Below are positions 1-64,000 of a DNA stretch of 64,000 nucleotides, piece after piece. Numbering within the stretch: position 1 is the first letter of the stretch; every line of letters begins with the position of its first letter. Source of the DNA: Hymenobacter sp. J193 (GTDB taxonomy: Bacteria; Bacteroidota; Bacteroidia; Cytophagales; Hymenobacteraceae). The notes beneath the pieces are model-generated. The model did not search any database, was not told the DNA's origin, and saw nothing but the letters and a program-made list of their open reading frames with translations. The stretch covers positions 1,702,001 to 1,766,000 of the forward strand of contig NZ_JAJONE010000001.1 in assembly GCF_024700075.1 (NCBI RefSeq), read 5' to 3'. A program made the position numbers and the translations under genes.

Positions 1-1882
1 CGGAGCCAGCACCGAAGTTGGCATACTGACGATTAGCATCGAAACGCGAGGAACCATCGCGGCGGAAGCTGCCCGTAATCAGATAGCGGTTTTTGTAGTC
101 GTAGTTAAGCTGGCTAAAGTAGGAGCGTTTGGTGAAGGCGTCAATGTTTCCCCCAACCGTTGGTGGTGTAGCTGAGTTTAACCCTTGGCTCAGCACAAAG
201 AAGTATTGAGGATTAGGGGAAAACCCTGTAGCATTGGCCGTCGCGTCATTCATTTGGTTTACCTGCTCGGAGTAACCAACCACCGCATTCACATTGTTGT
301 CGCCAAACTGCTTGTTGAAGTTCAGCGTGTTTTCGACCATGGTGAACATGGAGGTGCCCCGCCGCTCGAACAGGTAGGTGGTGTTGGGGTTCGACTCGCC
401 CAGACGGATGTAGCCTTCGCGGCGGGCGTTTTTGTCGTTGTAGTCGTGTACTTCCAGGCCCAGGTTCAGGCGGTATGAGAGGAAGTCGAAAATGGAAAAC
501 TCGCCGTTGATGCTGCCCTGCAGCCGGTTGTTTTTCTGGGTGCGCCGCAGGATTTCCTGCGCCCCGATGGGGTTCACGGAGTAGTTGAACAAGTTGGCGC
601 TGCCGTACCCATAGCCTCCGAAGTTGGCGGGGTTATACACCGGAATGCCGGGCAGCTCCGCCAGCACATCCACAAACGGCACCTCGTTGAGCAGGGTGGT
701 ATTGATATGCGTGAGCAGGGCGCTCTGGCCCAACTTGAAACGGCCCCGCGTCATGCCCGAGTTCAGGCGCACGCTGTAGCGCTCAAACGACGGACCTTTC
801 ACGATGCCATCCTGGCGGAAGTAACCACCCGAAATAAGGAAGTTGGTGGCACTTTTACCGGTAGAGTTGCCCCCCGAAAACGTCAGGTTGTAGTCTTCTA
901 CCTTGCCCGTCTGGAAAAACTCTTTCTGCCAGTCGGTGTCAATAGCCTCGCTGTAGGCCGCGGTACCTTTCACCGCGCCGGGCATGCGCAGCGTTGGGTC
1001 GAGGCCGGCGTTGCGGTAAGCTACGGCGGCGCGGTCGGCCCACTCGCTGTGGTTGGTCAGGTCGAATTTGCGGTAGATGTCCTCTACCCCTTTGTAGGCA
1101 TTGAAGCTGATTTTCGGTTCTCCGGATCGGCCGCGCTTGGTGGTAATCAGGATGACGCCGTTGGCCCCCCGCGAACCGTACACGGCCGTGGAAGAGGCAT
1201 CCTTCAGCACCGTCGCCGACTCGATATCCGTAGGGCTTAGGTCGCGGATGTTGTCGGTCCACAATCCGTCGATGACGTACAGCGGGTTAGTACCCGTCCC
1301 TACAGTCCCAACACCACGAATGACTACATTAGGCACGGCACCGGGGTTGCCGGAACTTTCCACCAGCACGCCCGCTACCCGTCCCTGAATGGCTTGGGTG
1401 AGCGTGGGCACCGGTACTTTCACGGTTTCCCGGGCGTCCACGCTGCTCACGGCGCTGGTCACATTCTGGCGGTCCTGCGTCAGGTAGCCTACCACCACCA
1501 CCTCACTCAGGGCATTCACGTCCTCCGACAAGGTTACGGTTATCGGGGCGCTGGCATCAGCAATGGCCACTTCCTTGCGCACATAACCGATATAGCTGAA
1601 CGACAGCGTGCTGCCGGCTGGAGCTGCTACCACAAATGTGCCATCGGAGTTAGTGGAAGTCCCGTTGGTAGTTCCTTTAACTAATACTGTTACGCCAGGC
1701 AAAGGCTGTCCTTTCTCATCCGTCACGCGGCCGCTTACCGTCACATCGGCCAGGCGTAGACCCATAGTGCTGGTATCATAGGCCGGGGCCGCGTGTACCG
1801 TTGCGCTCAGCAGCGCCAGGGGAGCACAAAGCAGGATTGCCGGTAAGGTGAGCCGGCGCACAATGGGTATGGGCTTCTTCAT
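1..1882 (-). CDS. SusC/RagA family TonB-linked outer membrane protein (3' end outside window)
   Basis: About 627 N-terminal residues are visible; the frame runs off the left edge, so the C-terminal barrel is missing. The start ATG at 1882 opens a signal peptide (MKKPIPIVRRLTLPAILLC, then an Ala-rich cleavage region). Next comes a carboxypeptidase-regulatory-like domain (residues ~50-125: VSGRVTDEKGQPLPGVTVLV, FSYIGY), then the typical SusC link VVVGY and a plug domain with IQGRVAGV, VIRGVGT, PLYVIDG and YGSRGANGVILITTK. Such proteins import oligosaccharides or other large ligands through the outer membrane using TonB energy, normally paired with a SusD lipoprotein. SusD would lie downstream, beyond the window, so the substrate cannot be told. 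Expression is probably controlled by the operator pair just upstream. Confidence 0.93.
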   Translation of the reverse strand, partial: MKKPIPIVRRLTLPAILLCAPLALLSATVHAAPAYDTSTMGLRLADVTVSGRVTDEKGQPLPGVTVLVKGTTNGTSTNSDGTFVVAAPAGSTLSFSYIGYVRKEVAIADASAPITVTLSEDVNALSEVVVVGYLTQDRQNVTSAVSSVDARETVKVPVPTLTQAIQGRVAGVLVESSGNPGAVPNVVIRGVGTVGTGTNPLYVIDGLWTDNIRDLSPTDIESATVLKDASSTAVYGSRGANGVILITTKRGRSGEPKISFNAYKGVEDIYRKFDLTNHSEWADRAAVAYRNAGLDPTLRMPGAVKGTAAYSEAIDTDWQKEFFQTGKVEDYNLTFSGGNSTGKSATNFLISGGYFRQDGIVKGPSFERYSVRLNSGMTRGRFKLGQSALLTHINTTLLNEVPFVDVLAELPGIPVYNPANFGGYGYGSANLFNYSVNPIGAQEILRRTQKNNRLQGSINGEFSIFDFLSYRLNLGLEVHDYNDKNARREGYIRLGESNPNTTYLFERRGTSMFTMVENTLNFNKQFGDNNVNAVVGYSEQVNQMNDATANATGFSPNPQYFFVLSQGLNSATPPTVGGNIDAFTKRSYFSQLNYDYKNRYLITGSFRRDGSSRFDANRQYANFGAGS

Positions 1883-1913
1883 AAGGAAAAGAGTGTGGGG
1901 ATTTTCATGGGTA

Positions 1914-1956
1914 ACACAAACGATTGTGTTTTTGTAACAATCACAATCGTTTGTGT
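1914..1956. promoter_or_regulatory. Paired LacI-type operators upstream of the SusC gene
   Basis: A perfect 15-bp inverted repeat, ACACAAACGATTGTG at 1914-1928 and its reverse complement at 1942-1956, is separated by 13 bp. Each arm contains a near-palindrome ACAANCGNTTGT centred on CG, the layout of LacI/PurR-family operators. The two centres are about 27 bp apart. It lies 32 bp upstream of the SusC-like start codon, where a repressor or activator of a polysaccharide-use locus would act. That a LacI-family protein binds here is inferred from symmetry alone; no lacI-like gene is in the window. Confidence 0.6.
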
Positions 1957-2265
1957 AGATGGGCAAAAAAAAGGCGCAACGAGTCTGTACCTGATTCCGG
2001 GCTTCCAGTCAGAAAGTATCAGGTGGCCTGCTCGCAATGCTAATTGACGGAGCAGCAGTGAACAGGGCAAGATTAACAAATTTGTAACAGATAATCAACA
2101 AAAAATATTTTCTTTTCCAAGGAACCCCACTCCTGCGCTTCTGTGCTGTGCTGTTCTACATAATCGTTAATGTAATATCAGCGCAAGCACCGCCACGTAT
2201 AAAGCGGCGGCAAGCCGGCCAAAACCAATGATTAGCTAGAAAAGCCCAAGAGCTGGTTTAGAAAT

Positions 2266-2294
2266 TGTCACGGTGAGCTTGTCGAAGCATGACA
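2266..2294. repeat. Short dispersed GCTTCG/CGAAGC palindromic repeat, copy 1
   Basis: The segment TGTCACGGTGAGC followed by TTGTCGAAGCATGACA has the TGTCA...TGACA ends and CGAAGCATGAC core also seen at 21011-21040 and 25105-25143. All copies are intergenic. It sits in a roughly 1-kb gene-poor stretch (1883-2967) holding otherwise only the operator pair, a pseudogene and a small hairpin TTTAGCA/TGCTAAA near 2688-2707. Confidence 0.5.
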
Positions 2295-2346
2295 GAAACG
2301 ACGTTTATACAAAATCCCAAACAGCTTCTAAGGCACCCGCTCCCTG

Positions 2347-2660
2347 TTATTTGGCTTTGCGGAACAGGTAGCACGTTTACGAAGGCCCTAGTCCGTAATA
2401 CCACCGCCGACCAAGGTATGGGTAAGCGGCGTGGCCTGCATCAGCTCCCAGCCGTCGGCGGCCAGCTCGTTCAGATACCGCATAATCGTCTACTCGTTGG
2501 CGTGGACGTTGCCCAGGTTAGCCCCATGATACTAAACAGTCCAGGTTGGCTTCCTGCTTTCTTTGAACTCAGGCGTAAACAGAATGCGCGAGCGGCCCAT
2601 GCCACCTGCCACCATCGACTCGATAGTCGTCATCGGCAGATACTAGTCCTGCGGGGCAAG
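2347..2660 (-). pseudogene. Decayed small protein gene (WEL-motif, DUF4177-like)
   Basis: Read on the minus strand from about 2660, fragments of one small protein appear in different frames: MTTIESMVAGGMGRSRILF (start codon 2633), then after a stop LGNVHANE, a TAG where Gln would fit, TIMRYLNELAADGWELMQ and finally YLFRKAK with a stop at 2347-2349. The LNEL.DGWEL motif is typical of short DUF4177-like proteins common in this group. At least one frameshift and two stops are needed to join the pieces, so this is an inactivated gene. The assignment rests on motif memory, not a search. A long plus-strand open frame over the same bases looks like a chance product. Confidence 0.5.
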
Positions 2661-2932
2661 CACCGTGTGCGGATAAATAACATGCTGTTTAGCAGATTTT
2701 TGCTAAATCATACCCGGCTCAGCCCAAGCGCCAGCATAGAGGATAACACGAGCTTCATAGAAAGAAGACAGAAAAGGGCGACGGTGAAGAGCACCCCACT
2801 TTAACCCGGAAGCTATACAAGTAAAAGGCCGTTACTGCTTCCGTAACCTCCCCCTATCCCAAGGCTGACCCGGCAGGGGCAGCCCCGTGCGCCGCCGATA
2901 CGTCAGGTCGCTGCTTCGTAGGGTAGCCTCCG

Positions 2933-2940
2933 TAACTTTG
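2933..2940 (+). promoter_or_regulatory. Bacteroidota -7 promoter element for the HAD gene
   Basis: TAACTTTG matches the TAnnTTTG consensus recognised by the Bacteroidota primary sigma factor. It lies 27 bp before the chosen ATG at 2968, which supports that start over the upstream alternative at 2887. Confidence 0.6.
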
Positions 2941-2967
2941 CCGGCTTCACTCTGCTTTCTGCTTTTT

Positions 2968-3672
2968 ATGGCTGCACCCAAGCTCGTTGCCTTCGACGCC
3001 GATGATACTTTGTGGCCCAACCAGCCGCACTTCGACTACGCCGAAGCCCGCCTCTACGCCCTGCTCACGCACTACGGCGACGCCGACCTGCTGGGCAGCC
3101 GCTTCTACGAGGTGCAGCGCCGGAACATGCAGTTGTTCGGCTACGGCGCCAAGTCGTTTATGCTGTCGATGATTGAGACGGTTATTCAGCTGACCAATGG
3201 AGCCGTGACAGGCACCGAGATTCAGCAGATCCTCGACTACGGCAAGCGGCTGCTCGATTTCCCGATTGAGCTGCTGCCCCACGTACCCGAAGTGCTGGCC
3301 GAAGTGAAACGGCGCGGGCTGCCGCTGCTGCTGCTCACCAAGGGCGACCTATTCGACCAGGAAAGCAAGCTGGCCCGCTCCGGCCTTGGCGACCTGTTCG
3401 ACCACGTAGAAATTGTGAGTGAGAAAAACGAAGCTACCTACCAGCGCATTATGCGGCGCTACCAGGTGCAGCCCAAAGAGTTCGTGATGATCGGCAACTC
3501 GCTGAAGTCGGACGTGCTGCCGGTGGCACGGCTGGGCGGCCGGGCTGTGTACGTGCCCTACCACACCACCTGGGTGATGGAGCGGGTGTCGGAAGCCGAG
3601 CTGGCCGGTGTGTCGTTTCAGGAAGTAGCGTCGCTGGCGGAAGTGCCGGCCTGGCTGGATACGTTGCGGTAG
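2968..3672 (+). CDS. HAD family hydrolase
   Basis: A 234-residue soluble protein of the haloacid dehalogenase superfamily, probably a phosphatase. Motif I is FDADDTLW with nucleophile Asp10 and acid/base Asp12; motif II is the Thr in LLLLTKGD; Lys of SEKNEATY fits motif III; VMIGNSLKSDVLPV is the motif IV region, with Asp for magnesium. A helical cap lies between motifs I and II, as in subfamily I. The start at 2968 (MAAPKLVAFDADD) puts motif I at the usual distance from the N-terminus and places a promoter element just upstream; the longer frame from 2887 has no conserved sequence. It converges on uvrB with only 3 bp between stop codons. The substrate is unknown. Confidence 0.88.
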   Translation: MAAPKLVAFDADDTLWPNQPHFDYAEARLYALLTHYGDADLLGSRFYEVQRRNMQLFGYGAKSFMLSMIETVIQLTNGAVTGTEIQQILDYGKRLLDFPIELLPHVPEVLAEVKRRGLPLLLLTKGDLFDQESKLARSGLGDLFDHVEIVSEKNEATYQRIMRRYQVQPKEFVMIGNSLKSDVLPVARLGGRAVYVPYHTTWVMERVSEAELAGVSFQEVASLAEVPAWLDTLR

Positions 3673-3675
3673 CTC

Positions 3676-5712
<2,037 letters not shown>

Positions 5713-5821
5713 GCGGTGGAGAAAGGGAACTTAGCGAAACTGCCTTTGCGGCGGTGCCTGCGCGGGGTAAAGGTCAGCCTTTGATAACTACATTAGCTAA
5801 ATAGAGGTTTCCTCGGGAAAG

Positions 5822-5851
5822 AAAAAACCCCGACTGCAGACGCAGCCGGGG
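5822..5851 (-). terminator. Rho-independent terminator after the sigma-partner gene
   Basis: On the minus strand a 10-bp stem (one mismatch) with a 4-nt loop, GCCCCGGCTGC...GCAGTCGGGG, is followed by six T residues. It ends the sigma factor / membrane partner transcript 50 bp past its stop. Confidence 0.8.
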
Positions 5852-5901
5852 CGAAGATTCAAAAGCAGTTGAAGCCAGGAGTTTTGCAGACTGCATCCAG
5901 C

Positions 5902-7686
5902 TTAGCGCGCAGACAGAGCCGGGGCGGCTTTGGCGCCAAACTCCACGCTGGCTTCCAGGCCCACAGAATAGGGGCGCGACTGTTGCCAGTAGGTTTGCGT
6001 AGGATTGGCATTCAGCGTGTTGAGGCCGGTCTCGGCCGCCGGACCAAAGGCCAGGGCCCACGAAGCCCCCACGGGGCGGTACTGCATGCCGGCACCACCG
6101 CGCACGGACGTCAGCACTTTGCGGTAGGGAGAGTCGCTGGCACCGAGGGAGTAAGACTTCTGTGCTACCAGGTTCTCGTCTTCACCCGAGAAGCGGGTAC
6201 CCAAAAGCACGTTCACGGCAGCTCCTACGCGGGCATACAGCGACCAGCCGTTTTTGGCTCCGTTGCCGTACTGCACCAGCACCGGCACACCGGCACTCCG
6301 GTAGCGGTAGCGGGTTTTCTGCGGCTCATTCAGCACCGTCAGGTCGGTAGCCATCTGGGTACGCACGCGGTCAGTAGATGAGAAACCGCCCGTGAAAGTG
6401 GTAGGCGCGGATGCTTCCAGCGCCGCGTAGGAAGTGCGGGAACTGGCCCGGTACTCGGCCGCTTCTACGCCGGTTGCCACGCTCCAGCGGCTGGAAAGCC
6501 GACGCCGGGCCAGCAGCATAATCCGCTGCCCCAGGCCCGCCTGCAGGTTTTCCCGGTATTCTTCGGCTCCGTCCTCGTACATGCGGGCGTTTACCAGGGC
6601 TGTGGAGGCAATGCGCACATTTGACGCTGGCAATGCTCCGCGCGAGAAATTCATGTTTGGGTTGTAGGACGACAGCGTGTGCCCGCCCCCAAACGTCCAG
6701 CCCGTAGCGGTAGGCTGTTTTTTCTCATCTTCCCGGCTCAGCTCATCGGCCCAGGCCAAAGCCGAGCTGGGGTACGCCGGCTGCAGAGAAGAGGGCAGGC
6801 TGCTGATATCCGTTGCCAACGCGGTTTCGCGGGGTGCCAGCGCGGCCAGATCAGCGGAAGAAGCAGAGCTACTGGTTGCCAGCAGAGAAGCGGAAGCGGC
6901 TGCATCAACCGGAACGGCTAAAGCAGGCCCCGCAGCAATTGAAACGTCAGTACCCGCTTGTGGTGCTGTGGCTGCCGGCCGGAGCACCGCTACTGAGTTG
7001 GCGTCGGAAGCCGAAGTTTGAGCAGCAAAACCCGAGGCTGGCAAGCCCGCTTCGGTAGTAGCAGCAGGATTTATGGTAGCTGTTGATGCGGCCACGGCGG
7101 CTACCGTAGCAGATGGATCAGCAGCAAAACCCGTCCACCGGTAAGCGCGCTCCTGGCTTGTTGGTGCAGACGCATTGCGGGCTACGGAGGACCCAACTGC
7201 CCGGCGCCCGGCAGGCATCGTGTAGCGGGAAGCCGGAGCTTCGGCGGCAGCACCAGCGGCAGCCGGGCTCATCTGCGAGCGGCCGGTCGTAGTGGTGGCT
7301 ACACTTGCCGTGGTGCGGGCAGCGTTGGAACGGGCAGGCGTTGAAAGGGACGCCGGGACTTCTCCGTTCAGGGCAGGCTGGGCAGCCGAGGCTGAGCGAG
7401 AGGCAGCAGAGGTGTTGGCCGCCAGCCCGGCTTCGTGGCCACCGGAGTAGTGCAGCGTAAACCAGGCGCCCATAGCCATGGCGAACAGCAGGCAGGCGGC
7501 CGCTGCCCAGCGGTGCAGCTGCAGGCGCTGGCGGTAGGTTTCGTTTTGCTGAACCAGCAGGTCGTGGTCAATCTGCGCCCACAGGTCGGCCCGGGGCGCT
7601 ACTTCGGCTTCCTCGAACTTCTGTCGAAACAACTGCTCCAGGTTGCCGGTCTGAGGGTTCTGTGGCTTATCGGCTGAAGGTTCCAT
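5902..7686 (-). CDS. ECF-sigma-linked membrane protein with C-terminal outer-membrane-barrel-like domain
   Basis: 594 residues in three parts. Residues 1-60 are cytoplasmic, with LEQLFRQKFEEAEVAPRADLW, a short conserved segment often found at the N-terminus of Bacteroidota anti-sigma-like proteins. One membrane helix follows (WAAAACLLFAMAMGAWFTLHY, about 65-85). A linker to about residue 320 is extremely rich in Ala, Ser and Thr. The last 250 residues alternate polar and hydrophobic strands ending in EFGAKAAP, resembling a small porin-type barrel. The start overlaps the end of the upstream sigma gene by 20 bp, so translation is probably coupled. Holding or sensing for that sigma factor is an inference from position and architecture. 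A terminator follows. Confidence 0.7.
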   Translation of the reverse strand: MEPSADKPQNPQTGNLEQLFRQKFEEAEVAPRADLWAQIDHDLLVQQNETYRQRLQLHRWAAAACLLFAMAMGAWFTLHYSGGHEAGLAANTSAASRSASAAQPALNGEVPASLSTPARSNAARTTASVATTTTGRSQMSPAAAGAAAEAPASRYTMPAGRRAVGSSVARNASAPTSQERAYRWTGFAADPSATVAAVAASTATINPAATTEAGLPASGFAAQTSASDANSVAVLRPAATAPQAGTDVSIAAGPALAVPVDAAASASLLATSSSASSADLAALAPRETALATDISSLPSSLQPAYPSSALAWADELSREDEKKQPTATGWTFGGGHTLSSYNPNMNFSRGALPASNVRIASTALVNARMYEDGAEEYRENLQAGLGQRIMLLARRRLSSRWSVATGVEAAEYRASSRTSYAALEASAPTTFTGGFSSTDRVRTQMATDLTVLNEPQKTRYRYRSAGVPVLVQYGNGAKNGWSLYARVGAAVNVLLGTRFSGEDENLVAQKSYSLGASDSPYRKVLTSVRGGAGMQYRPVGASWALAFGPAAETGLNTLNANPTQTYWQQSRPYSVGLEASVEFGAKAAPALSAR

Positions 7687-8344
7687 TGTGACGATGAGCG
7701 TCGAGGCGTTCCAGTTTGTTTTTGAGAATAACCCGGGCCCGGGCGTATTGGGATTTGCTGGTACCTTCCGATATCTGCATCAGCTCACCTATTTCCTTGT
7801 GGCTGTAGCCTTCGATGGCGAACAGGTTGAACACCATGCGGTAGCGCGGGGCCAAATCCTGAATCATCGTAAGTAGTTCCTCATAACCATAGTTAGCCAG
7901 CGTGAATTCCTCGTCGGCCAGCGTTTCGGGGTATTCGCCCTCGCTCACTGCCACCAGCGGAGCGTTGCGGCGGTGCTGGCGCAGGGCGGCATTCACCATA
8001 ATACGGCGAATCCAGAATTCCAGCGGACACTCACGCCGAAAACCCGGCAGATTGCGAAACACCGTCACGAAGCCTTCCTGCAATACGTCTTCGGCCTCGA
8101 AAGTGGTTTGCGCGTAGCGCATGCACACGGCCATCATCTTGCCTGAGAACCGCTCGTATAATTGTTTCTGCGCCAGCCGGCTCCCTGCCAGGCAAGCATC
8201 GAGCAGGGCCGATTCGTCTAGGATAGCAGGGGCAGCAATAGGTCGCACGGGAGCGGTACGGGTAACCGTTTCACGGGAATAACTGGAATCGGCGAGCAGA
8301 CCACGCAGGCCCGACGCCCCAAAACTGGCCGACAGAGCACTCAT
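7667..8344 (-). CDS. RNA polymerase ECF-type sigma factor
   Basis: 225 residues with both sigma domains. Region 2: LYERFSGKMMAVCMRYAQTTFEAEDVLQEGFVTVFRNLPGFR, containing the DVLQEGF core-binding and -10 recognition helix. Region 4: LAPRYRMVFNLFAIEGYSHKEIGELMQISEGTSKSQYARAR, a helix-turn-helix for the -35 element. About 50 extra N-terminal residues before region 2 look disordered. It overlaps the next gene (membrane partner), the usual arrangement for a sigma factor and its regulator. A TAnnTTTG promoter element lies 30 bp upstream, so basal transcription probably uses the housekeeping sigma. Confidence 0.93.
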   Translation of the reverse strand: MSALSASFGASGLRGLLADSSYSRETVTRTAPVRPIAAPAILDESALLDACLAGSRLAQKQLYERFSGKMMAVCMRYAQTTFEAEDVLQEGFVTVFRNLPGFRRECPLEFWIRRIMVNAALRQHRRNAPLVAVSEGEYPETLADEEFTLANYGYEELLTMIQDLAPRYRMVFNLFAIEGYSHKEIGELMQISEGTSKSQYARARVILKNKLERLDAHRHNGTFSR

Positions 8345-8373
8345 ACGGCACTCCGATCAACCAGACCGGCTCC

Positions 8374-8381
8374 CAAAGTTA
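8374..8381 (-). promoter_or_regulatory. -7 promoter element for the ECF sigma gene
   Basis: TAACTTTG on the minus strand, 30 bp before the start codon at 8344. The rest of the 8345-8637 gap shows no gene. Confidence 0.55.
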
Positions 8382-8637
8382 CGGCGGAGCAGCCGGTTGG
8401 CAGCCCCGCAAAGGTGGATAGATGATGCATAAATGCAGTTGGCTTCGAAGAACCCTATTCAGCCGGCTGGCTACCGGCGTATAAGGGAGAGGCAGCGGCC
8501 CGCAAGGAGGTTGCATGCAGGTTTTGCCACCAGCCAAATAACCACCTATCCATCTACAAAGCAGTCTTTTACCGACAAGCAATATCCATGAACGCTAATC
8601 CTGACTGGTTACCGAAGCTGTCGGCAACGATTCTGGC

Positions 8638-9366
8638 TTAAAGCATATTACTGGCGCGGAGCACGGCCGTTACGGCGTCGCGGTACGTGTCGCCGATGGG
8701 CAGCAGGCGGCCGGCAATCTGGACTTTACCCCGCTCAATGTGCTCGATGCGGTTCAGGGCCACCAGAAACGACTTGTGGATGCGCGCAAACCGCTCAGGC
8801 GGCAGCACCTCCTCCACCCGCCGAAACGACTGCAGCGTCAGCACCTTACCGGTGGTGGTATAAATCATCAGGTACTCCTTCATGCCTTCGATGTAAAGAA
8901 TATCGTCGAAGGCCACGCGCTGGAGGCGGTGGTCGTTTTTCACGAACATGGCATCGGGCGCGGCAGCCTGAGCCTCGGCGGCCGCAGGGGGCGAAGGGGT
9001 TGCGGCCGGAGCGGCCAGCTGCTGGCGTACCTTTTGCACGGCCTGCACGAACCGCTCGAAGGCAATGGGCTTGAGCAGGTAATCGGCCGCGTTCAGCTCG
9101 TAGCTGCGCACGGCGTACTGGTCGTAGGCCGTGGTGAATACCACGCGCGGGCCGGGCTGGGGCAGCAGCTGCGCCAGCTGCAAGCCCGTGAGGCGGGGCA
9201 TGTGAATATCCAGAAAAACTACGTCCACGGGGTTGTCCTGCAGAAACGCCAAGCCCGCCAGCGCATCATGAAACTGCCCCTTCAGCTCCAGGCCGGGTAT
9301 CTGGGCGCAATAATCGGCCAGCAGCTCCAGGGCCAGGGGTTCGTCGTCCAGAATAGCGCAGGTCAT
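8638..9366 (-). CDS. LytTR family response regulator
   Basis: 242 residues. The receiver domain (residues 1-120) has the acidic pair DDEP near the N-terminus, phospho-acceptor Asp in VVFLDIHMPRLTG, the Thr/Ser switch in VVFTTAYDQYAV and Lys in YLLKPIAFERF. An Ala/Pro-rich linker leads to a C-terminal LytTR DNA-binding domain (ILYIEGMKEYLMIYT, FARIHKSFLVALNRI). The start at 9366 (MTCAILDDEP) is preferred because it puts the receiver domain at the N-terminus; an extension to 9414 has no conserved residues. It lies 181 bp downstream of a matching sensor kinase on the same strand, and the pair is divergent from an ABC exporter. Confidence 0.93.
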   Translation of the reverse strand: MTCAILDDEPLALELLADYCAQIPGLELKGQFHDALAGLAFLQDNPVDVVFLDIHMPRLTGLQLAQLLPQPGPRVVFTTAYDQYAVRSYELNAADYLLKPIAFERFVQAVQKVRQQLAAPAATPSPPAAAEAQAAAPDAMFVKNDHRLQRVAFDDILYIEGMKEYLMIYTTTGKVLTLQSFRRVEEVLPPERFARIHKSFLVALNRIEHIERGKVQIAGRLLPIGDTYRDAVTAVLRASNML

Positions 9367-9472
9367 AGCAGAGGGAGATGAGGTGACAGGTGATAAGGGC
9401 AATATGGTGGGCAATAACGCAAAAACCAGCTACGGCCCCTACGATGCGGTGCTGGATGGCCGTTTTGCGGCC

Positions 9473-9490
9473 GCCAGTCGGGAGACTGGC
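9473..9490 (-). other. Small hairpin between sensor kinase and regulator genes
   Basis: GCCAGTC, a GGGA loop and GACTGGC form a perfect 7-bp stem in the 181-bp gap between the kinase stop and the regulator start. No T run follows, so it may affect mRNA stability or the ratio of the two products rather than end transcription. Confidence 0.3.
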
Positions 9491-9547
9491 CTCTATGCCA
9501 TCGGCGGGCAGACGCACCCGCTGCGCGGGCTACGTCTGCCGCCAGGC

Positions 9548-10753
9548 CTATGGCAGCAGCACCATGGTCACGATGTGCTGGCCGGGCGGAGTTTGCACAT
9601 CCAGGGCGTAGCGGCTGGGGTAAAGCAGTTCCAGGCGGCGGCGCAGATTTACCAGCCCCACGCCGCCCGGCTGCCGGGGCAGGTCCCGCTCAGCATCGGC
9701 AGGCGCCACGTGGTTGAGCACCGAAAATCGTAGCAGGCCATCGGGGGCCAGATGAAGACTGATGTGAACCGCTACGGGACGGGCGGCCAGGTCGCCGTGC
9801 TTGAAGGCGTTTTCGACCAGTGGCAGCAGCAGCAGCGGCGCAATGGGGTGGGCACAGTCGGGTCCCGCGCCTTCCACATCGAAGCGGATGGCCTCGGGCG
9901 CGGAAGCCGGCAGGCGCAGGCGCTGCAGATCCAGAAAGCTGTGCAGGTGGGCCAGCTCCCGGCTTATGGGCACGGTATCGGTGCTGCTTTCGTAGAGCAG
10001 GTAGCGCATGATTTCGGCCAGGCGCAGCACCGCCTCCGGGGCTTTGTCGGACTTGCGGCTGGTCAGCGAGTAGATATTGTTGAGGGTATTGAAGAGAAAG
10101 TGCGGGTTGATCTGGGTTTTGAGCATGGCCAGCTCCGTAAGCAGCTGCTGGCGCTCCAGCTCCCGGTGGTTGCGCAGCCCGCTGAGGTAGTCGCCCGTGA
10201 TGCGTAGGCCCGAGCTGAAAAAGATAGTGCTCAGCCCCAGCAGCGTATAGGGGATAATCATCATGAGCTTCTGCTGGGTGGTCTGGGCTTCTTCCATAGC
10301 GCCGCCCCCAATCAAGCCGGAAATGCCAAAGCGCAGCGGCACGTAGGCTGCCAGCAGCAGCAGCACGCCGCCCAGATAGGGCCAGAGCCGACCCCGGCCC
10401 ACGGTACCTGGCACCAGCACCATCCAGTTGAAATAGAAAATGCTGCCCGACAGCCCATTCGTGAGCAGGGCCCGCAGTACCAGCTGGTCTTGGGGCATCC
10501 GGTGCTTGGGCCCAGCATTGAGGTTGCTGTAGACGGCCAGTCCGTCAAGCAGCAGCAGGGCGCCCCAGAACAGGAAATGCACCCATTTGGGTACGGCGGC
10601 TTCCTCGGAGCGGGGCCACCACTCCAGGCGGGAAAAGGCGCGCAGTCGGGCCCGACGGCTTTGTGGGGAAGCGGCCGACGAGGGCGCATCAAGAGTAGAA
10701 GCAACGGTTTGCACCCCGGAAGATAGGCAGACGCCGGATTTTGGCGGGTTCAT
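9548..10753 (-). CDS. LytS-like sensor histidine kinase (His_kinase family)
   Basis: About 401 residues. An N-terminal tail of roughly 55 residues precedes four membrane helices (around VHFLFWGALLLLDGLAVY, GSIFYFNWMVLVPG, YLGGVLLLLAAYVPL and MIIPYTLLGLSTIFF). There is no extracellular sensor domain of any size. A coiled segment leads to the phospho-acceptor His in LKTQINPHFLFNTLNNIYSL, then a HATPase domain with N box LVENAFKHG and G box PGGVGLVNLRRRLELLY. It should phosphorylate the regulator encoded 181 bp downstream. The compact membrane sensor resembles intramembrane-sensing kinases that watch ABC transporters, and an ABC exporter is divergently encoded 0.2 kb away; that link is inference. 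Confidence 0.93.
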   Translation of the reverse strand: MNPPKSGVCLSSGVQTVASTLDAPSSAASPQSRRARLRAFSRLEWWPRSEEAAVPKWVHFLFWGALLLLDGLAVYSNLNAGPKHRMPQDQLVLRALLTNGLSGSIFYFNWMVLVPGTVGRGRLWPYLGGVLLLLAAYVPLRFGISGLIGGGAMEEAQTTQQKLMMIIPYTLLGLSTIFFSSGLRITGDYLSGLRNHRELERQQLLTELAMLKTQINPHFLFNTLNNIYSLTSRKSDKAPEAVLRLAEIMRYLLYESSTDTVPISRELAHLHSFLDLQRLRLPASAPEAIRFDVEGAGPDCAHPIAPLLLLPLVENAFKHGDLAARPVAVHISLHLAPDGLLRFSVLNHVAPADAERDLPRQPGGVGLVNLRRRLELLYPSRYALDVQTPPGQHIVTMVLLP

Positions 10754-10931
10754 CTTCAACCAATGCCCCGTCCGGCTTCAACCAACGGCGCACTTTCCGC
10801 CCCCAATCCGTGTCCCCTGCTGATTAGCTGAGTTTCGGGTCTGTTTTTCGGGTTGAAGCGGCAAAAACCGCCATTGCCGGGAAAGCCGGCCGGCTTGGTT
10901 GAATACCCGGAAAAGCACCGGAAGCAGCCGC

Positions 10932-10939
10932 TACGTTTG
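10932..10939 (+). promoter_or_regulatory. -7 promoter element for the ABC exporter operon
   Basis: TACGTTTG, 27 bp before the ATG at 10967, in the region shared with the divergent histidine kinase gene. Confidence 0.6.
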
Positions 10940-10966
10940 CTGTCGTCTACTCTGCTTTTCTGCGCT

Positions 10967-11899
10967 ATGAACTCAACTACTGCTCCGCTCCTGGTCGAAA
11001 CCCGCGACCTGTCTTTCCAATTCGGCCAGCGGCCCATTCTGCACAGCTTGCCGCTGCAGGTGCCGGCCGGCAGCATCTACGGCTTTCTGGGGCCCAACGG
11101 GGCCGGCAAAAGCACCACCATGCGGCTGCTGCTGGGGCTGCTGCAACCCACGGCCGGCTCGGTTTACCTGTTTGGCTACGAGCTGCGCCGCCACCGCGTG
11201 GCTTTGCTCAGCCGGGTGGGGGCCCTCATCGAAAACCCTTCGCTCTACGACCACCTCACGGGCTTTGAGAATGTGGAAGCCACCCGCCGCCTGCGCGGCG
11301 TGCCGGCCCACCGCACCGCCGAGGTGCTGGAAATAGTAGGCCTGACAGAGGCCGCCCGCCGCCCGGCCCGCGAGTATTCCCTGGGCATGCGCCAGCGCCT
11401 GGGCCTGGCCACCGCCCTGCTCTCCGACCCCGCCCTGCTGCTGCTCGACGAGCCCACCAACGGCCTCGACCCCAATGGCATCATCGACATGCGGGAGCTG
11501 CTGCGCCGCCTGCGCGACGACCACGGCAAAACCATCATTGTCTCAAGCCACCTCATCAGTGAAATAGAGAAAGTGGCCACCCACGTGGGCGTCATTCAGC
11601 AGGGGCGAATGGCGTTCCAGGGCAGCCTGCCCGACCTGCAGCGCCTGCAAACCGGCCGGGCGCGCCTGGTGCTCGAAACCGACAGCGCCGACACCTGCCG
11701 CAACCTGCTGCCCCGGCTGCTGGGCTCAGCCCAGGTAATTGGCACCGGTACGCTGTGGCTGCCCTGGCTCACGCCTGCCCAAACGGCCGAAGTAGCCGCC
11801 GCTGTGGTAGGCGCCGGGCTGCCGCTCTACGGCCTGCGCCTGGAGCAGCCTTCCCTCGAAGAAACTTTCCTGCACCTCACCGAAAACGCTGCTATCTAA
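10967..11899 (+). CDS. ABC transporter ATP-binding protein (ABC-2/BcrA type)
   Basis: 310 residues. ATPase of an exporter: Walker A GPNGAGKSTTMRLL, Q-loop region LIENPSLYDHLTGFENV, signature YSLGMRQRLGLA, Walker B LLLLDEPTNGLDPNG and switch His in IIVSSHLISEIE. The C-terminal tail of about 80 residues after the ATPase core is typical of BcrA/NatA-like proteins. The start at 10967 (MNSTTAPLLVETRDLSF) follows a promoter element; the open frame upstream is not conserved. The stop overlaps the permease start in TAATG, so the two are translationally coupled. Substrate unknown; family members export antibiotics, peptides or sodium. Confidence 0.93.
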   Translation: MNSTTAPLLVETRDLSFQFGQRPILHSLPLQVPAGSIYGFLGPNGAGKSTTMRLLLGLLQPTAGSVYLFGYELRRHRVALLSRVGALIENPSLYDHLTGFENVEATRRLRGVPAHRTAEVLEIVGLTEAARRPAREYSLGMRQRLGLATALLSDPALLLLDEPTNGLDPNGIIDMRELLRRLRDDHGKTIIVSSHLISEIEKVATHVGVIQQGRMAFQGSLPDLQRLQTGRARLVLETDSADTCRNLLPRLLGSAQVIGTGTLWLPWLTPAQTAEVAAAVVGAGLPLYGLRLEQPSLEETFLHLTENAAI

Positions 11900-12744
11900 T
11901 GACTACCCTTTCTGCCTCCGACTCTTTCCTGGCTTTGCCAGTTGCCCCGGCTCCCCTCACCCAACTGCGCCGCAGCCTGCAGGCTGATACCCTCAAGCTA
12001 CGGCGCACGGCGGCCCTACGGCTGACGCTTTTCAGCGGGGCGCTGCCGGTGTTGCTGGTGTTCATGATTTACCTGTTCAAGGGTCACGCCATCGTCAAGC
12101 CGGGCACCGACCCGTGGCCGAGCTTCCTGATGCGCTCCTGGCAAACGGCAGGCACCCTGCTGCTGCCGCTGTTTGTGGTGCTGCTTACCAGCCTGCTCGT
12201 GCACGTCGAAACCAAGGCCACGGCCTGGAAGCATCTGTATGCGCAGCCGGTGGGCCGCGGGGCGGTATTCGTTTCCAAGCTGCTGGTGCTACTGGCGCTG
12301 AACGCGGTGGCGCTGCTGCTCTTTGCCGGCTTATTGCTGGGTGCCGGCGCCCTGCTGATGCTGGTGCGGCCTAAGCTGGGTTTCCAGAGCCACGCTATTC
12401 CGCTGGAAACCATCGTTTGGATGCTGGGCCGCACTTACGTAGCCACATTGGGGCTGCTGGCTGTGCAGTACATCGTGAGCTTGTTTTGGCGCTCCTTCGT
12501 GGTACCAGTGGGCATTGGCATGGGCGCGGTGGTATCGACCATTGCCCTGCTGCAGTGGGAGCATGCCGATAAAATCCCGTACGCGGCCCCACTGGGCACG
12601 GCTGTAGCCCTGCGCCTCGATAAAGTGAAGGGCATCGTGGTGGCCCACGAGCTGGCTTCGCACGAATGGTATAGTCTGGCCTGGTTTGCGGGCTCCCTGG
12701 TAGTAGGCTACATCCTGCTACAGCGGCGCACCATCACTGCTTGA
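11899..12744 (+). CDS. ABC-2 type transporter permease
   Basis: 281 residues, partner of the preceding ATPase. Six hydrophobic segments can be picked out (LFSGALPVLLVFMIYLF; TAGTLLLPLFVVLLTSLLVHV; LLVLLALNAVALLLFAGLLLG; TYVATLGLLAVQYIVSLF; FVVPVGIGMGAVVSTIALL; LAWFAGSLVVGYILL). VHVETKATAWKHLYAQPV matches the first cytoplasmic loop of lantibiotic-immunity/ABC-2 permeases. The ATG at 11899 overlaps the upstream stop codon; a longer frame beginning at 11755 merely reads through the ATPase gene in another frame. Export of a peptide, antibiotic or lipid is likely but not shown. Confidence 0.87.
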   Translation: MTTLSASDSFLALPVAPAPLTQLRRSLQADTLKLRRTAALRLTLFSGALPVLLVFMIYLFKGHAIVKPGTDPWPSFLMRSWQTAGTLLLPLFVVLLTSLLVHVETKATAWKHLYAQPVGRGAVFVSKLLVLLALNAVALLLFAGLLLGAGALLMLVRPKLGFQSHAIPLETIVWMLGRTYVATLGLLAVQYIVSLFWRSFVVPVGIGMGAVVSTIALLQWEHADKIPYAAPLGTAVALRLDKVKGIVVAHELASHEWYSLAWFAGSLVVGYILLQRRTITA

Positions 12745-12834
12745 GGCCGCGCGGGTACGGCCGGCTGGCGCGCCCGTTCACGCCGATAAATGGCCCGTTG
12801 GTTGGAATAAAACCGGCCTGCCGCAACCCTACCG

Positions 12835-12842
12835 TAGTTTTG
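12835..12842 (+). promoter_or_regulatory. -7 promoter element for the first outer-membrane receptor
   Basis: TAGTTTTG, 134 bp before the start at 12976, leaving a long 5' leader in which no gene is seen. Confidence 0.45.
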
Positions 12843-12975
12843 CAGTCATTGACGCGCTGCTTATACCACTCGGCCAACAGGCTTGTCGGCTGACATCTGC
12901 TACCACCGCAACCGGTCTGTCTGAGCTGAACCAGCACCCTGCTCCGCTCTTTTTTCACGCTTCCTTCTTACCGCT

Positions 12976-15546
12976 ATGAAACACACGTATCTCCCCCTGG
13001 TACTGACGAGCCTGCTCGCAGCGCCTGCCCTGGCCCAAACCACGCCCGCCCCCGCTCCTGCTGGTCAGCGGCCCACCGGCGGCACCGTAACGGCCACCAG
13101 CACCGCACTGCCCGCCGCGCCCCAGGGCACCGGCCGCCTCGAAGGCACCGTGCTGGATGCCACCACCAAAAAGCCCGTGGAGTACGCCACGGTGGCTTTG
13201 CTGCCGGCCAACGGCGAAGTGCCGCTGGATGGGACCGTGGCCGATGACCGTGGCCGCTATCAGCTGAAAAACCTGGCCCCCGGCGCCTACCGCCTCCAGG
13301 TTACCTTCATCGGCTACGCGGCCCAAACCGTAGCCGTAACGGTAACCGACGGCTCCACCACCGTACCAGCCGTGGCCCTGACTTCCAGCACCCAGAAGCT
13401 GGGGGAGGTGACGGTAACGGGTGAGCGGCCCGTGGTGGAAAGCAAGCCCGACCGCCTGGTGTACAACGCGGCCCAGGATGCTACCAACCGCGGGGGCACG
13501 GCCGCCGATGTGCTGCGCAAAGCCCCTATGCTGAGCGTGGACCCCGACGGTAACCTGCAGCTGAACGGCTCGGCCAACGTGCGGGTGCTCATCAACGGCA
13601 AGCCCTCGGCGGTGGTGTCCGGTGACCTGGCCCAGGCCCTCAAGCAGCTGCCCGCCGACCAGATCAAGAACGTGGAGGTAATTACCTCGCCCTCGGCCAA
13701 ATACGATGGCGAAGGCTCCGGCGGCATCGTGAACATCGTGCTCAAGGAAAACAACCTGCAGGGCATCAACGGCAACGTGGGCCTGGCCCTGGGCACGCGC
13801 AACTCCAACGGCAATCTGGGCCTGAACGCCCGCAAAGGCAAGCTGAGCCTCTCGTCGGCGCTAAATGGGTGGTCGTTCTACGCCCCCGGCGACCAGGAAG
13901 TAGACCGCACCGACCGCACTGCCGATGGGGCCACGATTGGCTACCTACGCCAGCGCAACGACGGCTTCGGCTTCGGGGGCGGCGGCAATGGTCGTATCGG
14001 GCTGGACTACGAGCCGGCGCCCAACCACGCCCTCAGCCTGGCCTTCAACGGCAGCTTGTTCCGCAACCGCTTCGATGTGGACATCGACAACCAATACACC
14101 TCGCCCACCGGGGAGCCCCTCGGCAGCGGCCAACTAGGCAACTACGAGCGCGAAACGATGCAGAAGTTCCGCACCCAGAGCTACGACCTGACGGGCACCT
14201 ACACGCGCACCTTCGGGCAGGGCAGCCGCCGCGAGTGGACGGTGTTGGCCCAGCACTCCCGCAACCGCAACTACCGCTTCTACGACGTGGACCAGTTCTC
14301 CCGCGAAAATGCCAACCCCGATGGCACACCCGATTTTCAGGAGTTCAGCCCCAACACGGCCCGCAACCTGGAAACCACCATCCAGACCGACTACGTGCTG
14401 CCCATCAAGGAAAAGCAGACCCTGGAGTTTGGCGGTAAGCTTATCAAGCGTACGGTGGAAAGTGACTACCGCGTAAGCCGGGCTAAGGCAGACGGCATCT
14501 TTACGGAAGAAAGCGCCCTCACCAACACCTATGACTATAACCAGGACGTGCAGGCCGGCTACGCCACCTATGCCACCCCCCTGGGCAAAAACTACACCGT
14601 ACGGCTGGGGGCCCGCGTGGAGCGCACCGAACTGCAGGGCAACTTCCAGACCCAGGACAAGCCGTTCGGTCTTGAATTTACCAACCTGCTGCCCAACGTG
14701 GCCCTCACGCGCAACCTCAAGCAGCCGGGCTCTACGGTGCGCCTGAGCTACTCGCGCCGGATTCAGCGGCCCAGCATTTTCTACCTGAACCCCTACCGCA
14801 ACGAATCCGACCCGCGCAACATCTCCGTGGGAAACCAGGAGCTGAAGGCCGAGTTCACCGATAATCTGGAACTGAACTGGAACACCTTCGTGAAGAGCTC
14901 CGTGCTGAACGTGACGCTCTACACCCGGCAAACCAACAACGCCATTGAGCGCGTGAACAACACCGAGGACGACGGCCGCGTGGTGGCCACCTACGGCAAC
15001 GTGGCCCGCAACCAGACCTACGGCCTCAACCTGTTCGGCTCGTTCAAGCCCCTGCCCAAGTGGGATATCAGCGGCAACGTGAGTGCCTACTACGTGTACC
15101 TGTTCAGCCAGGAACTTACCAACCGGGGCCAGCGCGGCAAAAACTCCGGCGTGGTGTACTCGGCCAACATCAACTCGGGCTACAAGTTCGACAAGGGCTT
15201 GAGTCTGCAGTTCTTCGGCATGCTCAACTCGCCCCGCATTCAGCTCCAGGGAAAAAGCTCGGCCTGGCAGATGTACTCCATCGGGCTGCGCAAGGAGCTG
15301 TTCAAGGGTAAAGGCGACTTCACGCTCAACGCCGACAACCCCTTCACGCGCTACGTGAAGCTGGTAAACGACTTCGACAACGGCTTTTCGGACTCGCGCA
15401 ACACTACCTTCATCTACAACCGCGGTGTGCGGGCCGCTTTCAGCTACCGCTTCGGCAAGCTCGAAAACAAGCCCCAGCGCCCCAAGCGCAGCATCCGCAA
15501 CGACGACCAGAAAGCCGGCGAAGGCGGCGGCCAGGGCCAGCAGTAA
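12976..15546 (+). CDS. TonB-dependent-receptor-like outer membrane protein (carboxypeptidase-regulatory domain plus OMP_b-brl_3 barrel), paralog 1
   Basis: 856 residues. Signal peptide MKHTYLPLVLTSLLAAPALAQ, a Pro/Ala/Thr-rich stretch, then a carboxypeptidase-regulatory-like domain (residues ~52-130: GRLEGTVLDATTKKPVEYAT, LQVTFIGYAAQTV). A plug-like domain follows (LGEVTVTGERPVVESKPDRL, ADVLRKAPMLSVDPDGNLQL, VRVLINGKPSA, PSAKYDGEGSGGIVNIVLK), then a barrel of about 550 residues with RLSYSRRIQRPSIFYLNPY. The tail after the last strand is basic and Gly/Gln-rich. The family is seen next to LytTR systems and peptide exporters; substrate unknown. It is closely related to the next gene along its whole length, so they arose by tandem duplication. 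Confidence 0.9.
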   Translation: MKHTYLPLVLTSLLAAPALAQTTPAPAPAGQRPTGGTVTATSTALPAAPQGTGRLEGTVLDATTKKPVEYATVALLPANGEVPLDGTVADDRGRYQLKNLAPGAYRLQVTFIGYAAQTVAVTVTDGSTTVPAVALTSSTQKLGEVTVTGERPVVESKPDRLVYNAAQDATNRGGTAADVLRKAPMLSVDPDGNLQLNGSANVRVLINGKPSAVVSGDLAQALKQLPADQIKNVEVITSPSAKYDGEGSGGIVNIVLKENNLQGINGNVGLALGTRNSNGNLGLNARKGKLSLSSALNGWSFYAPGDQEVDRTDRTADGATIGYLRQRNDGFGFGGGGNGRIGLDYEPAPNHALSLAFNGSLFRNRFDVDIDNQYTSPTGEPLGSGQLGNYERETMQKFRTQSYDLTGTYTRTFGQGSRREWTVLAQHSRNRNYRFYDVDQFSRENANPDGTPDFQEFSPNTARNLETTIQTDYVLPIKEKQTLEFGGKLIKRTVESDYRVSRAKADGIFTEESALTNTYDYNQDVQAGYATYATPLGKNYTVRLGARVERTELQGNFQTQDKPFGLEFTNLLPNVALTRNLKQPGSTVRLSYSRRIQRPSIFYLNPYRNESDPRNISVGNQELKAEFTDNLELNWNTFVKSSVLNVTLYTRQTNNAIERVNNTEDDGRVVATYGNVARNQTYGLNLFGSFKPLPKWDISGNVSAYYVYLFSQELTNRGQRGKNSGVVYSANINSGYKFDKGLSLQFFGMLNSPRIQLQGKSSAWQMYSIGLRKELFKGKGDFTLNADNPFTRYVKLVNDFDNGFSDSRNTTFIYNRGVRAAFSYRFGKLENKPQRPKRSIRNDDQKAGEGGGQGQQ

Positions 15547-15581
15547 TCCTGTTTGAATGATTGAGTGAAATTGGTGGAACG

Positions 15582-15611
15582 GCCCGGTGCAATGCGCCGG
15601 GCTGTTTTTTT
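15582..15611 (+). terminator. Rho-independent terminator after receptor paralog 1
   Basis: A 9-bp stem GCCCGGTGC / GCGCCGGGC with an AAT loop, followed by a run of seven T, 35 bp after the stop codon. Confidence 0.8.
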
Positions 15612-15627
15612 ATGGAGGGGAAACCGC

Positions 15628-15847
15628 TGTCATTGCGAGGCGGAGCCGAAGCAATCCGTCCTGAGCAAAACCAGACACTCCTTTTTACCAAAAAGCCCTG
15701 GCGCCTGGGCTGCCGTCATTGCGAGCATGTGGCGCATCAAACCAGGGTCGAAGCAATGACGGCGGTTGTTCTGCCGGGGGATTGTCACATCCTGAGGCTT
15801 GCCACGTTGTCCAGGACGGATTGCTTCGGCTACGCCTCGCAATGACA
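15628..15847. repeat. Interspersed palindromic element, copy 1 (TGTCATTGCGAG family)
   Basis: Outer arms of 36 bp at 15628-15663 and 15812-15847 are inverted and differ at one base; they begin TGTCATTGCGAGGCG. Nested inside is a second inverted pair, CCGTCATTGC (15713-15722) and GCAATGACGG (15753-15762). The inner segment GCATGTGGCGCATCAA recurs in copy 2. No open frame or transposase is present, so it is a non-autonomous element. The remaining gap to 15999 holds nothing recognisable. Confidence 0.8.
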
Positions 15848-15999
15848 GTGGTTTTTTCCGGCCAGTTTTTATTTCACCCCTTGCCAACGCTGGCGCTATT
15901 TTATGACTCCCTGCGTGAAATACTGGCCGGGCTTGCAGCGTTTCCGGAATTCTGCTGTTAGTGGCGTGTCTGTCGATTCTTCTTTTATCCTTTCGTTTT

Positions 16000-18525
16000 A
16001 TGAAGCAGTGGTTACACCTGCTGCTGCCGGCTTTGCTGGCAGCCTCTCCTACCCTGGCCCAGACTACCCCGGCCGCTCCCACGCAAACTGCTACCAAAGG
16101 CACCGGCCGCCTTTCCGGTCGGGTGCTGGATGCGGCCACCCAGAAGCCGGTGGAATACGCCACCGTGGTGTTGCTGCCCGCGACGGGCACGGCGGCCCTG
16201 GCCTCTACTACCGGCGACGAGCAGGGCCGGTTTGAACTGAAGAACCTGCCGGCCGGCTCTTTTCGGCTGCAGCTTAGCTTTGTGGGCTACACCACGCGCA
16301 TCGAAAATGTAACGGTGACGGGGCAATTGACGGACCTGGGCGCCCTCACCCTGGCCACCAGCACGCAGAAGCTGGGCGAAGTAACCGTGACCGGAGAGCG
16401 GCCCGTTATCGAAAGCAAGCCCGACCGCCTCGTGTACAACGCCGATCAGGATGCCACCAACGCCGGCGGCACGGCCTCGGATATTCTGCGCAAAACCCCC
16501 ATGGTGAACGTGGACGGGGACGGCAACGTGCAGCTGCGCGGCACCTCCAACGTGCGTATTCTCATCAACAATAAGCCTTCGGCCATGCTCTCGGGCAATC
16601 TGGCGGAGGCGCTGAAGCAGATTCCGGCCGACCAGATCAAGGCTATTGAAGTGGTGACTTCGCCCTCGGCCAAGTACGATGCCGAAGGCTCGGGCGGGGT
16701 CATCAACATCGTGCTGAAAAAGAACTCCCTCGAAGGCACCAACGGCAGCGTGGGGGCTACGGCCGGCAACCGCAACCAAAGTTTGAATGGCTCCCTCAAC
16801 GCCAAGCGGGGCAAGTTTGGCGTTAATACCAAGCTGACGGGCTTCCGCAACCTCTACCCCTACCGCTCCAGCACTACCCGCACCGACTTTGTGCCCGGTA
16901 CCGCCGGCGGTGAACGTCAGGTGCTGGGCCAGCTGGAGCAGCGGAGCGTGTCGGAGAATACGGGCAAGGGCGGCTACGGGCAGGTGGAGTTCACCTACGA
17001 CCCTTCGCCCCTACACAGCTTCACACTCAGCGGCAACGGCAACCAGTACCAGAGCAGCTCGCCCCAAGAGTTGTTCAACGAATATCGGCAAACCACGCCG
17101 TCGGCTCCCGGCCAGTTCTCGCTCGATACGCTGTACTCCCGCGACATCGTGCAGCAGTTTCAGTTCCGCAACTACGACCTGAACGCGAGCTATACGCGCA
17201 CCTTCGGCGAAGCCCAGCCCCGCCGTGAGTGGAGCGTGCTGGCCCAGCACACCCAGAACCGCAACACCCAGGAGTACAGTCTCGATCAGTACCACGCCGC
17301 CGATGTGCAAAAGGGGCCGCTGGAATACCAGGAGCGCAGCAACAACCTGGCCCGCAACACTGAAACCACCCTCCAAACCGACTACACTCACCCGTTCAGC
17401 CCGACCAGCACCCTGGAGGCTGGGGCCAAAACCATCCGCCGCACCGTCAGCAGCGACTACAGCCTCGATACGCTGCTCACAAACGTGCACCCCGACTTCG
17501 TGCGCAGTGTGCGCCGCTCCAATGCCTTCGACTACAACCAGAACGTGCTGGCGGCCTACGCCACCTATGGCTTCACGCTCGACTCGGTGTACAACTTCAG
17601 TTTGGGCGCCCGCCTGGAGCGCACCGATATTCAGGGTGAGTTTCAGGGAGAAAACGGCCGGTTTTCTAATGACTACCTGAACGTGCTGCCCAACCTGAGC
17701 GTGACGCGCACCCTCGGCAAGCCTGGCCAGACGCTGCGCCTGAGCTACTCCCGCCGCATTCAGCGCCCGCAGATTTACTACCTGAACCCCTACGTGAACC
17801 AGAGCACGCCCAGCAGCATCAGCTACGGCAACCCCAACCTCTCGCCCGAAATCACAGACTCCTATGAGCTGAGCTACGGCACCTTCGGGGAGAAAACGTC
17901 TTTAAACGTGTCGACTTACACGCGGCGCACAGGCAACTCCATTGAGGAGTTCAACCGCTACAACGAGGCGCTGGCCCGCACCGAAACCACCTTCGGCAAC
18001 CTGGCTACTAACACTACTTTTGGCCTGGGCCTGTACGGCTCCTGGAAGCCCGTTAAGGGCTGGGACATCAGCAGCAACATCAACACCGATTACACCCGCA
18101 TCTACAGTGCCGCCCTCAGCCGCACGAGCAGCCGCCTGAACGGCTCCATGAACCTGAATACGTCCCTGAAGTTGGGCAAAGTGTATTCCCTGCAGGGCTT
18201 CGGCGGCGGCTGGACCGGCGGCGTGCAGCTCCAGTCGCGCTACGCGGGCGGCATATGGTACGGCCTGGGCGTCAAGCGCACTTTGCTCAAGGAAAAAGCC
18301 GACCTCACCTTCAATGCCAGCAATTTCCTGCAGAATGGGCGGGCCTTCCGCAATACCACCGAAACCGACCAGTTCCGCAGCACCGGCACCTGGTTTCAGT
18401 ACAACCGCGGCGTGCGTCTGTCCTTCAACTACCGCTTTGGCAAGCTGGATAGCGGCTCCCAGCGCCAGCGCCGCACCATCCAGAACGACGACTCCAAGCA
18501 AGGCGGCAGCAAAGGCGGCCAGTAG
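16000..18525 (+). CDS. TonB-dependent-receptor-like outer membrane protein, paralog 2
   Basis: 841 residues. Signal peptide MKQWLHLLLPALLAASPTLAQ from the ATG at 16000; the longer GTG start at 15961 would bury it. Same order as paralog 1: carboxypeptidase-regulatory-like domain (GRLSGRVLDAATQKPVEYAT), plug-like region (LGEVTVTGERPVIESKPDRL, ILRKTPMVNVDGDGNVQL, VRILINNKPSA, PSAKYDAEGSGGVINIVLKK) and a long barrel with RLSYSRRIQRPQIYYLNPY. The C-terminus RRTIQNDDSKQGG mirrors RSIRNDDQKAGE of paralog 1. No promoter element is obvious just upstream, and a terminator and a palindromic element separate it from paralog 1, so it may be separately regulated. Ligand unknown. Confidence 0.9.
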   Translation: MKQWLHLLLPALLAASPTLAQTTPAAPTQTATKGTGRLSGRVLDAATQKPVEYATVVLLPATGTAALASTTGDEQGRFELKNLPAGSFRLQLSFVGYTTRIENVTVTGQLTDLGALTLATSTQKLGEVTVTGERPVIESKPDRLVYNADQDATNAGGTASDILRKTPMVNVDGDGNVQLRGTSNVRILINNKPSAMLSGNLAEALKQIPADQIKAIEVVTSPSAKYDAEGSGGVINIVLKKNSLEGTNGSVGATAGNRNQSLNGSLNAKRGKFGVNTKLTGFRNLYPYRSSTTRTDFVPGTAGGERQVLGQLEQRSVSENTGKGGYGQVEFTYDPSPLHSFTLSGNGNQYQSSSPQELFNEYRQTTPSAPGQFSLDTLYSRDIVQQFQFRNYDLNASYTRTFGEAQPRREWSVLAQHTQNRNTQEYSLDQYHAADVQKGPLEYQERSNNLARNTETTLQTDYTHPFSPTSTLEAGAKTIRRTVSSDYSLDTLLTNVHPDFVRSVRRSNAFDYNQNVLAAYATYGFTLDSVYNFSLGARLERTDIQGEFQGENGRFSNDYLNVLPNLSVTRTLGKPGQTLRLSYSRRIQRPQIYYLNPYVNQSTPSSISYGNPNLSPEITDSYELSYGTFGEKTSLNVSTYTRRTGNSIEEFNRYNEALARTETTFGNLATNTTFGLGLYGSWKPVKGWDISSNINTDYTRIYSAALSRTSSRLNGSMNLNTSLKLGKVYSLQGFGGGWTGGVQLQSRYAGGIWYGLGVKRTLLKEKADLTFNASNFLQNGRAFRNTTETDQFRSTGTWFQYNRGVRLSFNYRFGKLDSGSQRQRRTIQNDDSKQGGSKGGQ

Positions 18526-18550
18526 CGGTGAGAGGGGTGACACGTAATAC

Positions 18551-18756
18551 GTGACAGGTAACACGTTGTCATGGCGAGGCATGTGGCGCATCAAGCCAGT
18601 GTCCGAAGCCATCCTTCCTGAGCAGCGTACCACTTCCTTTACCACAAAGCCCCTGACGTCTGTGCTGACGTCAGGGGCTTTGTGGTAAAGGGAGCTGGCT
18701 GGTTTTGCAAGCTAAAGGCTTCACTGCCCTTACTATGACAACGTGTTACCTGTCAC
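18551..18756. repeat. Interspersed palindromic element, copy 2, with nested perfect hairpins
   Basis: Outer perfect 22-bp inverted repeats at 18551-18572 (GTGACAGGTAACACGTTGTC..) and 18735-18756 enclose a perfect 23-bp inverted repeat, 18638-18660 and 18667-18689 (core AAGCCCCTGACGTC / GACGTCAGGGGCTT), with a 6-nt loop. Between them GGCGAGGCATGTGGCGCATC and CGAAGCCAT are altered versions of copy 1 sequence. It fills the gap between convergent genes and probably also halts transcription. Confidence 0.75.
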
Positions 18757-18769
18757 CTGTTACTCTGCT

Positions 18770-19507
18770 TCACTTCCTCCAGATGTCCCAGGCAGCTTCG
18801 GCTTGCAGGCAGAGCATTTCGAAGCCGTTTTTGGTGGCTGCGCCCTGGGCCTGGCCCCGCTTCATAAACTCGGTTTCGCGGGGGTTGTACACCAGGTCGT
18901 AGAGAAAGTGCTCGGGGGTGAGGGCTTCGTAGGGCAGAGCCGGGCAGTCATCTACGTTGGGGTAAGTGCCCACGGGCGTGGTGTTGATGATGAGCTGATG
19001 ACCGCGCAGCAGCTCCGGCGTAAGCTCCTCATAGGTGAGGCCCGCGCCGAGCGGGTGGCGCGACACAATCCAGTAGCCAATATTCAGGTCGCGCAGGGCT
19101 ACTTCCACGGCTTTGGCGGCTCCCCCGTTGCCCAGCACCAGCGCCCGGCCTTCGAAGCCCCGAGGCAGAAAGTCTCGCACCGACTCCCGGAAGCCAATCA
19201 TGTCGGTGTTATGGCCGATCAGCCGGCCGTCGGGGCGAAACTCGATAACGTTGACGGCCCCTACGCGGGCGGCCGTGGGCGCCGTATCGTGCAGGAACGT
19301 CCACACGTTTTCCTTGTAGGGAATCGTCACGTTGAGGCCGCGCAGCTCGGGGTGGCGCTCCAGCAGCGCCGGCAGCTCGTCGATGAATGGCAGCTCAAAC
19401 AGCTCGTAGTGATGATCCGCCAGCTGCAGGCTCTGAAACTTCTGGGTGAAGTACGTCTGGGAGAACGAGTGCGTCAGGGTGCGCCCCAACAATCCGTAGG
19501 TAGGCAT
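18770..19507 (-). CDS. aroE: Shikimate dehydrogenase
   Basis: 245 residues. Reduces 3-dehydroshikimate to shikimate with NADPH in aromatic amino acid synthesis. Substrate-binding motif LTHSFSQTYF, catalytic Lys in LNVTIPYKENV, catalytic Asp in GHNTDMIGF, the nucleotide-binding glycine loop LVLGNGGAAKAV, INTTPVGTYP and a closing Gln in LCLQAEAAWDIW are all present. The start at 19507 (MPTYGLLG) gives the conserved N-terminus; 13 residues upstream in frame are not conserved. It is on the minus strand downstream of a terminator that follows the DedA gene, so it probably has its own promoter, though none is clear. Confidence 0.95.
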   Translation of the reverse strand: MPTYGLLGRTLTHSFSQTYFTQKFQSLQLADHHYELFELPFIDELPALLERHPELRGLNVTIPYKENVWTFLHDTAPTAARVGAVNVIEFRPDGRLIGHNTDMIGFRESVRDFLPRGFEGRALVLGNGGAAKAVEVALRDLNIGYWIVSRHPLGAGLTYEELTPELLRGHQLIINTTPVGTYPNVDDCPALPYEALTPEHFLYDLVYNPRETEFMKRGQAQGAATKNGFEMLCLQAEAAWDIWRK

Positions 19508-19536
19508 AAGAACTGAAAACAGAGCGGTAAGCAACG

Positions 19537-19575
19537 AAAAAACCACCTCAACCCCATGCGGCCAGGTGGTTTTTC
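19537..19575 (-). terminator. Terminator between the DedA gene and aroE
   Basis: AAAAAACCACCT at 19537-19548 pairs with AGGTGGTTTTT at 19564-19574; a T run follows on the minus strand, 20 bp past the DedA stop. The hairpin is symmetric enough to act in both directions. Confidence 0.75.
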
Positions 19576-19594
19576 TACGTAAAGTTCGGGCAAA

Positions 19595-20254
19595 CTATCT
19601 ATCCTCGAGGGGCCGCTTGGTAGTTCGCGCTTTGGCAAACTCCCACACGGCTGGCAGCACCGACAGCACGATAATGGCCAGTACCACCAGCGAGAAGTTC
19701 TTCTGCACCACCGGAATCTGCCCGAAGAAATAGCCCGCACCCGTCAGCAGTGTCACCCACAGCACGGCGCCTATAATGTTGTACGAAAGAAACTTGCTGT
19801 AGCTCATGGTCCCCACGCCTGCCACAAAGGGCGCAAACGTGCGGATAATGGGAATAAAGCGGGCCAGAATGATGGTTTTGGCTCCGTGCTTTTCGTAGAA
19901 GCCCTGGGTGCGCTCCAGGTGCTCCCGCTTTAGAAACCGGGAGTTCTCGCGAAACACGCGCGGCCCCAGGTAGTCGCCGATGTGGTAGTTGAGCGTGTCG
20001 CCCAGCACGGCGGCCACAATCAGCAAACCCATCATCATCCACACGTTGAGCGGGGAGCCGGGCAGGGCCGCCAGCGAGCCAGCCGCGAACAGCAGCGAGT
20101 CGCCGGGCAGGAAAGGCAGAATAACCACCCCGGTTTCCACAAAAATAATCAGGAAGAGAATAGCGTAGGTCCACGCCCCGTACTGCTGGATTATCTCGGC
20201 CAGGTGCTTGTCGAGATGCAGAATAAAGTCAAGAATCTGTTTCAGAAAATCCAT
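19595..20254 (-). CDS. DedA family membrane protein
   Basis: 219 residues, an inner-membrane DedA/VTT-domain protein; family members act as lipid (undecaprenyl phosphate or phosphatidylethanolamine) flippases and support membrane homeostasis. Typical features: FVETGVVILPFLPGDSLLFAAG with the conserved E and PGDS, GDTLNYHIGDYLG, and ARFIPIIRTFAPFVAGVGTMSYSKF with the conserved R in the re-entrant helix. The start at 20254 (MDFLKQI) was chosen over one 11 residues upstream because it begins at the first amphipathic helix. The methyltransferase gene starts 75 bp upstream on the same strand, so they may be cotranscribed. Confidence 0.92.
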   Translation of the reverse strand: MDFLKQILDFILHLDKHLAEIIQQYGAWTYAILFLIIFVETGVVILPFLPGDSLLFAAGSLAALPGSPLNVWMMMGLLIVAAVLGDTLNYHIGDYLGPRVFRENSRFLKREHLERTQGFYEKHGAKTIILARFIPIIRTFAPFVAGVGTMSYSKFLSYNIIGAVLWVTLLTGAGYFFGQIPVVQKNFSLVVLAIIVLSVLPAVWEFAKARTTKRPLEDR

Positions 20255-20328
20255 CAGAAGAAGAAAAGGCGCGACCAGCCGCACCACAAAGAAAGCAGGC
20301 GTGCCGCATATATCCGTGCCGCCCGCCC

Positions 20329-20973
20329 CTACGGCTTGCGGGCCACTACCAACTGGTTGAGCTTTTCTACCCGCTGAAACACGCGCAACTCCAGTCCCAG
20401 CTGCGCGGCGTGCTGGTGCAGGGTTGCCGTGAGGGCCGCGTGGCCGGGCGCTTCAATGGCATTGAGCAGCACCGAGCCGCCAGGCTCCAGCAGCCGGTGC
20501 AGCGCCTGCCAGAACGGCAAGCCAAACACCTCCGGCGGTATCTGGCTGTCAATCGAAATATCCACGATGATGAGGCCAAACCTCTCCGGGGCCTGCTGTA
20601 CCCAGGCAAAGGCATCGGCCTGCACAATACGCAGCTCCGGCCCGGCCGTAATGCCAAACTCCTCGGCGGCCAGCTGAATTACGGCCGGGTCCAGCTCCAC
20701 GGCCGTGATGGGGTGGCGGTAGTGCAGCTCCTGGCGCAGCGTCTGTATCACCGAGCCGCCGCCCAGCCCCAGCAGCAGCACATGCCGCACGGCTTCCAGC
20801 GGAATCTGCTGCAGACCAAACCGCAGTACTCGCTGTAGGGCCCCGTAGGAGTAGTTGGCCGTGCGCGAATCGAGCACCTTGCGCCCCTGGTAGAGCGTGA
20901 CTTCCAGCTCCCCGCTCACGGCCGAGGGCACACGGCGCGTAAATGGAAACAGGTAGCTCAGAAGCTTTTTCAT
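20329..20973 (-). CDS. Spermidine-synthase-like methyltransferase
   Basis: 214 residues with the Rossmann fold of spermidine synthase-like enzymes: nucleotide loop VLLLGLGGGSVIQTL, acidic strand end AVELDPAVIQLAAEEF, VQADAFAWV and FGLIIVDISID. It is shorter than true SpeE (about 280 residues) and lacks an obvious polyamine-binding Asp-Tyr set, so polyamine synthesis should not be assumed. The start at 20973 (MKKLLSYLFPF) is preferred; a near-promoter TACTTTCG lies about 20 bp upstream, while the longer start at 21015 would lie above it. Confidence 0.8.
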   Translation of the reverse strand: MKKLLSYLFPFTRRVPSAVSGELEVTLYQGRKVLDSRTANYSYGALQRVLRFGLQQIPLEAVRHVLLLGLGGGSVIQTLRQELHYRHPITAVELDPAVIQLAAEEFGITAGPELRIVQADAFAWVQQAPERFGLIIVDISIDSQIPPEVFGLPFWQALHRLLEPGGSVLLNAIEAPGHAALTATLHQHAAQLGLELRVFQRVEKLNQLVVARKP

Positions 20974-21010
20974 AGGCCCGCAGATTTCCGCGAAAGTACG
21001 GCGGTAAACC

Positions 21011-21040
21011 GTCATGCTTCGACTTCGCTCAGCGCGACAG
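21011..21040. repeat. Short dispersed GCTTCG repeat, copy 2
   Basis: GTCATGCTTCGACTTCGCTC then AGCGCGACAG lies between a methyltransferase start and the sugar dehydrogenase stop. The GTCATGCTTC end is shared with 25105-25114, and the reverse form CGAAGCATGAC with 2266-2294. Confidence 0.5.
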
Positions 21041-21068
21041 AAAGCCCGCTCTGCAATTCCCCAATCCC

Positions 21069-22424
<1,356 letters not shown>

Positions 22425-22540
22425 GGGTAGTACAGGCAAGGCTCCGGCTTTGTAGTGGAGCTTTGCTTGTACTACCAGGAACAGGAAGAGGTTGGCCTCT
22501 ACGCTCCGGATAAGCCGGCGGAGGTGGCAGGCCTGGCTTA

Positions 22541-23995
22541 CTAAGGCTGCTGATAGAAACGCTGATCGGGCCGGACAATGCGCCACCGGGCCAGCATTTG
22601 CATGGCTACCTCCGAGTCGGGCGCGTTGGTAGTGGGCGACCAGGCCATAATAGCGCAGGGATAGGGCAGCAAGGTTACTGTTTCCCGGGAGTTTTGCAGG
22701 TATTCCAGGGCGGCCCGCTCACAGGTTTTTGCATCGTCCAGCGGGCGGTCGGAGTTGGTGTAGATGAATACAAACAGCGCCAGCATTGCCCCGTAGGCCG
22801 CCCGCCAGCGCCCGGCCAGGTGACGCACCAGGTATACGGCCGAAATAGCGAAGAAGAATGTCAGCCCCAGGGTGATGGGAATCAGGGTATCGCGCCGAAT
22901 CACATTGGGCCTATAGCCCCGGTACCCGCCCAGGGGCAGCAGTGCCAGGTACACCAGCGCCAGCACAAACACCCAGTTGCCCAGCACCAGCAGGCGGCGG
23001 CGCTCCGGGGTGAGAGGCAATGCCCGCAGGAAATAATGATTTACTACTGCCACCAGCAGGAGCACTGGCACTCCCAGGCCACCGGCCAGCTCGTAGTAGA
23101 TGCCCATCCACAGCTTCTCATAACGCTCCTTTACGGCCAGCTCGGATGATGTATTTTCGATGTTATACTGCCCTACATACAAGGAATACAAGCCCATCAG
23201 CACCGTGAAGCCCAACACTAGCCACACGCGCCAGGGCGTAGCGGCCAATGCTTGCCGGAAGCGCCCCGGCCATGAGGCCTGCTCTTTGCTTTGCTGCCAC
23301 CCCCGCACCAGCAGCCGAAGCATAAGCGAAGGAGCCAGCAGCAGCAGCAGGGCCGGAATCAGGGGGCCACTTAGCGCAAGCACTACGGCAAGCAGTAGCC
23401 ACAGTAGCACCCACCAAGTGCCTGGCAAAAGTGGTCGACCAAACCAGGCTGCTAAGTGAAACGGCAACAGATACACCAGCAGCCAAATAACCGGCACCGC
23501 ATAAAAGGAGGCGTAGGAAATGCACCAGTCCACAACGGCCATTTCCTCGGCGTAGCCCTTCACCTGGAATATCGGCGTCACCAGGGCCATAGCCAGCCAC
23601 AGGCGCGGCCGCGTAAGTCGCCAGGTGCCCGTAGCCATTATGCCCAACAGATACACCAGCGCTGCCTGAGCAAGGGCTTTGAGCAGCGCACAGGCCACAT
23701 ACACACTATCGATGGGCGAAAAAACCACTTGCAGCCAGCGTGGCACATGGTGGAAGTAAAGCCCGGTAAAGGCATAGGCGAAGTAGCGGTTGGGACCCAG
23801 GTAATACTCTTGGTTGCGCCAGGCACGTATCCCCAGGGGGCTGGTCAGCACTGGGCTGTTGGAGGGGCCAGGCAGGGCAATAGAGGATAAGTCTCCATCC
23901 AGCGGAATCTGATAATATTGCCGAAAGGAGTAAGTTAAATCCAGCAGCACAAAAAATACCAGCAGCCAGCCGACCCAGGAAAACCGTTGCTTCAT
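22541..23995 (-). CDS. Polytopic membrane protein of unknown function
   Basis: 484 residues with about ten hydrophobic segments: one at the N-terminus (FSWVGWLLVFFVLLDLTYSF), then clusters around SVYVACALLKALAQAALVYLL, VPVIWLLVYLLPFHLAAWF, WWVLLWLLLAVVLALSGPLI, VWLVLGFTVLMGLYSLYVG, GVPVLLLVAVVNHYF, VLGNWVFVLALVYLALL and TLIPITLGLTFFFAISAVYLV. A soluble C-terminal tail of about 65 residues contains two Cys (KTCERAALEYL and LPYPCAIMAW). The loop after the first helix has aromatic residues as in lipid-linked sugar glycosyltransferases, but no DD or DxD motif at the first loop was found, so that label is not given. It has its own promoter element upstream. Confidence 0.7.
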   Translation of the reverse strand: MKQRFSWVGWLLVFFVLLDLTYSFRQYYQIPLDGDLSSIALPGPSNSPVLTSPLGIRAWRNQEYYLGPNRYFAYAFTGLYFHHVPRWLQVVFSPIDSVYVACALLKALAQAALVYLLGIMATGTWRLTRPRLWLAMALVTPIFQVKGYAEEMAVVDWCISYASFYAVPVIWLLVYLLPFHLAAWFGRPLLPGTWWVLLWLLLAVVLALSGPLIPALLLLLAPSLMLRLLVRGWQQSKEQASWPGRFRQALAATPWRVWLVLGFTVLMGLYSLYVGQYNIENTSSELAVKERYEKLWMGIYYELAGGLGVPVLLLVAVVNHYFLRALPLTPERRRLLVLGNWVFVLALVYLALLPLGGYRGYRPNVIRRDTLIPITLGLTFFFAISAVYLVRHLAGRWRAAYGAMLALFVFIYTNSDRPLDDAKTCERAALEYLQNSRETVTLLPYPCAIMAWSPTTNAPDSEVAMQMLARWRIVRPDQRFYQQP

Positions 23996-24035
23996 AGAGT
24001 ATTTGTCGCACGTATATGTATAGACCGGTGCGCCT

Positions 24036-24043
24036 CAAAGCTA
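24036..24043 (-). promoter_or_regulatory. -7 promoter element for the polytopic membrane protein
   Basis: TAGCTTTG on the minus strand, 41 bp before the start at 23995. Confidence 0.5.
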
Positions 24044-24088
24044 CGAACCCTCACTCCATAGTCAGCGCTACAATACCGCCGCATGCAA

Positions 24089-24119
24089 ACAGGCTGCCGA
24101 TGGAGCATCAGCAGCCTGT
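24089..24119 (-). terminator. Hairpin after the phosphosulfolactate synthase gene
   Basis: A perfect 9-bp stem ACAGGCTGC / GCAGCCTGT lies 33 bp past the stop codon. Only a short TTTG follows on the minus strand, so it is a weak terminator or a stability hairpin. Confidence 0.5.
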
Positions 24120-24151
24120 GGGGAAGGGGTACTACTTCTCTGTAGTGGAGA

Positions 24152-24985
24152 CTAGCCGCGCGGCATGGAAGTGCCGGGCTTGCCCTGCACCTTAGGCTCG
24201 GGCTTGAACATGTCGTCCACGTTCTCCAGATCCAGGAAATCCAGGAAAGTGTCGCCGCGCAACCCCAGCCGGATGGTTTCGAGGCTGATGATTTCGTTGG
24301 GCGCGATGTTGCCCAGGTTCACATTGGGCCCGAGCAGCTTGATAAACCACACCTGCTGGGCTTTCTGGGGCGCTTCCCAGATGATTTTTTCGAAAGGAAT
24401 CTGAGTGAGAATTTCCTCTACCAGACCTGAGCGTACTTCGCCGGTGCTACGAAACAAGCCCACATTGCCGGCTTCCCGGGCTTCGCCGATTACCTTTACA
24501 GCGCCGGCTTCCAGTTCCGTTTTCATCTGCGAAATCCACTTGTAGGGCGGAATAATCTTTTCCGCATCCTTGGAGCCTACCTCGCTCAGCACCTTCACAT
24601 CCTGCGACAGGATGCGAATGAAATCCAGCTTCCTGTCGTGGTTCAGGTCCAGGGAGCCGTCCGACACCTCCGCGTATTCCATGCCCATTTTGTCGAGCAG
24701 GCGGCGGTAGTCCTCGAACTGGTTGCGGATGATAAAGGCCTCGAACAGCGTACCTCCGAAATACACCGGAATGCCGGCCTCGCGGTAGACGGCCAGCTTA
24801 CGCTCCAGGTTGGGCGCTACGTAGGACGTGGCCCAGCCCAGTTTCACAATGTCGGTGTATGCCGCCCCTACTTCCAGAAAGTCTTCCACTTCCCGCACGC
24901 TGGAGCCTTTGTCCATCACCATGGTAAAGCCTTGTTCGCGGGGTTTTTCGGTGCGTTCCGGCAGCTGGGTCAGGTTGTAATTCAT
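24152..24985 (-). CDS. Phosphosulfolactate synthase (ComA family)
   Basis: 277 residues of a TIM-barrel family that adds sulfite to phosphoenolpyruvate to give phosphosulfolactate, first described in coenzyme M synthesis. Recognisable segments: TMVMDKGSSVREVEDFLEV, YTDIVKLGWATSYV, VYFGGTLFEAFIIRNQF, MEYAEVSDGSLDL, VLSEVGSKDAEKI, VIGEAREAGNVGLFRSTGEV and IIWEAPQKAQQVWFI. Methanogenesis is not expected here, so the product may feed sulfolactate, cysteate or sulfonolipid formation (inference). The start at 24985 (MNYNLTQLPERTEKPREQG) is right because 39 upstream in-frame codons are partly made of an 8-bp tandem repeat. A promoter element lies 80 bp upstream. Confidence 0.9.
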   Translation of the reverse strand: MNYNLTQLPERTEKPREQGFTMVMDKGSSVREVEDFLEVGAAYTDIVKLGWATSYVAPNLERKLAVYREAGIPVYFGGTLFEAFIIRNQFEDYRRLLDKMGMEYAEVSDGSLDLNHDRKLDFIRILSQDVKVLSEVGSKDAEKIIPPYKWISQMKTELEAGAVKVIGEAREAGNVGLFRSTGEVRSGLVEEILTQIPFEKIIWEAPQKAQQVWFIKLLGPNVNLGNIAPNEIISLETIRLGLRGDTFLDFLDLENVDDMFKPEPKVQGKPGTSMPRG

Positions 24986-24992
24986 GTAGTAG

Positions 24993-25024
24993 GGTCTTGG
25001 GGTCTTGGGGTCTTGGGGTCTTGG
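24993..25024. repeat. Tandem repeat of GGTCTTGG (4 x 8 bp) in the leader of the ComA-family gene
   Basis: Four exact copies of GGTCTTGG lie between the promoter element (25065-25072) and the start codon (24985), within 10 bp of the ATG. On the transcribed strand this reads CCAAGACC repeated. It lies in the 5' leader and could vary in copy number. Confidence 0.85.
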
Positions 25025-25064
25025 TCTGGGCCACGCCTCATTTCCCCGGAAAAAGCAACGAGGG

Positions 25065-25072
25065 CAAAAGTA
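25065..25072 (-). promoter_or_regulatory. -7 promoter element for the phosphosulfolactate synthase gene
   Basis: TACTTTTG on the minus strand, placing the tandem repeat inside the mRNA leader. Confidence 0.6.
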
Positions 25073-25104
25073 CGGCTGTTTTTTGTTAGGCAGGGTTTGC
25101 ACCC

Positions 25105-25143
25105 GTCATGCTTCATCTGGCGTCCGCGCAGCCGAAGCATGAC
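25105..25143. repeat. Short dispersed GCTTCG palindrome, copy 3
   Basis: GTCATGCTTC at 25105-25114 and GAAGCATGAC at 25134-25143 form a perfect 10-bp inverted repeat, 40 bp after the TPR gene stop. It could also serve as a transcription-end hairpin. Confidence 0.6.
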
Positions 25144-25182
25144 AAACGCGGCGTGCGACTTGGCGTGGTGCAACTCACGCAC

Positions 25183-26586
25183 CTATTTCCGGTACTGGTC
25201 GATGAGGCGGGCCAGGGCCTTCTGGGATTCCAGCTCAGGAAAGTAGTCGAACAGCAGGCGGTGCTTGTCGAAGTCCAGGACTAAGGCATTTTCCAGGGTT
25301 TCGTAGGCCTCGCGGTAGCGCCCGGCCGCCAGCAGGTAGGCACACAGGCGGTACTGCAGCTCGGCCTCGGCCGGCTGAATCTCCAGGGCGTTGCGCATCA
25401 GGTCCACGGCCCCGTCGAAATTGCCCTGCTCGTAGAGAATGATGCTCCAGTTCAGCCAGGCGTCCTTGCTGTCGGGGGCCACCTGGGTGGCTTTGTCGTA
25501 AGCTTCCAAGGCACTCACGATGTTGCCCACCTGGTACTCGGCGGCGGCCAGGGCCATCCAGTATTCCAGGCTTTCGTCGTAGAGCGTCACGGCCTTGCGA
25601 AAGAAATGGATGGCCTCGAAGGCCCGGTTCTGGGCAATGAGCACAATGCCGATGCCAAACCAGGCCTCATCCATCGTGTTGTCGAGGTCGATGGACTTCT
25701 GGTAGAAGCGGCGGGCCAGATCCCACTCGGCTAGTTTCTCGTGGCACTCGCCAATGTTGCAGAGCGCCTCGGGCGTGGGCTCGCCTTCGGGGTAGCTGAG
25801 CTCAAACTCCTCAATGGCCTTGCGGTATCGCTCCAGGCTCACGTAAGTGCTGGCCAGGTAGCCATGCGCCTCGTAGAACTTGGCGTCAATCAACAGGGCA
25901 TAGTCGAAGGAGCTGATGGCCTCGTCGAACTTGCCAGCGCGGAAATACGCCTGCCCCAGGTTGTACCAGGCAATGGCCGAATACGGGTCGTCGTCGGTGA
26001 AGCGGCGGAAAAACTCCAGGTTCTTCTCGAGCCGGTCGCTTACTTCCAGGCAGTACAGCAGCTCCTGCACGGCCACGTCGTTGTCGGAGTTGATGCGCAG
26101 GCTTTGCTTGTAGTGGCGGGCGGCGCTTTTGTACTTCTGCCAGCTCTGGTAAGCCAGGCCCAGGTTGAAGTGGATGTCGTCGCGCTCGGGGAAGCGCTCC
26201 ACGGCGCTCAGGAAGAAGGCCACGGCCTCGGCAAATTCGCCCTTCTGGGTGGCAATGATGCCGCGCGTCACGGCTACGTCAGGATTGTCAGGGTCGAGCA
26301 GGGCCACGTTCTCAATCTGGTCGGCGGCGGCGGTGTACTCGCCTTTCATGGCCAGCACCTGGGAGCGGTCAATGAGCAGCTCGGTGCTGAATGGGTACAG
26401 GGCAATAGCCGCCTCGCAGGCCTGCAGAGCCTGGTCGTACTGGGTGTGGGTAGTATAGTGGTCGATGATATTCTCAAAGTCGGCCAGGTCGAAAAACACC
26501 GGCTCGTTGCTGGCCATCATTTCCTCAAAACGGCGCACGATGTCCAGCACTTCGTCCCGGTCCTCAAAATTCTCATTCATTCGCAT
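25183..26586 (-). CDS. Tetratricopeptide repeat protein
   Basis: 467 residues from the ATG at 26586 (MRMNENFEDRDEVL); a start two codons later at 26580 is equally possible. After an acidic N-terminus (residues 1-35) nearly the whole chain is TPR units of about 34 residues, for example DIHFNLGLAYQSWQKYKSAA, AWYNLGQAYFRAGKFDEAIS, AWFGIGIVLIAQNRAFEAIH and WLNWSIILYEQGNFDGAVDL. There is no signal peptide or membrane helix, so it is cytoplasmic. It ends in LESQKALARLIDQYRK. TPR arrays are protein-protein scaffolds; no partner is indicated, but the upstream neighbour is an SDR epimerase and the whole strand holds envelope polysaccharide genes. Confidence 0.9.
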   Translation of the reverse strand: MRMNENFEDRDEVLDIVRRFEEMMASNEPVFFDLADFENIIDHYTTHTQYDQALQACEAAIALYPFSTELLIDRSQVLAMKGEYTAAADQIENVALLDPDNPDVAVTRGIIATQKGEFAEAVAFFLSAVERFPERDDIHFNLGLAYQSWQKYKSAARHYKQSLRINSDNDVAVQELLYCLEVSDRLEKNLEFFRRFTDDDPYSAIAWYNLGQAYFRAGKFDEAISSFDYALLIDAKFYEAHGYLASTYVSLERYRKAIEEFELSYPEGEPTPEALCNIGECHEKLAEWDLARRFYQKSIDLDNTMDEAWFGIGIVLIAQNRAFEAIHFFRKAVTLYDESLEYWMALAAAEYQVGNIVSALEAYDKATQVAPDSKDAWLNWSIILYEQGNFDGAVDLMRNALEIQPAEAELQYRLCAYLLAAGRYREAYETLENALVLDFDKHRLLFDYFPELESQKALARLIDQYRK

Positions 26587-26672
26587 ATTCCTACAATCGG
26601 CAAAGAGAACCGCCAAAACGGCAGTTCTCCGAGGGAAAGACGCCTGCTCCGCGCAGTAAGCAAGCTACCAGC

Positions 26673-27692
26673 CTAAGATACAACAACCGCACCGGAGGCC
26701 ACTACGTTCCGCCGTAATTCCGCGCAGCACCATGCAATGGTATCGGCTACGGGTCGAAAGCTCAGCCCGGTAGCGCGCTGCACTTTGCCGGCCTCGTACA
26801 CCAGCGGCTGGCGGCCGGCGCGGGCCGTGTCTTTGGTGATGAGCGGGCGGCTGCCCGTAAGTACGCCGCGCGCGTGCTCCAGGCGCCAGATAACCTCGGC
26901 GGCCCAGTTGGGCACGGCCGTGGTGGGAGGCCTTTTGCCAAAGCAGCGGGCCGCCTGCGCCAGCAGCTCCCGCAAAGGTACGGCTTCGGCGCTGAGGATG
27001 TACCGCTCCCCGCGCACCGGCAGCTCCAGCCCCAGCCGTAACATCTGGGACACCACGTCGCGCACGTCCACCACGTTGATGGTGCCGGGCGTGTAGAAGC
27101 GGTGCTCCTGGTAGGCATAGCGCAAAAGCCGGGTGCTGCTGCGCGTCCAGTCGGCCGGGCCCAGTATCACCGAGGGGTTCACGATGACGGCGGCCAGCCC
27201 CTCCGATACGCCCCGCCACACTTCCAGCTCGCCCAGGTATTTGGAAGTCGCATAGGCGGCGTGGGCAGCGCCCAGGTCCCACTTGGCGTCTTCCGTCACC
27301 ACCAGCGGAAGCGTATTGAGCGTTTCTTCCGAAGCCGCCCCGCTGCCCAGCGCCGCCACCGACGACACGTGACACAGCCGGAGGCCGGGGCGCTCCAGGC
27401 AGGCATCGACCAGGTTGGCGGTGCCTTCCACGTTAATTTGCAGCAGGGCATCTTCGTCCTGCGGGGCGTAGGAAACCAGCCCGGCGCAGTGAAACACGTG
27501 CGTGACGCCCTCCAGCGCCTGCCGCAGCAGCAGCGGGTCGAGCAGGTCACCCTGCAGCCACTCCACCTGCTCGGCGGATGACAAGACCGGAACCTGCTGC
27601 CGGTACAGGGCCCGTACCTGCTCGCCCCGGGCTACCAGAGCCGGAATCAGGAAAGAGCCAATCAGGCCGCTGCCGCCGGTAACGAAAATCAT
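26673..27692 (-). CDS. NAD(P)-dependent epimerase/dehydratase (extended SDR)
   Basis: 339 residues. Rossmann nucleotide-binding motif MIFVTGGSGLIGSFLIPAL at the N-terminus; catalytic Ser in CHVSSVAALG and the Tyr-x-x-x-Lys pair in YATSKYLGE; substrate-domain start VNPSVILGPADW. The family acts on nucleotide sugars, sterols or dihydroflavonols, and the exact substrate cannot be told. It lies 99 bp downstream of the CpsB-type phosphatase on the same strand, so a role in envelope sugar supply is plausible but not proven. The TPR gene starts 87 bp after its stop. Confidence 0.87.
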   Translation of the reverse strand: MIFVTGGSGLIGSFLIPALVARGEQVRALYRQQVPVLSSAEQVEWLQGDLLDPLLLRQALEGVTHVFHCAGLVSYAPQDEDALLQINVEGTANLVDACLERPGLRLCHVSSVAALGSGAASEETLNTLPLVVTEDAKWDLGAAHAAYATSKYLGELEVWRGVSEGLAAVIVNPSVILGPADWTRSSTRLLRYAYQEHRFYTPGTINVVDVRDVVSQMLRLGLELPVRGERYILSAEAVPLRELLAQAARCFGKRPPTTAVPNWAAEVIWRLEHARGVLTGSRPLITKDTARAGRQPLVYEAGKVQRATGLSFRPVADTIAWCCAELRRNVVASGAVVVS

Positions 27693-27791
27693 AGAGGGCT
27701 TGATTTGGGGACTTGGGGCTTAGGAGTTGGTTGACGTTCCTAAAAATTTATTCCAGAACGAAAACCAAGCCCCTAAGTCTTCAAGTCCCTA

Positions 27792-28553
27792 TTACAGATT
27801 TCGATTCAGCAAGGGCAGGGCCAAGGCTTTGGCCAGATAGCCGGTGGGCAGCACTTTGTGGCGGAGCGTATCCACGTGCTTGAGGTGATGCGCATCGGTA
27901 CCCAGCATATCCACCAGTCCGGCATCTATGAGCTTTTCGGCTACGTGCTTGGCGCCAGCCGAGTAGTAGCCGCACAAAGAGTTCAGGTTCACCTGCAGCA
28001 TCACGCCCATTTCGCGCAGGCGGGGTAGCTCATCAAACTTGCTGTAGAGGTAGGTGTACCGCTCGGGGTGGGCCAGCACCGGCTGGTAACCCGCCGCCTG
28101 CAAGTCGAAGACAATCTGCGGCAGGTTGAAAGGCTCGTTGATGTAGGAGGTTTCTATCAGCAGGTACTTCTTCTCCCCTCCAAAGCTCAGCATCTCCTCC
28201 CCGTTTTCGAGGCGACGCGGAAACCACTCGTCCAGGTAATACTCGGCGGCGCATTCCAGGGTCACATCGGTAATGCCTGCTGCCGTAGCCGCTTCCTGCA
28301 ATTGCTTTAGCGCCCCCCGGATGCCTTCCGGCGTGTTGCGGTAGAAGTCGCCCATCACGTGGGGAGTCATAATGAGCTTGCGGTAGCCCAGCTCGCGCAT
28401 CTCCCGTAGCAATGCCACTGAGTGCTCCACGGTTTCGGCACCGTCATCAAGGCCCGGCAGCAGGTGGGAGTGCATATCCGTCAGCAGCTCCCCCAGCGAC
28501 GCGGCCGGGGCCGGAGCACCCTTACTGAAAATACTGCGAAGCCATGATGCCAT
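27792..28553 (-). CDS. CpsB/CapC family tyrosine-protein phosphatase (PHP fold)
   Basis: 253 residues. A metal-dependent PHP-domain phosphatase: N-terminal TDMHSHLLPGLDDGAET, then YRKLIMTPHVMGDFY, AAEYYLDEWF, QPVLAHPERYTYL and MLGTDAHHLKHVDT, which supply the His/Asp metal ligands. Such enzymes dephosphorylate the Tyr tail of BY-kinases and thereby control capsule or exopolysaccharide chain length. The gene begins 25 bp after the tyrosine autokinase stop on the same strand, so the two form an operon and are very likely antagonists. Confidence 0.92.
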   Translation of the reverse strand: MASWLRSIFSKGAPAPAASLGELLTDMHSHLLPGLDDGAETVEHSVALLREMRELGYRKLIMTPHVMGDFYRNTPEGIRGALKQLQEAATAAGITDVTLECAAEYYLDEWFPRRLENGEEMLSFGGEKKYLLIETSYINEPFNLPQIVFDLQAAGYQPVLAHPERYTYLYSKFDELPRLREMGVMLQVNLNSLCGYYSAGAKHVAEKLIDAGLVDMLGTDAHHLKHVDTLRHKVLPTGYLAKALALPLLNRNL

Positions 28554-28578
28554 CGTGGATGAGAACTACGGCGGATTG

Positions 28579-31053
28579 CTAGGAAAACTGTTTGCGCAGC
28601 CGCTGCCACCAGCTGCGCTTGGGCTGGGTGTCTTCGTAGTAGCCCTGTCCGTAGCCATAGCCGTAGCCATAGCCGTAGCCATAGCCGTAGCCATACAGCC
28701 CACTCGAACGGGCATCGTTCAAAATGGTAGCCAGGCGGGTAAAGCCATTGGTGCGCACCAGCTTGTTGATGTTCTTGAGGAAGGTCTTCTTCGAATAGTC
28801 GGCGCGCACGATATAAATCGGCACATCGGCCTTACGCATGATCAGGATGCCGTCCGTTACCAGTCCTACCGGCGGGGTGTCAATCATGATAACGTCGTAG
28901 TGCTGGTGCAGCTCACTCAGCATCTCGTCGAATTTGGGATTCAGAATCAGCTCCGATGGGTTGGGCGGCGTTGGGCCGGCCGAAATAAAGTCCAGGGTAG
29001 GAATGGACGTGTGCTGAATGCACTCCTGCCAGGTATGGCGCTCAATAAGGATGGTACTGATACCTTTCACGTTCTCCGCCCCAAATGCCAGGTTAACCTT
29101 GGGCTTGCGCATATCCAGGTCAAGAATTACTACGCGCTGGTCCGACGACGCTATAATTCCCGCCAGATTGACGGTAACAAAGGTTTTTCCTTCGCCGCTA
29201 ATCGTTGAGGTAATGGAAATCAGCCGCTTCTTCTTGGACGAGGCCATGAACTCCAGGTTTGTCCGGATAGAACGAATAGACTCAGAAATAGCTGATTTTG
29301 GGTTTTTATCAACAACCAACCGAGATACCAGCAATTTTTCCTTGTCGTAAGTAGGAATAACGCCCAGAACCGGGGCAACGGTGTTGCGCTCCAGCTCCCG
29401 GATGTTGGTCACGCTGTTGTGCATGAAGTAGCGCGTGGCCACCAGCCCCAGCCCCATGAAGATGCCACCCGCCAGGCCAATGGCATACACAATCAGCCGA
29501 ACGGGCGAGATAGGCGCGCTGGGCATGGAGGCGGGCGAAAGAATCTGGAAATCGGGCGTGGTACCGGCTTTGGCGATGCTGTACTCCACCCGCTTGTCCA
29601 TCAGCATCAGGTACGACTTCTCGTACAAATCGAAGGGGCGCTGCAGGCGGGCCCGCTCCGTTTCGCGCTGCGGCAGTACCTGCAGCTCAGTATTGAGCTT
29701 ATTCTGCTGCTGATTAAGCGCCCCCAGCTGCTCTCGCACCACGCGCAGGCTCTGCTGCAGCGACTCGCGCACGTTGCGCTTGGCGTAGTCGACGGCGGCA
29801 CGGCGCTGCTGCACGGCCTCGGTAGCCTCTGTGTTGGAGCGCAGCACACGTCGTAAGTCCTGCTGGGCGAGGTTAAGCTCGGCTATCTGCTGGGTAAGAA
29901 CGGGGTCTTCCAGCAGCGCCAGGCCCGGTACACTCTGCTCCACGCCCGCATTCTCATCGCGCGAAATCTGCTCGCGCGAGGTGAGCCGCGCCACGCTCGT
30001 GAGTAGCTCCAGCCGGCGCTGCAGGGCCTGGCGCTCTTTTTCCTGTCCTTCCAGCTGCTGGGTGATAGTAGCCACTCCCCCCCGGACGTCGTACATCTTG
30101 GCGCGCTTGGCAAACGACTGCAGCGCAATTTCGGCCCGCTGCAGGCTGTCGCGCGTGAGTTCCAGCTGCTGATCCAGATACTGCATAATCTGCTGCTGGC
30201 CCTGCGTGTTCTTGCTTAGCTTGGCCAGCAGGTACACGGTGTCGATACGGTTGACGATATCGTGCGCCTTGCGCAGGTTATGGTCGGTAAAGGAGATGCT
30301 GATTGTACTGGCCTCTGGATTGACAATCTCAACCGACAGGTTGTCATCGAAATACTGATTGATGGCCGCGTCGTCGTTGATTACGAAGTGGTAGTTGTTG
30401 TTAACAACGTCCTCATCAAAATGCCGGGTTTTCGTAATAACGACTTTCGCGCCACCCAGGTCCACCGGAGTGCCTACCCGGTATTCGCGCGGCTCTTCGT
30501 TTTTCTCGTGTGTCAGCTGGAAGGTTTCGGGGCCGGTAAACAATACCCCAAAACGCGTGTTGTAAAACCGTGGATCCTGCACGTCATACTCCACGTGAAA
30601 CGGCGAAGTACCATACAGCTCTGTTTCCAGCACCGTCCCCTGTGAGTAGTAGTTTACATCCAGGTTCAGGGAATCCTTCAGCTGCCGGTAAATGAGGTTG
30701 GACTTTATCAGCTCTACCTCGCCGGACAGATTATTTACCGTCTGCAGCCCTTCGGCCCCACCCAGCGTCTGCCCTAGCCCCAGAGCCCCGGCGTCCTGCT
30801 TTTCGTCAATCTTCAGCGTTGAAGAAGACTTGTAGGTAGGCTTGGTGTAGCGCAGAAACATCCAGGAGCTGGTTACCCCCAGCAAAATGAGCAGGATAAT
30901 CCACGGTACACTCCGCCGGGCTACCATCAGCAGCGTTGTTACATCGAAGCCAGCGTTTTCTTCTTCAAAGCCAGACTCGATAACGGGCGATGGGGCACCA
31001 TTACCCGCGTTTCTGATCAGGTCTTCTAGCTCAGCGTTTTCGTTTTTGGCCAT
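28579..31053 (-). CDS. Polysaccharide co-polymerase/tyrosine autokinase (Wzc-type BY-kinase)
   Basis: 824 residues. A Wzz domain is flanked by membrane helices (IILLILLGVTSSWMFLRY near residue 60; VRLIVYAIGLAGGIFMGLGLV near 520), with long coiled coils between (residues ~280-490). The cytoplasmic kinase has Walker A ISGEGKTFVTVNLA, Walker A' VVILDLDMRKPK and Walker B VIMIDTPPVG. The C-terminus carries a run of seven Gly-Tyr pairs then GQGYYEDTQP, a dense tyrosine cluster where autophosphorylation occurs. It controls polymer length and export with the Wza-like lipoprotein encoded upstream (68 bp gap) and the phosphatase encoded downstream (25 bp gap). Confidence 0.95.
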   Translation of the reverse strand: MAKNENAELEDLIRNAGNGAPSPVIESGFEEENAGFDVTTLLMVARRSVPWIILLILLGVTSSWMFLRYTKPTYKSSSTLKIDEKQDAGALGLGQTLGGAEGLQTVNNLSGEVELIKSNLIYRQLKDSLNLDVNYYSQGTVLETELYGTSPFHVEYDVQDPRFYNTRFGVLFTGPETFQLTHEKNEEPREYRVGTPVDLGGAKVVITKTRHFDEDVVNNNYHFVINDDAAINQYFDDNLSVEIVNPEASTISISFTDHNLRKAHDIVNRIDTVYLLAKLSKNTQGQQQIMQYLDQQLELTRDSLQRAEIALQSFAKRAKMYDVRGGVATITQQLEGQEKERQALQRRLELLTSVARLTSREQISRDENAGVEQSVPGLALLEDPVLTQQIAELNLAQQDLRRVLRSNTEATEAVQQRRAAVDYAKRNVRESLQQSLRVVREQLGALNQQQNKLNTELQVLPQRETERARLQRPFDLYEKSYLMLMDKRVEYSIAKAGTTPDFQILSPASMPSAPISPVRLIVYAIGLAGGIFMGLGLVATRYFMHNSVTNIRELERNTVAPVLGVIPTYDKEKLLVSRLVVDKNPKSAISESIRSIRTNLEFMASSKKKRLISITSTISGEGKTFVTVNLAGIIASSDQRVVILDLDMRKPKVNLAFGAENVKGISTILIERHTWQECIQHTSIPTLDFISAGPTPPNPSELILNPKFDEMLSELHQHYDVIMIDTPPVGLVTDGILIMRKADVPIYIVRADYSKKTFLKNINKLVRTNGFTRLATILNDARSSGLYGYGYGYGYGYGYGYGQGYYEDTQPKRSWWQRLRKQFS
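28651..28696. repeat. 12-bp tandem repeat coding the Gly-Tyr tail of the autokinase
   Basis: The unit GTAGCCATAGCC occurs nearly four times in direct succession and encodes alternating Gly and Tyr residues on the minus strand. Each unit adds or removes two phosphorylatable tyrosines in frame. Confidence 0.85.
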
Positions 31054-31121
31054 TCCAGACTACGGAAGTAGATTCTTAATATTCAGCGTACCCAATAGGC
31101 TACGCTACCTGTTGCAGCTGC

Positions 31122-32024
31122 TTATTGCTTGATATTTATAATCAGCAGAACGGTGGTAACAGCAGTGGTAACTACCTGCAACAACGGAAGTATATCAGTT
31201 AGTGCCTCTCGGAAGGGCCGGCGCACTGGTTCAATATAGACGATATCGTTTGGCTGCATACGCAGGTCGGCCCGGCGCATGCCTTCAATAGTTGACAAGT
31301 CGATAACCTGTACCATCGGATTTTTCAAATCTCCCCGGATCAGGCGGATATTAAATGCCTTGCCGTAGCGCGTGGCGCCACCACTGCTACCCGTATTGGT
31401 CCGGGCATCAATGCCATTTACGGAGGCCAGAATCTCGATTAGATTCATATTGTCATTGTACAGTGGCACTACCATACCGCCGGGGGTACCCAGTACGAAC
31501 ACCCGGCTGTTGGTTACCCGGGTAGCTACAAAAGCATCCTTGTAAAATGCATTGTACCGAAGCTGCAGCAGGCTATCGGCCTGCAACAGCGTGTTGCCGG
31601 TGATTTTGACGTAGCCCACCATTGGAAGCTTTACCACACCGTCGCTCTGCACCAGAAACTCTGAGTCGCCGGCCGGGCGGCTGCCCACATCACCACCGCG
31701 GGTTAGCTCACCGCCCGACTGCGTTGCGCCGGTAATAAGGGTTTGGTTGCCCGGAACGCCGAAACGCAACTCCCCGTTGGGGTCAACCAGCCGCTCGCCT
31801 TTATTGGTGTACACTCGCACTTGCAGGTAGTCGTTGGGCTTGATGACGTAGTTCTGGCTTAGCTTTCTCAGGGCCGTTTGCAGCCGCGCCGTATCCACGG
31901 AGGTGCTATTTTCCGTTTGAAACATGATGTTCTGCCGGTACGACCTGGAGGTGGCGCAGGAGGCCAGCAGTACAACCGGAGCCAGCCACAGCCAGCTGAG
32001 AAGACGAAGAAGGGGAGTGCGCAT
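31122..32024 (-). CDS. Polysaccharide export lipoprotein (Wza/SLBB type)
   Basis: 300 residues from the ATG at 32024, giving a lipoprotein signal (LLSWLWLAPVVLLASCATS). A start at 32042 (MASAAC...) would also work. A Poly_export domain is visible (YVIKPNDYLQVRVYT, GVVKLPMVGYVKITGNTL, QADSLLQLRYNAFYKDAFV), then an SLBB-like segment (VFVLGTPGGMVVPLYNDNM, NLIEILASVNGI) and a hydrophobic C-terminal helix ILPLLQVVTTAVTTVLLIIN. It should form the outer-membrane exit channel for the polymer. First gene of the three-gene export set; no glycosyltransferase, flippase or polymerase genes are near. Confidence 0.92.
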   Translation of the reverse strand: MRTPLLRLLSWLWLAPVVLLASCATSRSYRQNIMFQTENSTSVDTARLQTALRKLSQNYVIKPNDYLQVRVYTNKGERLVDPNGELRFGVPGNQTLITGATQSGGELTRGGDVGSRPAGDSEFLVQSDGVVKLPMVGYVKITGNTLLQADSLLQLRYNAFYKDAFVATRVTNSRVFVLGTPGGMVVPLYNDNMNLIEILASVNGIDARTNTGSSGGATRYGKAFNIRLIRGDLKNPMVQVIDLSTIEGMRRADLRMQPNDIVYIEPVRRPFREALTDILPLLQVVTTAVTTVLLIINIKQ

Positions 32025-32261
32025 GCAGGCTGCTGAAGCCATAAGGGAAAACAAATCCAGCCTCGTGAAAAGCTGGATACCAGAGAATTTTATCTTAAAA
32101 ACCTTCAAAGTAACCGAATACGGTTGCGGATTCAAAATTAGCGGGTTCTGCGGACTTCGGGCCAAAAGCTATTGATAGCGGCAAAACCGGTAGCTTCGTG
32201 GACCCAAATCCAGCTTCGGCTGGTTACGCTCTTACCCTTCCCCACCCAAACCTTTACGAAA

Positions 32262-33401
32262 ATGGAACTGGTAGCAACCGAGAACCAGACAATGATTGCG
32301 CAGATGGTGCGCGACTTTGGTGCCACCCACATCAAGCCGCACATGATGCGCTGGGACGAAACCCAGGAATTTCCCGCCGACGTTTTTCACAAGCTCGGTG
32401 AGCTGGGCCTGATGGGCGTGCTAGTACCCCAGCAGTATGGTGGCTCCGGCTTCGGCTACACCGAGTACGTAACGGCCATTGCGGAGTTGGCCAAAATCGA
32501 CGGCAGCATTGGCCTGAGCATGGCAGCGCACAACTCCCTGTGTACCGGCCACATCCTGCAGCACGCCTCCGAGGAGCAAAAGCAGAAGTACCTGCCCCGG
32601 CTGGCCAGCGGGGAGTGGATTGGCGCCTGGGGCCTGACGGAACCCAACACCGGCTCCGATGCCGGCAACATGCGCACGGTGGCCGTGGAAGATGGCGACT
32701 TTTATGTGCTGAACGGCGCTAAGAACTTTATCACGCACGGTAAAAGTGGCCATGTGGCCGTGGTTATTGCCCGCACCGGTGAGGTAGGCGACTCCCGCGC
32801 CATGACGGCCTTCATTGTAGAGCGGGGCACCCCCGGCTTCGAAGGTGGCCGCAAGGAAGACAAGCTCGGCATGCGCGCTTCCGAAACCACCGAAATGATT
32901 TTTACCGACTGCCGCATACCCAAAGAAAACGTGATTGGCAGCGTCGGCGACGGTTTTGTGCAGGCGCTGAAGGTGCTCGACGGGGGCCGCATCAGCATTG
33001 CGGCGCTCAGCCTAGGCATTGCGCAGGGTGCCTACGAGGCAGCGCTGCAGTACTCCAAGGAGCGGCACCAGTTCAACCAGCCCATCAGCAACTTCCAGGG
33101 CATCAGCTTCAAGCTGGCCGATATGGCCACGGAAATTGAGGCCGCGTCGCTGCTCACCTACCGCGCCGCCGACATGAAGGACCGGGGCCTGAACGTGAAC
33201 CGCGAATCGGCCATGGCCAAGCTGTACGCCTCGGAAGTGGCCGTGCGCGCCGCCAACGAGGGGGTGCAGATCTTTGGGGGCTATGGTTACACCAAAGACT
33301 ACCCGGCCGAGAAATACTACCGCGACGCCAAGCTGTGCACCATTGGCGAAGGAACTTCCGAGATTCAGAAGCTGGTTATTGCCCGCACTATTCTCAAGTA
33401 A
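32262..33401 (+). CDS. Acyl-CoA dehydrogenase
   Basis: 379 residues, a standard length for this flavoenzyme family, which introduces the 2,3-double bond in acyl-CoA during fatty acid or branched-chain amino acid breakdown. FAD-binding segments [15 protein letters not shown] and [41 protein letters not shown] and [20 protein letters not shown] are present; the Glu in [10 protein letters not shown] is the expected catalytic base. The start at 32262 ([11 protein letters not shown]) matches family N-termini; an upstream extension to 32172 has no similarity. It stands alone on the plus strand, divergent from the polysaccharide export operon. Confidence 0.96.
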
Positions 33402-33413
33402 CCTTGTCGGGGC

Positions 33414-33444
33414 TTGCGTAGTAAGCTACAGCCATTTATCTTTG
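33414..33444 (+). promoter_or_regulatory. Complete Bacteroidota promoter (-33 TTG, -7 TATCTTTG) for rpsU
   Basis: TTG at 33414-33416, a 20-bp spacer, and TATCTTTG at 33437-33444, 39 bp before the start codon. Spacing and both elements fit the Bacteroidota consensus. Confidence 0.75.
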
Positions 33445-33482
33445 CAGCCCTTAACAGGAGAAGTCTCAACCTCATTGACCAT

Positions 33483-33680
33483 ATGATCATCGTCCAAATC
33501 AAAGAAAACGAGTCGGTTGACCGCGCCCTCAAGCGTTTCAAAAAGAAATTTGAGCGCACCGGCGTATTGAAGGAACTGCGTCGTCGCACGTTCTTCCAGA
33601 AGCCGTCCATCACGAACCGCAAGCAGAAGCAGAAGGCTATCTACAAGCAGGTAACGTACGGCAACGACGCTGCCAACTAA
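33483..33680 (+). CDS. rpsU: 30S ribosomal protein S21
   Basis: 65 residues: [20 protein letters not shown], then [22 protein letters not shown], a basic C-terminal helix and [12 protein letters not shown]. This matches Bacteroidota S21, which sits near the 3' end of 16S rRNA. The start at 33483 follows a strong promoter; the frame from 33414 would begin before it. A terminator follows, then a tyrosine recombinase gene and hpf on the same strand, an order also seen in other Bacteroidota. Confidence 0.97.
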
Positions 33681-33705
33681 CTGACGCGACCTGTGGTCAG
33701 GATTT

Positions 33706-33746
33706 GACCGCCTGAAGGGCTATTCCAGCTTTTCAGGCGGTTTTTT
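33706..33746 (+). terminator. Rho-independent terminator after rpsU
   Basis: ACCGCCTGAA (33707-33716) pairs with TTCAGGCGGT (33732-33741), followed by TTTTT, 27 bp past the stop. Confidence 0.88.
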
Positions 33747-33814
33747 CGCGTTCGTACTTTTCAGTTTAATTCCCTACATTGGGTATTCCGACCTCAACAG
33801 TCGGCCTTTTGTAT

Positions 33815-34702
33815 ATGGAGTTATTTTTTTCGTATCTGCGGTCGGAGCGGCGCTACAGCCCGCACACGCTGCTTTCGTACCAGACCGATTTACGGCAGTT
33901 CAGCGAGTACCTGAAGACCGCCTACGAGCTGGACGACGCGGCCCTGGCCGACCATACGCTGATTCGCTCCTGGATTGTGGAGCTGATGCAGCAGAACCTG
34001 GCCCCCCGCACCGTCAACCGCAAAATTGCCTGCCTCCGCTCCTACTACAAGTTTCTGCTGCGCACGGGAGCCGTCAGCAAAAATCCGATGCTGCGCATCA
34101 CGGCCCCCAAAATGGCCAAGAAGCTGCCGGACTTCGTGCCCGAGGAGTCGTTGAACGGGCTGCTGAACTCGTTTGAATTTCCGGAGTCGTTTGAAGGCGC
34201 GCGCGACCAACTGGTGCTGGAGCTGCTTTACGGCACCGGCATCCGCCTCTCCGAGCTGCTGGGCATTCGCCACGACGACCTGAGCTTGCCCGGCCGCACC
34301 GTGCGCGTCACGGGCAAAGGCAACAAGCAGCGCATTGTGCCCCTCAACCCTACGCTGGTGCAGGTGCTGGAGCGGTATATAGCCCGGAAGCAACAGGAAT
34401 TCCCGGCGGGCGGCAACGCGGGCGGCCCCCTGCTCGTTACAAACAAGCAGGAACCGCTCTACGAAAAGTTCGTGTATCGCACCGTGAAGCACTATTTAAG
34501 CCATATCACAACGGCCGCCTCGCAGCAGCACCCACACGTGCTGCGGCATTCCTTTGCCACGCACCTGCTCAGCAAAGGCGCCGATCTGAATGCCATTAAA
34601 GAGCTGCTGGGCCATGCCAACCTGGCCGCCACGCAGGTGTACACGCACTTATCGATTGATAAGCTGAAAGCGGTTTTCGAAAAGGCCCATCCCAAGGCCT
34701 AG
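33815..34702 (+). CDS. Tyrosine recombinase (XerC/XerD family)
   Basis: 295 residues, the normal length of chromosomal Xer recombinases that resolve chromosome dimers at dif. N-terminal SAM-like domain (YSPHTLLSYQTDLRQFSEYL, APRTVNRKIACLRSYYKFLL) and the catalytic set Arg144 (GTGIRLSELLG), Lys168 (GKGNKQR), His241-x-x-Arg244 (HVLRHSFATHLL), His267 (LLGHANL) and nucleophile Tyr276 (TQVYTHLS). All active-site residues are intact. The start at 33815 (MELFFSYLRSERRYS) is the family N-terminus. Location between rpsU and hpf, with no phage genes, argues for a housekeeping Xer rather than a phage integrase. Whether C or D cannot be told. Confidence 0.93.
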   Translation: MELFFSYLRSERRYSPHTLLSYQTDLRQFSEYLKTAYELDDAALADHTLIRSWIVELMQQNLAPRTVNRKIACLRSYYKFLLRTGAVSKNPMLRITAPKMAKKLPDFVPEESLNGLLNSFEFPESFEGARDQLVLELLYGTGIRLSELLGIRHDDLSLPGRTVRVTGKGNKQRIVPLNPTLVQVLERYIARKQQEFPAGGNAGGPLLVTNKQEPLYEKFVYRTVKHYLSHITTAASQQHPHVLRHSFATHLLSKGADLNAIKELLGHANLAATQVYTHLSIDKLKAVFEKAHPKA

Positions 34703-34737
34703 TTGTTTCTTTTTTCTACTCCCTAACCCCACTACTG

Positions 34738-35037
34738 ATGAAAGTACAGATGCAATCGGTGCATTTCGATGCCGACCAAAAACTGCTCGACTTCATTCAG
34801 AAGCGCCTTGATAAACTGGAAACCTTCTATGACCGCGTGACGGAAGGTGAAGTGATTCTGCGCCTCAACAACAAGGATGGTATAGCCAATAAAACGGTAG
34901 AAATAAAAGTACTGGTGCCCGGCACCATGCTGTTTGCTCAGGAAGATGCCGGCACCTTCGAAGCGGCTACCGACGCTGCCGCCGACAGTTTGAAGCGCCA
35001 GATCACCAAGTATAAGGATAAGATGGTCAGCCACTAA
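34738..35037 (+). CDS. hpf: Ribosome hibernation promoting factor, short form
   Basis: 99 residues of the HPF/RaiA family: MKVQMQSVHFDADQKLLDFI, QKRLDKLETFYDRV, VEIKVLVPGTMLFAQEDAGT, FEAATDAAADSLKRQITKYKD. It binds the 30S subunit at the mRNA and tRNA channel and promotes inactive ribosomes in stationary phase. It lacks the C-terminal dimerisation domain of long HPF. Starts 35 bp after the recombinase gene and ends at a strong terminator, so the two probably share a transcript. Confidence 0.93.
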   Translation: MKVQMQSVHFDADQKLLDFIQKRLDKLETFYDRVTEGEVILRLNNKDGIANKTVEIKVLVPGTMLFAQEDAGTFEAATDAAADSLKRQITKYKDKMVSH

Positions 35038-35063
35038 CCAGCTGGCAACTCATAGATTTTAAT

Positions 35064-35100
35064 AAAAAGCCCCGCCTGACGATGTCAGGCGGGGCTTTTT
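35064..35100. terminator. Bidirectional terminator between hpf and the metK unit
   Basis: AAAAAGCCCCGCCTGAC / GTCAGGCGGGGCTTTTT is a perfect 17-bp stem with a 3-nt loop. T runs on both strands let it serve hpf (+) and the 43-residue ORF/metK unit (-). Confidence 0.93.
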
Positions 35101-35115
35101 ATATTTCGGGCTTGC

Positions 35116-35247
35116 CTAGTGCTGCACGTAATACAGGAACTCACCCGTGCTGACGCCCGCGCGGTAGATAAAGTACGCCGCTAGCACCGCTAGTCCAAGA
35201 CGGGCGGGCTTGCTGGCCGGCAGCAGGGCTTCCATTAAGCGAAGCAT
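35116..35247 (-). CDS. 43-residue membrane peptide downstream of metK
   Basis: A short ORF with ATG at 35247 and TAG at 35116: MLRLMEALLPASKPARLGLA, then VLAAYFIYRAG and a C-terminal GEFLYYVQH. It has one hydrophobic helix (about residues 17-31) with positive charges before it. The gap to the metK stop is 12 bp and a bidirectional terminator follows its own stop closely, so it appears to be the last gene of the metK transcript. Function unknown. Support is positional and compositional; it is too short for length statistics. Confidence 0.55.
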   Translation of the reverse strand: MLRLMEALLPASKPARLGLAVLAAYFIYRAGVSTGEFLYYVQH

Positions 35248-35259
35248 AAGCGTTAGCGT

Positions 35260-36522
35260 TTACAGGGCAAACTCGGCTTTGATCTGGTCTACGTAGTCGA
35301 GCTTTTCCCAGGTAAAGGTTTCTACAGTGCGGGTGCTGCCATCGGCAGCCTGCACCTGCTTGGTACCGGGCTGGCGGCCCATGTGCCCATAAGCGGCCGA
35401 CTCAGCAAAAATCGGGTTCTGCAAGCCTAGGCGCTGCACAATGGCATAGGGGCGCAGATCGAACAGCTTCTGCACCTTGTCGGCTATTTCGCCGTCGGTG
35501 AGTTGGTGGCCGAAGGCGCCGTTGGCTTTGGTGGTGCCGTAGGTGGTTACGAAGACGCCTACCGGCTGCGCTACCCCAATGGCGTAGGCTACCTGCACCA
35601 GCACCTGGTCGGCCACGCCGGCGGCTACCAGGTTTTTGGCAATGTGCCGGGCCGCGTAGGCTGCCGAGCGGTCTACTTTCGAAGAATCTTTGCCGGAGAA
35701 GGCGCCGCCTCCGTGGGCACCTTTGCCGCCGTAGGTATCCACAATGATTTTGCGGCCGGTGAGGCCGGAGTCGCCGTGAGGGCCACCAATCACGAACTTG
35801 CCTGTGGGGTTGATGTGGTAGGTGATATCGGCGGTAAACAGCGCCTGAACTTCCTCGCCCAGCTGCGCCTTTACCCGCGGAATCAGGATGTGGATAATAT
35901 CCTCCTTGATGCGGGCCAGCATAGTTTCCTCACTTTCGTCGAAATCATCGTGCTGGGTGCTTACCACAATGGTTTCGATGGCCTCGGGCGTGTTGTCGTC
36001 GTTGTAGCGGATGGTTACCTGGCTTTTAGCGTCGGGGCGCAGGTAGGTCATTTCCTGTCCGGCCTTGCGAATGGCCGACAGCTCGCGCAGCAAGCGGTGC
36101 GAAAGGTCGAGGGCCAGAGGCATGTAGTTCTCGGTTTCGCGGGTGGCGTAGCCGAACATCATGCCTTGGTCGCCGGCGCCCTGCTCTTCGGCCGTGGCGC
36201 GCTCCACGCCCTGGTTGATGTCGGCCGACTGCTCGTGCAGGCGGTTCATCACCTCACAGGTGTCGGCGTTGAACAGGTACTCGGGCTTGTTGTAGCCGAT
36301 GCGGCGGATAACTTCCCGAATGATGGGCTCGGCCTCCACGTGAGCGGTCGATTTGATTTCGCCGGCTACTAGCGCAAAATCGGTAGTTACCAAGGTTTCG
36401 CAGGCTACTTTGGCCGTGGGGTCCTGGCGCAGATATTCGTCGAGGATGGCGTCGGAAATCTGGTCGGCTACTTTATCAGGGTGACCTTCCGAAACAGATT
36501 CGGAGGTGAACAGGTACGGCAT
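35260..36522 (-). CDS. metK: S-adenosylmethionine synthetase
   Basis: 420 residues. Makes S-adenosylmethionine from methionine and ATP. Conserved segments: MPYLFTSESVSEGHPDKVADQ (first 20 residues match the family start), GDQGMMFGYA, the P-loop-like GGPHGDSGLTGRKIIVDTYG and GAFSGKDSSKVDRSAAYAAR. The start at 36522 is chosen on this motif; the frame opens 14 codons earlier without conservation. Upstream lies a TAnnTTTG element; no SAM riboswitch could be made out in the 70-bp leader. Confidence 0.98.
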   Translation of the reverse strand: MPYLFTSESVSEGHPDKVADQISDAILDEYLRQDPTAKVACETLVTTDFALVAGEIKSTAHVEAEPIIREVIRRIGYNKPEYLFNADTCEVMNRLHEQSADINQGVERATAEEQGAGDQGMMFGYATRETENYMPLALDLSHRLLRELSAIRKAGQEMTYLRPDAKSQVTIRYNDDNTPEAIETIVVSTQHDDFDESEETMLARIKEDIIHILIPRVKAQLGEEVQALFTADITYHINPTGKFVIGGPHGDSGLTGRKIIVDTYGGKGAHGGGAFSGKDSSKVDRSAAYAARHIAKNLVAAGVADQVLVQVAYAIGVAQPVGVFVTTYGTTKANGAFGHQLTDGEIADKVQKLFDLRPYAIVQRLGLQNPIFAESAAYGHMGRQPGTKQVQAADGSTRTVETFTWEKLDYVDQIKAEFAL

Positions 36523-36591
36523 CAGCTTGTAAGGTAGAAGTACGCGAGGGGCCGGCAGCCCCACCCTGCCTCTTGAGAATCAGGCAGGCCG

Positions 36592-36599
36592 CAAAGCTA
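36592..36599 (-). promoter_or_regulatory. -7 promoter element for metK
   Basis: TAGCTTTG on the minus strand, 70 bp before the metK start. Confidence 0.55.
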
Positions 36600-36701
36600 C
36601 AAGTTTTCTACGTGGCGAATAAGCTGGTCTGGTAATTACATGCGCCGCAAGGCCCATACGTCAGACTTGAGCATGTATTTTCCTGCTTGCAGGGCAAACG
36701 A

Positions 36702-37607
36702 CTAGCTGGTAGCTGGCCCAAAACGCGCAGCAAGTTCCTGGCAAACCTGAGGCGGTACTCGCAGATATTCCAGCACGTCGGCCGTTTTTTCGGATGGCTT
36801 GCCGTTCTTGTCGGTTTCGATGGTTACATTTTCCAGGGAAAGGAAACAGCAGTCGGGGTCGGAGGGGGCAAGATAGACGTGCAGGCGGCCAAACGGGGCC
36901 ATTTCGTCCTTACTCGTGTGTAGCTCCAGGTGGTTCCAGTCAGCGGCTTCAAGGGCCAGCTTGGTAGCGGCAGCATCGGCAAATGGCGTGGCGGGCCGGG
37001 GCAGCGTCCGTTTTTCCGCCCACTCGTTGGAAAGCTCCGAGAAGGGCACTTCCGACTGGCTGCGGGGCATGTTCCACGTCATCAGGAGAATGATCAGAAA
37101 CTCAGCCAGCCAGATAAGGTAAAGGAAAATTCCGCTGATAGTTAAGCCAAAGATGCTCCAGGTTCCTTCGGCGGCAATGGAGGGCAGGGCCCCCAGCAAG
37201 GTGCCGGGGCTTAGCAGCAAGCCCAGAAATACATCGGCCTCGAAGGTGGTGTGCGTGAAGGAAGCGCGGCTGCCCAGGCTTTCGGTTTCGCCGGCGCCGG
37301 CCAGCAGGGTCAGGTACACGCACCACTGCACGTACCAGGCCCATAAAGCCACTGCCAAGCCCAGCCAGCCTACCAAAGCCGGATTGCGCAGCTTCCCGGC
37401 CTTGGTAACGGCTCGGAGCACGAAGCCGAGCAGCAAGCCAAACCCCAGCGTAAAGGCAAAATTGAGGTAGATAAAAGGGATATACCACACAGCATACACG
37501 TACACGAAGGCCAGCAGAACCGCCGCCACCGCTCCTACCAGCAGCAAGCCAAGAATACCGCTCACGGTGAAGCGCCCCGATGGTTGATAGTAAACAGGTG
37601 AAGTCAT
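36702..37607 (-). CDS. Membrane protein of unknown function
   Basis: 301 residues, not assigned to a family. Five or so hydrophobic segments lie in the first 185 residues (ILGLLLVGAVAAVLLAFVYVY, YIPFIYLNFAFTLGFGLLLGF, PALVGWLGLAVALWAWYVQW, VFLGLLLSPGTLLGALPSIA, IFGLTISGIFLYLIWLAEFL). The last 110 residues are soluble, with a mixed alpha/beta look and a Cys pair in SDPDCCFLSLENVTIE. The pattern of membrane part plus a soluble tail suggests a small envelope protein. It lies upstream of metK on the same strand with 179 bp between. A perfect 14-bp palindrome lies 54 bp upstream of its start. Confidence 0.7.
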   Translation of the reverse strand: MTSPVYYQPSGRFTVSGILGLLLVGAVAAVLLAFVYVYAVWYIPFIYLNFAFTLGFGLLLGFVLRAVTKAGKLRNPALVGWLGLAVALWAWYVQWCVYLTLLAGAGETESLGSRASFTHTTFEADVFLGLLLSPGTLLGALPSIAAEGTWSIFGLTISGIFLYLIWLAEFLIILLMTWNMPRSQSEVPFSELSNEWAEKRTLPRPATPFADAAATKLALEAADWNHLELHTSKDEMAPFGRLHVYLAPSDPDCCFLSLENVTIETDKNGKPSEKTADVLEYLRVPPQVCQELAARFGPATS

Positions 37608-37661
37608 AAAAGGGAATAGGTGAAAAACGACTCAACCTAGCACTTTCCGTTTGACTTATCC

Positions 37662-37675
37662 GCTAAATATTTAGC
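37662..37675. promoter_or_regulatory. Perfect palindrome GCTAAATATTTAGC
   Basis: A 14-bp perfect palindrome in the gap upstream of the membrane protein (start 37607) and just after the S9 peptidase stop (37747). It may be an operator. Its half TAAATA/TATTTA resembles, but does not match, the TTTAGR-N4-TCTAAA sites at 44.3 and 45.8 kb. Confidence 0.35.
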
Positions 37676-37746
37676 CTTTCCCGGGTTATCGGCGCTTTCA
37701 CCCTACCTGAAATGGCTTTTCTCGCCATCTACTTTGCCTAGCCAAG

Positions 37747-40188
37747 TCAGTTTTGCCCGGTTGCTCCCGGCGCTGGGCCTGCTGGTTTCAGGTTGGTATT
37801 GAAGAGCTTAAGAATACGCCGGTATTCGTCGGTCCAGGAGGAAGGCTCCACGAAGCCGTGGTCTTCGACGGGGTATACGGCCAACTCCCAGTTTTCCTTT
37901 TTCAACTCAATGAGCCGCTGAGAGAGGCGCACAATGTCCTGGAAGTGCACGTTGGTATCCACCATGCCGTGGCACATCAGCAGCGCGCCTTTCAAGCCCT
38001 CGGCGTAGTAGATGGGTGAGGAACGGGCGTAAGCCAGGGAGTCATTGTAAGGCTCGTTGAGGATGTTGTCGGTGTAGCCGTGGTTGTAGTGTGCCCAGTC
38101 GGTAACGGAGCGCAGCGCGGCCCCGGCCCGGAACACCTCGGGCTGGGTGAACATGCCCATGAGCGTGATGAAGCCCCCGTAGGAGCCCCCGTAGATACCG
38201 ATGCGCTGCGGACTCACGCCGTATTTCTCCACCAGCAGCTTGGCGCCGTCAATGTGGTCGTCGAGGTCTTTGCCGCCCATGTAGCGGTAGATACCGGTGC
38301 GCACGTCGCGGCCGTAGCCGCTGGAGCCGCGGTAGTCGATGTCCAGCACGGTGTAGCCCTGGTCGGCCAGCAGGTTGTGGAACATGTACTCGCGGAAGTA
38401 CTGGCTCCACCACTTGTGCGCGTTCTGGAGGTAGCCGGCCCCGTGCACGAATACCACGGCCGGGCCCTGGGGCGCAGCGTTGGCGGGGCGATACAGGCGG
38501 GCATACACCTCGGCCCCGTCGCGGGCTTTGATGGTAATAATTTCCGGGTCGCGCCAGGGGTAGCTTTCAAACTCCGGCGTGGTGCTGTGGGTAAGCTGCC
38601 GCATTTTCGCGCCCGGCTTGTTGTCCATCACAAACAGCTCCCAAGGCTTGTTGGCGTAGCTATAGCGCACGAGCAGCGTCTTTTCATCGGGCGAGAGAGT
38701 TACTTCACTAGCCCCGGGGCGGGAAGTAAGCTGAGTGAGTTGGCCGCCCTCCAGGGGCATCTGGTAGAAGTGCTGCTCGCCGGGGTGGGTTTTGTTGGCG
38801 GTGAGGTACCAGGTTTTCTTGTCTTGGCTGAGCTGCGCCTGCTGAATCTCAAACTTGCCGCTGGTCAGGGCTTTCTTCTGGCCCGTGGTCACGTCCACCG
38901 TGTAAAGGTGGGAAAAGCCGGTTTCCTCGCTCTGAAACCAGATGCGGCGCGAGTCGGGCAGCCAGCCCACATTGCCAGCCTCGTAGCCAATGCCGGGGCC
39001 GTTGATCCAGGCTTCGTCGCGCTGCCGGTCGAGCAGGCTGATTTTCTGGGTGGTTGGGTCGAGGGCCACAATCCAGCGGTCCTTGTTGTCCTGGGAACGA
39101 ATGACCAGGAAAGCACGCTGGCCGTTGTCGGCCCAAAACGGGCCGTAGGGCACCACGCGGCGCACCTCAGTGGCGGGCTTGCCGGCTTTGGTTTTGGCGG
39201 TGTCGGTGGGGGCTTTGGCCGTGAGCTGGTACTCCTTGCGGTAAGCCGGCAGCTCGTCCAGCCCTTTCAGCTCCCTGTAGCCCAGCACAAACGTGGTGTC
39301 ACGCCCAATATCGTAGAGGCCCAGCTCGTAGGCCGTTTGGGGTGCCCCCACCTTCGAGCGGGTCGGAATTTCCTCGGTGAAGCCTGATATGGTGACGAAG
39401 TTAGGCACCAGCGCCAGCTTATCGGCGGCCGGTTCCTGCACCAGGGTGTAGGTCACGTAGCACCCATCGGGACTGAGCTGCAGGTTCTCCACGGTTTTGC
39501 TGCCCAGCCAGATCCCCTTGGGCCGCAGCCGCAGCAGGGCTTTTTGGGCCCGCTCCCGCGCTTTGGCATCCTGGTCGCGCTGCCGGATTACCTGAAACAG
39601 CGCCAGCTGCTGGGCCTTCAGAAACTTAGCCGACTTATCCAGCTCGCCGGGGCCGGGCCGGTTGCCGCGCCGGAAATCGGTGCGCTGCACGGTTTCGCCG
39701 GTGGCAGGGTCCCAGGTGAACAGGTTGCCGCCGCGGGTATAGCTGATGAGCTTATCCTGCAAGGCGAAATCGGCCTCGGTTTCCCGCTCGGCGGTGTTGG
39801 TGACACGGCGCACCCGTTGGTTTTTCAGGTCCAGCAGGTAAATATCCCCGTCCTTCTCGTACACTTTGCGCTGGTGGCGCTGGTCGTATCGACCCCGCAC
39901 CGAAGGCAGCCCGCGCTGCTCGGCCAACGACACTTTGCGTGGCGTGCCGCCTGCGGGGCTCAGCACATAAAGCGAGTCGCGGCGGGCTTTGGCGGGGTTC
40001 CACTGGAAGTATATGTGTTTGCCGTCCTCGCTCCAGTACGGGGCCGAGGGCAACCCGCCCAGCCACTGCGCCGGCTCACGCATAATCTTTTCGACGGTGA
40101 GCGGGGCCAGGGCCGACGGAGCCGTTTGGGCCAGGGCCGGCGCGGCCAATGAGGAAGCTCCAAAAAGGCTTAGGTAAACAACACGCAT
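37747..40188 (-). CDS. S9 family (dipeptidyl peptidase IV-like) serine peptidase
   Basis: 813 residues with signal peptide MRVVYLSLFGASSLAAPALA, so exported. A DPP IV-type beta-propeller fills residues ~50-560 (for example APYWSEDGKHIYFQWNPAK, ENLQLSPDGCYVTYTL, AQLSQDKKTWYLTANKTH). The alpha/beta-hydrolase domain follows: VVFVHGAGYLQNAHKWWSQYF, DIDYRGSSGYGRDVRTGIY, nucleophile Ser in GIYGGSYGGFITLMGMF, Asp in GMVDTNVHFQD and His in YPVEDHGFVEPSSW. All three catalytic residues are present. It probably removes dipeptides from periplasmic peptides. It lies 81 bp downstream of an HD-domain gene on the same strand. Confidence 0.92.
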   Translation of the reverse strand: MRVVYLSLFGASSLAAPALAQTAPSALAPLTVEKIMREPAQWLGGLPSAPYWSEDGKHIYFQWNPAKARRDSLYVLSPAGGTPRKVSLAEQRGLPSVRGRYDQRHQRKVYEKDGDIYLLDLKNQRVRRVTNTAERETEADFALQDKLISYTRGGNLFTWDPATGETVQRTDFRRGNRPGPGELDKSAKFLKAQQLALFQVIRQRDQDAKARERAQKALLRLRPKGIWLGSKTVENLQLSPDGCYVTYTLVQEPAADKLALVPNFVTISGFTEEIPTRSKVGAPQTAYELGLYDIGRDTTFVLGYRELKGLDELPAYRKEYQLTAKAPTDTAKTKAGKPATEVRRVVPYGPFWADNGQRAFLVIRSQDNKDRWIVALDPTTQKISLLDRQRDEAWINGPGIGYEAGNVGWLPDSRRIWFQSEETGFSHLYTVDVTTGQKKALTSGKFEIQQAQLSQDKKTWYLTANKTHPGEQHFYQMPLEGGQLTQLTSRPGASEVTLSPDEKTLLVRYSYANKPWELFVMDNKPGAKMRQLTHSTTPEFESYPWRDPEIITIKARDGAEVYARLYRPANAAPQGPAVVFVHGAGYLQNAHKWWSQYFREYMFHNLLADQGYTVLDIDYRGSSGYGRDVRTGIYRYMGGKDLDDHIDGAKLLVEKYGVSPQRIGIYGGSYGGFITLMGMFTQPEVFRAGAALRSVTDWAHYNHGYTDNILNEPYNDSLAYARSSPIYYAEGLKGALLMCHGMVDTNVHFQDIVRLSQRLIELKKENWELAVYPVEDHGFVEPSSWTDEYRRILKLFNTNLKPAGPAPGATGQN

Positions 40189-40269
40189 ACGCTACGAAGG
40201 CTTGACAACGGGCCGCAACATACGCAGCCTGCGCCAAGGACTACTCCGCATGCCGGGCGTTGCAAGCCA

Positions 40270-40920
40270 CTACGCTAATCCGCCCTGCTCCCAGGCTTGC
40301 AGCTCAGCGTGCAGATTGCCCCGGGCAGCGTCTTCCAACTTTTCCCGAAACATGGTCGTGCGGTATAGGTGTGGAACTGATAACAGCTTCTCCAGCACCT
40401 TGCGCCGCCCGCGCCGGTAAAGTATATCAGGCACCAGGCGGTATTCCTCCCGAATCTGGCGGGCATACTGCCAGTACTCGGCTTCGGGGCGGCCCAGCAC
40501 CTGCAGGTCGGCATCCAGAAAGAAGTGCAGGTCGGTACCGTGCGGCGGCTGGGGTTGGGTGTGGTCCTGAGTACGCTCAATCAGCAGCGCCACCCGCTCC
40601 TGCCGTGCGGCGGGCCAGTTGCTGTGGCGCAGAAAATCGCGGGCCAGCTCAGCGCTGCGGGCTTCGTTATCGGAGCGCAAGGGGTTGTAGATGGCATCGT
40701 GAAACCACGCGGCCAGCTGCACCACGGCCACCTCCTGCAGATTGTCCGCGTGCTCGTCGATGGTCTGCAGCAGATCCTGCACGTGGGTAAGCGTGTGGTA
40801 GTGCCGACCAGAGCCGGTATACAGCTCCGTGAGTTGGCGCAGCACCCCCACCCGCCGGGCTTCGTCGGGTACTATCGGCGCCGTGAGCTGCTCCCAGCGG
40901 GCGGCCATGGTCGTTTGCAT
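40270..40920 (-). CDS. HD-domain metal-dependent hydrolase
   Basis: 216 residues of the predicted HD phosphohydrolase group. Metal ligands: His in RHYHTLTHVQDLL, His-Asp in LAAWFHDAIYNPL and Asp in HFFLDADLQVLG; DNEARSAELARDFL follows the HD pair as in the family. Basic residues near the end (ILYRRGRRKVLEKLL) may bind nucleotide or nucleic acid. ATG at 40920 is used; a second Met four codons on is also possible. Substrate unknown. A palindromic element lies directly upstream. Confidence 0.82.
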   Translation of the reverse strand: MQTTMAARWEQLTAPIVPDEARRVGVLRQLTELYTGSGRHYHTLTHVQDLLQTIDEHADNLQEVAVVQLAAWFHDAIYNPLRSDNEARSAELARDFLRHSNWPAARQERVALLIERTQDHTQPQPPHGTDLHFFLDADLQVLGRPEAEYWQYARQIREEYRLVPDILYRRGRRKVLEKLLSVPHLYRTTMFREKLEDAARGNLHAELQAWEQGGLA

Positions 40921-40957
40921 GGTGTTAAATGGTTGGGTAGTTGGGTGCCTGCATGGC

Positions 40958-41117
40958 TGTCATTGCGAGGAGGTACGACGAAGCAATCCGTCCTGGTCTA
41001 TACTCGACCCATCTTTCTACCAGAAAGCCCTTACTTATCGCACAGGTAAGAGCTTTTCACATTTTAGGGCTTTGGGCATTGCTCAGGATGAATTGCTTCG
41101 CTATGCTCGCAATGACA
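40958..41117. repeat. Interspersed palindromic element, copy 3 (TGTCATTGCGAG family)
   Basis: Perfect 12-bp outer arms TGTCATTGCGAG (40958-40969) and CTCGCAATGACA (41106-41117). Inside, GAAGCAATCCGTCCTG and the inverted CAGGATGAATTGCTTCG continue the arms with a few changes, around AAAGCCC and GGGCTTT. It separates the HD and GNAT genes; the rest of that gap holds nothing. Confidence 0.82.
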
Positions 41118-41138
41118 ACCATATAACCATGAAGCCAC

Positions 41139-41600
41139 TCAGTTAGCCGTGGGGGTGCCGTAGGGGTTATGGAGCTTGATTTCGAGGTACCGCTCGGGGT
41201 TGGCCAGGGGCTGGAACCCGAACTGCTGGTACAGGCCGTGGGCGTCCAGCGTGGCCAGCATCCGGCGGCGCACCCCCTGGATTTCCGGCGCGGCCCACAC
41301 CACTTCCATCAGCCATTTCGAAAGGCCCTGTCCCCGGAACTCGGGCAATACGAACACGTCACACAGCCAGGCAAAGGTGGCGCAGTCGGTAACGAGGCGG
41401 GCAAAGCCGGCCAGCCGGCCATCGGGCGCAAACAAACCGAAGTTCAGGGAGTTGGCAATAGCGCACTCCAGGGTGGCGAGGGGCATGTTTTGCGCCCAGT
41501 ACGAGTCCTGACTCAGGTAGCGGTGGATGGCCGCAATATCCAGGCGGGCAGGGTCGGAGCTGATGACGAACTGGCTGACGGGGTGCTGAAACTCGGGCAT
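41139..41600 (-). CDS. GNAT family N-acetyltransferase
   Basis: 153 residues with the GNAT acetyl-CoA site: CDVFVLPEFRGQGLSKWLM carries the R-x-x-G-x-G/A loop, preceded by strand RLAGFARLVTDCATFAWL and followed by MLATLDAHGLYQQFGFQPL, the usual last helix. The N-terminus SQFVISSDPARLDIAAIHRYL is the common acceptor-side helix. Acceptor unknown. A promoter element TAGCTTTG lies 26 bp upstream. Confidence 0.88.
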   Translation of the reverse strand: MPEFQHPVSQFVISSDPARLDIAAIHRYLSQDSYWAQNMPLATLECAIANSLNFGLFAPDGRLAGFARLVTDCATFAWLCDVFVLPEFRGQGLSKWLMEVVWAAPEIQGVRRRMLATLDAHGLYQQFGFQPLANPERYLEIKLHNPYGTPTAN

Positions 41601-41625
41601 AGACGAAAATCAGAAAGCTGAAAAA

Positions 41626-41633
41626 CAAAGCTA
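41626..41633 (-). promoter_or_regulatory. -7 promoter element for the GNAT gene
   Basis: TAGCTTTG on the minus strand, 26 bp before the start at 41600. Confidence 0.55.
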
Positions 41634-41703
41634 ATGCCCTTACCGACCCGCGCAATTTTTCGTAGCATTTACTTCATCTGGCTTTCCCTAGCTGCTTTCT
41701 GTC

Positions 41704-43098
41704 ATGAAAAGACTCTACACCGCGCTATTGCTGCTGTTTTGCTGGCAATACTCTCTGCTCGCTCAGCCCGCCTCGGTGCCGGTTGGCGCTACCACCGTCA
41801 GCATCCGCACACTGGCTACGGGGTTCGATACGCCCTGGGAAATGCTCTGGGGTCCCGACAACCAGCTCTGGCTGACGGAGCGCCCCGGCCGTATCAGCCG
41901 CGTGAACCCCGAAACCGGTGAAAAAACTCTGCTGCTCACGGTGCCCGACGTAACAGAAAACGGCGAAAGCGGCCTGCTGGGCATGGCCCTGCATCCCAAC
42001 TTCACCGCTTCGCCCTACGTGTACGTCGTGTACAACTACACCCAGGACGGCCTGCGCGAAAAGCTGGTGCGCTACACCTACAACGGCACTGTGCTTACCG
42101 ACCCGCAAGTGCTACTGGAAAATATTCCCGCGAGCCCCTATCACAACGGTTCCCGGCTGATCATTCTGCCCGACCTCACTATGCTGATGTCTACCGGTGA
42201 TGGCAACATCGACTATGAAGCCCAGAACATAGCCTCACCTAGAGGCAAAATCCTGCGCCTGAACCTGGATGGTACCGTTCCCGCCGATAACCCTACTGCC
42301 GGTAGCCGCGTGTACACGCTGGGCCACCGCAACCCTCAGGGCCTCGTGCGGGCACCCTCGGGCCGCATCTACAGCTCCGAGCACGGCCCCAGCAACGACG
42401 ATGAAGTAAACCTGATTGAGGCGGGCCGCAACTATGGCTGGCCCACGGTGCACGGTTTCTGCAACCTGGCCGCCGAAGCCACTTTCTGCGCGGCCAACAA
42501 CGTGCGGGAGCCGCTCTACGCCTGGACGCCCACCATTGCCGTGTCGGGCCTCACCTACTACGACCACCCGGCCATACCCGGCTGGCAAAACTCGCTGCTG
42601 CTACTGAGCCTGAAGGCCGGCCAATTGCTGCAGCTGCCCCTCAATACTGCCGGCGACGCCCTGACCGCTGCGCCCAACCTGGTGCTGAATAAAGAAGCCG
42701 GCCGCCTACGAGCTATCTGCGTGTCGCCGGCCGGGCGGGTGTACGTGGGCACCAGCAACCGGGACGGCAGCGGTTCACCCGCCGCCTCCGACGACCGGAT
42801 TATGGTGCTGGAAAACCTGGCCTATACCCCGACGGCCACCCGGCAGCCAGCTTACGCTACACTGGACGTGTGGCCTAACCCAGCGCATGAAAAGCTGACC
42901 GTAAGCTTCCCGGCTCCGCTGGTACGAGGAACCCAGCTGGTGCTGCAGGATGCACTGGGCCGGACGGTTCGCTCGGAGCCGCTGGCGGCTGGTAGCCGCA
43001 CACATACTGTTTCACTGAAGGCATTGCGGCCGGGCGTGTATCAGGCCTTGGTAAAAACTTCTGCGCGCCTCTACCGCCAGCGCATTGTGGTGCAGTAA
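41704..43098 (+). CDS. PQQ-dependent sugar dehydrogenase with T9SS sorting domain
   Basis: 464 residues. Signal peptide MKRLYTALLLLFCWQYSLLAQ, then a soluble glucose dehydrogenase-like propeller: LATGFDTPWEMLWGPDNQLW, VTENGESGLLGMALHPNF, SPYHNGSRLIILP, LGHRNPQGLVRAPSGRIYSS, EHGPSNDDEVNLIEAGRNYGWP, which include the catalytic-region His and calcium/PQQ ligand areas. After residue ~385 comes an 80-residue C-terminal module, LDVWPNPAHEKLTVSFP to GVYQALVKTSARLYRQRIVV, typical of type A T9SS signals. It is therefore probably secreted or surface-attached by type IX secretion. A different, lipoprotein member of the same propeller family is at 21-22.4 kb. Confidence 0.9.
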   Translation: MKRLYTALLLLFCWQYSLLAQPASVPVGATTVSIRTLATGFDTPWEMLWGPDNQLWLTERPGRISRVNPETGEKTLLLTVPDVTENGESGLLGMALHPNFTASPYVYVVYNYTQDGLREKLVRYTYNGTVLTDPQVLLENIPASPYHNGSRLIILPDLTMLMSTGDGNIDYEAQNIASPRGKILRLNLDGTVPADNPTAGSRVYTLGHRNPQGLVRAPSGRIYSSEHGPSNDDEVNLIEAGRNYGWPTVHGFCNLAAEATFCAANNVREPLYAWTPTIAVSGLTYYDHPAIPGWQNSLLLLSLKAGQLLQLPLNTAGDALTAAPNLVLNKEAGRLRAICVSPAGRVYVGTSNRDGSGSPAASDDRIMVLENLAYTPTATRQPAYATLDVWPNPAHEKLTVSFPAPLVRGTQLVLQDALGRTVRSEPLAAGSRTHTVSLKALRPGVYQALVKTSARLYRQRIVVQ

Positions 43099-43106
43099 GG
43101 AAAGCA

Positions 43107-43137
43107 TGTTGTAGCCGACGAAGCATTGGCTACAACA
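43107..43137 (+). terminator. Hairpin after the secreted sugar dehydrogenase
   Basis: TGTTGTAGCC (43107-43116) and GGCTACAACA (43128-43137) form a perfect 10-bp stem with an 11-nt loop, 9 bp after the stop. There is no T run, so termination strength is uncertain. Confidence 0.4.
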
Positions 43138-43197
43138 CAAGCCCTCAGACTGAGTTGCGACGCGAAATTCCGTCTGGTGCGCGCCACACTTCTCATA

Positions 43198-44184
43198 TCA
43201 CATCAACCGGTGCCGTTCGTTTTTAACGACGTTTTCCAGCGTCCAGGAAATTTCCTGGGTGAACGGATGCTGGCGCACCGGGCAGTCGGGCATGTGGCAG
43301 TGCGAGCAGGCCGCGAAGGTGCAAGGGTCAGCATGCACAAACATTTCGACCGGCACGGCAAACTCCTGGCTGAATAGGTGTTCGATGCTGTGAACCTGCG
43401 CGTGGGTCTGCTCCAGGGAAAAATAGTATGGCATCGTCACGTGGCAGTCGATGTGCAGGTTGGCCCCGTAGCGCACCACGCGCAGGTTGTGCACGTCAAT
43501 CCAGGCCGGCTCGCGGTGCTCCTGCAGCTCGGCCACTACGTGCTGCACGGTGGCCTCGTCGGTTTCATCCATCAGCCCTGACACCGAACGACGTACCATG
43601 CGGTAGCCATTCACCACAATGAATACGCCCAGCAGCAGCGCCGCGCCCGAGTCGAACAGCACGTTGTCGGTGAAGACGACCAACAAGAGCGCCACGCACG
43701 AAACCAGGGTACTCACGGCGTCAAGGTAAAGGTGCTGCCCGTCGCCCACCAGCGTGGGAGAGTGATGCTCACGCCCGGCCCGCACCAGCAGAAAGCCCAC
43801 GCCCAGGTTCACCAGAGCCGTGAAGGCCAGCAGCACCATGCCCCAGTCGGGCTGGGCAATGGTATGCGGGTGCAGCATAGCCTGCAGGGCCGAATAGAAG
43901 ATGTACACCCCGGCCATGAGAATCAGGCCGCCCTCGAAGCCCACGGAGAAGTGCTCAATCTTGCCGTGGCCGTAGGGGTGGTTTTCGTCCTTGGGCAGGC
44001 TGGCTAAGTAAATACTATAGAGCGCAAAGCCACTGGCTACCACGTTGATGATAGACTCCAGCGCGTCGGTGAGCACGGCCTGGGAGCGGGTGAGCAGCCA
44101 GGCGTAGAACTTGACGGCCACCAGTACCACGCTTACCACCAGAGAAAGCAGAGCAAAGCGCGTTTTGAGGGGCAATGAAAACAT
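43198..44184 (-). CDS. Cation diffusion facilitator (CDF) transporter
   Basis: 328 residues. An inner-membrane divalent cation/proton antiporter, usually an exporter. Six helices in the first 210 residues; site-A residues lie in LTDALESIINVVASGF (a DALES form instead of the commoner HxxxD) and LYLDAVSTLVSCVALL, with DENHPYGHGKIEHFSV between. The cytoplasmic domain (HNLRVVRYGANLHIDCHVTM) is followed by a Cys/His tail, DPCTFAACSHCHMPDCPVRQ, with five Cys that could bind metal. The start at 44184 (MFSLPLKTR) is favoured over one 22 codons upstream. It is divergent from the Nramp gene across a 185-bp gap with a metal-regulator-type palindrome. Confidence 0.92.
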   Translation of the reverse strand: MFSLPLKTRFALLSLVVSVVLVAVKFYAWLLTRSQAVLTDALESIINVVASGFALYSIYLASLPKDENHPYGHGKIEHFSVGFEGGLILMAGVYIFYSALQAMLHPHTIAQPDWGMVLLAFTALVNLGVGFLLVRAGREHHSPTLVGDGQHLYLDAVSTLVSCVALLLVVFTDNVLFDSGAALLLGVFIVVNGYRMVRRSVSGLMDETDEATVQHVVAELQEHREPAWIDVHNLRVVRYGANLHIDCHVTMPYYFSLEQTHAQVHSIEHLFSQEFAVPVEMFVHADPCTFAACSHCHMPDCPVRQHPFTQEISWTLENVVKNERHRLM

Positions 44185-44293
44185 AGGCGGTAAACCGAAC
44201 GGCGGGGCGCAAAATTCCGGGAAAATTCCGGCACCAGCAGGTATACGCAACTTTTTACAACAAAATCGGTAAGCAGACTGTCTTAAAAATAAA

Positions 44294-44309
44294 TTTAGAT
44301 ACGTCTAAA
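44294..44309. promoter_or_regulatory. DtxR/MntR-like operator upstream of the Nramp gene
   Basis: TTTAGATACGTCTAAA: 6-bp inverted halves around 4 bp, 61 bp before the Nramp start and 110 bp before the divergent CDF start. TTTCTTTG, one base off the -7 consensus, follows at about 44315. The same TTTAGR-N4-TCTAAA layout recurs at 45806-45821. Similarity to DtxR-family boxes (TTAGG halves) is inferred. Confidence 0.6.
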
Positions 44310-44369
44310 AACTGTTTCTTTGTACGGCTAAGCTCTTCTGCATCTGTGCCGCTGCTTCTTTCTAACTCA

Positions 44370-45755
44370 ATGCCCAAAACCTTACCCGCACCCAATCCGG
44401 CTGTTCCCGATACTCCTGCGGCTGATGCTCCTTTGGAAAGCGGCTGGCGCAAGCCGCGCACGGCCCCATCCTTGCGCGAAGTCTACGCCAGCATCAAGGT
44501 GCCCGGCCAGGACGCCTCGTTCTGGCGCAAGCTGATGGCTTTCTGGGGCCCGGGCCTGATGGTGGCCGTGGGCTACATGGACCCCGGCAACTGGGCCACC
44601 GACATTGCCGGTGGCTCGCGCTTCGGCTACACGCTGCTGTCGGTTATCCTGATTTCCAACCTGTTTGCCATGCTGCTCCAGCACCTGGCGGCCAAGCTGG
44701 GCATCGTGACGGGGCGCGACCTGGCCCAGGCCTGCCGGGACCATTTTTCCAAGCCGGTGGCCATGGTGCTCTGGCTGTTCTGCGAAATTGCCATTGCCGC
44801 CTGCGACCTGGCCGAAGTTATCGGCTCGGCCATTGCCCTGAACCTGCTGTTTGGCTTGCCGCTGCCCTGGGGCGTGGTACTCACCATCCTCGACGTGCTG
44901 GCGGTGCTCTACTTCCAGAATAAAGGCTTCCGGGTTATCGAAAGTATCGTAGCGGGCCTGATCGTGCTGATTTTCGGCTGTTTCGTCTACGAAATCCTGG
45001 TTTCCAACCCCGATTATTTGGGCATTGCCAAAGGGCTTGTGCCTCAGAAAGAGGTAGTCACCAACCCCGGCATGCTTTACATTGCCATTGGTATTCTGGG
45101 GGCTACCGTGATGCCGCATAATCTGTACCTGCACTCCAGCATTGTGCAGACGCGCCAGATCGAGCAAACCGAGAGCGGCCGCCGCATGGCCATCAAATTT
45201 GCCACCATCGACTCTACGGTAGCCTTGTTTCTGGCCTTCTTTGTGAATGCGGCCATCCTGATAACGGCGGCGGCCACGTTCCACAAAAACGGCTTGTTTG
45301 ATGTGGCTGACATCAACGATGCACATAAGCTGCTGGCACCGGTCTTAGGAGCCGGTGCCGCTGGTGCTGTGTTTGCCATTGCGCTGCTGGCGTCGGGCCA
45401 GAATTCTACCCTGACCGGCACGCTGGCCGGGCAGATCGTAATGGAGGGCTTCCTGAACCTGAAACTCAAGCCCTGGCTGCGCCGCCTTATTACGCGCGGT
45501 ATTGCCGTGGTGCCTGCCCTCATTGTAACCATCATCTACGGAGAGAAAGGCACCGCCGATCTGCTGGTGCTCAGTCAGGTGATTCTGAGCTTCCAGCTGA
45601 GCTTTGCGGTGGTACCGCTGGTGCTGTTCACGGGCAGCAAGGCCAAAATGGGCGTGTTCGTAAACCGCCCTTGGGTGCAATGGCTGGCGTGGCTGGTATC
45701 CGGTATCATTATCGTGCTCAACCTTTACCTGCTCTACGAAACCTTCCTGGGCTAA
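44370..45755 (+). CDS. mntH: Nramp family Mn(II)/Fe(II) transporter
   Basis: 461 residues. Proton-coupled divalent metal importer of the inner membrane. The helix 1 metal-site motif is GYMDPGNWATDIAGGSRFGY (Asp and Asn of DPGN); helix 6 has GATVMPHNLYLHSSIVQTR with Met in MPHN; ASGQNSTLTGTLAGQIVMEGF is the consensus transport motif. About 11 helices. The ATG at 44370 is used rather than a GTG at 44346. An N-terminal tail of 55 residues is Pro/Ala-rich. It has its own terminator and an operator-like palindrome upstream, and neighbours an outer-membrane receptor with the same palindrome. Confidence 0.93.
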   Translation: MPKTLPAPNPAVPDTPAADAPLESGWRKPRTAPSLREVYASIKVPGQDASFWRKLMAFWGPGLMVAVGYMDPGNWATDIAGGSRFGYTLLSVILISNLFAMLLQHLAAKLGIVTGRDLAQACRDHFSKPVAMVLWLFCEIAIAACDLAEVIGSAIALNLLFGLPLPWGVVLTILDVLAVLYFQNKGFRVIESIVAGLIVLIFGCFVYEILVSNPDYLGIAKGLVPQKEVVTNPGMLYIAIGILGATVMPHNLYLHSSIVQTRQIEQTESGRRMAIKFATIDSTVALFLAFFVNAAILITAAATFHKNGLFDVADINDAHKLLAPVLGAGAAGAVFAIALLASGQNSTLTGTLAGQIVMEGFLNLKLKPWLRRLITRGIAVVPALIVTIIYGEKGTADLLVLSQVILSFQLSFAVVPLVLFTGSKAKMGVFVNRPWVQWLAWLVSGIIIVLNLYLLYETFLG

Positions 45756-45766
45756 CCGGTTGGCAG

Positions 45767-45794
45767 CGCGGCAGCTTACGCTGCCGCGTTTTTT
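45767..45794 (+). terminator. Rho-independent terminator after the Nramp gene
   Basis: CGCGGCAGC, TTAC loop, GCTGCCGCG and six T: a perfect 9-bp stem starting 11 bp after the stop codon. It makes the downstream receptor a separate transcription unit. Confidence 0.92.
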
Positions 45795-45805
45795 CGGCCC
45801 AAGAA

Positions 45806-45821
45806 TTTAGGCTCATCTAAA
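45806..45821. promoter_or_regulatory. DtxR/MntR-like operator upstream of the TonB receptor
   Basis: TTTAGGCTCATCTAAA has the same half-site and spacing plan as 44294-44309. It lies 24 bp before the receptor ATG and just after the Nramp terminator. Confidence 0.6.
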
Positions 45822-45844
45822 TAAATAAAGCACTAGCACCTAAA

Positions 45845-48112
45845 ATGAAACATATCCTACTACTGGTTTTCCTGTTTATCTTTTCCGTCAGCGGCCGGGC
45901 GCAGTCTACCGGCAAGCTGGTGGGAGTGGTCCGGTCGGATGGCAAGGAAGTTCCTTTTGCCAGCGTGGGGCTGAAAGGCACCACACTGGGTGCCACGGCC
46001 GATGAGCACGGCCGCTTCACGCTGGCATCGGTGCCGGCCGGCACGTACCGGCTGGTGTGCAGCGCGGTGGGCTACCTGGCCACGGAGCGGGGAGTTGCGG
46101 TAGCCGCCGGGCAGACAACCACCGTCAACCTCAGTTTGAACCCGAGTGCCAGCGCCCTGGGCGAAGTGGTAGTGAGCGGCACCCTGAACGAGGTGATGCG
46201 CGGGGAGTCGCCGGTGGCGGTGGAGCTGTACTCGCCCAAGCTGTTCCGGAAAAACCCAGCGGTGTGTTTGTTCGAGAACCTAGCCATGATCAATGGGGTG
46301 CGGCCCCAGCTCAACTGCAACGTGTGCGGCACCGGCGACATCCACATCAACGGGCTGGAAGGGCCCTACACAATGGTGCTGATTGACGGCATGCCGCTGG
46401 TTAGCTCCCTGGGCACGGTATACGGGTTGAGCGGTATCCCGAGCAGCCTGATTGAGCGGGTAGAAGTGGTAAAAGGCCCGGCCTCCACCCTCTACGGCTC
46501 CGAAGCGGTGGGCGGCCTTATCAACGTCATCACCAAAAACCCCAGCAAAGCCCCGCGCTTCTCGGCCGATGTACTGGCTACTTCCCACCGCGACGTGAAC
46601 CTGGACCTCGGCCTGGCCCGCACCGTTGGCTCTGCCTCTACTCTGCTCAGCACCAGCCTCTACCACTACACCCAGCGCCGCGACGTGAACGAGGATGGTT
46701 TCACGGACGTGCCCACGCAGCAGCGCATTTCGGTATTCAACAAGTGGAGCTGGGCGCGGCCCGAACAGCGCGTGGCCAACTTGGCGGGGCGTTATTACTA
46801 CGAAGACCGGTTTGGGGGGCAGCTGGACTGGGCGCCCAAGCACCGCGGTGGCGACAGGGTGTACGGGGAAAGCGTGTATACCAGCCGATACGAGCTGCTA
46901 GGCCAATATCAACTGCCCATTGCGGGCCAGAAGATACTACTCAGCGGCACCTACAACCAGCACCAGCAAAATTCGGCCTATGGCACCACATTGTACCGAG
47001 CTAGCCAGCGCGTGGGCTTCGGGCAGCTGACGTGGGCGCGGGAGCTGAGCATCCGCCACAGCCTGCTGGCGGGGGCCACCTACCGCACCACCTGGTACGA
47101 CGACAATACGCCCGCTACGGCCCGCCCGGCCGGCACCGAACCGCCCCGCAACCAGCCCGACCTGGTGCAATTGCCCGGCGCTTTCGTGCAGGACGAGTGG
47201 CGCCTCACGCCCGACGCTACCCTGTTGGCCGGCCTGCGCTACGACTACAACTCCCGGCACGGCAGCATCCTGAGCCCGCGCCTGAACTACAAGTGGGGCC
47301 GCCCCGACGGCAGCCGCGTGTGGCGCGTGGGCCTGGGCAACGGCTACCGGGTGGTAAACCTGTTCACGGAAGACCACGCGGCCCTCACCGGCGCCCGGCA
47401 GGTGGTGGTGCCTGAAGCCCTGAAGCCGGAACGCAGCTGGAACGTGAACGTGAACTACAACCGCTTCCTGACTACCCGCGGCGGCGGCACCCTCACCCTC
47501 GATGCCAGCCTGTTCTACACCTACTTCACCAACAAAATCAGCCCCGATTACGACACCAACCCCGACCAGATCCTGTACCGCAACCTCGATGGCTACGCCG
47601 TAAGCCGGGGCCTCACACTGAACTCCGAGTTTGCCCTGGCCCGCCCATTGAAAATTATGCTGGGCGTGACCCTGCTGGACGTATTCCGGCAGGAACGCAC
47701 CGCGGCTGGTCCGCTGCGGCGGGTGGAGCAGCTCCACTCCCCGCCGTTTTCGGGCACCTGGGCCGTGAGCTACACGCTGCAGAAGCTGGGTGTGGCGCTC
47801 GACTACACGGGCCAGGTGAGCAGCCCCATGCCGCTGCCGGTATTCCCCAACGACTTCCGGCCCGGCCGCTCCCCCTGGTTTGCCCTCCAGAACGTGCAGG
47901 CCACCCGCAAGCTGCGCGAGGGGCTGGAAGTGTACGGCGGCCTTAAGAACCTCTTCAACTTCCTGCCCCGCCACCCGCTGCTACGCCCTTTCGACCCCTT
48001 CGACAAGCAGGTGGGCGTGGATAACCCGCAGGGCTACACCTTCGATACCAGCTACAACTACGCGCCTATGCAGGGGCGGCGCTTGTTTCTGGGCATCCGG
48101 TACGCGCTGTAG
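45845..48112 (+). CDS. TonB-dependent receptor, probably for a metal ion or metal complex
   Basis: 755 residues. Signal peptide MKHILLLVFLFIFSVSGRAQ; carboxypeptidase-regulatory-like domain (residues ~22-105: GKLVGVVRSDGKEVPFASV); plug with LGEVVVSGTLNEVMRGESPV, an unusual NCNVCGTGDIHINGLEGPY, MVLIDGMPLVSSL, ERVEVVKGPASTLYGSEAVGG and LINVITKNP; then a 22-strand-type barrel ending GRRLFLGIRYAL. The Cys-x-x-Cys in the plug is rare in these mostly Cys-poor proteins and may bind metal or form a disulfide. Position after the Nramp gene, with a matching operator, suggests import of manganese, iron or a carrier of them. The exact ligand is not known. Confidence 0.9.
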   Translation: MKHILLLVFLFIFSVSGRAQSTGKLVGVVRSDGKEVPFASVGLKGTTLGATADEHGRFTLASVPAGTYRLVCSAVGYLATERGVAVAAGQTTTVNLSLNPSASALGEVVVSGTLNEVMRGESPVAVELYSPKLFRKNPAVCLFENLAMINGVRPQLNCNVCGTGDIHINGLEGPYTMVLIDGMPLVSSLGTVYGLSGIPSSLIERVEVVKGPASTLYGSEAVGGLINVITKNPSKAPRFSADVLATSHRDVNLDLGLARTVGSASTLLSTSLYHYTQRRDVNEDGFTDVPTQQRISVFNKWSWARPEQRVANLAGRYYYEDRFGGQLDWAPKHRGGDRVYGESVYTSRYELLGQYQLPIAGQKILLSGTYNQHQQNSAYGTTLYRASQRVGFGQLTWARELSIRHSLLAGATYRTTWYDDNTPATARPAGTEPPRNQPDLVQLPGAFVQDEWRLTPDATLLAGLRYDYNSRHGSILSPRLNYKWGRPDGSRVWRVGLGNGYRVVNLFTEDHAALTGARQVVVPEALKPERSWNVNVNYNRFLTTRGGGTLTLDASLFYTYFTNKISPDYDTNPDQILYRNLDGYAVSRGLTLNSEFALARPLKIMLGVTLLDVFRQERTAAGPLRRVEQLHSPPFSGTWAVSYTLQKLGVALDYTGQVSSPMPLPVFPNDFRPGRSPWFALQNVQATRKLREGLEVYGGLKNLFNFLPRHPLLRPFDPFDKQVGVDNPQGYTFDTSYNYAPMQGRRLFLGIRYAL

Positions 48113-48208
48113 TCGCAGCAGGACAGAGAGTGGGCCTGGCTCCACGCTTGCACCTTATGGCCGCAGGCGTGCGTATCAGGCGGCACCCTCCCTCCTTTTC
48201 CCGGACTT

Positions 48209-49051
48209 ATGTACTTTTTCCGTGTGCTGGCCGCCTGCCTGTGCCTATCCGTGGCTGCTCGGGCGCAGGATAAACCCAAAACCTGCCCCTACGATTCCGC
48301 CCATTTCAGCCTATTCAAGCCCGTGCCCCGCAACCAGCTGCGCCCCCTGCGGCCCGACCGGCCCGGCGTGACGGAAAGCCCATTTACGGTAGATGCCGGC
48401 CACTTTCAGCTTGAAATGGACGGCCTGCGCCTTATCAACTCCCGCGAGGACGATGAGCAGAGCCGCACCTGGAAAGTGGCCTACACCGTGGTCAAGCTCG
48501 GCCTCAGCCGCCGCACCGACGTGCAGCTGGAAGTGCCGCTGTACAAGATTGAAAAAGAGCGCACCGCCGATGCGCCCTGGCAGCGCCGCGCCAGCTTTGG
48601 CGACATGACGCTACGGGTCAAGCACAACTTTCTGGGTGATGATCAGGAAGGCCCCGTGGCCATGGGGGTAGTGGCCTACACGCGCCTGCCCACCAGCGGC
48701 CGGGGCGCCGTGGAAGGTGGCCTTATCCTGCCCGTGAACGTGGAGCTGCCGCACCGCTGGAACTTCGACGTACAGCTGGAAGCCGACGTGAACTACGACC
48801 AGGAGACCCACAACCACTACCTGCGCCTGATGCCCTCCGTGGCCCTCGACCACGAGTTCAACGACACCTTCAGCTTTCTGGTGGAAGGCGTGACGCAGTG
48901 GGACGAGCTGCACAGCGGCTGGCGCTCCTCGCTCAATCTGGCGCCTATCATTTCCTTTGGGGAAAACTTTCAGGCCGACCTAGGCACGCATCTGGCGCTC
49001 AGCAAAGAAGCCGAGCGGGAATTCTTCGTGGGGTTCACGTACCGCCGCTAG
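48209..49051 (+). CDS. Outer-membrane transporter-like protein (MetA-pathway/phenol-degradation fold)
   Basis: 280 residues. Signal peptide MYFFRVLAACLCLSVAARAQ. The mature part begins LRPLRPDRPGVTESPFTVDA, GHFQLEMDGLRLINS, a hallmark of the family named after phenol-degradation outer-membrane proteins, and continues as alternating strands (ITVVKLGLSRRTDVQLEVPL-like, GDMTLRVKHNFLG, GAVEGGLILPVNVELP), ending EREFFVGFTYRR with a C-terminal aromatic-Arg. It follows the TonB receptor on the same strand after 96 bp and may be cotranscribed. The role is unknown; a part in metal uptake is only inferred from context. Confidence 0.78.
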   Translation: MYFFRVLAACLCLSVAARAQDKPKTCPYDSAHFSLFKPVPRNQLRPLRPDRPGVTESPFTVDAGHFQLEMDGLRLINSREDDEQSRTWKVAYTVVKLGLSRRTDVQLEVPLYKIEKERTADAPWQRRASFGDMTLRVKHNFLGDDQEGPVAMGVVAYTRLPTSGRGAVEGGLILPVNVELPHRWNFDVQLEADVNYDQETHNHYLRLMPSVALDHEFNDTFSFLVEGVTQWDELHSGWRSSLNLAPIISFGENFQADLGTHLALSKEAEREFFVGFTYRR

Positions 49052-49073
49052 AGCTCCGGATGCGGGCTTCGGC

Positions 49074-50291
49074 TTACTCCACCGGCTTGGTACGACGGGC
49101 CAGCAGCAGGTTCGAGTCGTTCTGGCGCCAGTTGTAGCCGGTGCCGAAGGGCAGCGGGCGCACGCGGCGCACCGTGTCGGCGTAGGCGCGGGTCAGCTCG
49201 GGCTGGTAGTGCTTGGCGAAAAGGTTAATGGGGCGCTTGTAGGTGCCGTAGTGCGTGAACTGCCAGTTGGCTGGCCGGAAGTACTTCATGGCAATGCCCG
49301 AATCGTCCTGCAGCACGTAGCGGCTGCGCTCCATAGTCAGGTTGCGCACTTTGCTGAAGTAGGACTTGTGCATCAGGTAAGAGGCCGACTTCACGTAGGT
49401 GGTCAGCGGGCCGAGGCTGCGCACGTACTTAAGGGCAGCTTCCTGGGTCTGGCCCAGCTTCCAGTCGCTGAGGTCGGCGGAGAAGTAGTAGGCTTTCTTA
49501 TCCAAGCCGGTTTTGTCGCGCATCGTCAGCTCCACGCCGGGAACCACCTTCGGGCCGGGCCGGCTGATGGTAGCCGAGTCGGCTTCGGTGAGCTGGCCTT
49601 CGGTATCAAGCTGCACGTAGCGTACCCCGGTTACCTGGTGGCTGGTGCGGGCGGCGAAGAGCAGCATCAGCGGCAACGACCCATCCAGCTCTACCGATTT
49701 TAGATCTACGGCCATGTCGTTGGTGCGGAAAAAGCTGAACTCCAGCACCGACCACAACGACTTCTTGAGCATGGTAAACAGCTTCGGGTTTTCGAGGGTG
49801 CGCTGGTGCGGCACGGTGCCCACCGGCTCCAGGCCCACCAGCACGTAGGTCTGGCTGGTCGGGAACATGGTCACCACGTTCAGCAGATCGGGCCCGCTGA
49901 AGGGGTAGAAGATAACGGGGCTCTGGCGGCGCACCGAATCCAGCTCGGTGGCGGCCCACTGCTGAATCTTGTCGGTGCGGGCGGCGTGGTACTTGCTCCA
50001 GCTTTTGTCGGCGTCGGTGGCGTAGGCTTGCCAGGTAGGGCGCTGGGCCAGGGGCCGGAGGGCACTGCCCTGGCTTAGGCGCTGCCCGGCCAGGTAGGCG
50101 GCCACGTCCTGCACGGCGGTGGTATCGGGGGCGGGCGGAGTAGCCGGGGCGGCCGCTGCGGTATCGGGCGTGGCGGGGACCGGCGTGGGGGCGGCGGGCT
50201 GCTGCTGGGGAGTGGAGGTTTTGGGGTCCGAGCAGGCCGCCAGCGTCAGGAAGAAAGCCGGCCATAGCAACCGGGCAACAGGAAAGCGCAT
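49074..50291 (-). CDS. Lipoprotein of unknown function
   Basis: 405 residues. The start at 50291 gives a lipoprotein signal (LLWPAFFLTLAACS, Cys at about 20), followed by a Pro/Ala/Thr linker to residue 55. The folded part has VAAYLAGQRLSQGSALRPLA, SVRRQSPVIFYPFSGPDLLN, MFPTSQTYVLVGLEPVG, KKAYYFSADLSDWKLG, KSASYLMHKSYFSKVRNL and DSGIAMKYFRPANWQF. These read as a conserved enzyme-like or binding domain I have met in Bacteroidota lipoproteins but cannot name. It is exported to the envelope. It is convergent with the outer-membrane gene at 49051 and 48 bp downstream of the channel gene. Confidence 0.75.
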   Translation of the reverse strand: MRFPVARLLWPAFFLTLAACSDPKTSTPQQQPAAPTPVPATPDTAAAAPATPPAPDTTAVQDVAAYLAGQRLSQGSALRPLAQRPTWQAYATDADKSWSKYHAARTDKIQQWAATELDSVRRQSPVIFYPFSGPDLLNVVTMFPTSQTYVLVGLEPVGTVPHQRTLENPKLFTMLKKSLWSVLEFSFFRTNDMAVDLKSVELDGSLPLMLLFAARTSHQVTGVRYVQLDTEGQLTEADSATISRPGPKVVPGVELTMRDKTGLDKKAYYFSADLSDWKLGQTQEAALKYVRSLGPLTTYVKSASYLMHKSYFSKVRNLTMERSRYVLQDDSGIAMKYFRPANWQFTHYGTYKRPINLFAKHYQPELTRAYADTVRRVRPLPFGTGYNWRQNDSNLLLARRTKPVE

Positions 50292-50339
50292 AGTCAGGAG
50301 AAATGCGTGGGAAAGAAACAAGCTCGTCAAAGGTACACG

Positions 50340-51176
50340 TCAAAGCTTCTCGCCACAGTGCCAGCAGTATTCGGCCTCGGGGCGGTGCTCGGTGGCCTGG
50401 CACACGTGGCAGATGACCTGCTTGAAGGCCGGGGCCGCCGGCCGGCCGGGCGAGGCCATCTGGGCCGATACGATGCCCGTGGGCACGGCAATGATGGCGT
50501 AGCCCAGAATCATAAGCACCGAAGCCAGCGTCTGGCCCAGCACCGTCACGGGGGAAATGTCGCCGTAGCCCACGGTGGTGAGCGTGACGATGGCCCAGTA
50601 AATGCTCTTCGGAATGCTGGTGAAGCCATTTTTGCCGCCCTCCACCACGTACATGAGCGTGCCGATGACGACCACCAGCGTAAGCACGGCCGTGAGAAAC
50701 ACCAGAATCTTGTGGCGGCTGGCTTTGAGGGCCGTCAAAATAAACTCGCCTTCGCCCACAAACTGGCCCAGCTTGAAGATGCGGAACACGCGCAGGAGCC
50801 GCAGCGTCCGAATCACGATGAGGTTGCGGCTGCCAACGGACAGCAGACTGGCCAGCGTAGGTACAATGGCCAGAAAATCGATGATGCCGAGCCAGCTGAG
50901 CGCGTAGGCCAGCGGACGGCGCACCACCAGCAGCCGCAACAGGTATTCGATGATGAACAGCCCCGTCATAAACCACTCCACGGCCCGCAGAATGGGGCCG
51001 TAGCGGGCATCTATGGACCGCACGCTTTCCAGCATCACGGCCAGCACGCTAAAGCAGATGGCCACCAGCAGCAGGATATCGAAGGCCCGCCCGGCGCGCG
51101 TGTCCGATTCGAAGATGACGCTGTACGCCTTGCGCTTCCAGGAGGCGCTGCCGGGGTCAGGGGGAGTGATTTTCAT
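50340..51176 (-). CDS. Voltage-gated-type potassium channel with C-terminal zinc-ribbon-like tail
   Basis: 278 residues. Six helices: S1 FDILLLVAICFSVLAVMLES, S2 LRAVEWFMTGLFIIEYLLRLL, S3 ALSWLGIIDFLAIVPTLASLL, S4 with regularly spaced Arg, VIRTLRLLRVFRIFKL, S5 ILVFLTAVLTLVVVIGTLMYV, a pore with the potassium filter TLTTVGYGDISP, and S6 ASVLMILGYAIIAVPTGIVS. The C-terminus has CHVCQATEHRPEAEYCWHCG, two Cys-x-x-Cys pairs suited to bind zinc in the cytoplasm. It conducts potassium outward or inward depending on voltage. The permease gene lies 17 bp upstream on the same strand; the two are likely cotranscribed. Confidence 0.93.
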   Translation of the reverse strand: MKITPPDPGSASWKRKAYSVIFESDTRAGRAFDILLLVAICFSVLAVMLESVRSIDARYGPILRAVEWFMTGLFIIEYLLRLLVVRRPLAYALSWLGIIDFLAIVPTLASLLSVGSRNLIVIRTLRLLRVFRIFKLGQFVGEGEFILTALKASRHKILVFLTAVLTLVVVIGTLMYVVEGGKNGFTSIPKSIYWAIVTLTTVGYGDISPVTVLGQTLASVLMILGYAIIAVPTGIVSAQMASPGRPAAPAFKQVICHVCQATEHRPEAEYCWHCGEKL

Positions 51177-51193
51177 AACTCAGACCAATAAGC

Positions 51194-52510
51194 TTAACCC
51201 CGGCGGCCTACCCCGCGCCCCACGTAGTACACCAGCAGCCCCACCAGCAGCGTAAGCAGGCCGTAGCCGGTTTCGCGGGGCTTGTCGTCGATGATAAACC
51301 AGAGCGTCCAGCCGTTGAGGGCCAGAAATAGCAGCGGAGTGATGGGGTAGCCCCAGGCCCGGTAGGGACGCGGCAGCTCGGGCCGGCGCCAGCGCAGCAC
51401 AAACAGCCCCAGCACCGTCAGGAACGTGAACAAGCTAAGCACAAACCCTGCGTAGAGCAACACCTGCTCGAAGGTGGCCGTGAGCAGGAACAGCAGCGTG
51501 AGGGCCGTTTGCAAGAGCGTGGCCCGCACCGGAATGCCGGCCGCGCTTACTTTGCCCAGGCCCCGGAGCGGGGGCAGGTCCTCCCCCATCACCTGCACAA
51601 TGCGCGGCCCGGCAAAAATCATGGAGCTGACCGTGGACACCAGCAGTACCGCAATGACGCCGCCCATCAGCCGGCCCGCCGCCGACCCGAAGATTTCCGT
51701 GGCGGCCACGAAGCCCACTTCCACCTGCCCGGCCAGCCGGGGAATGGGCGTCGAATACAGAAACACGAAGTTCAGCCCCACATAAAGCAAAAGCACCAGC
51801 GCGGTGCCCAGCAGCAGAATGCGGGGCAGGTTGCGCTGGGGGTTGGCCATTTCGCCGGTGAGGTAGGCCGCCGCGTTCCAGCCCGAGTAAGCGTACGACA
51901 CATACACCAACGACACGGCAAAGGCCGGGCTCAGCAGCTGCTGCCAGTCGGCCGCCTGGGGCACAAATGCCAGGTCCGTAGGCGTGGCTGCCGCCAGCCC
52001 CGCCCCGATAAACAGCACCAGCACCAGCACCTTCACCGTGGTAATGATGACCTGCAGGCGGCTGCCGGCCTGCTTGTTGGTGGCGTGCACGGCCGTGAGG
52101 GCCAGCACCACGCCCACCGACAGCCATTGCGGCGACAACGCCGGCCACACGCTCTGGGCGTAGCGCCCCAGCGCCATAGCCGCCAGGGCCGTGGGCGCCG
52201 CAAACCCCACCGTAGCCGACACCCACCCCGACAGAAAGCCCAGCGCCGGGTGATAAATCTGCGACAGGTAGTGGTACTCCCCGCCCGAGCGAGGCATGGC
52301 CGCCGCCAGCTCGCCGTAGCACAAGGCCCCGCACAGAGCAATGAGGCCGCCCACCACCCACAGCATCAGCAAAGCAAACCCGCTCTGGATGCCCAGCACC
52401 TGAAACCCCAGGCTGGTAAACACGCCCGTGCCCACCATGCTGGCCACCACAATGGCCACGCCCGTAAGCAAACTAAGTTTATAGGAGTTGACGGCGGCGG
52501 GCTCAGACAT
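51194..52510 (-). CDS. APC family amino acid permease
   Basis: 438 residues with twelve hydrophobic segments. Helix 1 GVAIVVASMVGTGVFTSLGF holds the G-S/T-G substrate motif; MPRSGGEYHYLSQIYHPALGFLSGW is the conserved helix 2-3 stretch, and AYSGWNAAAYLTGEMANPQRNLP the helix 6-7 loop. These place it in the amino acid/polyamine/organocation superfamily, close to LAT/serine-threonine exchangers. The start at 52510 (MSEPAAVNSYKLSLLTG) begins just before helix 1; a longer frame from 52594 enters a tandem repeat and is rejected. Substrate unknown. Confidence 0.92.
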   Translation of the reverse strand: MSEPAAVNSYKLSLLTGVAIVVASMVGTGVFTSLGFQVLGIQSGFALLMLWVVGGLIALCGALCYGELAAAMPRSGGEYHYLSQIYHPALGFLSGWVSATVGFAAPTALAAMALGRYAQSVWPALSPQWLSVGVVLALTAVHATNKQAGSRLQVIITTVKVLVLVLFIGAGLAAATPTDLAFVPQAADWQQLLSPAFAVSLVYVSYAYSGWNAAAYLTGEMANPQRNLPRILLLGTALVLLLYVGLNFVFLYSTPIPRLAGQVEVGFVAATEIFGSAAGRLMGGVIAVLLVSTVSSMIFAGPRIVQVMGEDLPPLRGLGKVSAAGIPVRATLLQTALTLLFLLTATFEQVLLYAGFVLSLFTFLTVLGLFVLRWRRPELPRPYRAWGYPITPLLFLALNGWTLWFIIDDKPRETGYGLLTLLVGLLVYYVGRGVGRRG

Positions 52511-52574
52511 ATAGAAGGTGGATGTGCGCCCCAAAGATGCAACCGTACCCGACATTTGGCGCGGGGGCCGGCGC

Positions 52575-52706
52575 CGCGCCGCTTCTACGCGCATTCGCGC
52601 CCCTTCTATGAAGGCTTACGCCGTTTCGATGCCTGTTTACGCCGTTTCTACGGAGGCTTACGCCACTTCTACGAGGGTTTACGCCGCTTCTACGCCCGTT
52701 TACGCC
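52575..52706. repeat. 21-bp tandem repeats, six units
   Basis: Six successive 21-bp units, consensus TACGCCGYTTCTACGNNNGTT (first two begin CGCGCC), plus a final partial TACGCC. The period is a multiple of three and several frames stay open through it, but neither strand shows an ORF with a convincing start or context. It lies between the amino acid permease start and the DUF2480 terminator. Confidence 0.88.
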
Positions 52707-52719
52707 TCCGTCGAAAGCC

Positions 52720-52754
52720 AAAAAAGCCCCCCTGACGCATCAGAAGGGCTTTTT
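52720..52754 (-). terminator. Terminator after the DUF2480 gene
   Basis: AAAAAGCCC / GGGCTTTTT arms with an inner CTGA / TCAG stem; T run on both strands. It is 23 bp past the DUF2480 stop. Confidence 0.85.
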
Positions 52755-52776
52755 CATTGACAACCGGCCAGACGGC

Positions 52777-53289
52777 TTAGGCTTTGGGGCGCTTGTAGAG
52801 GGGCACGGTGCTGCACGGCTCCCCGTACATGATGCTGGCGGCCACGGGCAGCAGCTTCTGCATGATGGCCACGTAAGCGTAGGTGGGCACGGGCTTTTCG
52901 CCGCAGCCTTTTATCACCAGCTTGGCGTCGCGGTACTGCTCGGCGTCGATACCGGCAATGGCTTCCTGGAACAGCTCCTGCTCCAGCGCCTCCAGGTTGC
53001 CGAACACGTAGCGGTGCGCGTAGCTCTGGAGCTTGGAAGCCAGCAGCATGTAGGCCCAGGTGGGCACAATGGCATCGGCCGAGCAGATGATGGCCACATT
53101 CTGGCCCGCGTACTGCGTCCAGTCGTGGGTTTTGATGAACTCGCGGAAGTCCTTTTCGCGCAGCATCAGCCCATGAAACAGGTTTTCCTTGATGTCATAC
53201 ACCACCCGCTCGCCCGGATGAATAAACTCTTCCAGGTTGAGCGTGGTGAGGGCGCTTTGCGCCACCCGGTTGATGAGGATGTCTTCCAT
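52777..53289 (-). CDS. DUF2480 family protein
   Basis: 170 residues, a family restricted to Bacteroidota as far as I know: MEDILINRVAQSALTTLNLE, GERVVYDIKENLFHGLMLRE, KDFREFIKTHDWTQYAGQNV, ICSADAIVPTWAYMLLASKL, LVIKGCGEKPVPTYAYVAIM, SIMYGEPCSTVPLYKRPK. The two Cys (in KGCGEK and GEPCSTV) and SADAIVP are conserved in memory of the family. No signal peptide or membrane helix. Function unknown. It is separated from tsaB by a large inverted repeat. Confidence 0.9.
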   Translation of the reverse strand: MEDILINRVAQSALTTLNLEEFIHPGERVVYDIKENLFHGLMLREKDFREFIKTHDWTQYAGQNVAIICSADAIVPTWAYMLLASKLQSYAHRYVFGNLEALEQELFQEAIAGIDAEQYRDAKLVIKGCGEKPVPTYAYVAIMQKLLPVAASIMYGEPCSTVPLYKRPKA

Positions 53290-53298
53290 GATATGAGT

Positions 53299-53419
53299 AG
53301 TAGGGGCGGGGCTTGTCCCCGCCCGTCGTTACAACACGTTTTCGTTCTGCGGCCGCCTGCCGACACGCCGGCTCCTGCACCGGCGCACACGGCGGGCGGG
53401 GACAAGCCCCGCCCCTACT
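53299..53419. repeat. GC-rich inverted-repeat element overlapping the tsaB stop codon
   Basis: Perfect 27-bp inverted arms at 53299-53325 (GTAGGGGCGGGGCTTGTCCC inside) and 53393-53419 enclose a 67-bp core. Each arm is itself nearly palindromic (GGGCGGGG-CTTG-TCCCCGCCC). The right arm covers bases 53415-53417, the stop codon of tsaB. No coding sequence lies inside. Similar GGGGCGGGGCTTGTCCCCGCCC repeats occur widely in bacteria (memory, not a search). Confidence 0.85.
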
Positions 53420-54116
53420 TTTTCGGGGTGGTGGTGTACACTTCCTTTAGATAGAACGGCTCGTAGTAGGCCACGCTGCGAAACTCCTGCCGCTGGTAGG
53501 CGCCGAGGGCCAGTTCACCCACGGCCACCGCCGAGGGCTCGATGCCCATCAGAAACCCAGCGTGCGGATGCCCCGCCACGAGCGGCCGGAACTTGGCCGC
53601 ACCGTTACCAAAGCATAACAAGGAGTGGTGGGCTAATTGTTCTCGTAGGGTATCGGCGTCGAGGATGAGGGGCGTGGGCGCCAGCTCTTCGGTGCCGTCG
53701 TGCCGGTAGAGGGCGGCGTACACTTCCATGCGCCGGGCATCGAGCATGGGGCAGTACAGGTAGTTTTCGGGGCGGGCGGTGCGCTGGGCTACCTGGTGGG
53801 CCAAGCTTTGCAGCGTGCCAATGGCCAGCAGGGGCACGTCCAGCGCGTAGCAGAAGCCCTTGGCGGCGGCGGCCCCAATCCTCAGCCCGGTGTAGGAGCC
53901 CGGCCCGTCGCTCAGGGCCACGGCGGCTACGTCCTGCAGGGTGTGGCCGGTGTTTTCCAGCAGCTGGCTCACCAGCACGCTCAGGTGCGAGGAGTGCGAC
54001 TTCTCCAGCCGCAGCTCCGTCTGGCCCACCAGGGAGCCGTCGGCCACGCGGTGCAGGGCCACGGAGCAGACGGGGGAAGAGGTTTCGAGGGAGAGGATGA
54101 GGGAGGGCTCAGGCAT
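53415..54116 (-). CDS. tsaB: tRNA threonylcarbamoyladenosine biosynthesis protein TsaB
   Basis: 233 residues. Inactive kinase-fold partner of TsaD in making t6A at position 37 of ANN-decoding tRNAs. Family segments: LILSLETSSPVCSVAL, SHSSHLSVLVSQLLENTG, VAALSDGPGSYTGLRIGAAA (as VALSDGPGSYTGLRIG in the sequence), AKGFCYALDVPLLAIGTL, MLDARRMEVYAALY. The ATG at 54116 fits the family N-terminus; a TTG four codons upstream does not. The start lies inside the 3' end of a decayed DUF5615 gene, and the stop lies inside a repeat arm. Confidence 0.94.
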   Translation of the reverse strand: MPEPSLILSLETSSPVCSVALHRVADGSLVGQTELRLEKSHSSHLSVLVSQLLENTGHTLQDVAAVALSDGPGSYTGLRIGAAAAKGFCYALDVPLLAIGTLQSLAHQVAQRTARPENYLYCPMLDARRMEVYAALYRHDGTEELAPTPLILDADTLREQLAHHSLLCFGNGAAKFRPLVAGHPHAGFLMGIEPSAVAVGELALGAYQRQEFRSVAYYEPFYLKEVYTTTPKK

Positions 54117-54443
54117 CTTTGATTTCAACTAGCGGTTCACCGCGTCTCAGCCATTCCAGAGCGGTAGCAAAGGTTTTCAGAAGAACTTCCTGCAGTTGTT
54201 CGAAGTATTTCCGCAGGTAAGCCATAAAATCTGCGGTGGTGGCCCCAGTTGCTCCAGCAAGGAACGGAAGTCGGCATCTTTCGTGATGATAGTAACGCTG
54301 GCCGTTTTGGCGGCTTTAAAGATGACGTCATCATCGGCATCACGCAACCCCAACTCCCGTAGCGGCCAGGCATCCACGGCAAACTTCCAGCGTAACCAAG
54401 CCGCCAAAGCCGGTGAAAGCTAGGCGTCAATCCAGAACGTCAT
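54109..54443 (-). pseudogene. Inactivated DUF5615 (PIN-like toxin) gene
   Basis: Read from the ATG at 54443: MTFWIDA, then TAG where Gln is usual, then LSPALAAWLRWKFAVDAWPL, RELGLRDADDDVIFKAAKTA, VTIITKDADFRSLLEQLG, PPQILWLTCGNTSNN. Here the frame slips, and LQEVLLKTFATALEWLRRGE, PLVEIKDA continues in another frame to TGA at 54109. The acidic residues of the PIN-like fold (ID, DADDD, KDADF) survive. One nonsense codon and one frameshift make it non-functional unless sequence errors are present. Its ATG overlaps the DUF433 stop (ATGA), and its end overlaps the tsaB start. Confidence 0.82.
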
Positions 54444-54664
54444 GCGGCCAGTTGCGGATAATCGAGCCGCTGCGCCGCGTACTGCAAAGCAGCCTGAATA
54501 TCTAGCGGCTCCAGGTCAGGCAGTTCGTTTAACACCTGCTCATTTGTCAGGCCCGCGCTCAGCAAACTCAGTACATCCGATACCCGGATGCGCATCCCCC
54601 CAATACAGGGGCGCCCGCCGCACTGGTGTGGATTGGTGGTAATGCGCTGACGAAGATTTTCCAT
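54440..54664 (-). CDS. DUF433 family antitoxin-like protein
   Basis: 74 residues of the DUF433 family: RITTNPHQCGGRPCIGGMRI, RVSDVLSLLSAGLTNEQVLN, ELPDLEPLDIQAALQYAAQR. These small helix-turn-helix-like proteins usually sit directly before a DUF5615 PIN-like toxin, as here, with an ATGA overlap. The toxin is broken, so this is probably an orphan antitoxin. The TAnnTTTG element ends just 5 bp before the ATG, which suggests a leaderless transcript or a start very near the first nucleotide. Confidence 0.9.
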   Translation of the reverse strand: MENLRQRITTNPHQCGGRPCIGGMRIRVSDVLSLLSAGLTNEQVLNELPDLEPLDIQAALQYAAQRLDYPQLAA

Positions 54665-54669
54665 AGGGA

Positions 54670-54677
54670 CAAAGGTA
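54670..54677 (-). promoter_or_regulatory. -7 promoter element almost abutting the DUF433 start
   Basis: TACCTTTG on the minus strand; five bases (TCCCT) separate it from the ATG. Confidence 0.6.
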
Positions 54678-54696
54678 ATGGCAATAAGCGCCTCAA

Positions 54697-55041
54697 CTAT
54701 GGTTGCTCAACATGCACCCGCTGCAACTTGATCTTCTTAAACAGCCTTTGCAGCAGCCAGGCCATGAAGAGCGAGTCGAGAACAATTGCTACCAGTGGGA
54801 GTATCGTATCGGTTTTTACATACAAAAGAGGAATTCCAAAAGGGAAATACAGGAACGAACAGGTAACATACGCCAGCTTAGTTTCCCAGTATCTTGGAGG
54901 CAAGGCCAGTAATTCCCAGAAACTGTAATTTTCTTTAAGCGGCCCGGTGAACTCAAAGAAGAATAGCTCTACTATGCTATAAACAAACAATGCCACATAA
55001 AGCACGCTGAACGAAGCGTAATACAGCAGCTTCTTCCACAT
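54697..55041 (-). CDS. Small membrane protein of unknown function
   Basis: 114 residues with three hydrophobic helices (LYYASFSVLYVALFVYSIVEL, TCSFLYFPFGIPLLYV, TILPLVAIVLDSLFMAWLLQ) and a basic tail FKKIKLQRVHVEQ. Its base composition is lower in GC than the flanking genes, hinting at later arrival, but it has a clean ATG and stop. No family recognised. It is on the same strand as, and 60 bp after, the S41 protease stop. Confidence 0.6.
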   Translation of the reverse strand: MWKKLLYYASFSVLYVALFVYSIVELFFFEFTGPLKENYSFWELLALPPRYWETKLAYVTCSFLYFPFGIPLLYVKTDTILPLVAIVLDSLFMAWLLQRLFKKIKLQRVHVEQP

Positions 55042-55101
55042 AGATTTATAGAATATAGAAAGAGTAGACTTTTCAGGGTCTACTCTTCTGGTTGTTGGTC
55101 T

Positions 55102-56796
55102 CTATTTCGTGCCGGCGCTTTTGCTGGCGCTGGCGGCGCGGCCGTTGGGGCGGAGCAGGGCGGCGTAGCGGTTGGGGTCGTTGAGCACCTGCACGGCGGC
55201 CAGCACGTTGGGGTCGTCGTCGAAGGAGGCTTCGATCTGGCCTTTCTGGAAGTAATAGCGCGACACGATTTCCTGCTCCAGCAGCTCCTTGATTTCGGGC
55301 TTGAAACGGGTCAGGTCGTTGCTCTTGTTGGTGGAAACCTTACGCCGAATAGCCTCCAGCTCGGTTTTCACGTCCTCGTAGTGCTTCTCGTCCCTGGCTT
55401 TCTTCATCAGGTCGGACAAGCTTTTCTCGACCTCCGTGGAGTAGCTCACGTCCTTGTTCTGCAGAAACTGCACGAACTTCTGGTACTCCACATCGGAGAG
55501 CTTGAACTCGCGGGCCGGCGGAATGGTGGCGTGCTCGGCCCGGTAGCGCGTGGCGTAGTCGAACAGGTAGTTCTTCTGCAGCAGCAGGCGCGTAATTTCG
55601 GCTACTTCGCGCTCCTGCACTTCCACGTCGGGGGCTACGCCGCCACCATCGAACACGGTGCGGCCGGCCTGGGTTTTGAAGGCAGTACGCAAGGAGTCAG
55701 GCACTTTACCCAGCGTACCGTCGTCGGCGCGGTGCGAGTAGTCGATTTCCTGAATGCAGCGCCCACTCGGAATGTAGTACTTGGCGGTCGTCACCTTCAG
55801 CTGGGAGTTGTAGCTCAGTGGGCGGGTTGCCTGCACCAGCCCTTTCCCAAACGTCCGCTCCCCTACCAGCACGGCGCGGTCGTAGTCCTGCAACACCCCC
55901 GACACAATTTCGGCGGCCGAGGCCGAGCGGCTGCTCGTGATGATGGCAATGGGCAGCTGCGTATCCAGCGGGGTATCCAGCGCCTTGTAGGTCTTGTTCC
56001 ACTCCGTCACCTTGCCTTTGGTGCTCACGATATCAAGGCCCTTGTCTACAAACAGGTTGGAGATGTTCACGGCCTCGTTGAGCAGCCCGCCGGGGTTGTC
56101 GCGGATGTCGAAGACAATCTTTTTAGCGCCCATTTCCTTAAGCTTGCCCACGGCCAGGCGCACTTCCTTGCCGGCATCCACCGTGAAGCCCGTGAGCTGG
56201 AAGTAGCCGATGTCGTTGGTGAGCATGCCGTAGTAGGGCACGTTGTCCACCTGAATCTTGTCGCGGGTGATGTTGATTTCCACCGGCGCGTCCTGGCCGT
56301 AGCGCGTGACCATCAGCTTCACCTGGGAGTTGGCCTGGCCCTTCATCAGCTTGCTGATATCGGAGCTGCTCTTTTTCTCCAGCGAAATGCCGTTGATGCT
56401 CAGGATTTCGTCGCCGGGCAGCAAGCCGGCTTTCTGGGCCGGGTAGCCTTCGTGCGCGGCTTGCACCACAGTTTTGGTACCCCGCTTCACCACCAGCACT
56501 CCAATGCCGCCGTACTGGCCCGTGGTGAGCGTACGGAAGTCCTCGATATCGTCTTCGGGAATGTAGTTGGTGTAGGGGTCGAGGCTCTTGAGCATCGCGT
56601 CGATACCGGTTTTCACCAGTCGCCCGGGCGTCACCTCATCCACGTAATAGGTATTCACCTCCTTGAACAGGGTGGCGAAAATATCCAGGTTCTTGGCAAT
56701 TTCGAAGTACCGCTCGTTGTCGGAAACGGAGCGAAACGAGACGAGCAGCGTAGCTCCTCCCAGGAGCAGGCCGGCGGCAATAGACTTTTTACGCAT
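55102..56796 (-). CDS. S41 family C-terminal processing protease (CtpA/Prc type)
   Basis: 564 residues. N-terminal signal anchor IAAGLLLGGATLLVSF, a helical domain (VNTYYVDEVTPGRLVKTGID, LKSLDPYTNYIP), a PDZ domain (residues ~88-165, GGIGVLVVKRGTKTVVQAA, KAGLLPGDEILSINGISLE) and the S41 core IVFDIRDNPGGLLNEAVNIS. Nucleophile Ser293 lies in SRSASAAEIVSG and Lys318 in ERTFGKGLVQAT. It cleaves periplasmic or envelope proteins at C-termini. The start at 56796 (MRKKSIAAG) is chosen for the signal anchor. Confidence 0.95.
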   Translation of the reverse strand: MRKKSIAAGLLLGGATLLVSFRSVSDNERYFEIAKNLDIFATLFKEVNTYYVDEVTPGRLVKTGIDAMLKSLDPYTNYIPEDDIEDFRTLTTGQYGGIGVLVVKRGTKTVVQAAHEGYPAQKAGLLPGDEILSINGISLEKKSSSDISKLMKGQANSQVKLMVTRYGQDAPVEINITRDKIQVDNVPYYGMLTNDIGYFQLTGFTVDAGKEVRLAVGKLKEMGAKKIVFDIRDNPGGLLNEAVNISNLFVDKGLDIVSTKGKVTEWNKTYKALDTPLDTQLPIAIITSSRSASAAEIVSGVLQDYDRAVLVGERTFGKGLVQATRPLSYNSQLKVTTAKYYIPSGRCIQEIDYSHRADDGTLGKVPDSLRTAFKTQAGRTVFDGGGVAPDVEVQEREVAEITRLLLQKNYLFDYATRYRAEHATIPPAREFKLSDVEYQKFVQFLQNKDVSYSTEVEKSLSDLMKKARDEKHYEDVKTELEAIRRKVSTNKSNDLTRFKPEIKELLEQEIVSRYYFQKGQIEASFDDDPNVLAAVQVLNDPNRYAALLRPNGRAASASKSAGTK

Positions 56797-56953
56797 ATAC
56801 GGGCGGGAGGCAGATAAAGACCCTTCACTCAAACGCAGACCAAGCGCCTCAGCAACCCGGTTTTACGTTACCCAGCCGCCGAAGGACGAGACGTGGTAAC
56901 GGGTGTTGCAGCGGGGGCAGCGGCTTCCTGCAGCAAACGCTCTAGCCCTGAAA

Positions 56954-57316
56954 TTAATTTTTTTCGATGAGCGTGAAAGGCTTTTTTTCCTTACCGCTGT
57001 AAATAAGGGCCAATACGGCCACCGGATGGCCGTTGGCCGCTTCCACGAGCCGATATTTATTGAGCCGGTACGCTTCGCGCAGCAGCCTTTTTAGATAATT
57101 CCGGTCTACGGCCCGCTTAAACGTGCGCTTGGAGACACTGACTAGGACTTGCGGCGGAGCCTGGGTGGGCGCGGGCGCGGGCAGCCATACCAGCCGCAAG
57201 GGGTATAAACCAAAAGAAGAACCCCGGCCGAACAGCTCTTCGATGAGCTTTTTTCGACACAAGTGTTCTTCCTTCGGAAACGAATAGGAGCGCGCGCCCG
57301 GCGCAGGAGTACCCAT
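56954..57316 (-). CDS. rnpA: Ribonuclease P protein component
   Basis: 120 residues. Protein subunit that helps RNase P RNA trim tRNA 5' ends. The signature is KRTFKRAVDRNYLKRLLREA, with the RNR-type basic motif; upstream PKEEHLCRKKLIEELFGRG is the usual N-terminal helix and FG.YPLRLVWLP the substrate-facing strand. It follows rpmH by 34 bp on the same strand, the order seen in most bacteria. Start at 57316; a later Met is not in a good position. Confidence 0.94.
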   Translation of the reverse strand: MGTPAPGARSYSFPKEEHLCRKKLIEELFGRGSSFGLYPLRLVWLPAPAPTQAPPQVLVSVSKRTFKRAVDRNYLKRLLREAYRLNKYRLVEAANGHPVAVLALIYSGKEKKPFTLIEKN

Positions 57317-57350
57317 GAGCGGGGGCGAGCCGGCCGGAGCCGGCAGAGGC

Positions 57351-57509
57351 TTAGCGCTTATGACGACCTTCGTCGGATACGGTCAGGCGCTTGCGGCCTT
57401 TGGCACGACGGGAGGCCAGCACGCGGCGGCCGTTGGCGGTTTCCATGCGCGAGCGGAAACCGTGCTTATTGCGGCGCTTGCGCTGCGAAGGCTGAAAAGT
57501 ACGTTTCAT
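57351..57509 (-). CDS. rpmH: 50S ribosomal protein L34
   Basis: 52 residues, coded from ATG 57509 to TAA 57351: [52 protein letters not shown]. It matches L34 in full, with the highly basic composition. A complete promoter lies 36 bp upstream. First gene of the rpmH-rnpA pair. Confidence 0.97.
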
Positions 57510-57544
57510 GGTATGTGTAGTGACTCAATGGCAGGTAAGGCCGG

Positions 57545-57575
57545 CAAAGGTAACAGGTTGGTTTGGAAAAGACAA
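57545..57575 (-). promoter_or_regulatory. Complete Bacteroidota promoter for rpmH-rnpA
   Basis: On the minus strand TTG (57575-57573), a 20-bp spacer and TACCTTTG (57552-57545). This is the same design as the rpsU promoter. Confidence 0.75.
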
Positions 57576-57750
57576 CGCCTTTGTTCACCTTTTTCCTGAC
57601 CGGCTCGTTCTTGGCAGAGGTCAATCGGGCAGCGGCCGGTGTTTTTGCAGCCGGAAATACAAGCGGAAAACTACCATTTTCTCCCGTCCTTTTCCGCCGG
57701 ATAGCCGTACCTTTAGGCAGGATTTTCTGCCCCTGCCGCCGCGCGCTGCC

Positions 57751-59487
57751 ATGATTCACTACCACGTCTCGTTTGAGAACCCACTGACCTTCTACGTGCA
57801 GGTTCAGATGACTTTTGAAGTGCCGGCCGCCGCGGCCGAACCCATAGAGCTGCAGCTGCCGGCCTGGCGCCCCGGCCGCTACGAGCTGCAGAACTTTGCC
57901 CAGAAAATCCAGCGGGTAGAGGTGCTGGATGCTAATAGCAACGCCCTCCTGCCCTACCGTAAGCTCACCAAAGACCGGTGGGAAATCCGGGACGTGGCGG
58001 GCCGCACGCTGCAGGTACGCTACAACTTCTACGCCCACCAGATGGACGCCGGCGGCTCCTGGCTGGATGAGTCGCAGCTGTATCTGAACGGCGTGCAGTG
58101 CTTTATGTACATCGACGGCCGCCAGAACGAAACCTGCCAGCTGCAGCTGGATTTGCCCGAAAACTGGCAGATAGCCTGCGGCCTACCTCAGAGCGGCCCC
58201 AATACCTTACAAGCCAACTCTTTCGACCAGCTGGCCGACTCCCCGCTGATAGCCAGCCCCACGCTGCAGCAGCGCACCTACCAGGTGCAGGGCCTGCCCT
58301 TCACCGTGTGGATACAGGGCGAGTGTGCGCCCGATTGGGAGCAGATTCTACGCGACTTTACAGCCTTCACCGAAGAGCAGATGGCGCTGTTTGGGAGCTT
58401 CCCGGTTTCAGATTACCACTACCTCAACCAGATCCTGCCTTACAAGCACTACCACGGCGTAGAGCACACCAACTCCACCGTGATTACGCTGGGTCCGGCC
58501 GAGCTGCTGATGACCGAAGGACTGTACAAGGAATTTCTGGGCGTAAGCTGCCATGAGCTATTTCATACCTGGAACATCAAGAGCATTCGGCCTGCCGAAA
58601 TGCAGCCCTACGACTACGCCCGTGAGAACTACTTCCGCACCTGCTACATAGCCGAGGGCATCACTACTTACTACGGCGAGTACCTGCTGGCCCGCAGCGG
58701 TGTACGGACGGTGGAGCAGTATTTTCAGGAGCTGAACACGGTATTGCGTAAGCACTACGATGACTACGGCCGCTTCAACCTGTCCCTGGCCGATGCCAGC
58801 GTGGATTTGTGGCTGGATGGCTACAAGCCCGGCGTGCCCGACCGCAAGGTGTCAGTGTACCACAAAGGAGCCCTGGTGGCCTTGCTGCTCGACCTCACCC
58901 TGCGCCACCTCACCGGCCACCAGCGCAGCCTCGACGATGTAATGCGCCGCCTGTACGAGGAATTTGGCCGGAAAGGCGTGGGCTACACCGAGGAAGACTA
59001 CATGCGCTTGGTGACGGAAACTGCCGGGCGCGACATGCGGGCCTACTTTGATAAGTTCGTGTACGGCACCGCGTCGCTGGAAGAGCCGCTCGACAAGGCA
59101 CTACACTGGGTGGGCTGCACCCTGCGCATCGAAGAAACCACTTCGGCGTCGGAAAGCTACTTCGGCTTCCGTACGGTGGTGAAAAACGAACGGACGGAGG
59201 TTACCGACATCCTGCCCGACTCGCCCGCCGCCGCTGCCCTGACCGTAGACGATGAAATCGTAGCCGTGAATGGGCGTCGCGTGGATATGAACCTGCAGGC
59301 CCTGCTGTCAACCAACAACGACCTGCGCTACGAGGTAAGCGTGTTTCGCCAGAACCGGCTGCTGACGGTGGTGCTGGAAGCCCAACCCGGCCAGCGGTTC
59401 TGGCAGAAGCTCACCGTGGAAAAGCTGCCTGAAGCCACAGCCACGCAACGGGCGAGTTTCCGCCAGTGGATCAAGCAGGAGTTTTAG
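57751..59487 (+). CDS. M61 family glycyl-aminopeptidase-like protease with PDZ domain
   Basis: 578 residues from the ATG at 57751. An N-terminal beta domain (IHYHVSFENPLTFYVQVQMT) leads to a gluzincin core: zinc-binding HELFH at residues 268-272, in SCHELFHTWNIKSIRP, and downstream Glu in YIAEGITTYYGEYLL. A PDZ domain occupies about 470-550 (FGFRTVVKNERTEVTDILPD, SPAAAALTVDDEIVAVNGR). There is no signal peptide at this start, so it may be cytoplasmic; the frame stays open to 57508 but that part is antisense to rpmH and unlikely. TACCTTTA at 57707-57714 is a near-match promoter. It probably releases N-terminal Gly or Ala from peptides. Confidence 0.91.
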   Translation: MIHYHVSFENPLTFYVQVQMTFEVPAAAAEPIELQLPAWRPGRYELQNFAQKIQRVEVLDANSNALLPYRKLTKDRWEIRDVAGRTLQVRYNFYAHQMDAGGSWLDESQLYLNGVQCFMYIDGRQNETCQLQLDLPENWQIACGLPQSGPNTLQANSFDQLADSPLIASPTLQQRTYQVQGLPFTVWIQGECAPDWEQILRDFTAFTEEQMALFGSFPVSDYHYLNQILPYKHYHGVEHTNSTVITLGPAELLMTEGLYKEFLGVSCHELFHTWNIKSIRPAEMQPYDYARENYFRTCYIAEGITTYYGEYLLARSGVRTVEQYFQELNTVLRKHYDDYGRFNLSLADASVDLWLDGYKPGVPDRKVSVYHKGALVALLLDLTLRHLTGHQRSLDDVMRRLYEEFGRKGVGYTEEDYMRLVTETAGRDMRAYFDKFVYGTASLEEPLDKALHWVGCTLRIEETTSASESYFGFRTVVKNERTEVTDILPDSPAAAALTVDDEIVAVNGRRVDMNLQALLSTNNDLRYEVSVFRQNRLLTVVLEAQPGQRFWQKLTVEKLPEATATQRASFRQWIKQEF

Positions 59488-59512
59488 GCCCGTGTCGAAA
59501 ACCGTACCTTTC

Positions 59513-60322
59513 ATGCTTGCCGGGCAAATTTCTTCAGGAACCTGGATGCTGGCGCTGATTCCGCTGGCAGCCTGCTCCCTGCGCATGCAGCCCAAGGAAA
59601 TGCCTAAGCCCGACCCTTCCCAGCCGGTCCTGAAAAAGGCGGTGCCCCGCCCCGTATACCGCTGGGCTCACCTCGATACGCTGGTGCTGGAAGGAGGCCG
59701 CGTGCTGCAGCTATATCCGGCCCCGCCCGCGGTGTACGAGCGGCTGCCCGCGCCCGAGTGGCTGCAAACCGCTGCTACGGCCGAAGCCGAGGAAAACGAC
59801 CTAGACATAGCTGCTGAGGAGCGGCGGCGCCTGAAAACCGCCGGCCCGCGCGTGCGGCGCACAGGCCGTACCCTGCTGCTGCAGCCGGCCAAAGGAGCCC
59901 CTTTGCGCTTTGTAGATAACCCCGCCGAAGACTACGAAGCCAACATAGCCTACGAATACGTGGCGACGCTGCCCAGCATCCGGCACTGGCTCCTGTCAGT
60001 ACACCTCTACGAAGGCGGCTATTACCTGCTGGTAAACCAACAAACCGGCCGCCGCACTCAAGTATGGAGCCCCCCCGCCGTAGCCCCCGACGGCCGGCAT
60101 TTCGTGTGTGGCAACTCCGACGTGCTGGCCCGCTACGAACCCAGTGGCCTTCAGGTATGGGAAGTGGAAGCGGCCGGCCTGCGCATGCTCTGGCAGCGCC
60201 AAACAGAGTGGGGCCTCAACCAGCCCCGCTGGCTCGACAACCGCACCATCCTCTTCGGCCAGGACTACTTCGACAATGGGGACGTAGATACCCGCGTGAT
60301 GCGCCTGGCGGTAGTGCCGTAA
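59513..60322 (+). CDS. Lipoprotein of unknown function
   Basis: 269 residues from the ATG at 59513, with a lipobox LIPLAACS near residue 22; a GTG at 59492 and an ATG at 59546 are other possible starts. The mature protein has no family I recognise: it begins Pro/Lys-rich, then VYRWAHLDTLVLEGGRVLQL, PRVRRTGRTLLLQPAKGAPL, SIRHWLLSVHLYEGGYYLLV and a C-terminal stretch with Trp-x-pro and Asp motifs (VWSPPAVAPDGRHFVCGNSD, RTILFGQDYFDNGD), suggesting a beta-propeller or beta-sandwich. It begins 25 bp after the M61 protease stop and probably shares its transcript. Confidence 0.68.
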   Translation: MLAGQISSGTWMLALIPLAACSLRMQPKEMPKPDPSQPVLKKAVPRPVYRWAHLDTLVLEGGRVLQLYPAPPAVYERLPAPEWLQTAATAEAEENDLDIAAEERRRLKTAGPRVRRTGRTLLLQPAKGAPLRFVDNPAEDYEANIAYEYVATLPSIRHWLLSVHLYEGGYYLLVNQQTGRRTQVWSPPAVAPDGRHFVCGNSDVLARYEPSGLQVWEVEAAGLRMLWQRQTEWGLNQPRWLDNRTILFGQDYFDNGDVDTRVMRLAVVP

Positions 60323-60342
60323 AGGCTTTGCTATTAGGTTTA

Positions 60343-60383
60343 AAGAAAAAGCCCCGTTGGAATTTCCAGCGGGGCTTTTTCTT
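60343..60383 (+). terminator. Terminator after the lipoprotein gene
   Basis: AAAGAAAAAGCCCCG / CGGGGCTTTTTCTTT stem; symmetric, so it can also end the minus-strand gene at 60397. Confidence 0.88.
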
Positions 60384-60396
60384 TCCTTTTATTAGC

Positions 60397-60702
60397 TTAG
60401 TCGGCTTTGCTGCCCGGGCCTTTCTGGCTTTTGTCTACCGACATGGGCCAGTTGCCTTGCGGGTTGTTGCGGGGCTTGTTGGTGTTGCCGCGGCGCTGCT
60501 CCTCGGCATTGCCCCCCGGAGTGTTGTTCTTTATTTGGTTACCGGTTTCGGTAATGAAGTTCTGCTTGGCATTCTGCGTTACGTTGCCGCTGCCCCGGGT
60601 TGCGGGGTCCACAGACTCAGGAGTATGGTTGAGTGCATCAGGGCCCATAGCCGAGTCGCCCAGCTGATTGGAGGTCGGGTTATCTTTTTTATGCTTAGAC
60701 AT
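60397..60702 (-). CDS. Small hydrophilic protein of unknown function
   Basis: 101 residues, rich in Asn, Gln, Lys and Gly with almost no hydrophobic core: MSKHKKDNPTSNQLGDSAMG, PDALNHTPESVDPATRGSGN, NPQGNWPMSVDKSQKGPGSK. Likely disordered, like small stress-type hydrophilic proteins. It has a clean start and a terminator after its stop, which favours a real gene. Confidence 0.6.
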   Translation of the reverse strand: MSKHKKDNPTSNQLGDSAMGPDALNHTPESVDPATRGSGNVTQNAKQNFITETGNQIKNNTPGGNAEEQRRGNTNKPRNNPQGNWPMSVDKSQKGPGSKAD

Positions 60703-60785
60703 GGCGCAGGATGGAAAAGTGGAAAGATGTTTCCTTGTACCCCAACCGCTGCAAAAGAGTTGCCATCCTACTCCTAGGTCGGGCG

Positions 60786-61730
60786 TTACACCGCCGGCAC
60801 GTTGGCAATGGCCGAAGCCGGCACCACCCTCACCAAGTCGCCAAACTGCGCCTCGCGGGCTTCTATTTCCTCAGGCGTGAGGTTGAGCAGCCGCTCCGTA
60901 CCGAACTTCTCAACGCAGAATGAGGCCATGGCCGAGCCATGAATGACCGCACGCTTCATGTTTTCAAAGCTGATGTCGTCGGTGGCAGCCAGGTGACCGA
61001 TAAAGCCGCCTGCGAAGGTGTCGCCGGCTCCTGTTGGGTCAAAAACGTCTTCCAGCGGCAGCGCCGGGGCGTAGAACACCTTGTTTTTGTGGAACAGCAG
61101 CGCGCCGTGCTCCCCTTTCTTGATGATGAGAAACTTCGGACCCATAGCCAGAATCTTCTTAGCCGCCTTCACCAGCGAGTACTCGCCCGAAAGCTGGCGG
61201 GCTTCCTCATCGTTGATACTGAGCACGTCCACCATCTCAATGGTGGTGAGCAGCTCGTCGAGGGCAATGTCCATCCAGAAGTTCATCGTATCCATCACAA
61301 TCAGCTTGGGACGGTTCACGAGGCGCTGAATCACGAGGCGCTGAATAGCGGGCGTCAGGTTGCCCAGCATCAGGTATTTGCAGTCCTGATAGGCATCGGG
61401 AATGATGGGGTCGAAATCAGCCAGCACGTTGAGTTCGGTGACCAGCGTCTCGCGCGAGTTCAGGTCCTTGGCGTATTTGCCCGACCAGAAGAACGACTTT
61501 TCACCTTCCTTGATCTGCAGGCCTTCAGTGTCTACACCGTGCTCCTGAAGCAGTAGAATATCCGACTGCGGAAAGTCGTCGCCCACCACGGCCACCAGCT
61601 TCACGGGTTTCAGCGAGTACGAGGCCGACAAGCCGATGTAGGTAGCGGCGCCGCCAATAATTTTGTCGGTTTTGCCGAAGGGCGTTTCCAGGGCGTCGAA
61701 GGCAACGGTGCCGATAACAACCAGACTCAT
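60786..61730 (-). CDS. PfkB family carbohydrate/nucleoside kinase
   Basis: 314 residues of the ribokinase fold: N-terminal SLVVIGTVAFDALETPFGKT, glycine-rich GGAATYIGLSASYSL, and the C-terminal signature DPTGAGDTFAGGFIGHL with catalytic Asp in GAGD. Middle segments MNFWMDIALDELLTTIEMVD and SINDEEARQLSGEYSL fit sugar kinases whose substrate cannot be told (ribose, adenosine and fructose-like are all possible). A promoter element lies 27 bp upstream; tRNA-His lies beyond. Confidence 0.88.
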   Translation of the reverse strand: MSLVVIGTVAFDALETPFGKTDKIIGGAATYIGLSASYSLKPVKLVAVVGDDFPQSDILLLQEHGVDTEGLQIKEGEKSFFWSGKYAKDLNSRETLVTELNVLADFDPIIPDAYQDCKYLMLGNLTPAIQRLVIQRLVNRPKLIVMDTMNFWMDIALDELLTTIEMVDVLSINDEEARQLSGEYSLVKAAKKILAMGPKFLIIKKGEHGALLFHKNKVFYAPALPLEDVFDPTGAGDTFAGGFIGHLAATDDISFENMKRAVIHGSAMASFCVEKFGTERLLNLTPEEIEAREAQFGDLVRVVPASAIANVPAV

Positions 61731-61756
61731 AGATAAGAGAAAAAAGGTGATGCGTG

Positions 61757-61764
61757 CAAAAGTA
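61757..61764 (-). promoter_or_regulatory. -7 promoter element for the PfkB kinase
   Basis: TACTTTTG on the minus strand, 27 bp before the start at 61730. Confidence 0.6.
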
Positions 61765-61845
61765 CTACTGGGGCGCTAACACGGCCAGCCCACGAATCCT
61801 TCCCTTTCCGGGGCAAAAGCAACGCACGCAAACCAAATCAGCAAA

Positions 61846-61882
61846 CAAAAAAGGCCTCTACCGTAGCGGAGAGACCTTTTTT
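61846..61882 (-). terminator. Terminator after tRNA-His
   Basis: AAAAAAGGCCTCT and AGAGACCTTTTTT arms around CCGTAGCG; the T run lies on the minus strand 7 bp past the tRNA. Confidence 0.85.
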
Positions 61883-61889
61883 GAGAGTG

Positions 61890-61964
<75 letters not shown>

Positions 61965-62110
61965 GTGTTGGGTATTGTAGGCACAAAAGTAGCGCCCCTG
62001 CATCGATATGCAAAAAAACCAGGCAGTTTTTTTCGGCACTGGAGCGAACTAGCTGAGTAGCTGCGCGGCCGCCCATGCGCTCAACGGTGCTATGCCGCCC
62101 GTATTCCCCG

Positions 62111-62118
62111 TACCTTTG
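62111..62118 (+). promoter_or_regulatory. -7 promoter element for the DEAD-box helicase
   Basis: TACCTTTG, 25 bp before the start codon at 62143, which supports that start over the ATG at 62092. Confidence 0.62.
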
Positions 62119-62142
62119 TCCTTTCACCAGTTGCCCAGTACC

Positions 62143-63576
62143 ATGTCAGAGCCTACGCCCGCCCCCGTCACGTTTGCCGATTTCAAGCTGAACAAGCAGC
62201 TCCTGACGGCCGTAGCCGAAGCGGGCTTCACCGAACCCACGCCCGTGCAGGAGCAAACCATTCCGCTGCTGCTGGCTGGCCATGATGTGCTGGGCATTGC
62301 CCAGACCGGCACCGGCAAAACGGCGGCTTTCGGTCTGCCGCTGCTGATGAAAGTGAAATACGCCCAGGGTACCCACCCCCGCGCCCTCATCCTAGCACCT
62401 ACCCGGGAGCTGGCCATGCAGCTGGAAAACCACCTGCAACGGCTGGCTACTCACACCGACCTGCGCATTTTTGCCATTTACGGCGGACTGGGGCCCAAAA
62501 CGCAGATTGAAACTATTGCCAAGGGCATCGATATTCTCATTGCCACGCCCGGCCGCCTGATGGAGCTGTACCTGAAAGGTGCCCTGGTACTGAAAGAGTT
62601 GAAAACCCTGGTGCTCGATGAAGCCGACAAAATGATGGACATGGGTTTTATGCCCCAGATCCGGCGCATTCTGGAAGTTATTCCGAGCAAGCGGCAGAAC
62701 GTGCTGTTTTCGGCTACCATGCCGGATAAAGTGACGGAGCTGAGCGGGGAGTTCCTGGAGTTTCCGATTCGGGTGGAAGTGACGCCGGCCGCCACCTCGG
62801 CCCAGAACGTAAGTCAGGAGCTGTACGAAGTGCCCAACCTCGTTACCAAAATCAACCTGCTGGAGTACCTGTTCCTGGACTGGGACACTTTCCACCGCGT
62901 TATGATCTTTACGCGCACCAAGGAAAATGCCGAGAACGTAGCCAGTTTTCTGAAGCGCAAAGCCCACGGTGAGGTGCGCGCCATTCATGGCAACAAGGGA
63001 CAGAACGTGCGAATCAACGCCATGGAGGCCTTCAAGGAAGGGGAAGTGCGCTTTCTGGTAGCTACCGACGTGGCGGCCCGCGGCATCGACGTGCCCCAGG
63101 TAAGCCACGTCATCAACTTCGACGTGCCCTTGGTGTACGACGATTATGTGCACCGCATCGGGCGCACGGGCCGGGCCCAGCACACCGGCGCGGCCATTAC
63201 CTTCGCCAACGAGGCCGAAATGCACCACATCAAGCGCATTGAGGAGCTGATCCGGCAGCCTATTCCGCTGCTGCCGCTGCCGCCCGAAGTAGCCGTGGAG
63301 GAAACCCCTTTCGAAGAGCAGCAAACCATGAACCGTGAGATGGACGACCGACGCAAGCGCGAAGACCCCAATTACCAGGGAGCGTTCCACGACCGCAAGG
63401 AGTGGGTGAAGGCTGGCGAAACCATCGACAAGCGCACCGGCCGCACCTACGAAGCCCGCCCCAACCGCAGCCAGAAGGGCAGCAAAGTCAACCCTTCGAA
63501 GGGCAAGTCCTCCTCCCCTGCCGCCAAAGCTGCCCGCGCCGCCCACGGCCGCGCCGAGCACCGGCGGAAGAAGTAA
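62143..63576 (+). CDS. DEAD-box ATP-dependent RNA helicase
   Basis: 477 residues. Q motif FTEPTPVQEQTIPLL, motif I AQTGTGKTAAF, Ia APTRELAMQL, motif II VLDEADKMMDMGF, motif III FSATMPDK, motif V ATDVAARGIDVP and motif VI HRIGRTGRAQ are intact. A basic low-complexity tail (residues ~400-477) ends in GRAEHRRKK and probably binds RNA, as in RhlE-like helicases for ribosome assembly or mRNA decay. The start at 62143 (MSEPTPAPVTFADFKLN) follows a promoter element. The stop is the first base of a long inverted repeat. Confidence 0.95.
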   Translation: MSEPTPAPVTFADFKLNKQLLTAVAEAGFTEPTPVQEQTIPLLLAGHDVLGIAQTGTGKTAAFGLPLLMKVKYAQGTHPRALILAPTRELAMQLENHLQRLATHTDLRIFAIYGGLGPKTQIETIAKGIDILIATPGRLMELYLKGALVLKELKTLVLDEADKMMDMGFMPQIRRILEVIPSKRQNVLFSATMPDKVTELSGEFLEFPIRVEVTPAATSAQNVSQELYEVPNLVTKINLLEYLFLDWDTFHRVMIFTRTKENAENVASFLKRKAHGEVRAIHGNKGQNVRINAMEAFKEGEVRFLVATDVAARGIDVPQVSHVINFDVPLVYDDYVHRIGRTGRAQHTGAAITFANEAEMHHIKRIEELIRQPIPLLPLPPEVAVEETPFEEQQTMNREMDDRRKREDPNYQGAFHDRKEWVKAGETIDKRTGRTYEARPNRSQKGSKVNPSKGKSSSPAAKAARAAHGRAEHRRKK

Positions 63577-63737
63577 ACCACGGATTCGCGCGGATTTTTC
63601 GGATTTCACGGATTTTGTAGTCGGCACGGTTTTCAGCCAGACTCCCAGCCGCAAACAAAAAGCCTCGCAGTGTGCGGGGCTTTTTGTTTGGAAAGAATCG
63701 TCTACAAAATTCGTGAAATCCGCGCGAATCCGTGGTT
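63576..63737. repeat. Inverted-repeat element exactly filling the gap after the helicase
   Basis: Perfect 22-bp arms at 63576-63597 (AACCACGGATTCGCGCGG...) and 63716-63737, with further inner pairing CACGGATTTTGTAG (63607-63620) to CTACAAAATTCGTG (63702-63715, one mismatch). The outer ends coincide with the last base of the stop codons of both flanking genes. A terminator sits at the centre. Confidence 0.85.
63652..63690. terminator. Central bidirectional terminator in the inverted-repeat element
   Basis: CAAACAAAAAGCC (63652-63664) pairs with GGCTTTTTGTTTG (63678-63690); T runs on both strands fit the two convergent genes. Confidence 0.85.
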
Positions 63738-64000
63738 CAGTGCTGGAAAATAGCCAAGTGGCTGAAGCGGGAAGCCAGCAGCGTGAACGCGCCGCCCCAG
63801 AGCATAGCGCTCCAGAGCATGTGCAGCAGAATGCGCCAGCGCGGCACGTGCAGCTGGGTAGCAATGACGGTGCCGCCAATGGGGCTGAACAGAATAGGCG
63901 TGAGAAACGCAATGCCTCCCATCCCGAAGCGCCGGTAGATACTCACGATGCGGCGGCTGCGGCGGCTAAACAGCGGCTTACCCTTTTCTTCGCGCTTGCG
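63737..64000 (-). CDS. C-terminal end of a membrane protein (5' end outside window)
   Basis: 88 C-terminal residues are visible and the frame is open at the window edge. After a basic cytoplasmic stretch (RKREEKGKPLFSRRSRR) come FGMGGIAFLTPILFSPIGGT and a final helix LLHMLWSAMLWGGAFTLLAS. The PILFSPIGGTVIA phrase and the short tail resemble small integral membrane transport-associated proteins, but no family can be named from the fragment. Convergent with the helicase. Confidence 0.7.
   Translation of the reverse strand, partial: RKREEKGKPLFSRRSRRIVSIYRRFGMGGIAFLTPILFSPIGGTVIATQLHVPRWRILLHMLWSAMLWGGAFTLLASRFSHLAIFQH

Follow-up and report, generated by a model that had tools for sequence, protein, structure and literature searches.

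Hymenobacter sp. J193 encodes, next to each other, an Nramp-family metal importer and a TonB-dependent outer-membrane receptor, and we wondered whether these genes belong to one metal-uptake regulon that reaches across both membranes and, if so, what controls it and which metal it would serve. An initial annotation of the window (the whole stretch of DNA that was analysed, 64,000 nucleotides) had noted that each gene is preceded by a similar palindrome and that a terminator stands between them; together with a divergent CDF transporter and an outer-membrane protein, the locus had been read as a two-membrane manganese or iron uptake and efflux regulon. The observation itself was confirmed: both palindromes are present, the second one base short of perfect, and the terminator takes the form of a GC-rich stem with a T run. 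In positions of the window, the features are:

43198..44184, minus strand: CDF-family cation transporter gene, divergent from mntH (Cation_efflux domain, 2e-46, plus ZT_dimer)
44294..44309, no strand assigned: box 1, TTTAGATACGTCTAAA, with perfect half-sites
44370..45755, plus strand: mntH, Nramp-family Mn2+/Fe2+ importer (Nramp domain, 4.6e-135; NF001923)
about 45766..45793, plus strand: GC-rich stem with a T run, resembling an intrinsic terminator, in the mntH-receptor interval
45806..45821, no strand assigned: box 2, TTTAGGCTCATCTAAA, a perfect palindrome minus one base
45845..48112, plus strand: type A TonB-dependent receptor, 755 amino acids (CarboxypepD_reg, plug and beta-barrel domains)
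46316..46327, plus strand: codons of the plug motif CNVC (Cys158 and Cys161; residues 158-161), from receptor alignments
48209..49051, plus strand: outer-membrane beta-barrel protein (OMP) of the Phenol_MetA_deg family, from its domain match

Box 1 ends 60 bases before the ATG of mntH, for which a GTG at 44346 is an alternative start, and begins 109 bases from the likely ATG of the CDF gene at 44184, whose longest open frame reaches 44250; box 2 ends only 23 bases before the receptor ATG. Because the terminator-like stem splits mntH from the receptor gene, a box of the receptor's own makes sense. We found no sigma-70-type promoter at the locus, and neither the mntH nor the receptor upstream region matched a Bacteroidetes-type promoter consensus. 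The importer belongs to the MntH subfamily, passing the NCBIfam cut-off of NF001923 (641.3 bits against 430), and carries DPGN at residue 71 and ATVMPH at residue 245 of its 461-residue form; we take DPGN and AxxM to be the metal-site motifs of MntH. The CDF protein found its best model in the MntE equivalog NF052621 but reached only 187.7 bits against a cut-off of 500, and its identification as an MntE exporter could not be supported. Of the two-membrane regulon first proposed, the uptake half is well supported by the comparisons below and the efflux half is weak: CDF is a frequent divergent neighbour, its efflux role unproven, so that the interpretation as a whole is partly supported.

To ask how specific the boxes are, we searched for the exact pattern TTTAGRN4TCTAAA, its symmetric form TTTAGRN4YCTAAA and the 14-base core TTAGRN4YCTAA. 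In the window, six matches at up to two mismatches compare with 3.2 expected, and 13 of 100 shuffles reach six; such statistics are uninformative, and whole genomes were therefore used. Across the 5.66-Mb genome the exact pattern matches solely at boxes 1 and 2, and the symmetric form matches four times against once for a backwards control. Its two further matches precede a second mntH on contig C4, a plasmid, and are one site assembled twice, leaving three distinct places: before mntH, before the TonB receptor gene and before the plasmid-borne second mntH. The box, which resembles what we take to be the DtxR/MntR operator (TTAGG-N4-CCTAA-like), thus precedes both genes of the locus and is rare elsewhere, bearing out the earlier expectation that it would be found before metal genes. 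The core adds one site, C1:2220809; no metal gene was seen beside it, and we took it as chance.

Contig C4 (200,696 bases) contains two stretches, 27000-46600 and 127600-147200, that lie 100.5 kb apart and are 99.95% identical over 19.55 kb, and is therefore probably a plasmid of about 100 kb assembled as a dimer. The plasmid holds the box, mntH (85% identity), which in one copy is split over two frames, and an OMP gene (38%); no receptor gene was seen beside them. A tblastn search of plasmids with the receptor returned 1,444 records, all below 60% identity, the best 40 of which are distant receptors.

We then followed the receptor through the phylum, counting as type A orthologs those with at least 38% identity, below which the score falls sharply. 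Type A orthologs occur in 70 of 296 phylum genomes (J193 included) and in 10 of 61 genomes of the genus. A plug motif C[NSG][VI]C is present in 38 of the 39 ortholog loci first fetched, the exception being the receptor of genome G009, whose gene lies in two pieces in two frames; both plug cysteines are invariant in alignments of 18 and of 34 type A receptors, and a CxxC is missing from the first 300 residues of all 20 genus paralogs compared (about 30% identity). The 16-base box, at up to one mismatch and no more than 300 bases from the longest ATG frame, precedes 21 of the 39 orthologs and none of the 20 paralogs. A wider set comprised 80 loci listed from a scan of named genomes, in which at least 80 exist; 76 could be tested upstream, and among these the 14-base core at up to one mismatch precedes the receptor in 71 (37 exact) and is absent in five, against 5.95 on average and at most 14 in single-base shuffles. 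The four loci dropped have too short an upstream region, and one of them has an exact box. By comparison, 48 of 664 other genes, with regions slightly shorter than those of the receptors, carry the core at the same stringency. Within the genus, the ten other type A genomes all have a box before Nramp, and nine have one before the receptor, the sole box of the remaining genome (G045) preceding Nramp; CDF is divergent in eight of the ten, and an OMP homolog follows in all ten.

These counts bear on whether the boxes might be chance matches or structural repeats with no regulatory meaning. At up to two mismatches the pattern is in fact rarer in the J193 genome than its backwards control (182 against 399), and, while all 61 genus genomes searched hold at least one box, the control also matches about once per genome (31 matches in 30 sister genomes), so that the position of a box is what counts. 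Position, however, is where chance would fail, as the exact form in J193 is restricted to metal genes and the placement is conserved across the phylum against the controls just given; we regard chance as scarcely credible.

Which regulator, then, would read the boxes? In classical DtxR, IdeR, MntR and ScaR regulons, a DtxR-family regulator and a TTAGG-N4-CCTAA-like operator stand before an Nramp or ABC manganese importer, and the J193 locus has the same ingredients, a DtxR-type operator before Nramp in a genome with a DtxR-family regulator; unlike those regulons, it includes an outer-membrane receptor, of two exchangeable types (see below). The initial annotation had proposed looking for a DtxR/MntR gene beside the box. 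In J193 itself this failed, the sole DtxR-family gene found lying far from the window, elsewhere on the chromosome, between neighbours that we take, from open frames and recall, to be fabH-like and mnmE-like genes. A PF02742 search gave two matches, one near each end of contig C1 and 99.94% identical to each other; these are probably a single gene and an assembly overlap of a circular chromosome. In relatives the association holds: the flanks of 50 of the 80 listed loci contain a DtxR-family gene, which directly adjoins the receptor gene in divergent orientation in 43 of the 76 loci where an upstream gene is visible; none was seen in the flanks of the other 30, some of which are short.

The DtxR-family protein counts ScaR and SloR among its four best solved matches, with an alignment spanning most of its length, and a Pfam scan of a relative found two Fe_dep_repress domains and a FeoA domain. 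It falls below the cut-offs of all four NCBIfam equivalogs listed, among them two MntR models and one MntR-like thermophile model, and so its name stays 'DtxR family, MntR-like'. We infer that this repressor acts on the two boxes. In an alignment of 50 sequences, its own and 49 of 54 cluster members drawn from the 80 listed loci, His79, Glu102, Glu105 and His106 never vary, and position 8 holds Asn in 37 and Asp in 13.

The DtxR family includes iron regulators and Nramp proteins transport both manganese and iron, and the locus could accordingly be an iron regulon, in which an IdeR-like DtxR repressor would control an Nramp carrying Fe2+ and a receptor importing an iron chelate. FeoB-like genes, named by eye, occur in the flanks of eight of the 80 listed loci, in five with a FeoA-like gene, and count against a pure manganese reading; the receptor is also weakly similar to siderophore receptor models, far below the cut-offs of all those listed. 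Against this, Glu at position 102 in all 50 sequences is as in manganese regulators, iron DtxR having Met and Cys at the positions equivalent to 8 and 102, and the importer stands well above the cut-off of the MntH subfamily model. On balance we consider an iron regulon rather unlikely.

Other neighbours widen the choice of metal further. At least one metal importer lies in the flanks of 34 of the 80 listed loci (ZIP in 19, Nramp in 10, ABC genes with ABC-3 or ZnuA domains in six; domains verified on representatives), and partners of the ZIP or ZnuA type leave the metal unfixed. With a cysteine plug, and CxxC being chemically suited to Zn2+, these neighbours could be taken for a zinc-uptake system. 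The regulator to which the receptor is linked, however, belongs to the DtxR family; zinc repressors normally belong to the Fur family, Nramp proteins normally do not carry Zn2+, and the ZnuA Pfam family includes manganese-binding proteins, all of which makes zinc a poor candidate. Thiolate is an unusual ligand for Mn2+, which we count against manganese. Nonetheless, we think it likely, on the comparative sequence evidence, that the locus is the core of a small DtxR/MntR-repressed uptake regulon for manganese (less likely iron), spanning both membranes and with an exchangeable receptor.

The cysteine pair may have a redox role. A small thioredoxin-fold gene follows the receptor gene, directly or one gene later, in 22 of the 80 listed loci (for example L169:8086-8550); WCxxC is present in 22 of 23 such proteins, their N-termini look by eye like signal peptides, and the thioredoxin-like domain was confirmed in three representatives. 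This pairing of a CxxC receptor with a thioredoxin-fold protein in some lineages possibly reflects a thiol-redox gate. Neither open frames nor a domain scan revealed a thioredoxin-fold gene downstream of the receptor within the window.

Most genomes of the genus do not have a type A receptor, and we asked where their boxes lie. Thirty genomes were chosen from the 51 without type A, and their 57 boxes were traced individually: 29 precede Nramp, 16 precede a different TonB receptor of about 820 amino acids (type B), two precede an OMP gene, one of these apparently an out-of-frame reading over an Nramp gene, and 10 lie elsewhere. The box is thus conserved in relatives, both across the phylum and in the sister species. 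CDF lies within 250 bases of 24 of the 29 Nramp boxes. By barrel match, type B lies within 6 kb of Nramp in 25 of the 30 genomes and neither type does in five; an exact box precedes the receptor in 15 of the 25, and the other 10 have one before Nramp only. One more boxed type B gene, the sixteenth, belongs to G028 and stands away from Nramp there. G041, of the same genus, has no box before its type B receptor. The receptor is, then, a replaceable part, type B occupying the same place in many sister species.

The two receptor types have identical Pfam domains, and BLAST alignments between them are largely confined to the first 230-320 residues. The type B plug keeps Asp192, Glu193, His194, Glu197 and Asp199, and has no conserved cysteine, in 17 sequences. 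An OMP lies near 11 of 18 type B receptors; because it accompanies both receptor types as well as the plasmid mntH, it is likely to be an accessory pore. Beyond the genus, an exact core box accompanies four of the five closest type B homologs (L255-L259), and a DtxR-family gene is divergent in two. Among 24 more distant homologs (L260-L283), the box occurs once with a single mismatch and never exactly; 17 of them have a type-B-like plug motif, none with a box at one mismatch, so the motif alone is no mark of the regulon. J193 itself has one such type B-like receptor (42% identity) at C1:1982592-1984910 (L260), without a box.

We reconstructed the history of the exchange on a tree of 42 Nramp proteins (from 41 genomes, plus the plasmid copy). 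The distribution of type A needs five changes, three of them forced by well-supported branches, and a single type A clade was rejected against type B (p-AU 0.00014). A quick receptor tree places the type A receptor of G045 apart from the nine others of the genus, which implies two changes.

Three sister genomes provided individual observations. In G021 a box is found 117 bases upstream of a gene for an OprB-family porin (L301:6259-7785), which could be another outer-membrane protein of the regulon. In G017 an OMP homolog (39%; L285:6448-7320) has its own box nine bases upstream, and in G015 a boxed receptor starts in a 308-amino-acid open frame (L235:7139-8062) and may be broken.

How might such a locus work? 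When Mn2+ is plentiful, the Mn2+-bound DtxR-family repressor would occupy both boxes and keep mntH and the receptor gene off. Under Mn2+ shortage, the TonB-energised receptor, probably helped by the adjacent OMP, would carry the metal, free or in a complex, into the periplasm, from which MntH would move the metal to the cytoplasm. The plug cysteines may coordinate the metal, or may form a redox gate that is reduced by the thioredoxin-fold partner where one is present. Since the region around box 1 is common to mntH and the CDF gene, manganese might also activate efflux.

The usual view is that Mn2+ passes the outer membrane through porins, and few cases of its active uptake there have, to our knowledge, been described. 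In Burkholderia thailandensis, according to a review, MnoT with TseM provides TonB-dependent outer-membrane Mn2+ uptake, induced at low Mn2+, and MnoT works with a T6SS-secreted Mn2+-binding protein (PMC8602904); the function that we propose from sequence is alike. Closer still is an MntR-controlled TonB receptor of Stenotrophomonas maltophilia with the plug motif CQNC, followed by a periplasmic thioredoxin-fold protein (pTFP), described in a May 2026 report (PMC13217887). Both systems have a TonB receptor with a plug CxxC and an MntR-type box, close to mntH, and the thioredoxin-fold genes that follow the receptor in relatives' loci recall pTFP. They differ in the plug (CNVC here, CQNC there), in the operator (the core TTAGRN4YCTAA here, a 25-bp palindrome described there) and in the window's having no thioredoxin gene. 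Synteny of the CQNC module is reported there for Lysobacterales, Sphingomonadales and Opitutales, and the main text contains no word beginning 'Bacteroid-' (PMC13217887).

With these two systems described, the kind is known. In the literature searched, four points appear new: the occurrence of such a system across Bacteroidota, its DtxR-type box, an inner-membrane partner that varies, and the repeated exchange of two receptor types in one slot; we found no report of an MntR-controlled TonB receptor in Bacteroidota, a weak negative given that subscription papers are poorly covered, and MntR is not mentioned in the accessible part of the Riemerella ZntR paper. More tentatively, and with somewhat less than even confidence, we suggest that dedicated, MntR-controlled outer-membrane manganese uptake is widespread in Bacteroidota, with CxxC-plug receptors and receptors with an Asp/Glu/His-rich plug repeatedly swapped in a fixed regulatory slot.

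A plug C[NSG][VI]C together with an upstream TTAGRN4YCTAA is a signature by which such receptors could be predicted throughout a large phylum. For type B, prediction needs the box too, because homologs that have no box can carry a plug motif of this kind. As sister species have swapped receptors naturally, the question of substrate can be tested: if our reading is true, two distantly related receptors controlled by one switch should transport the same metal.
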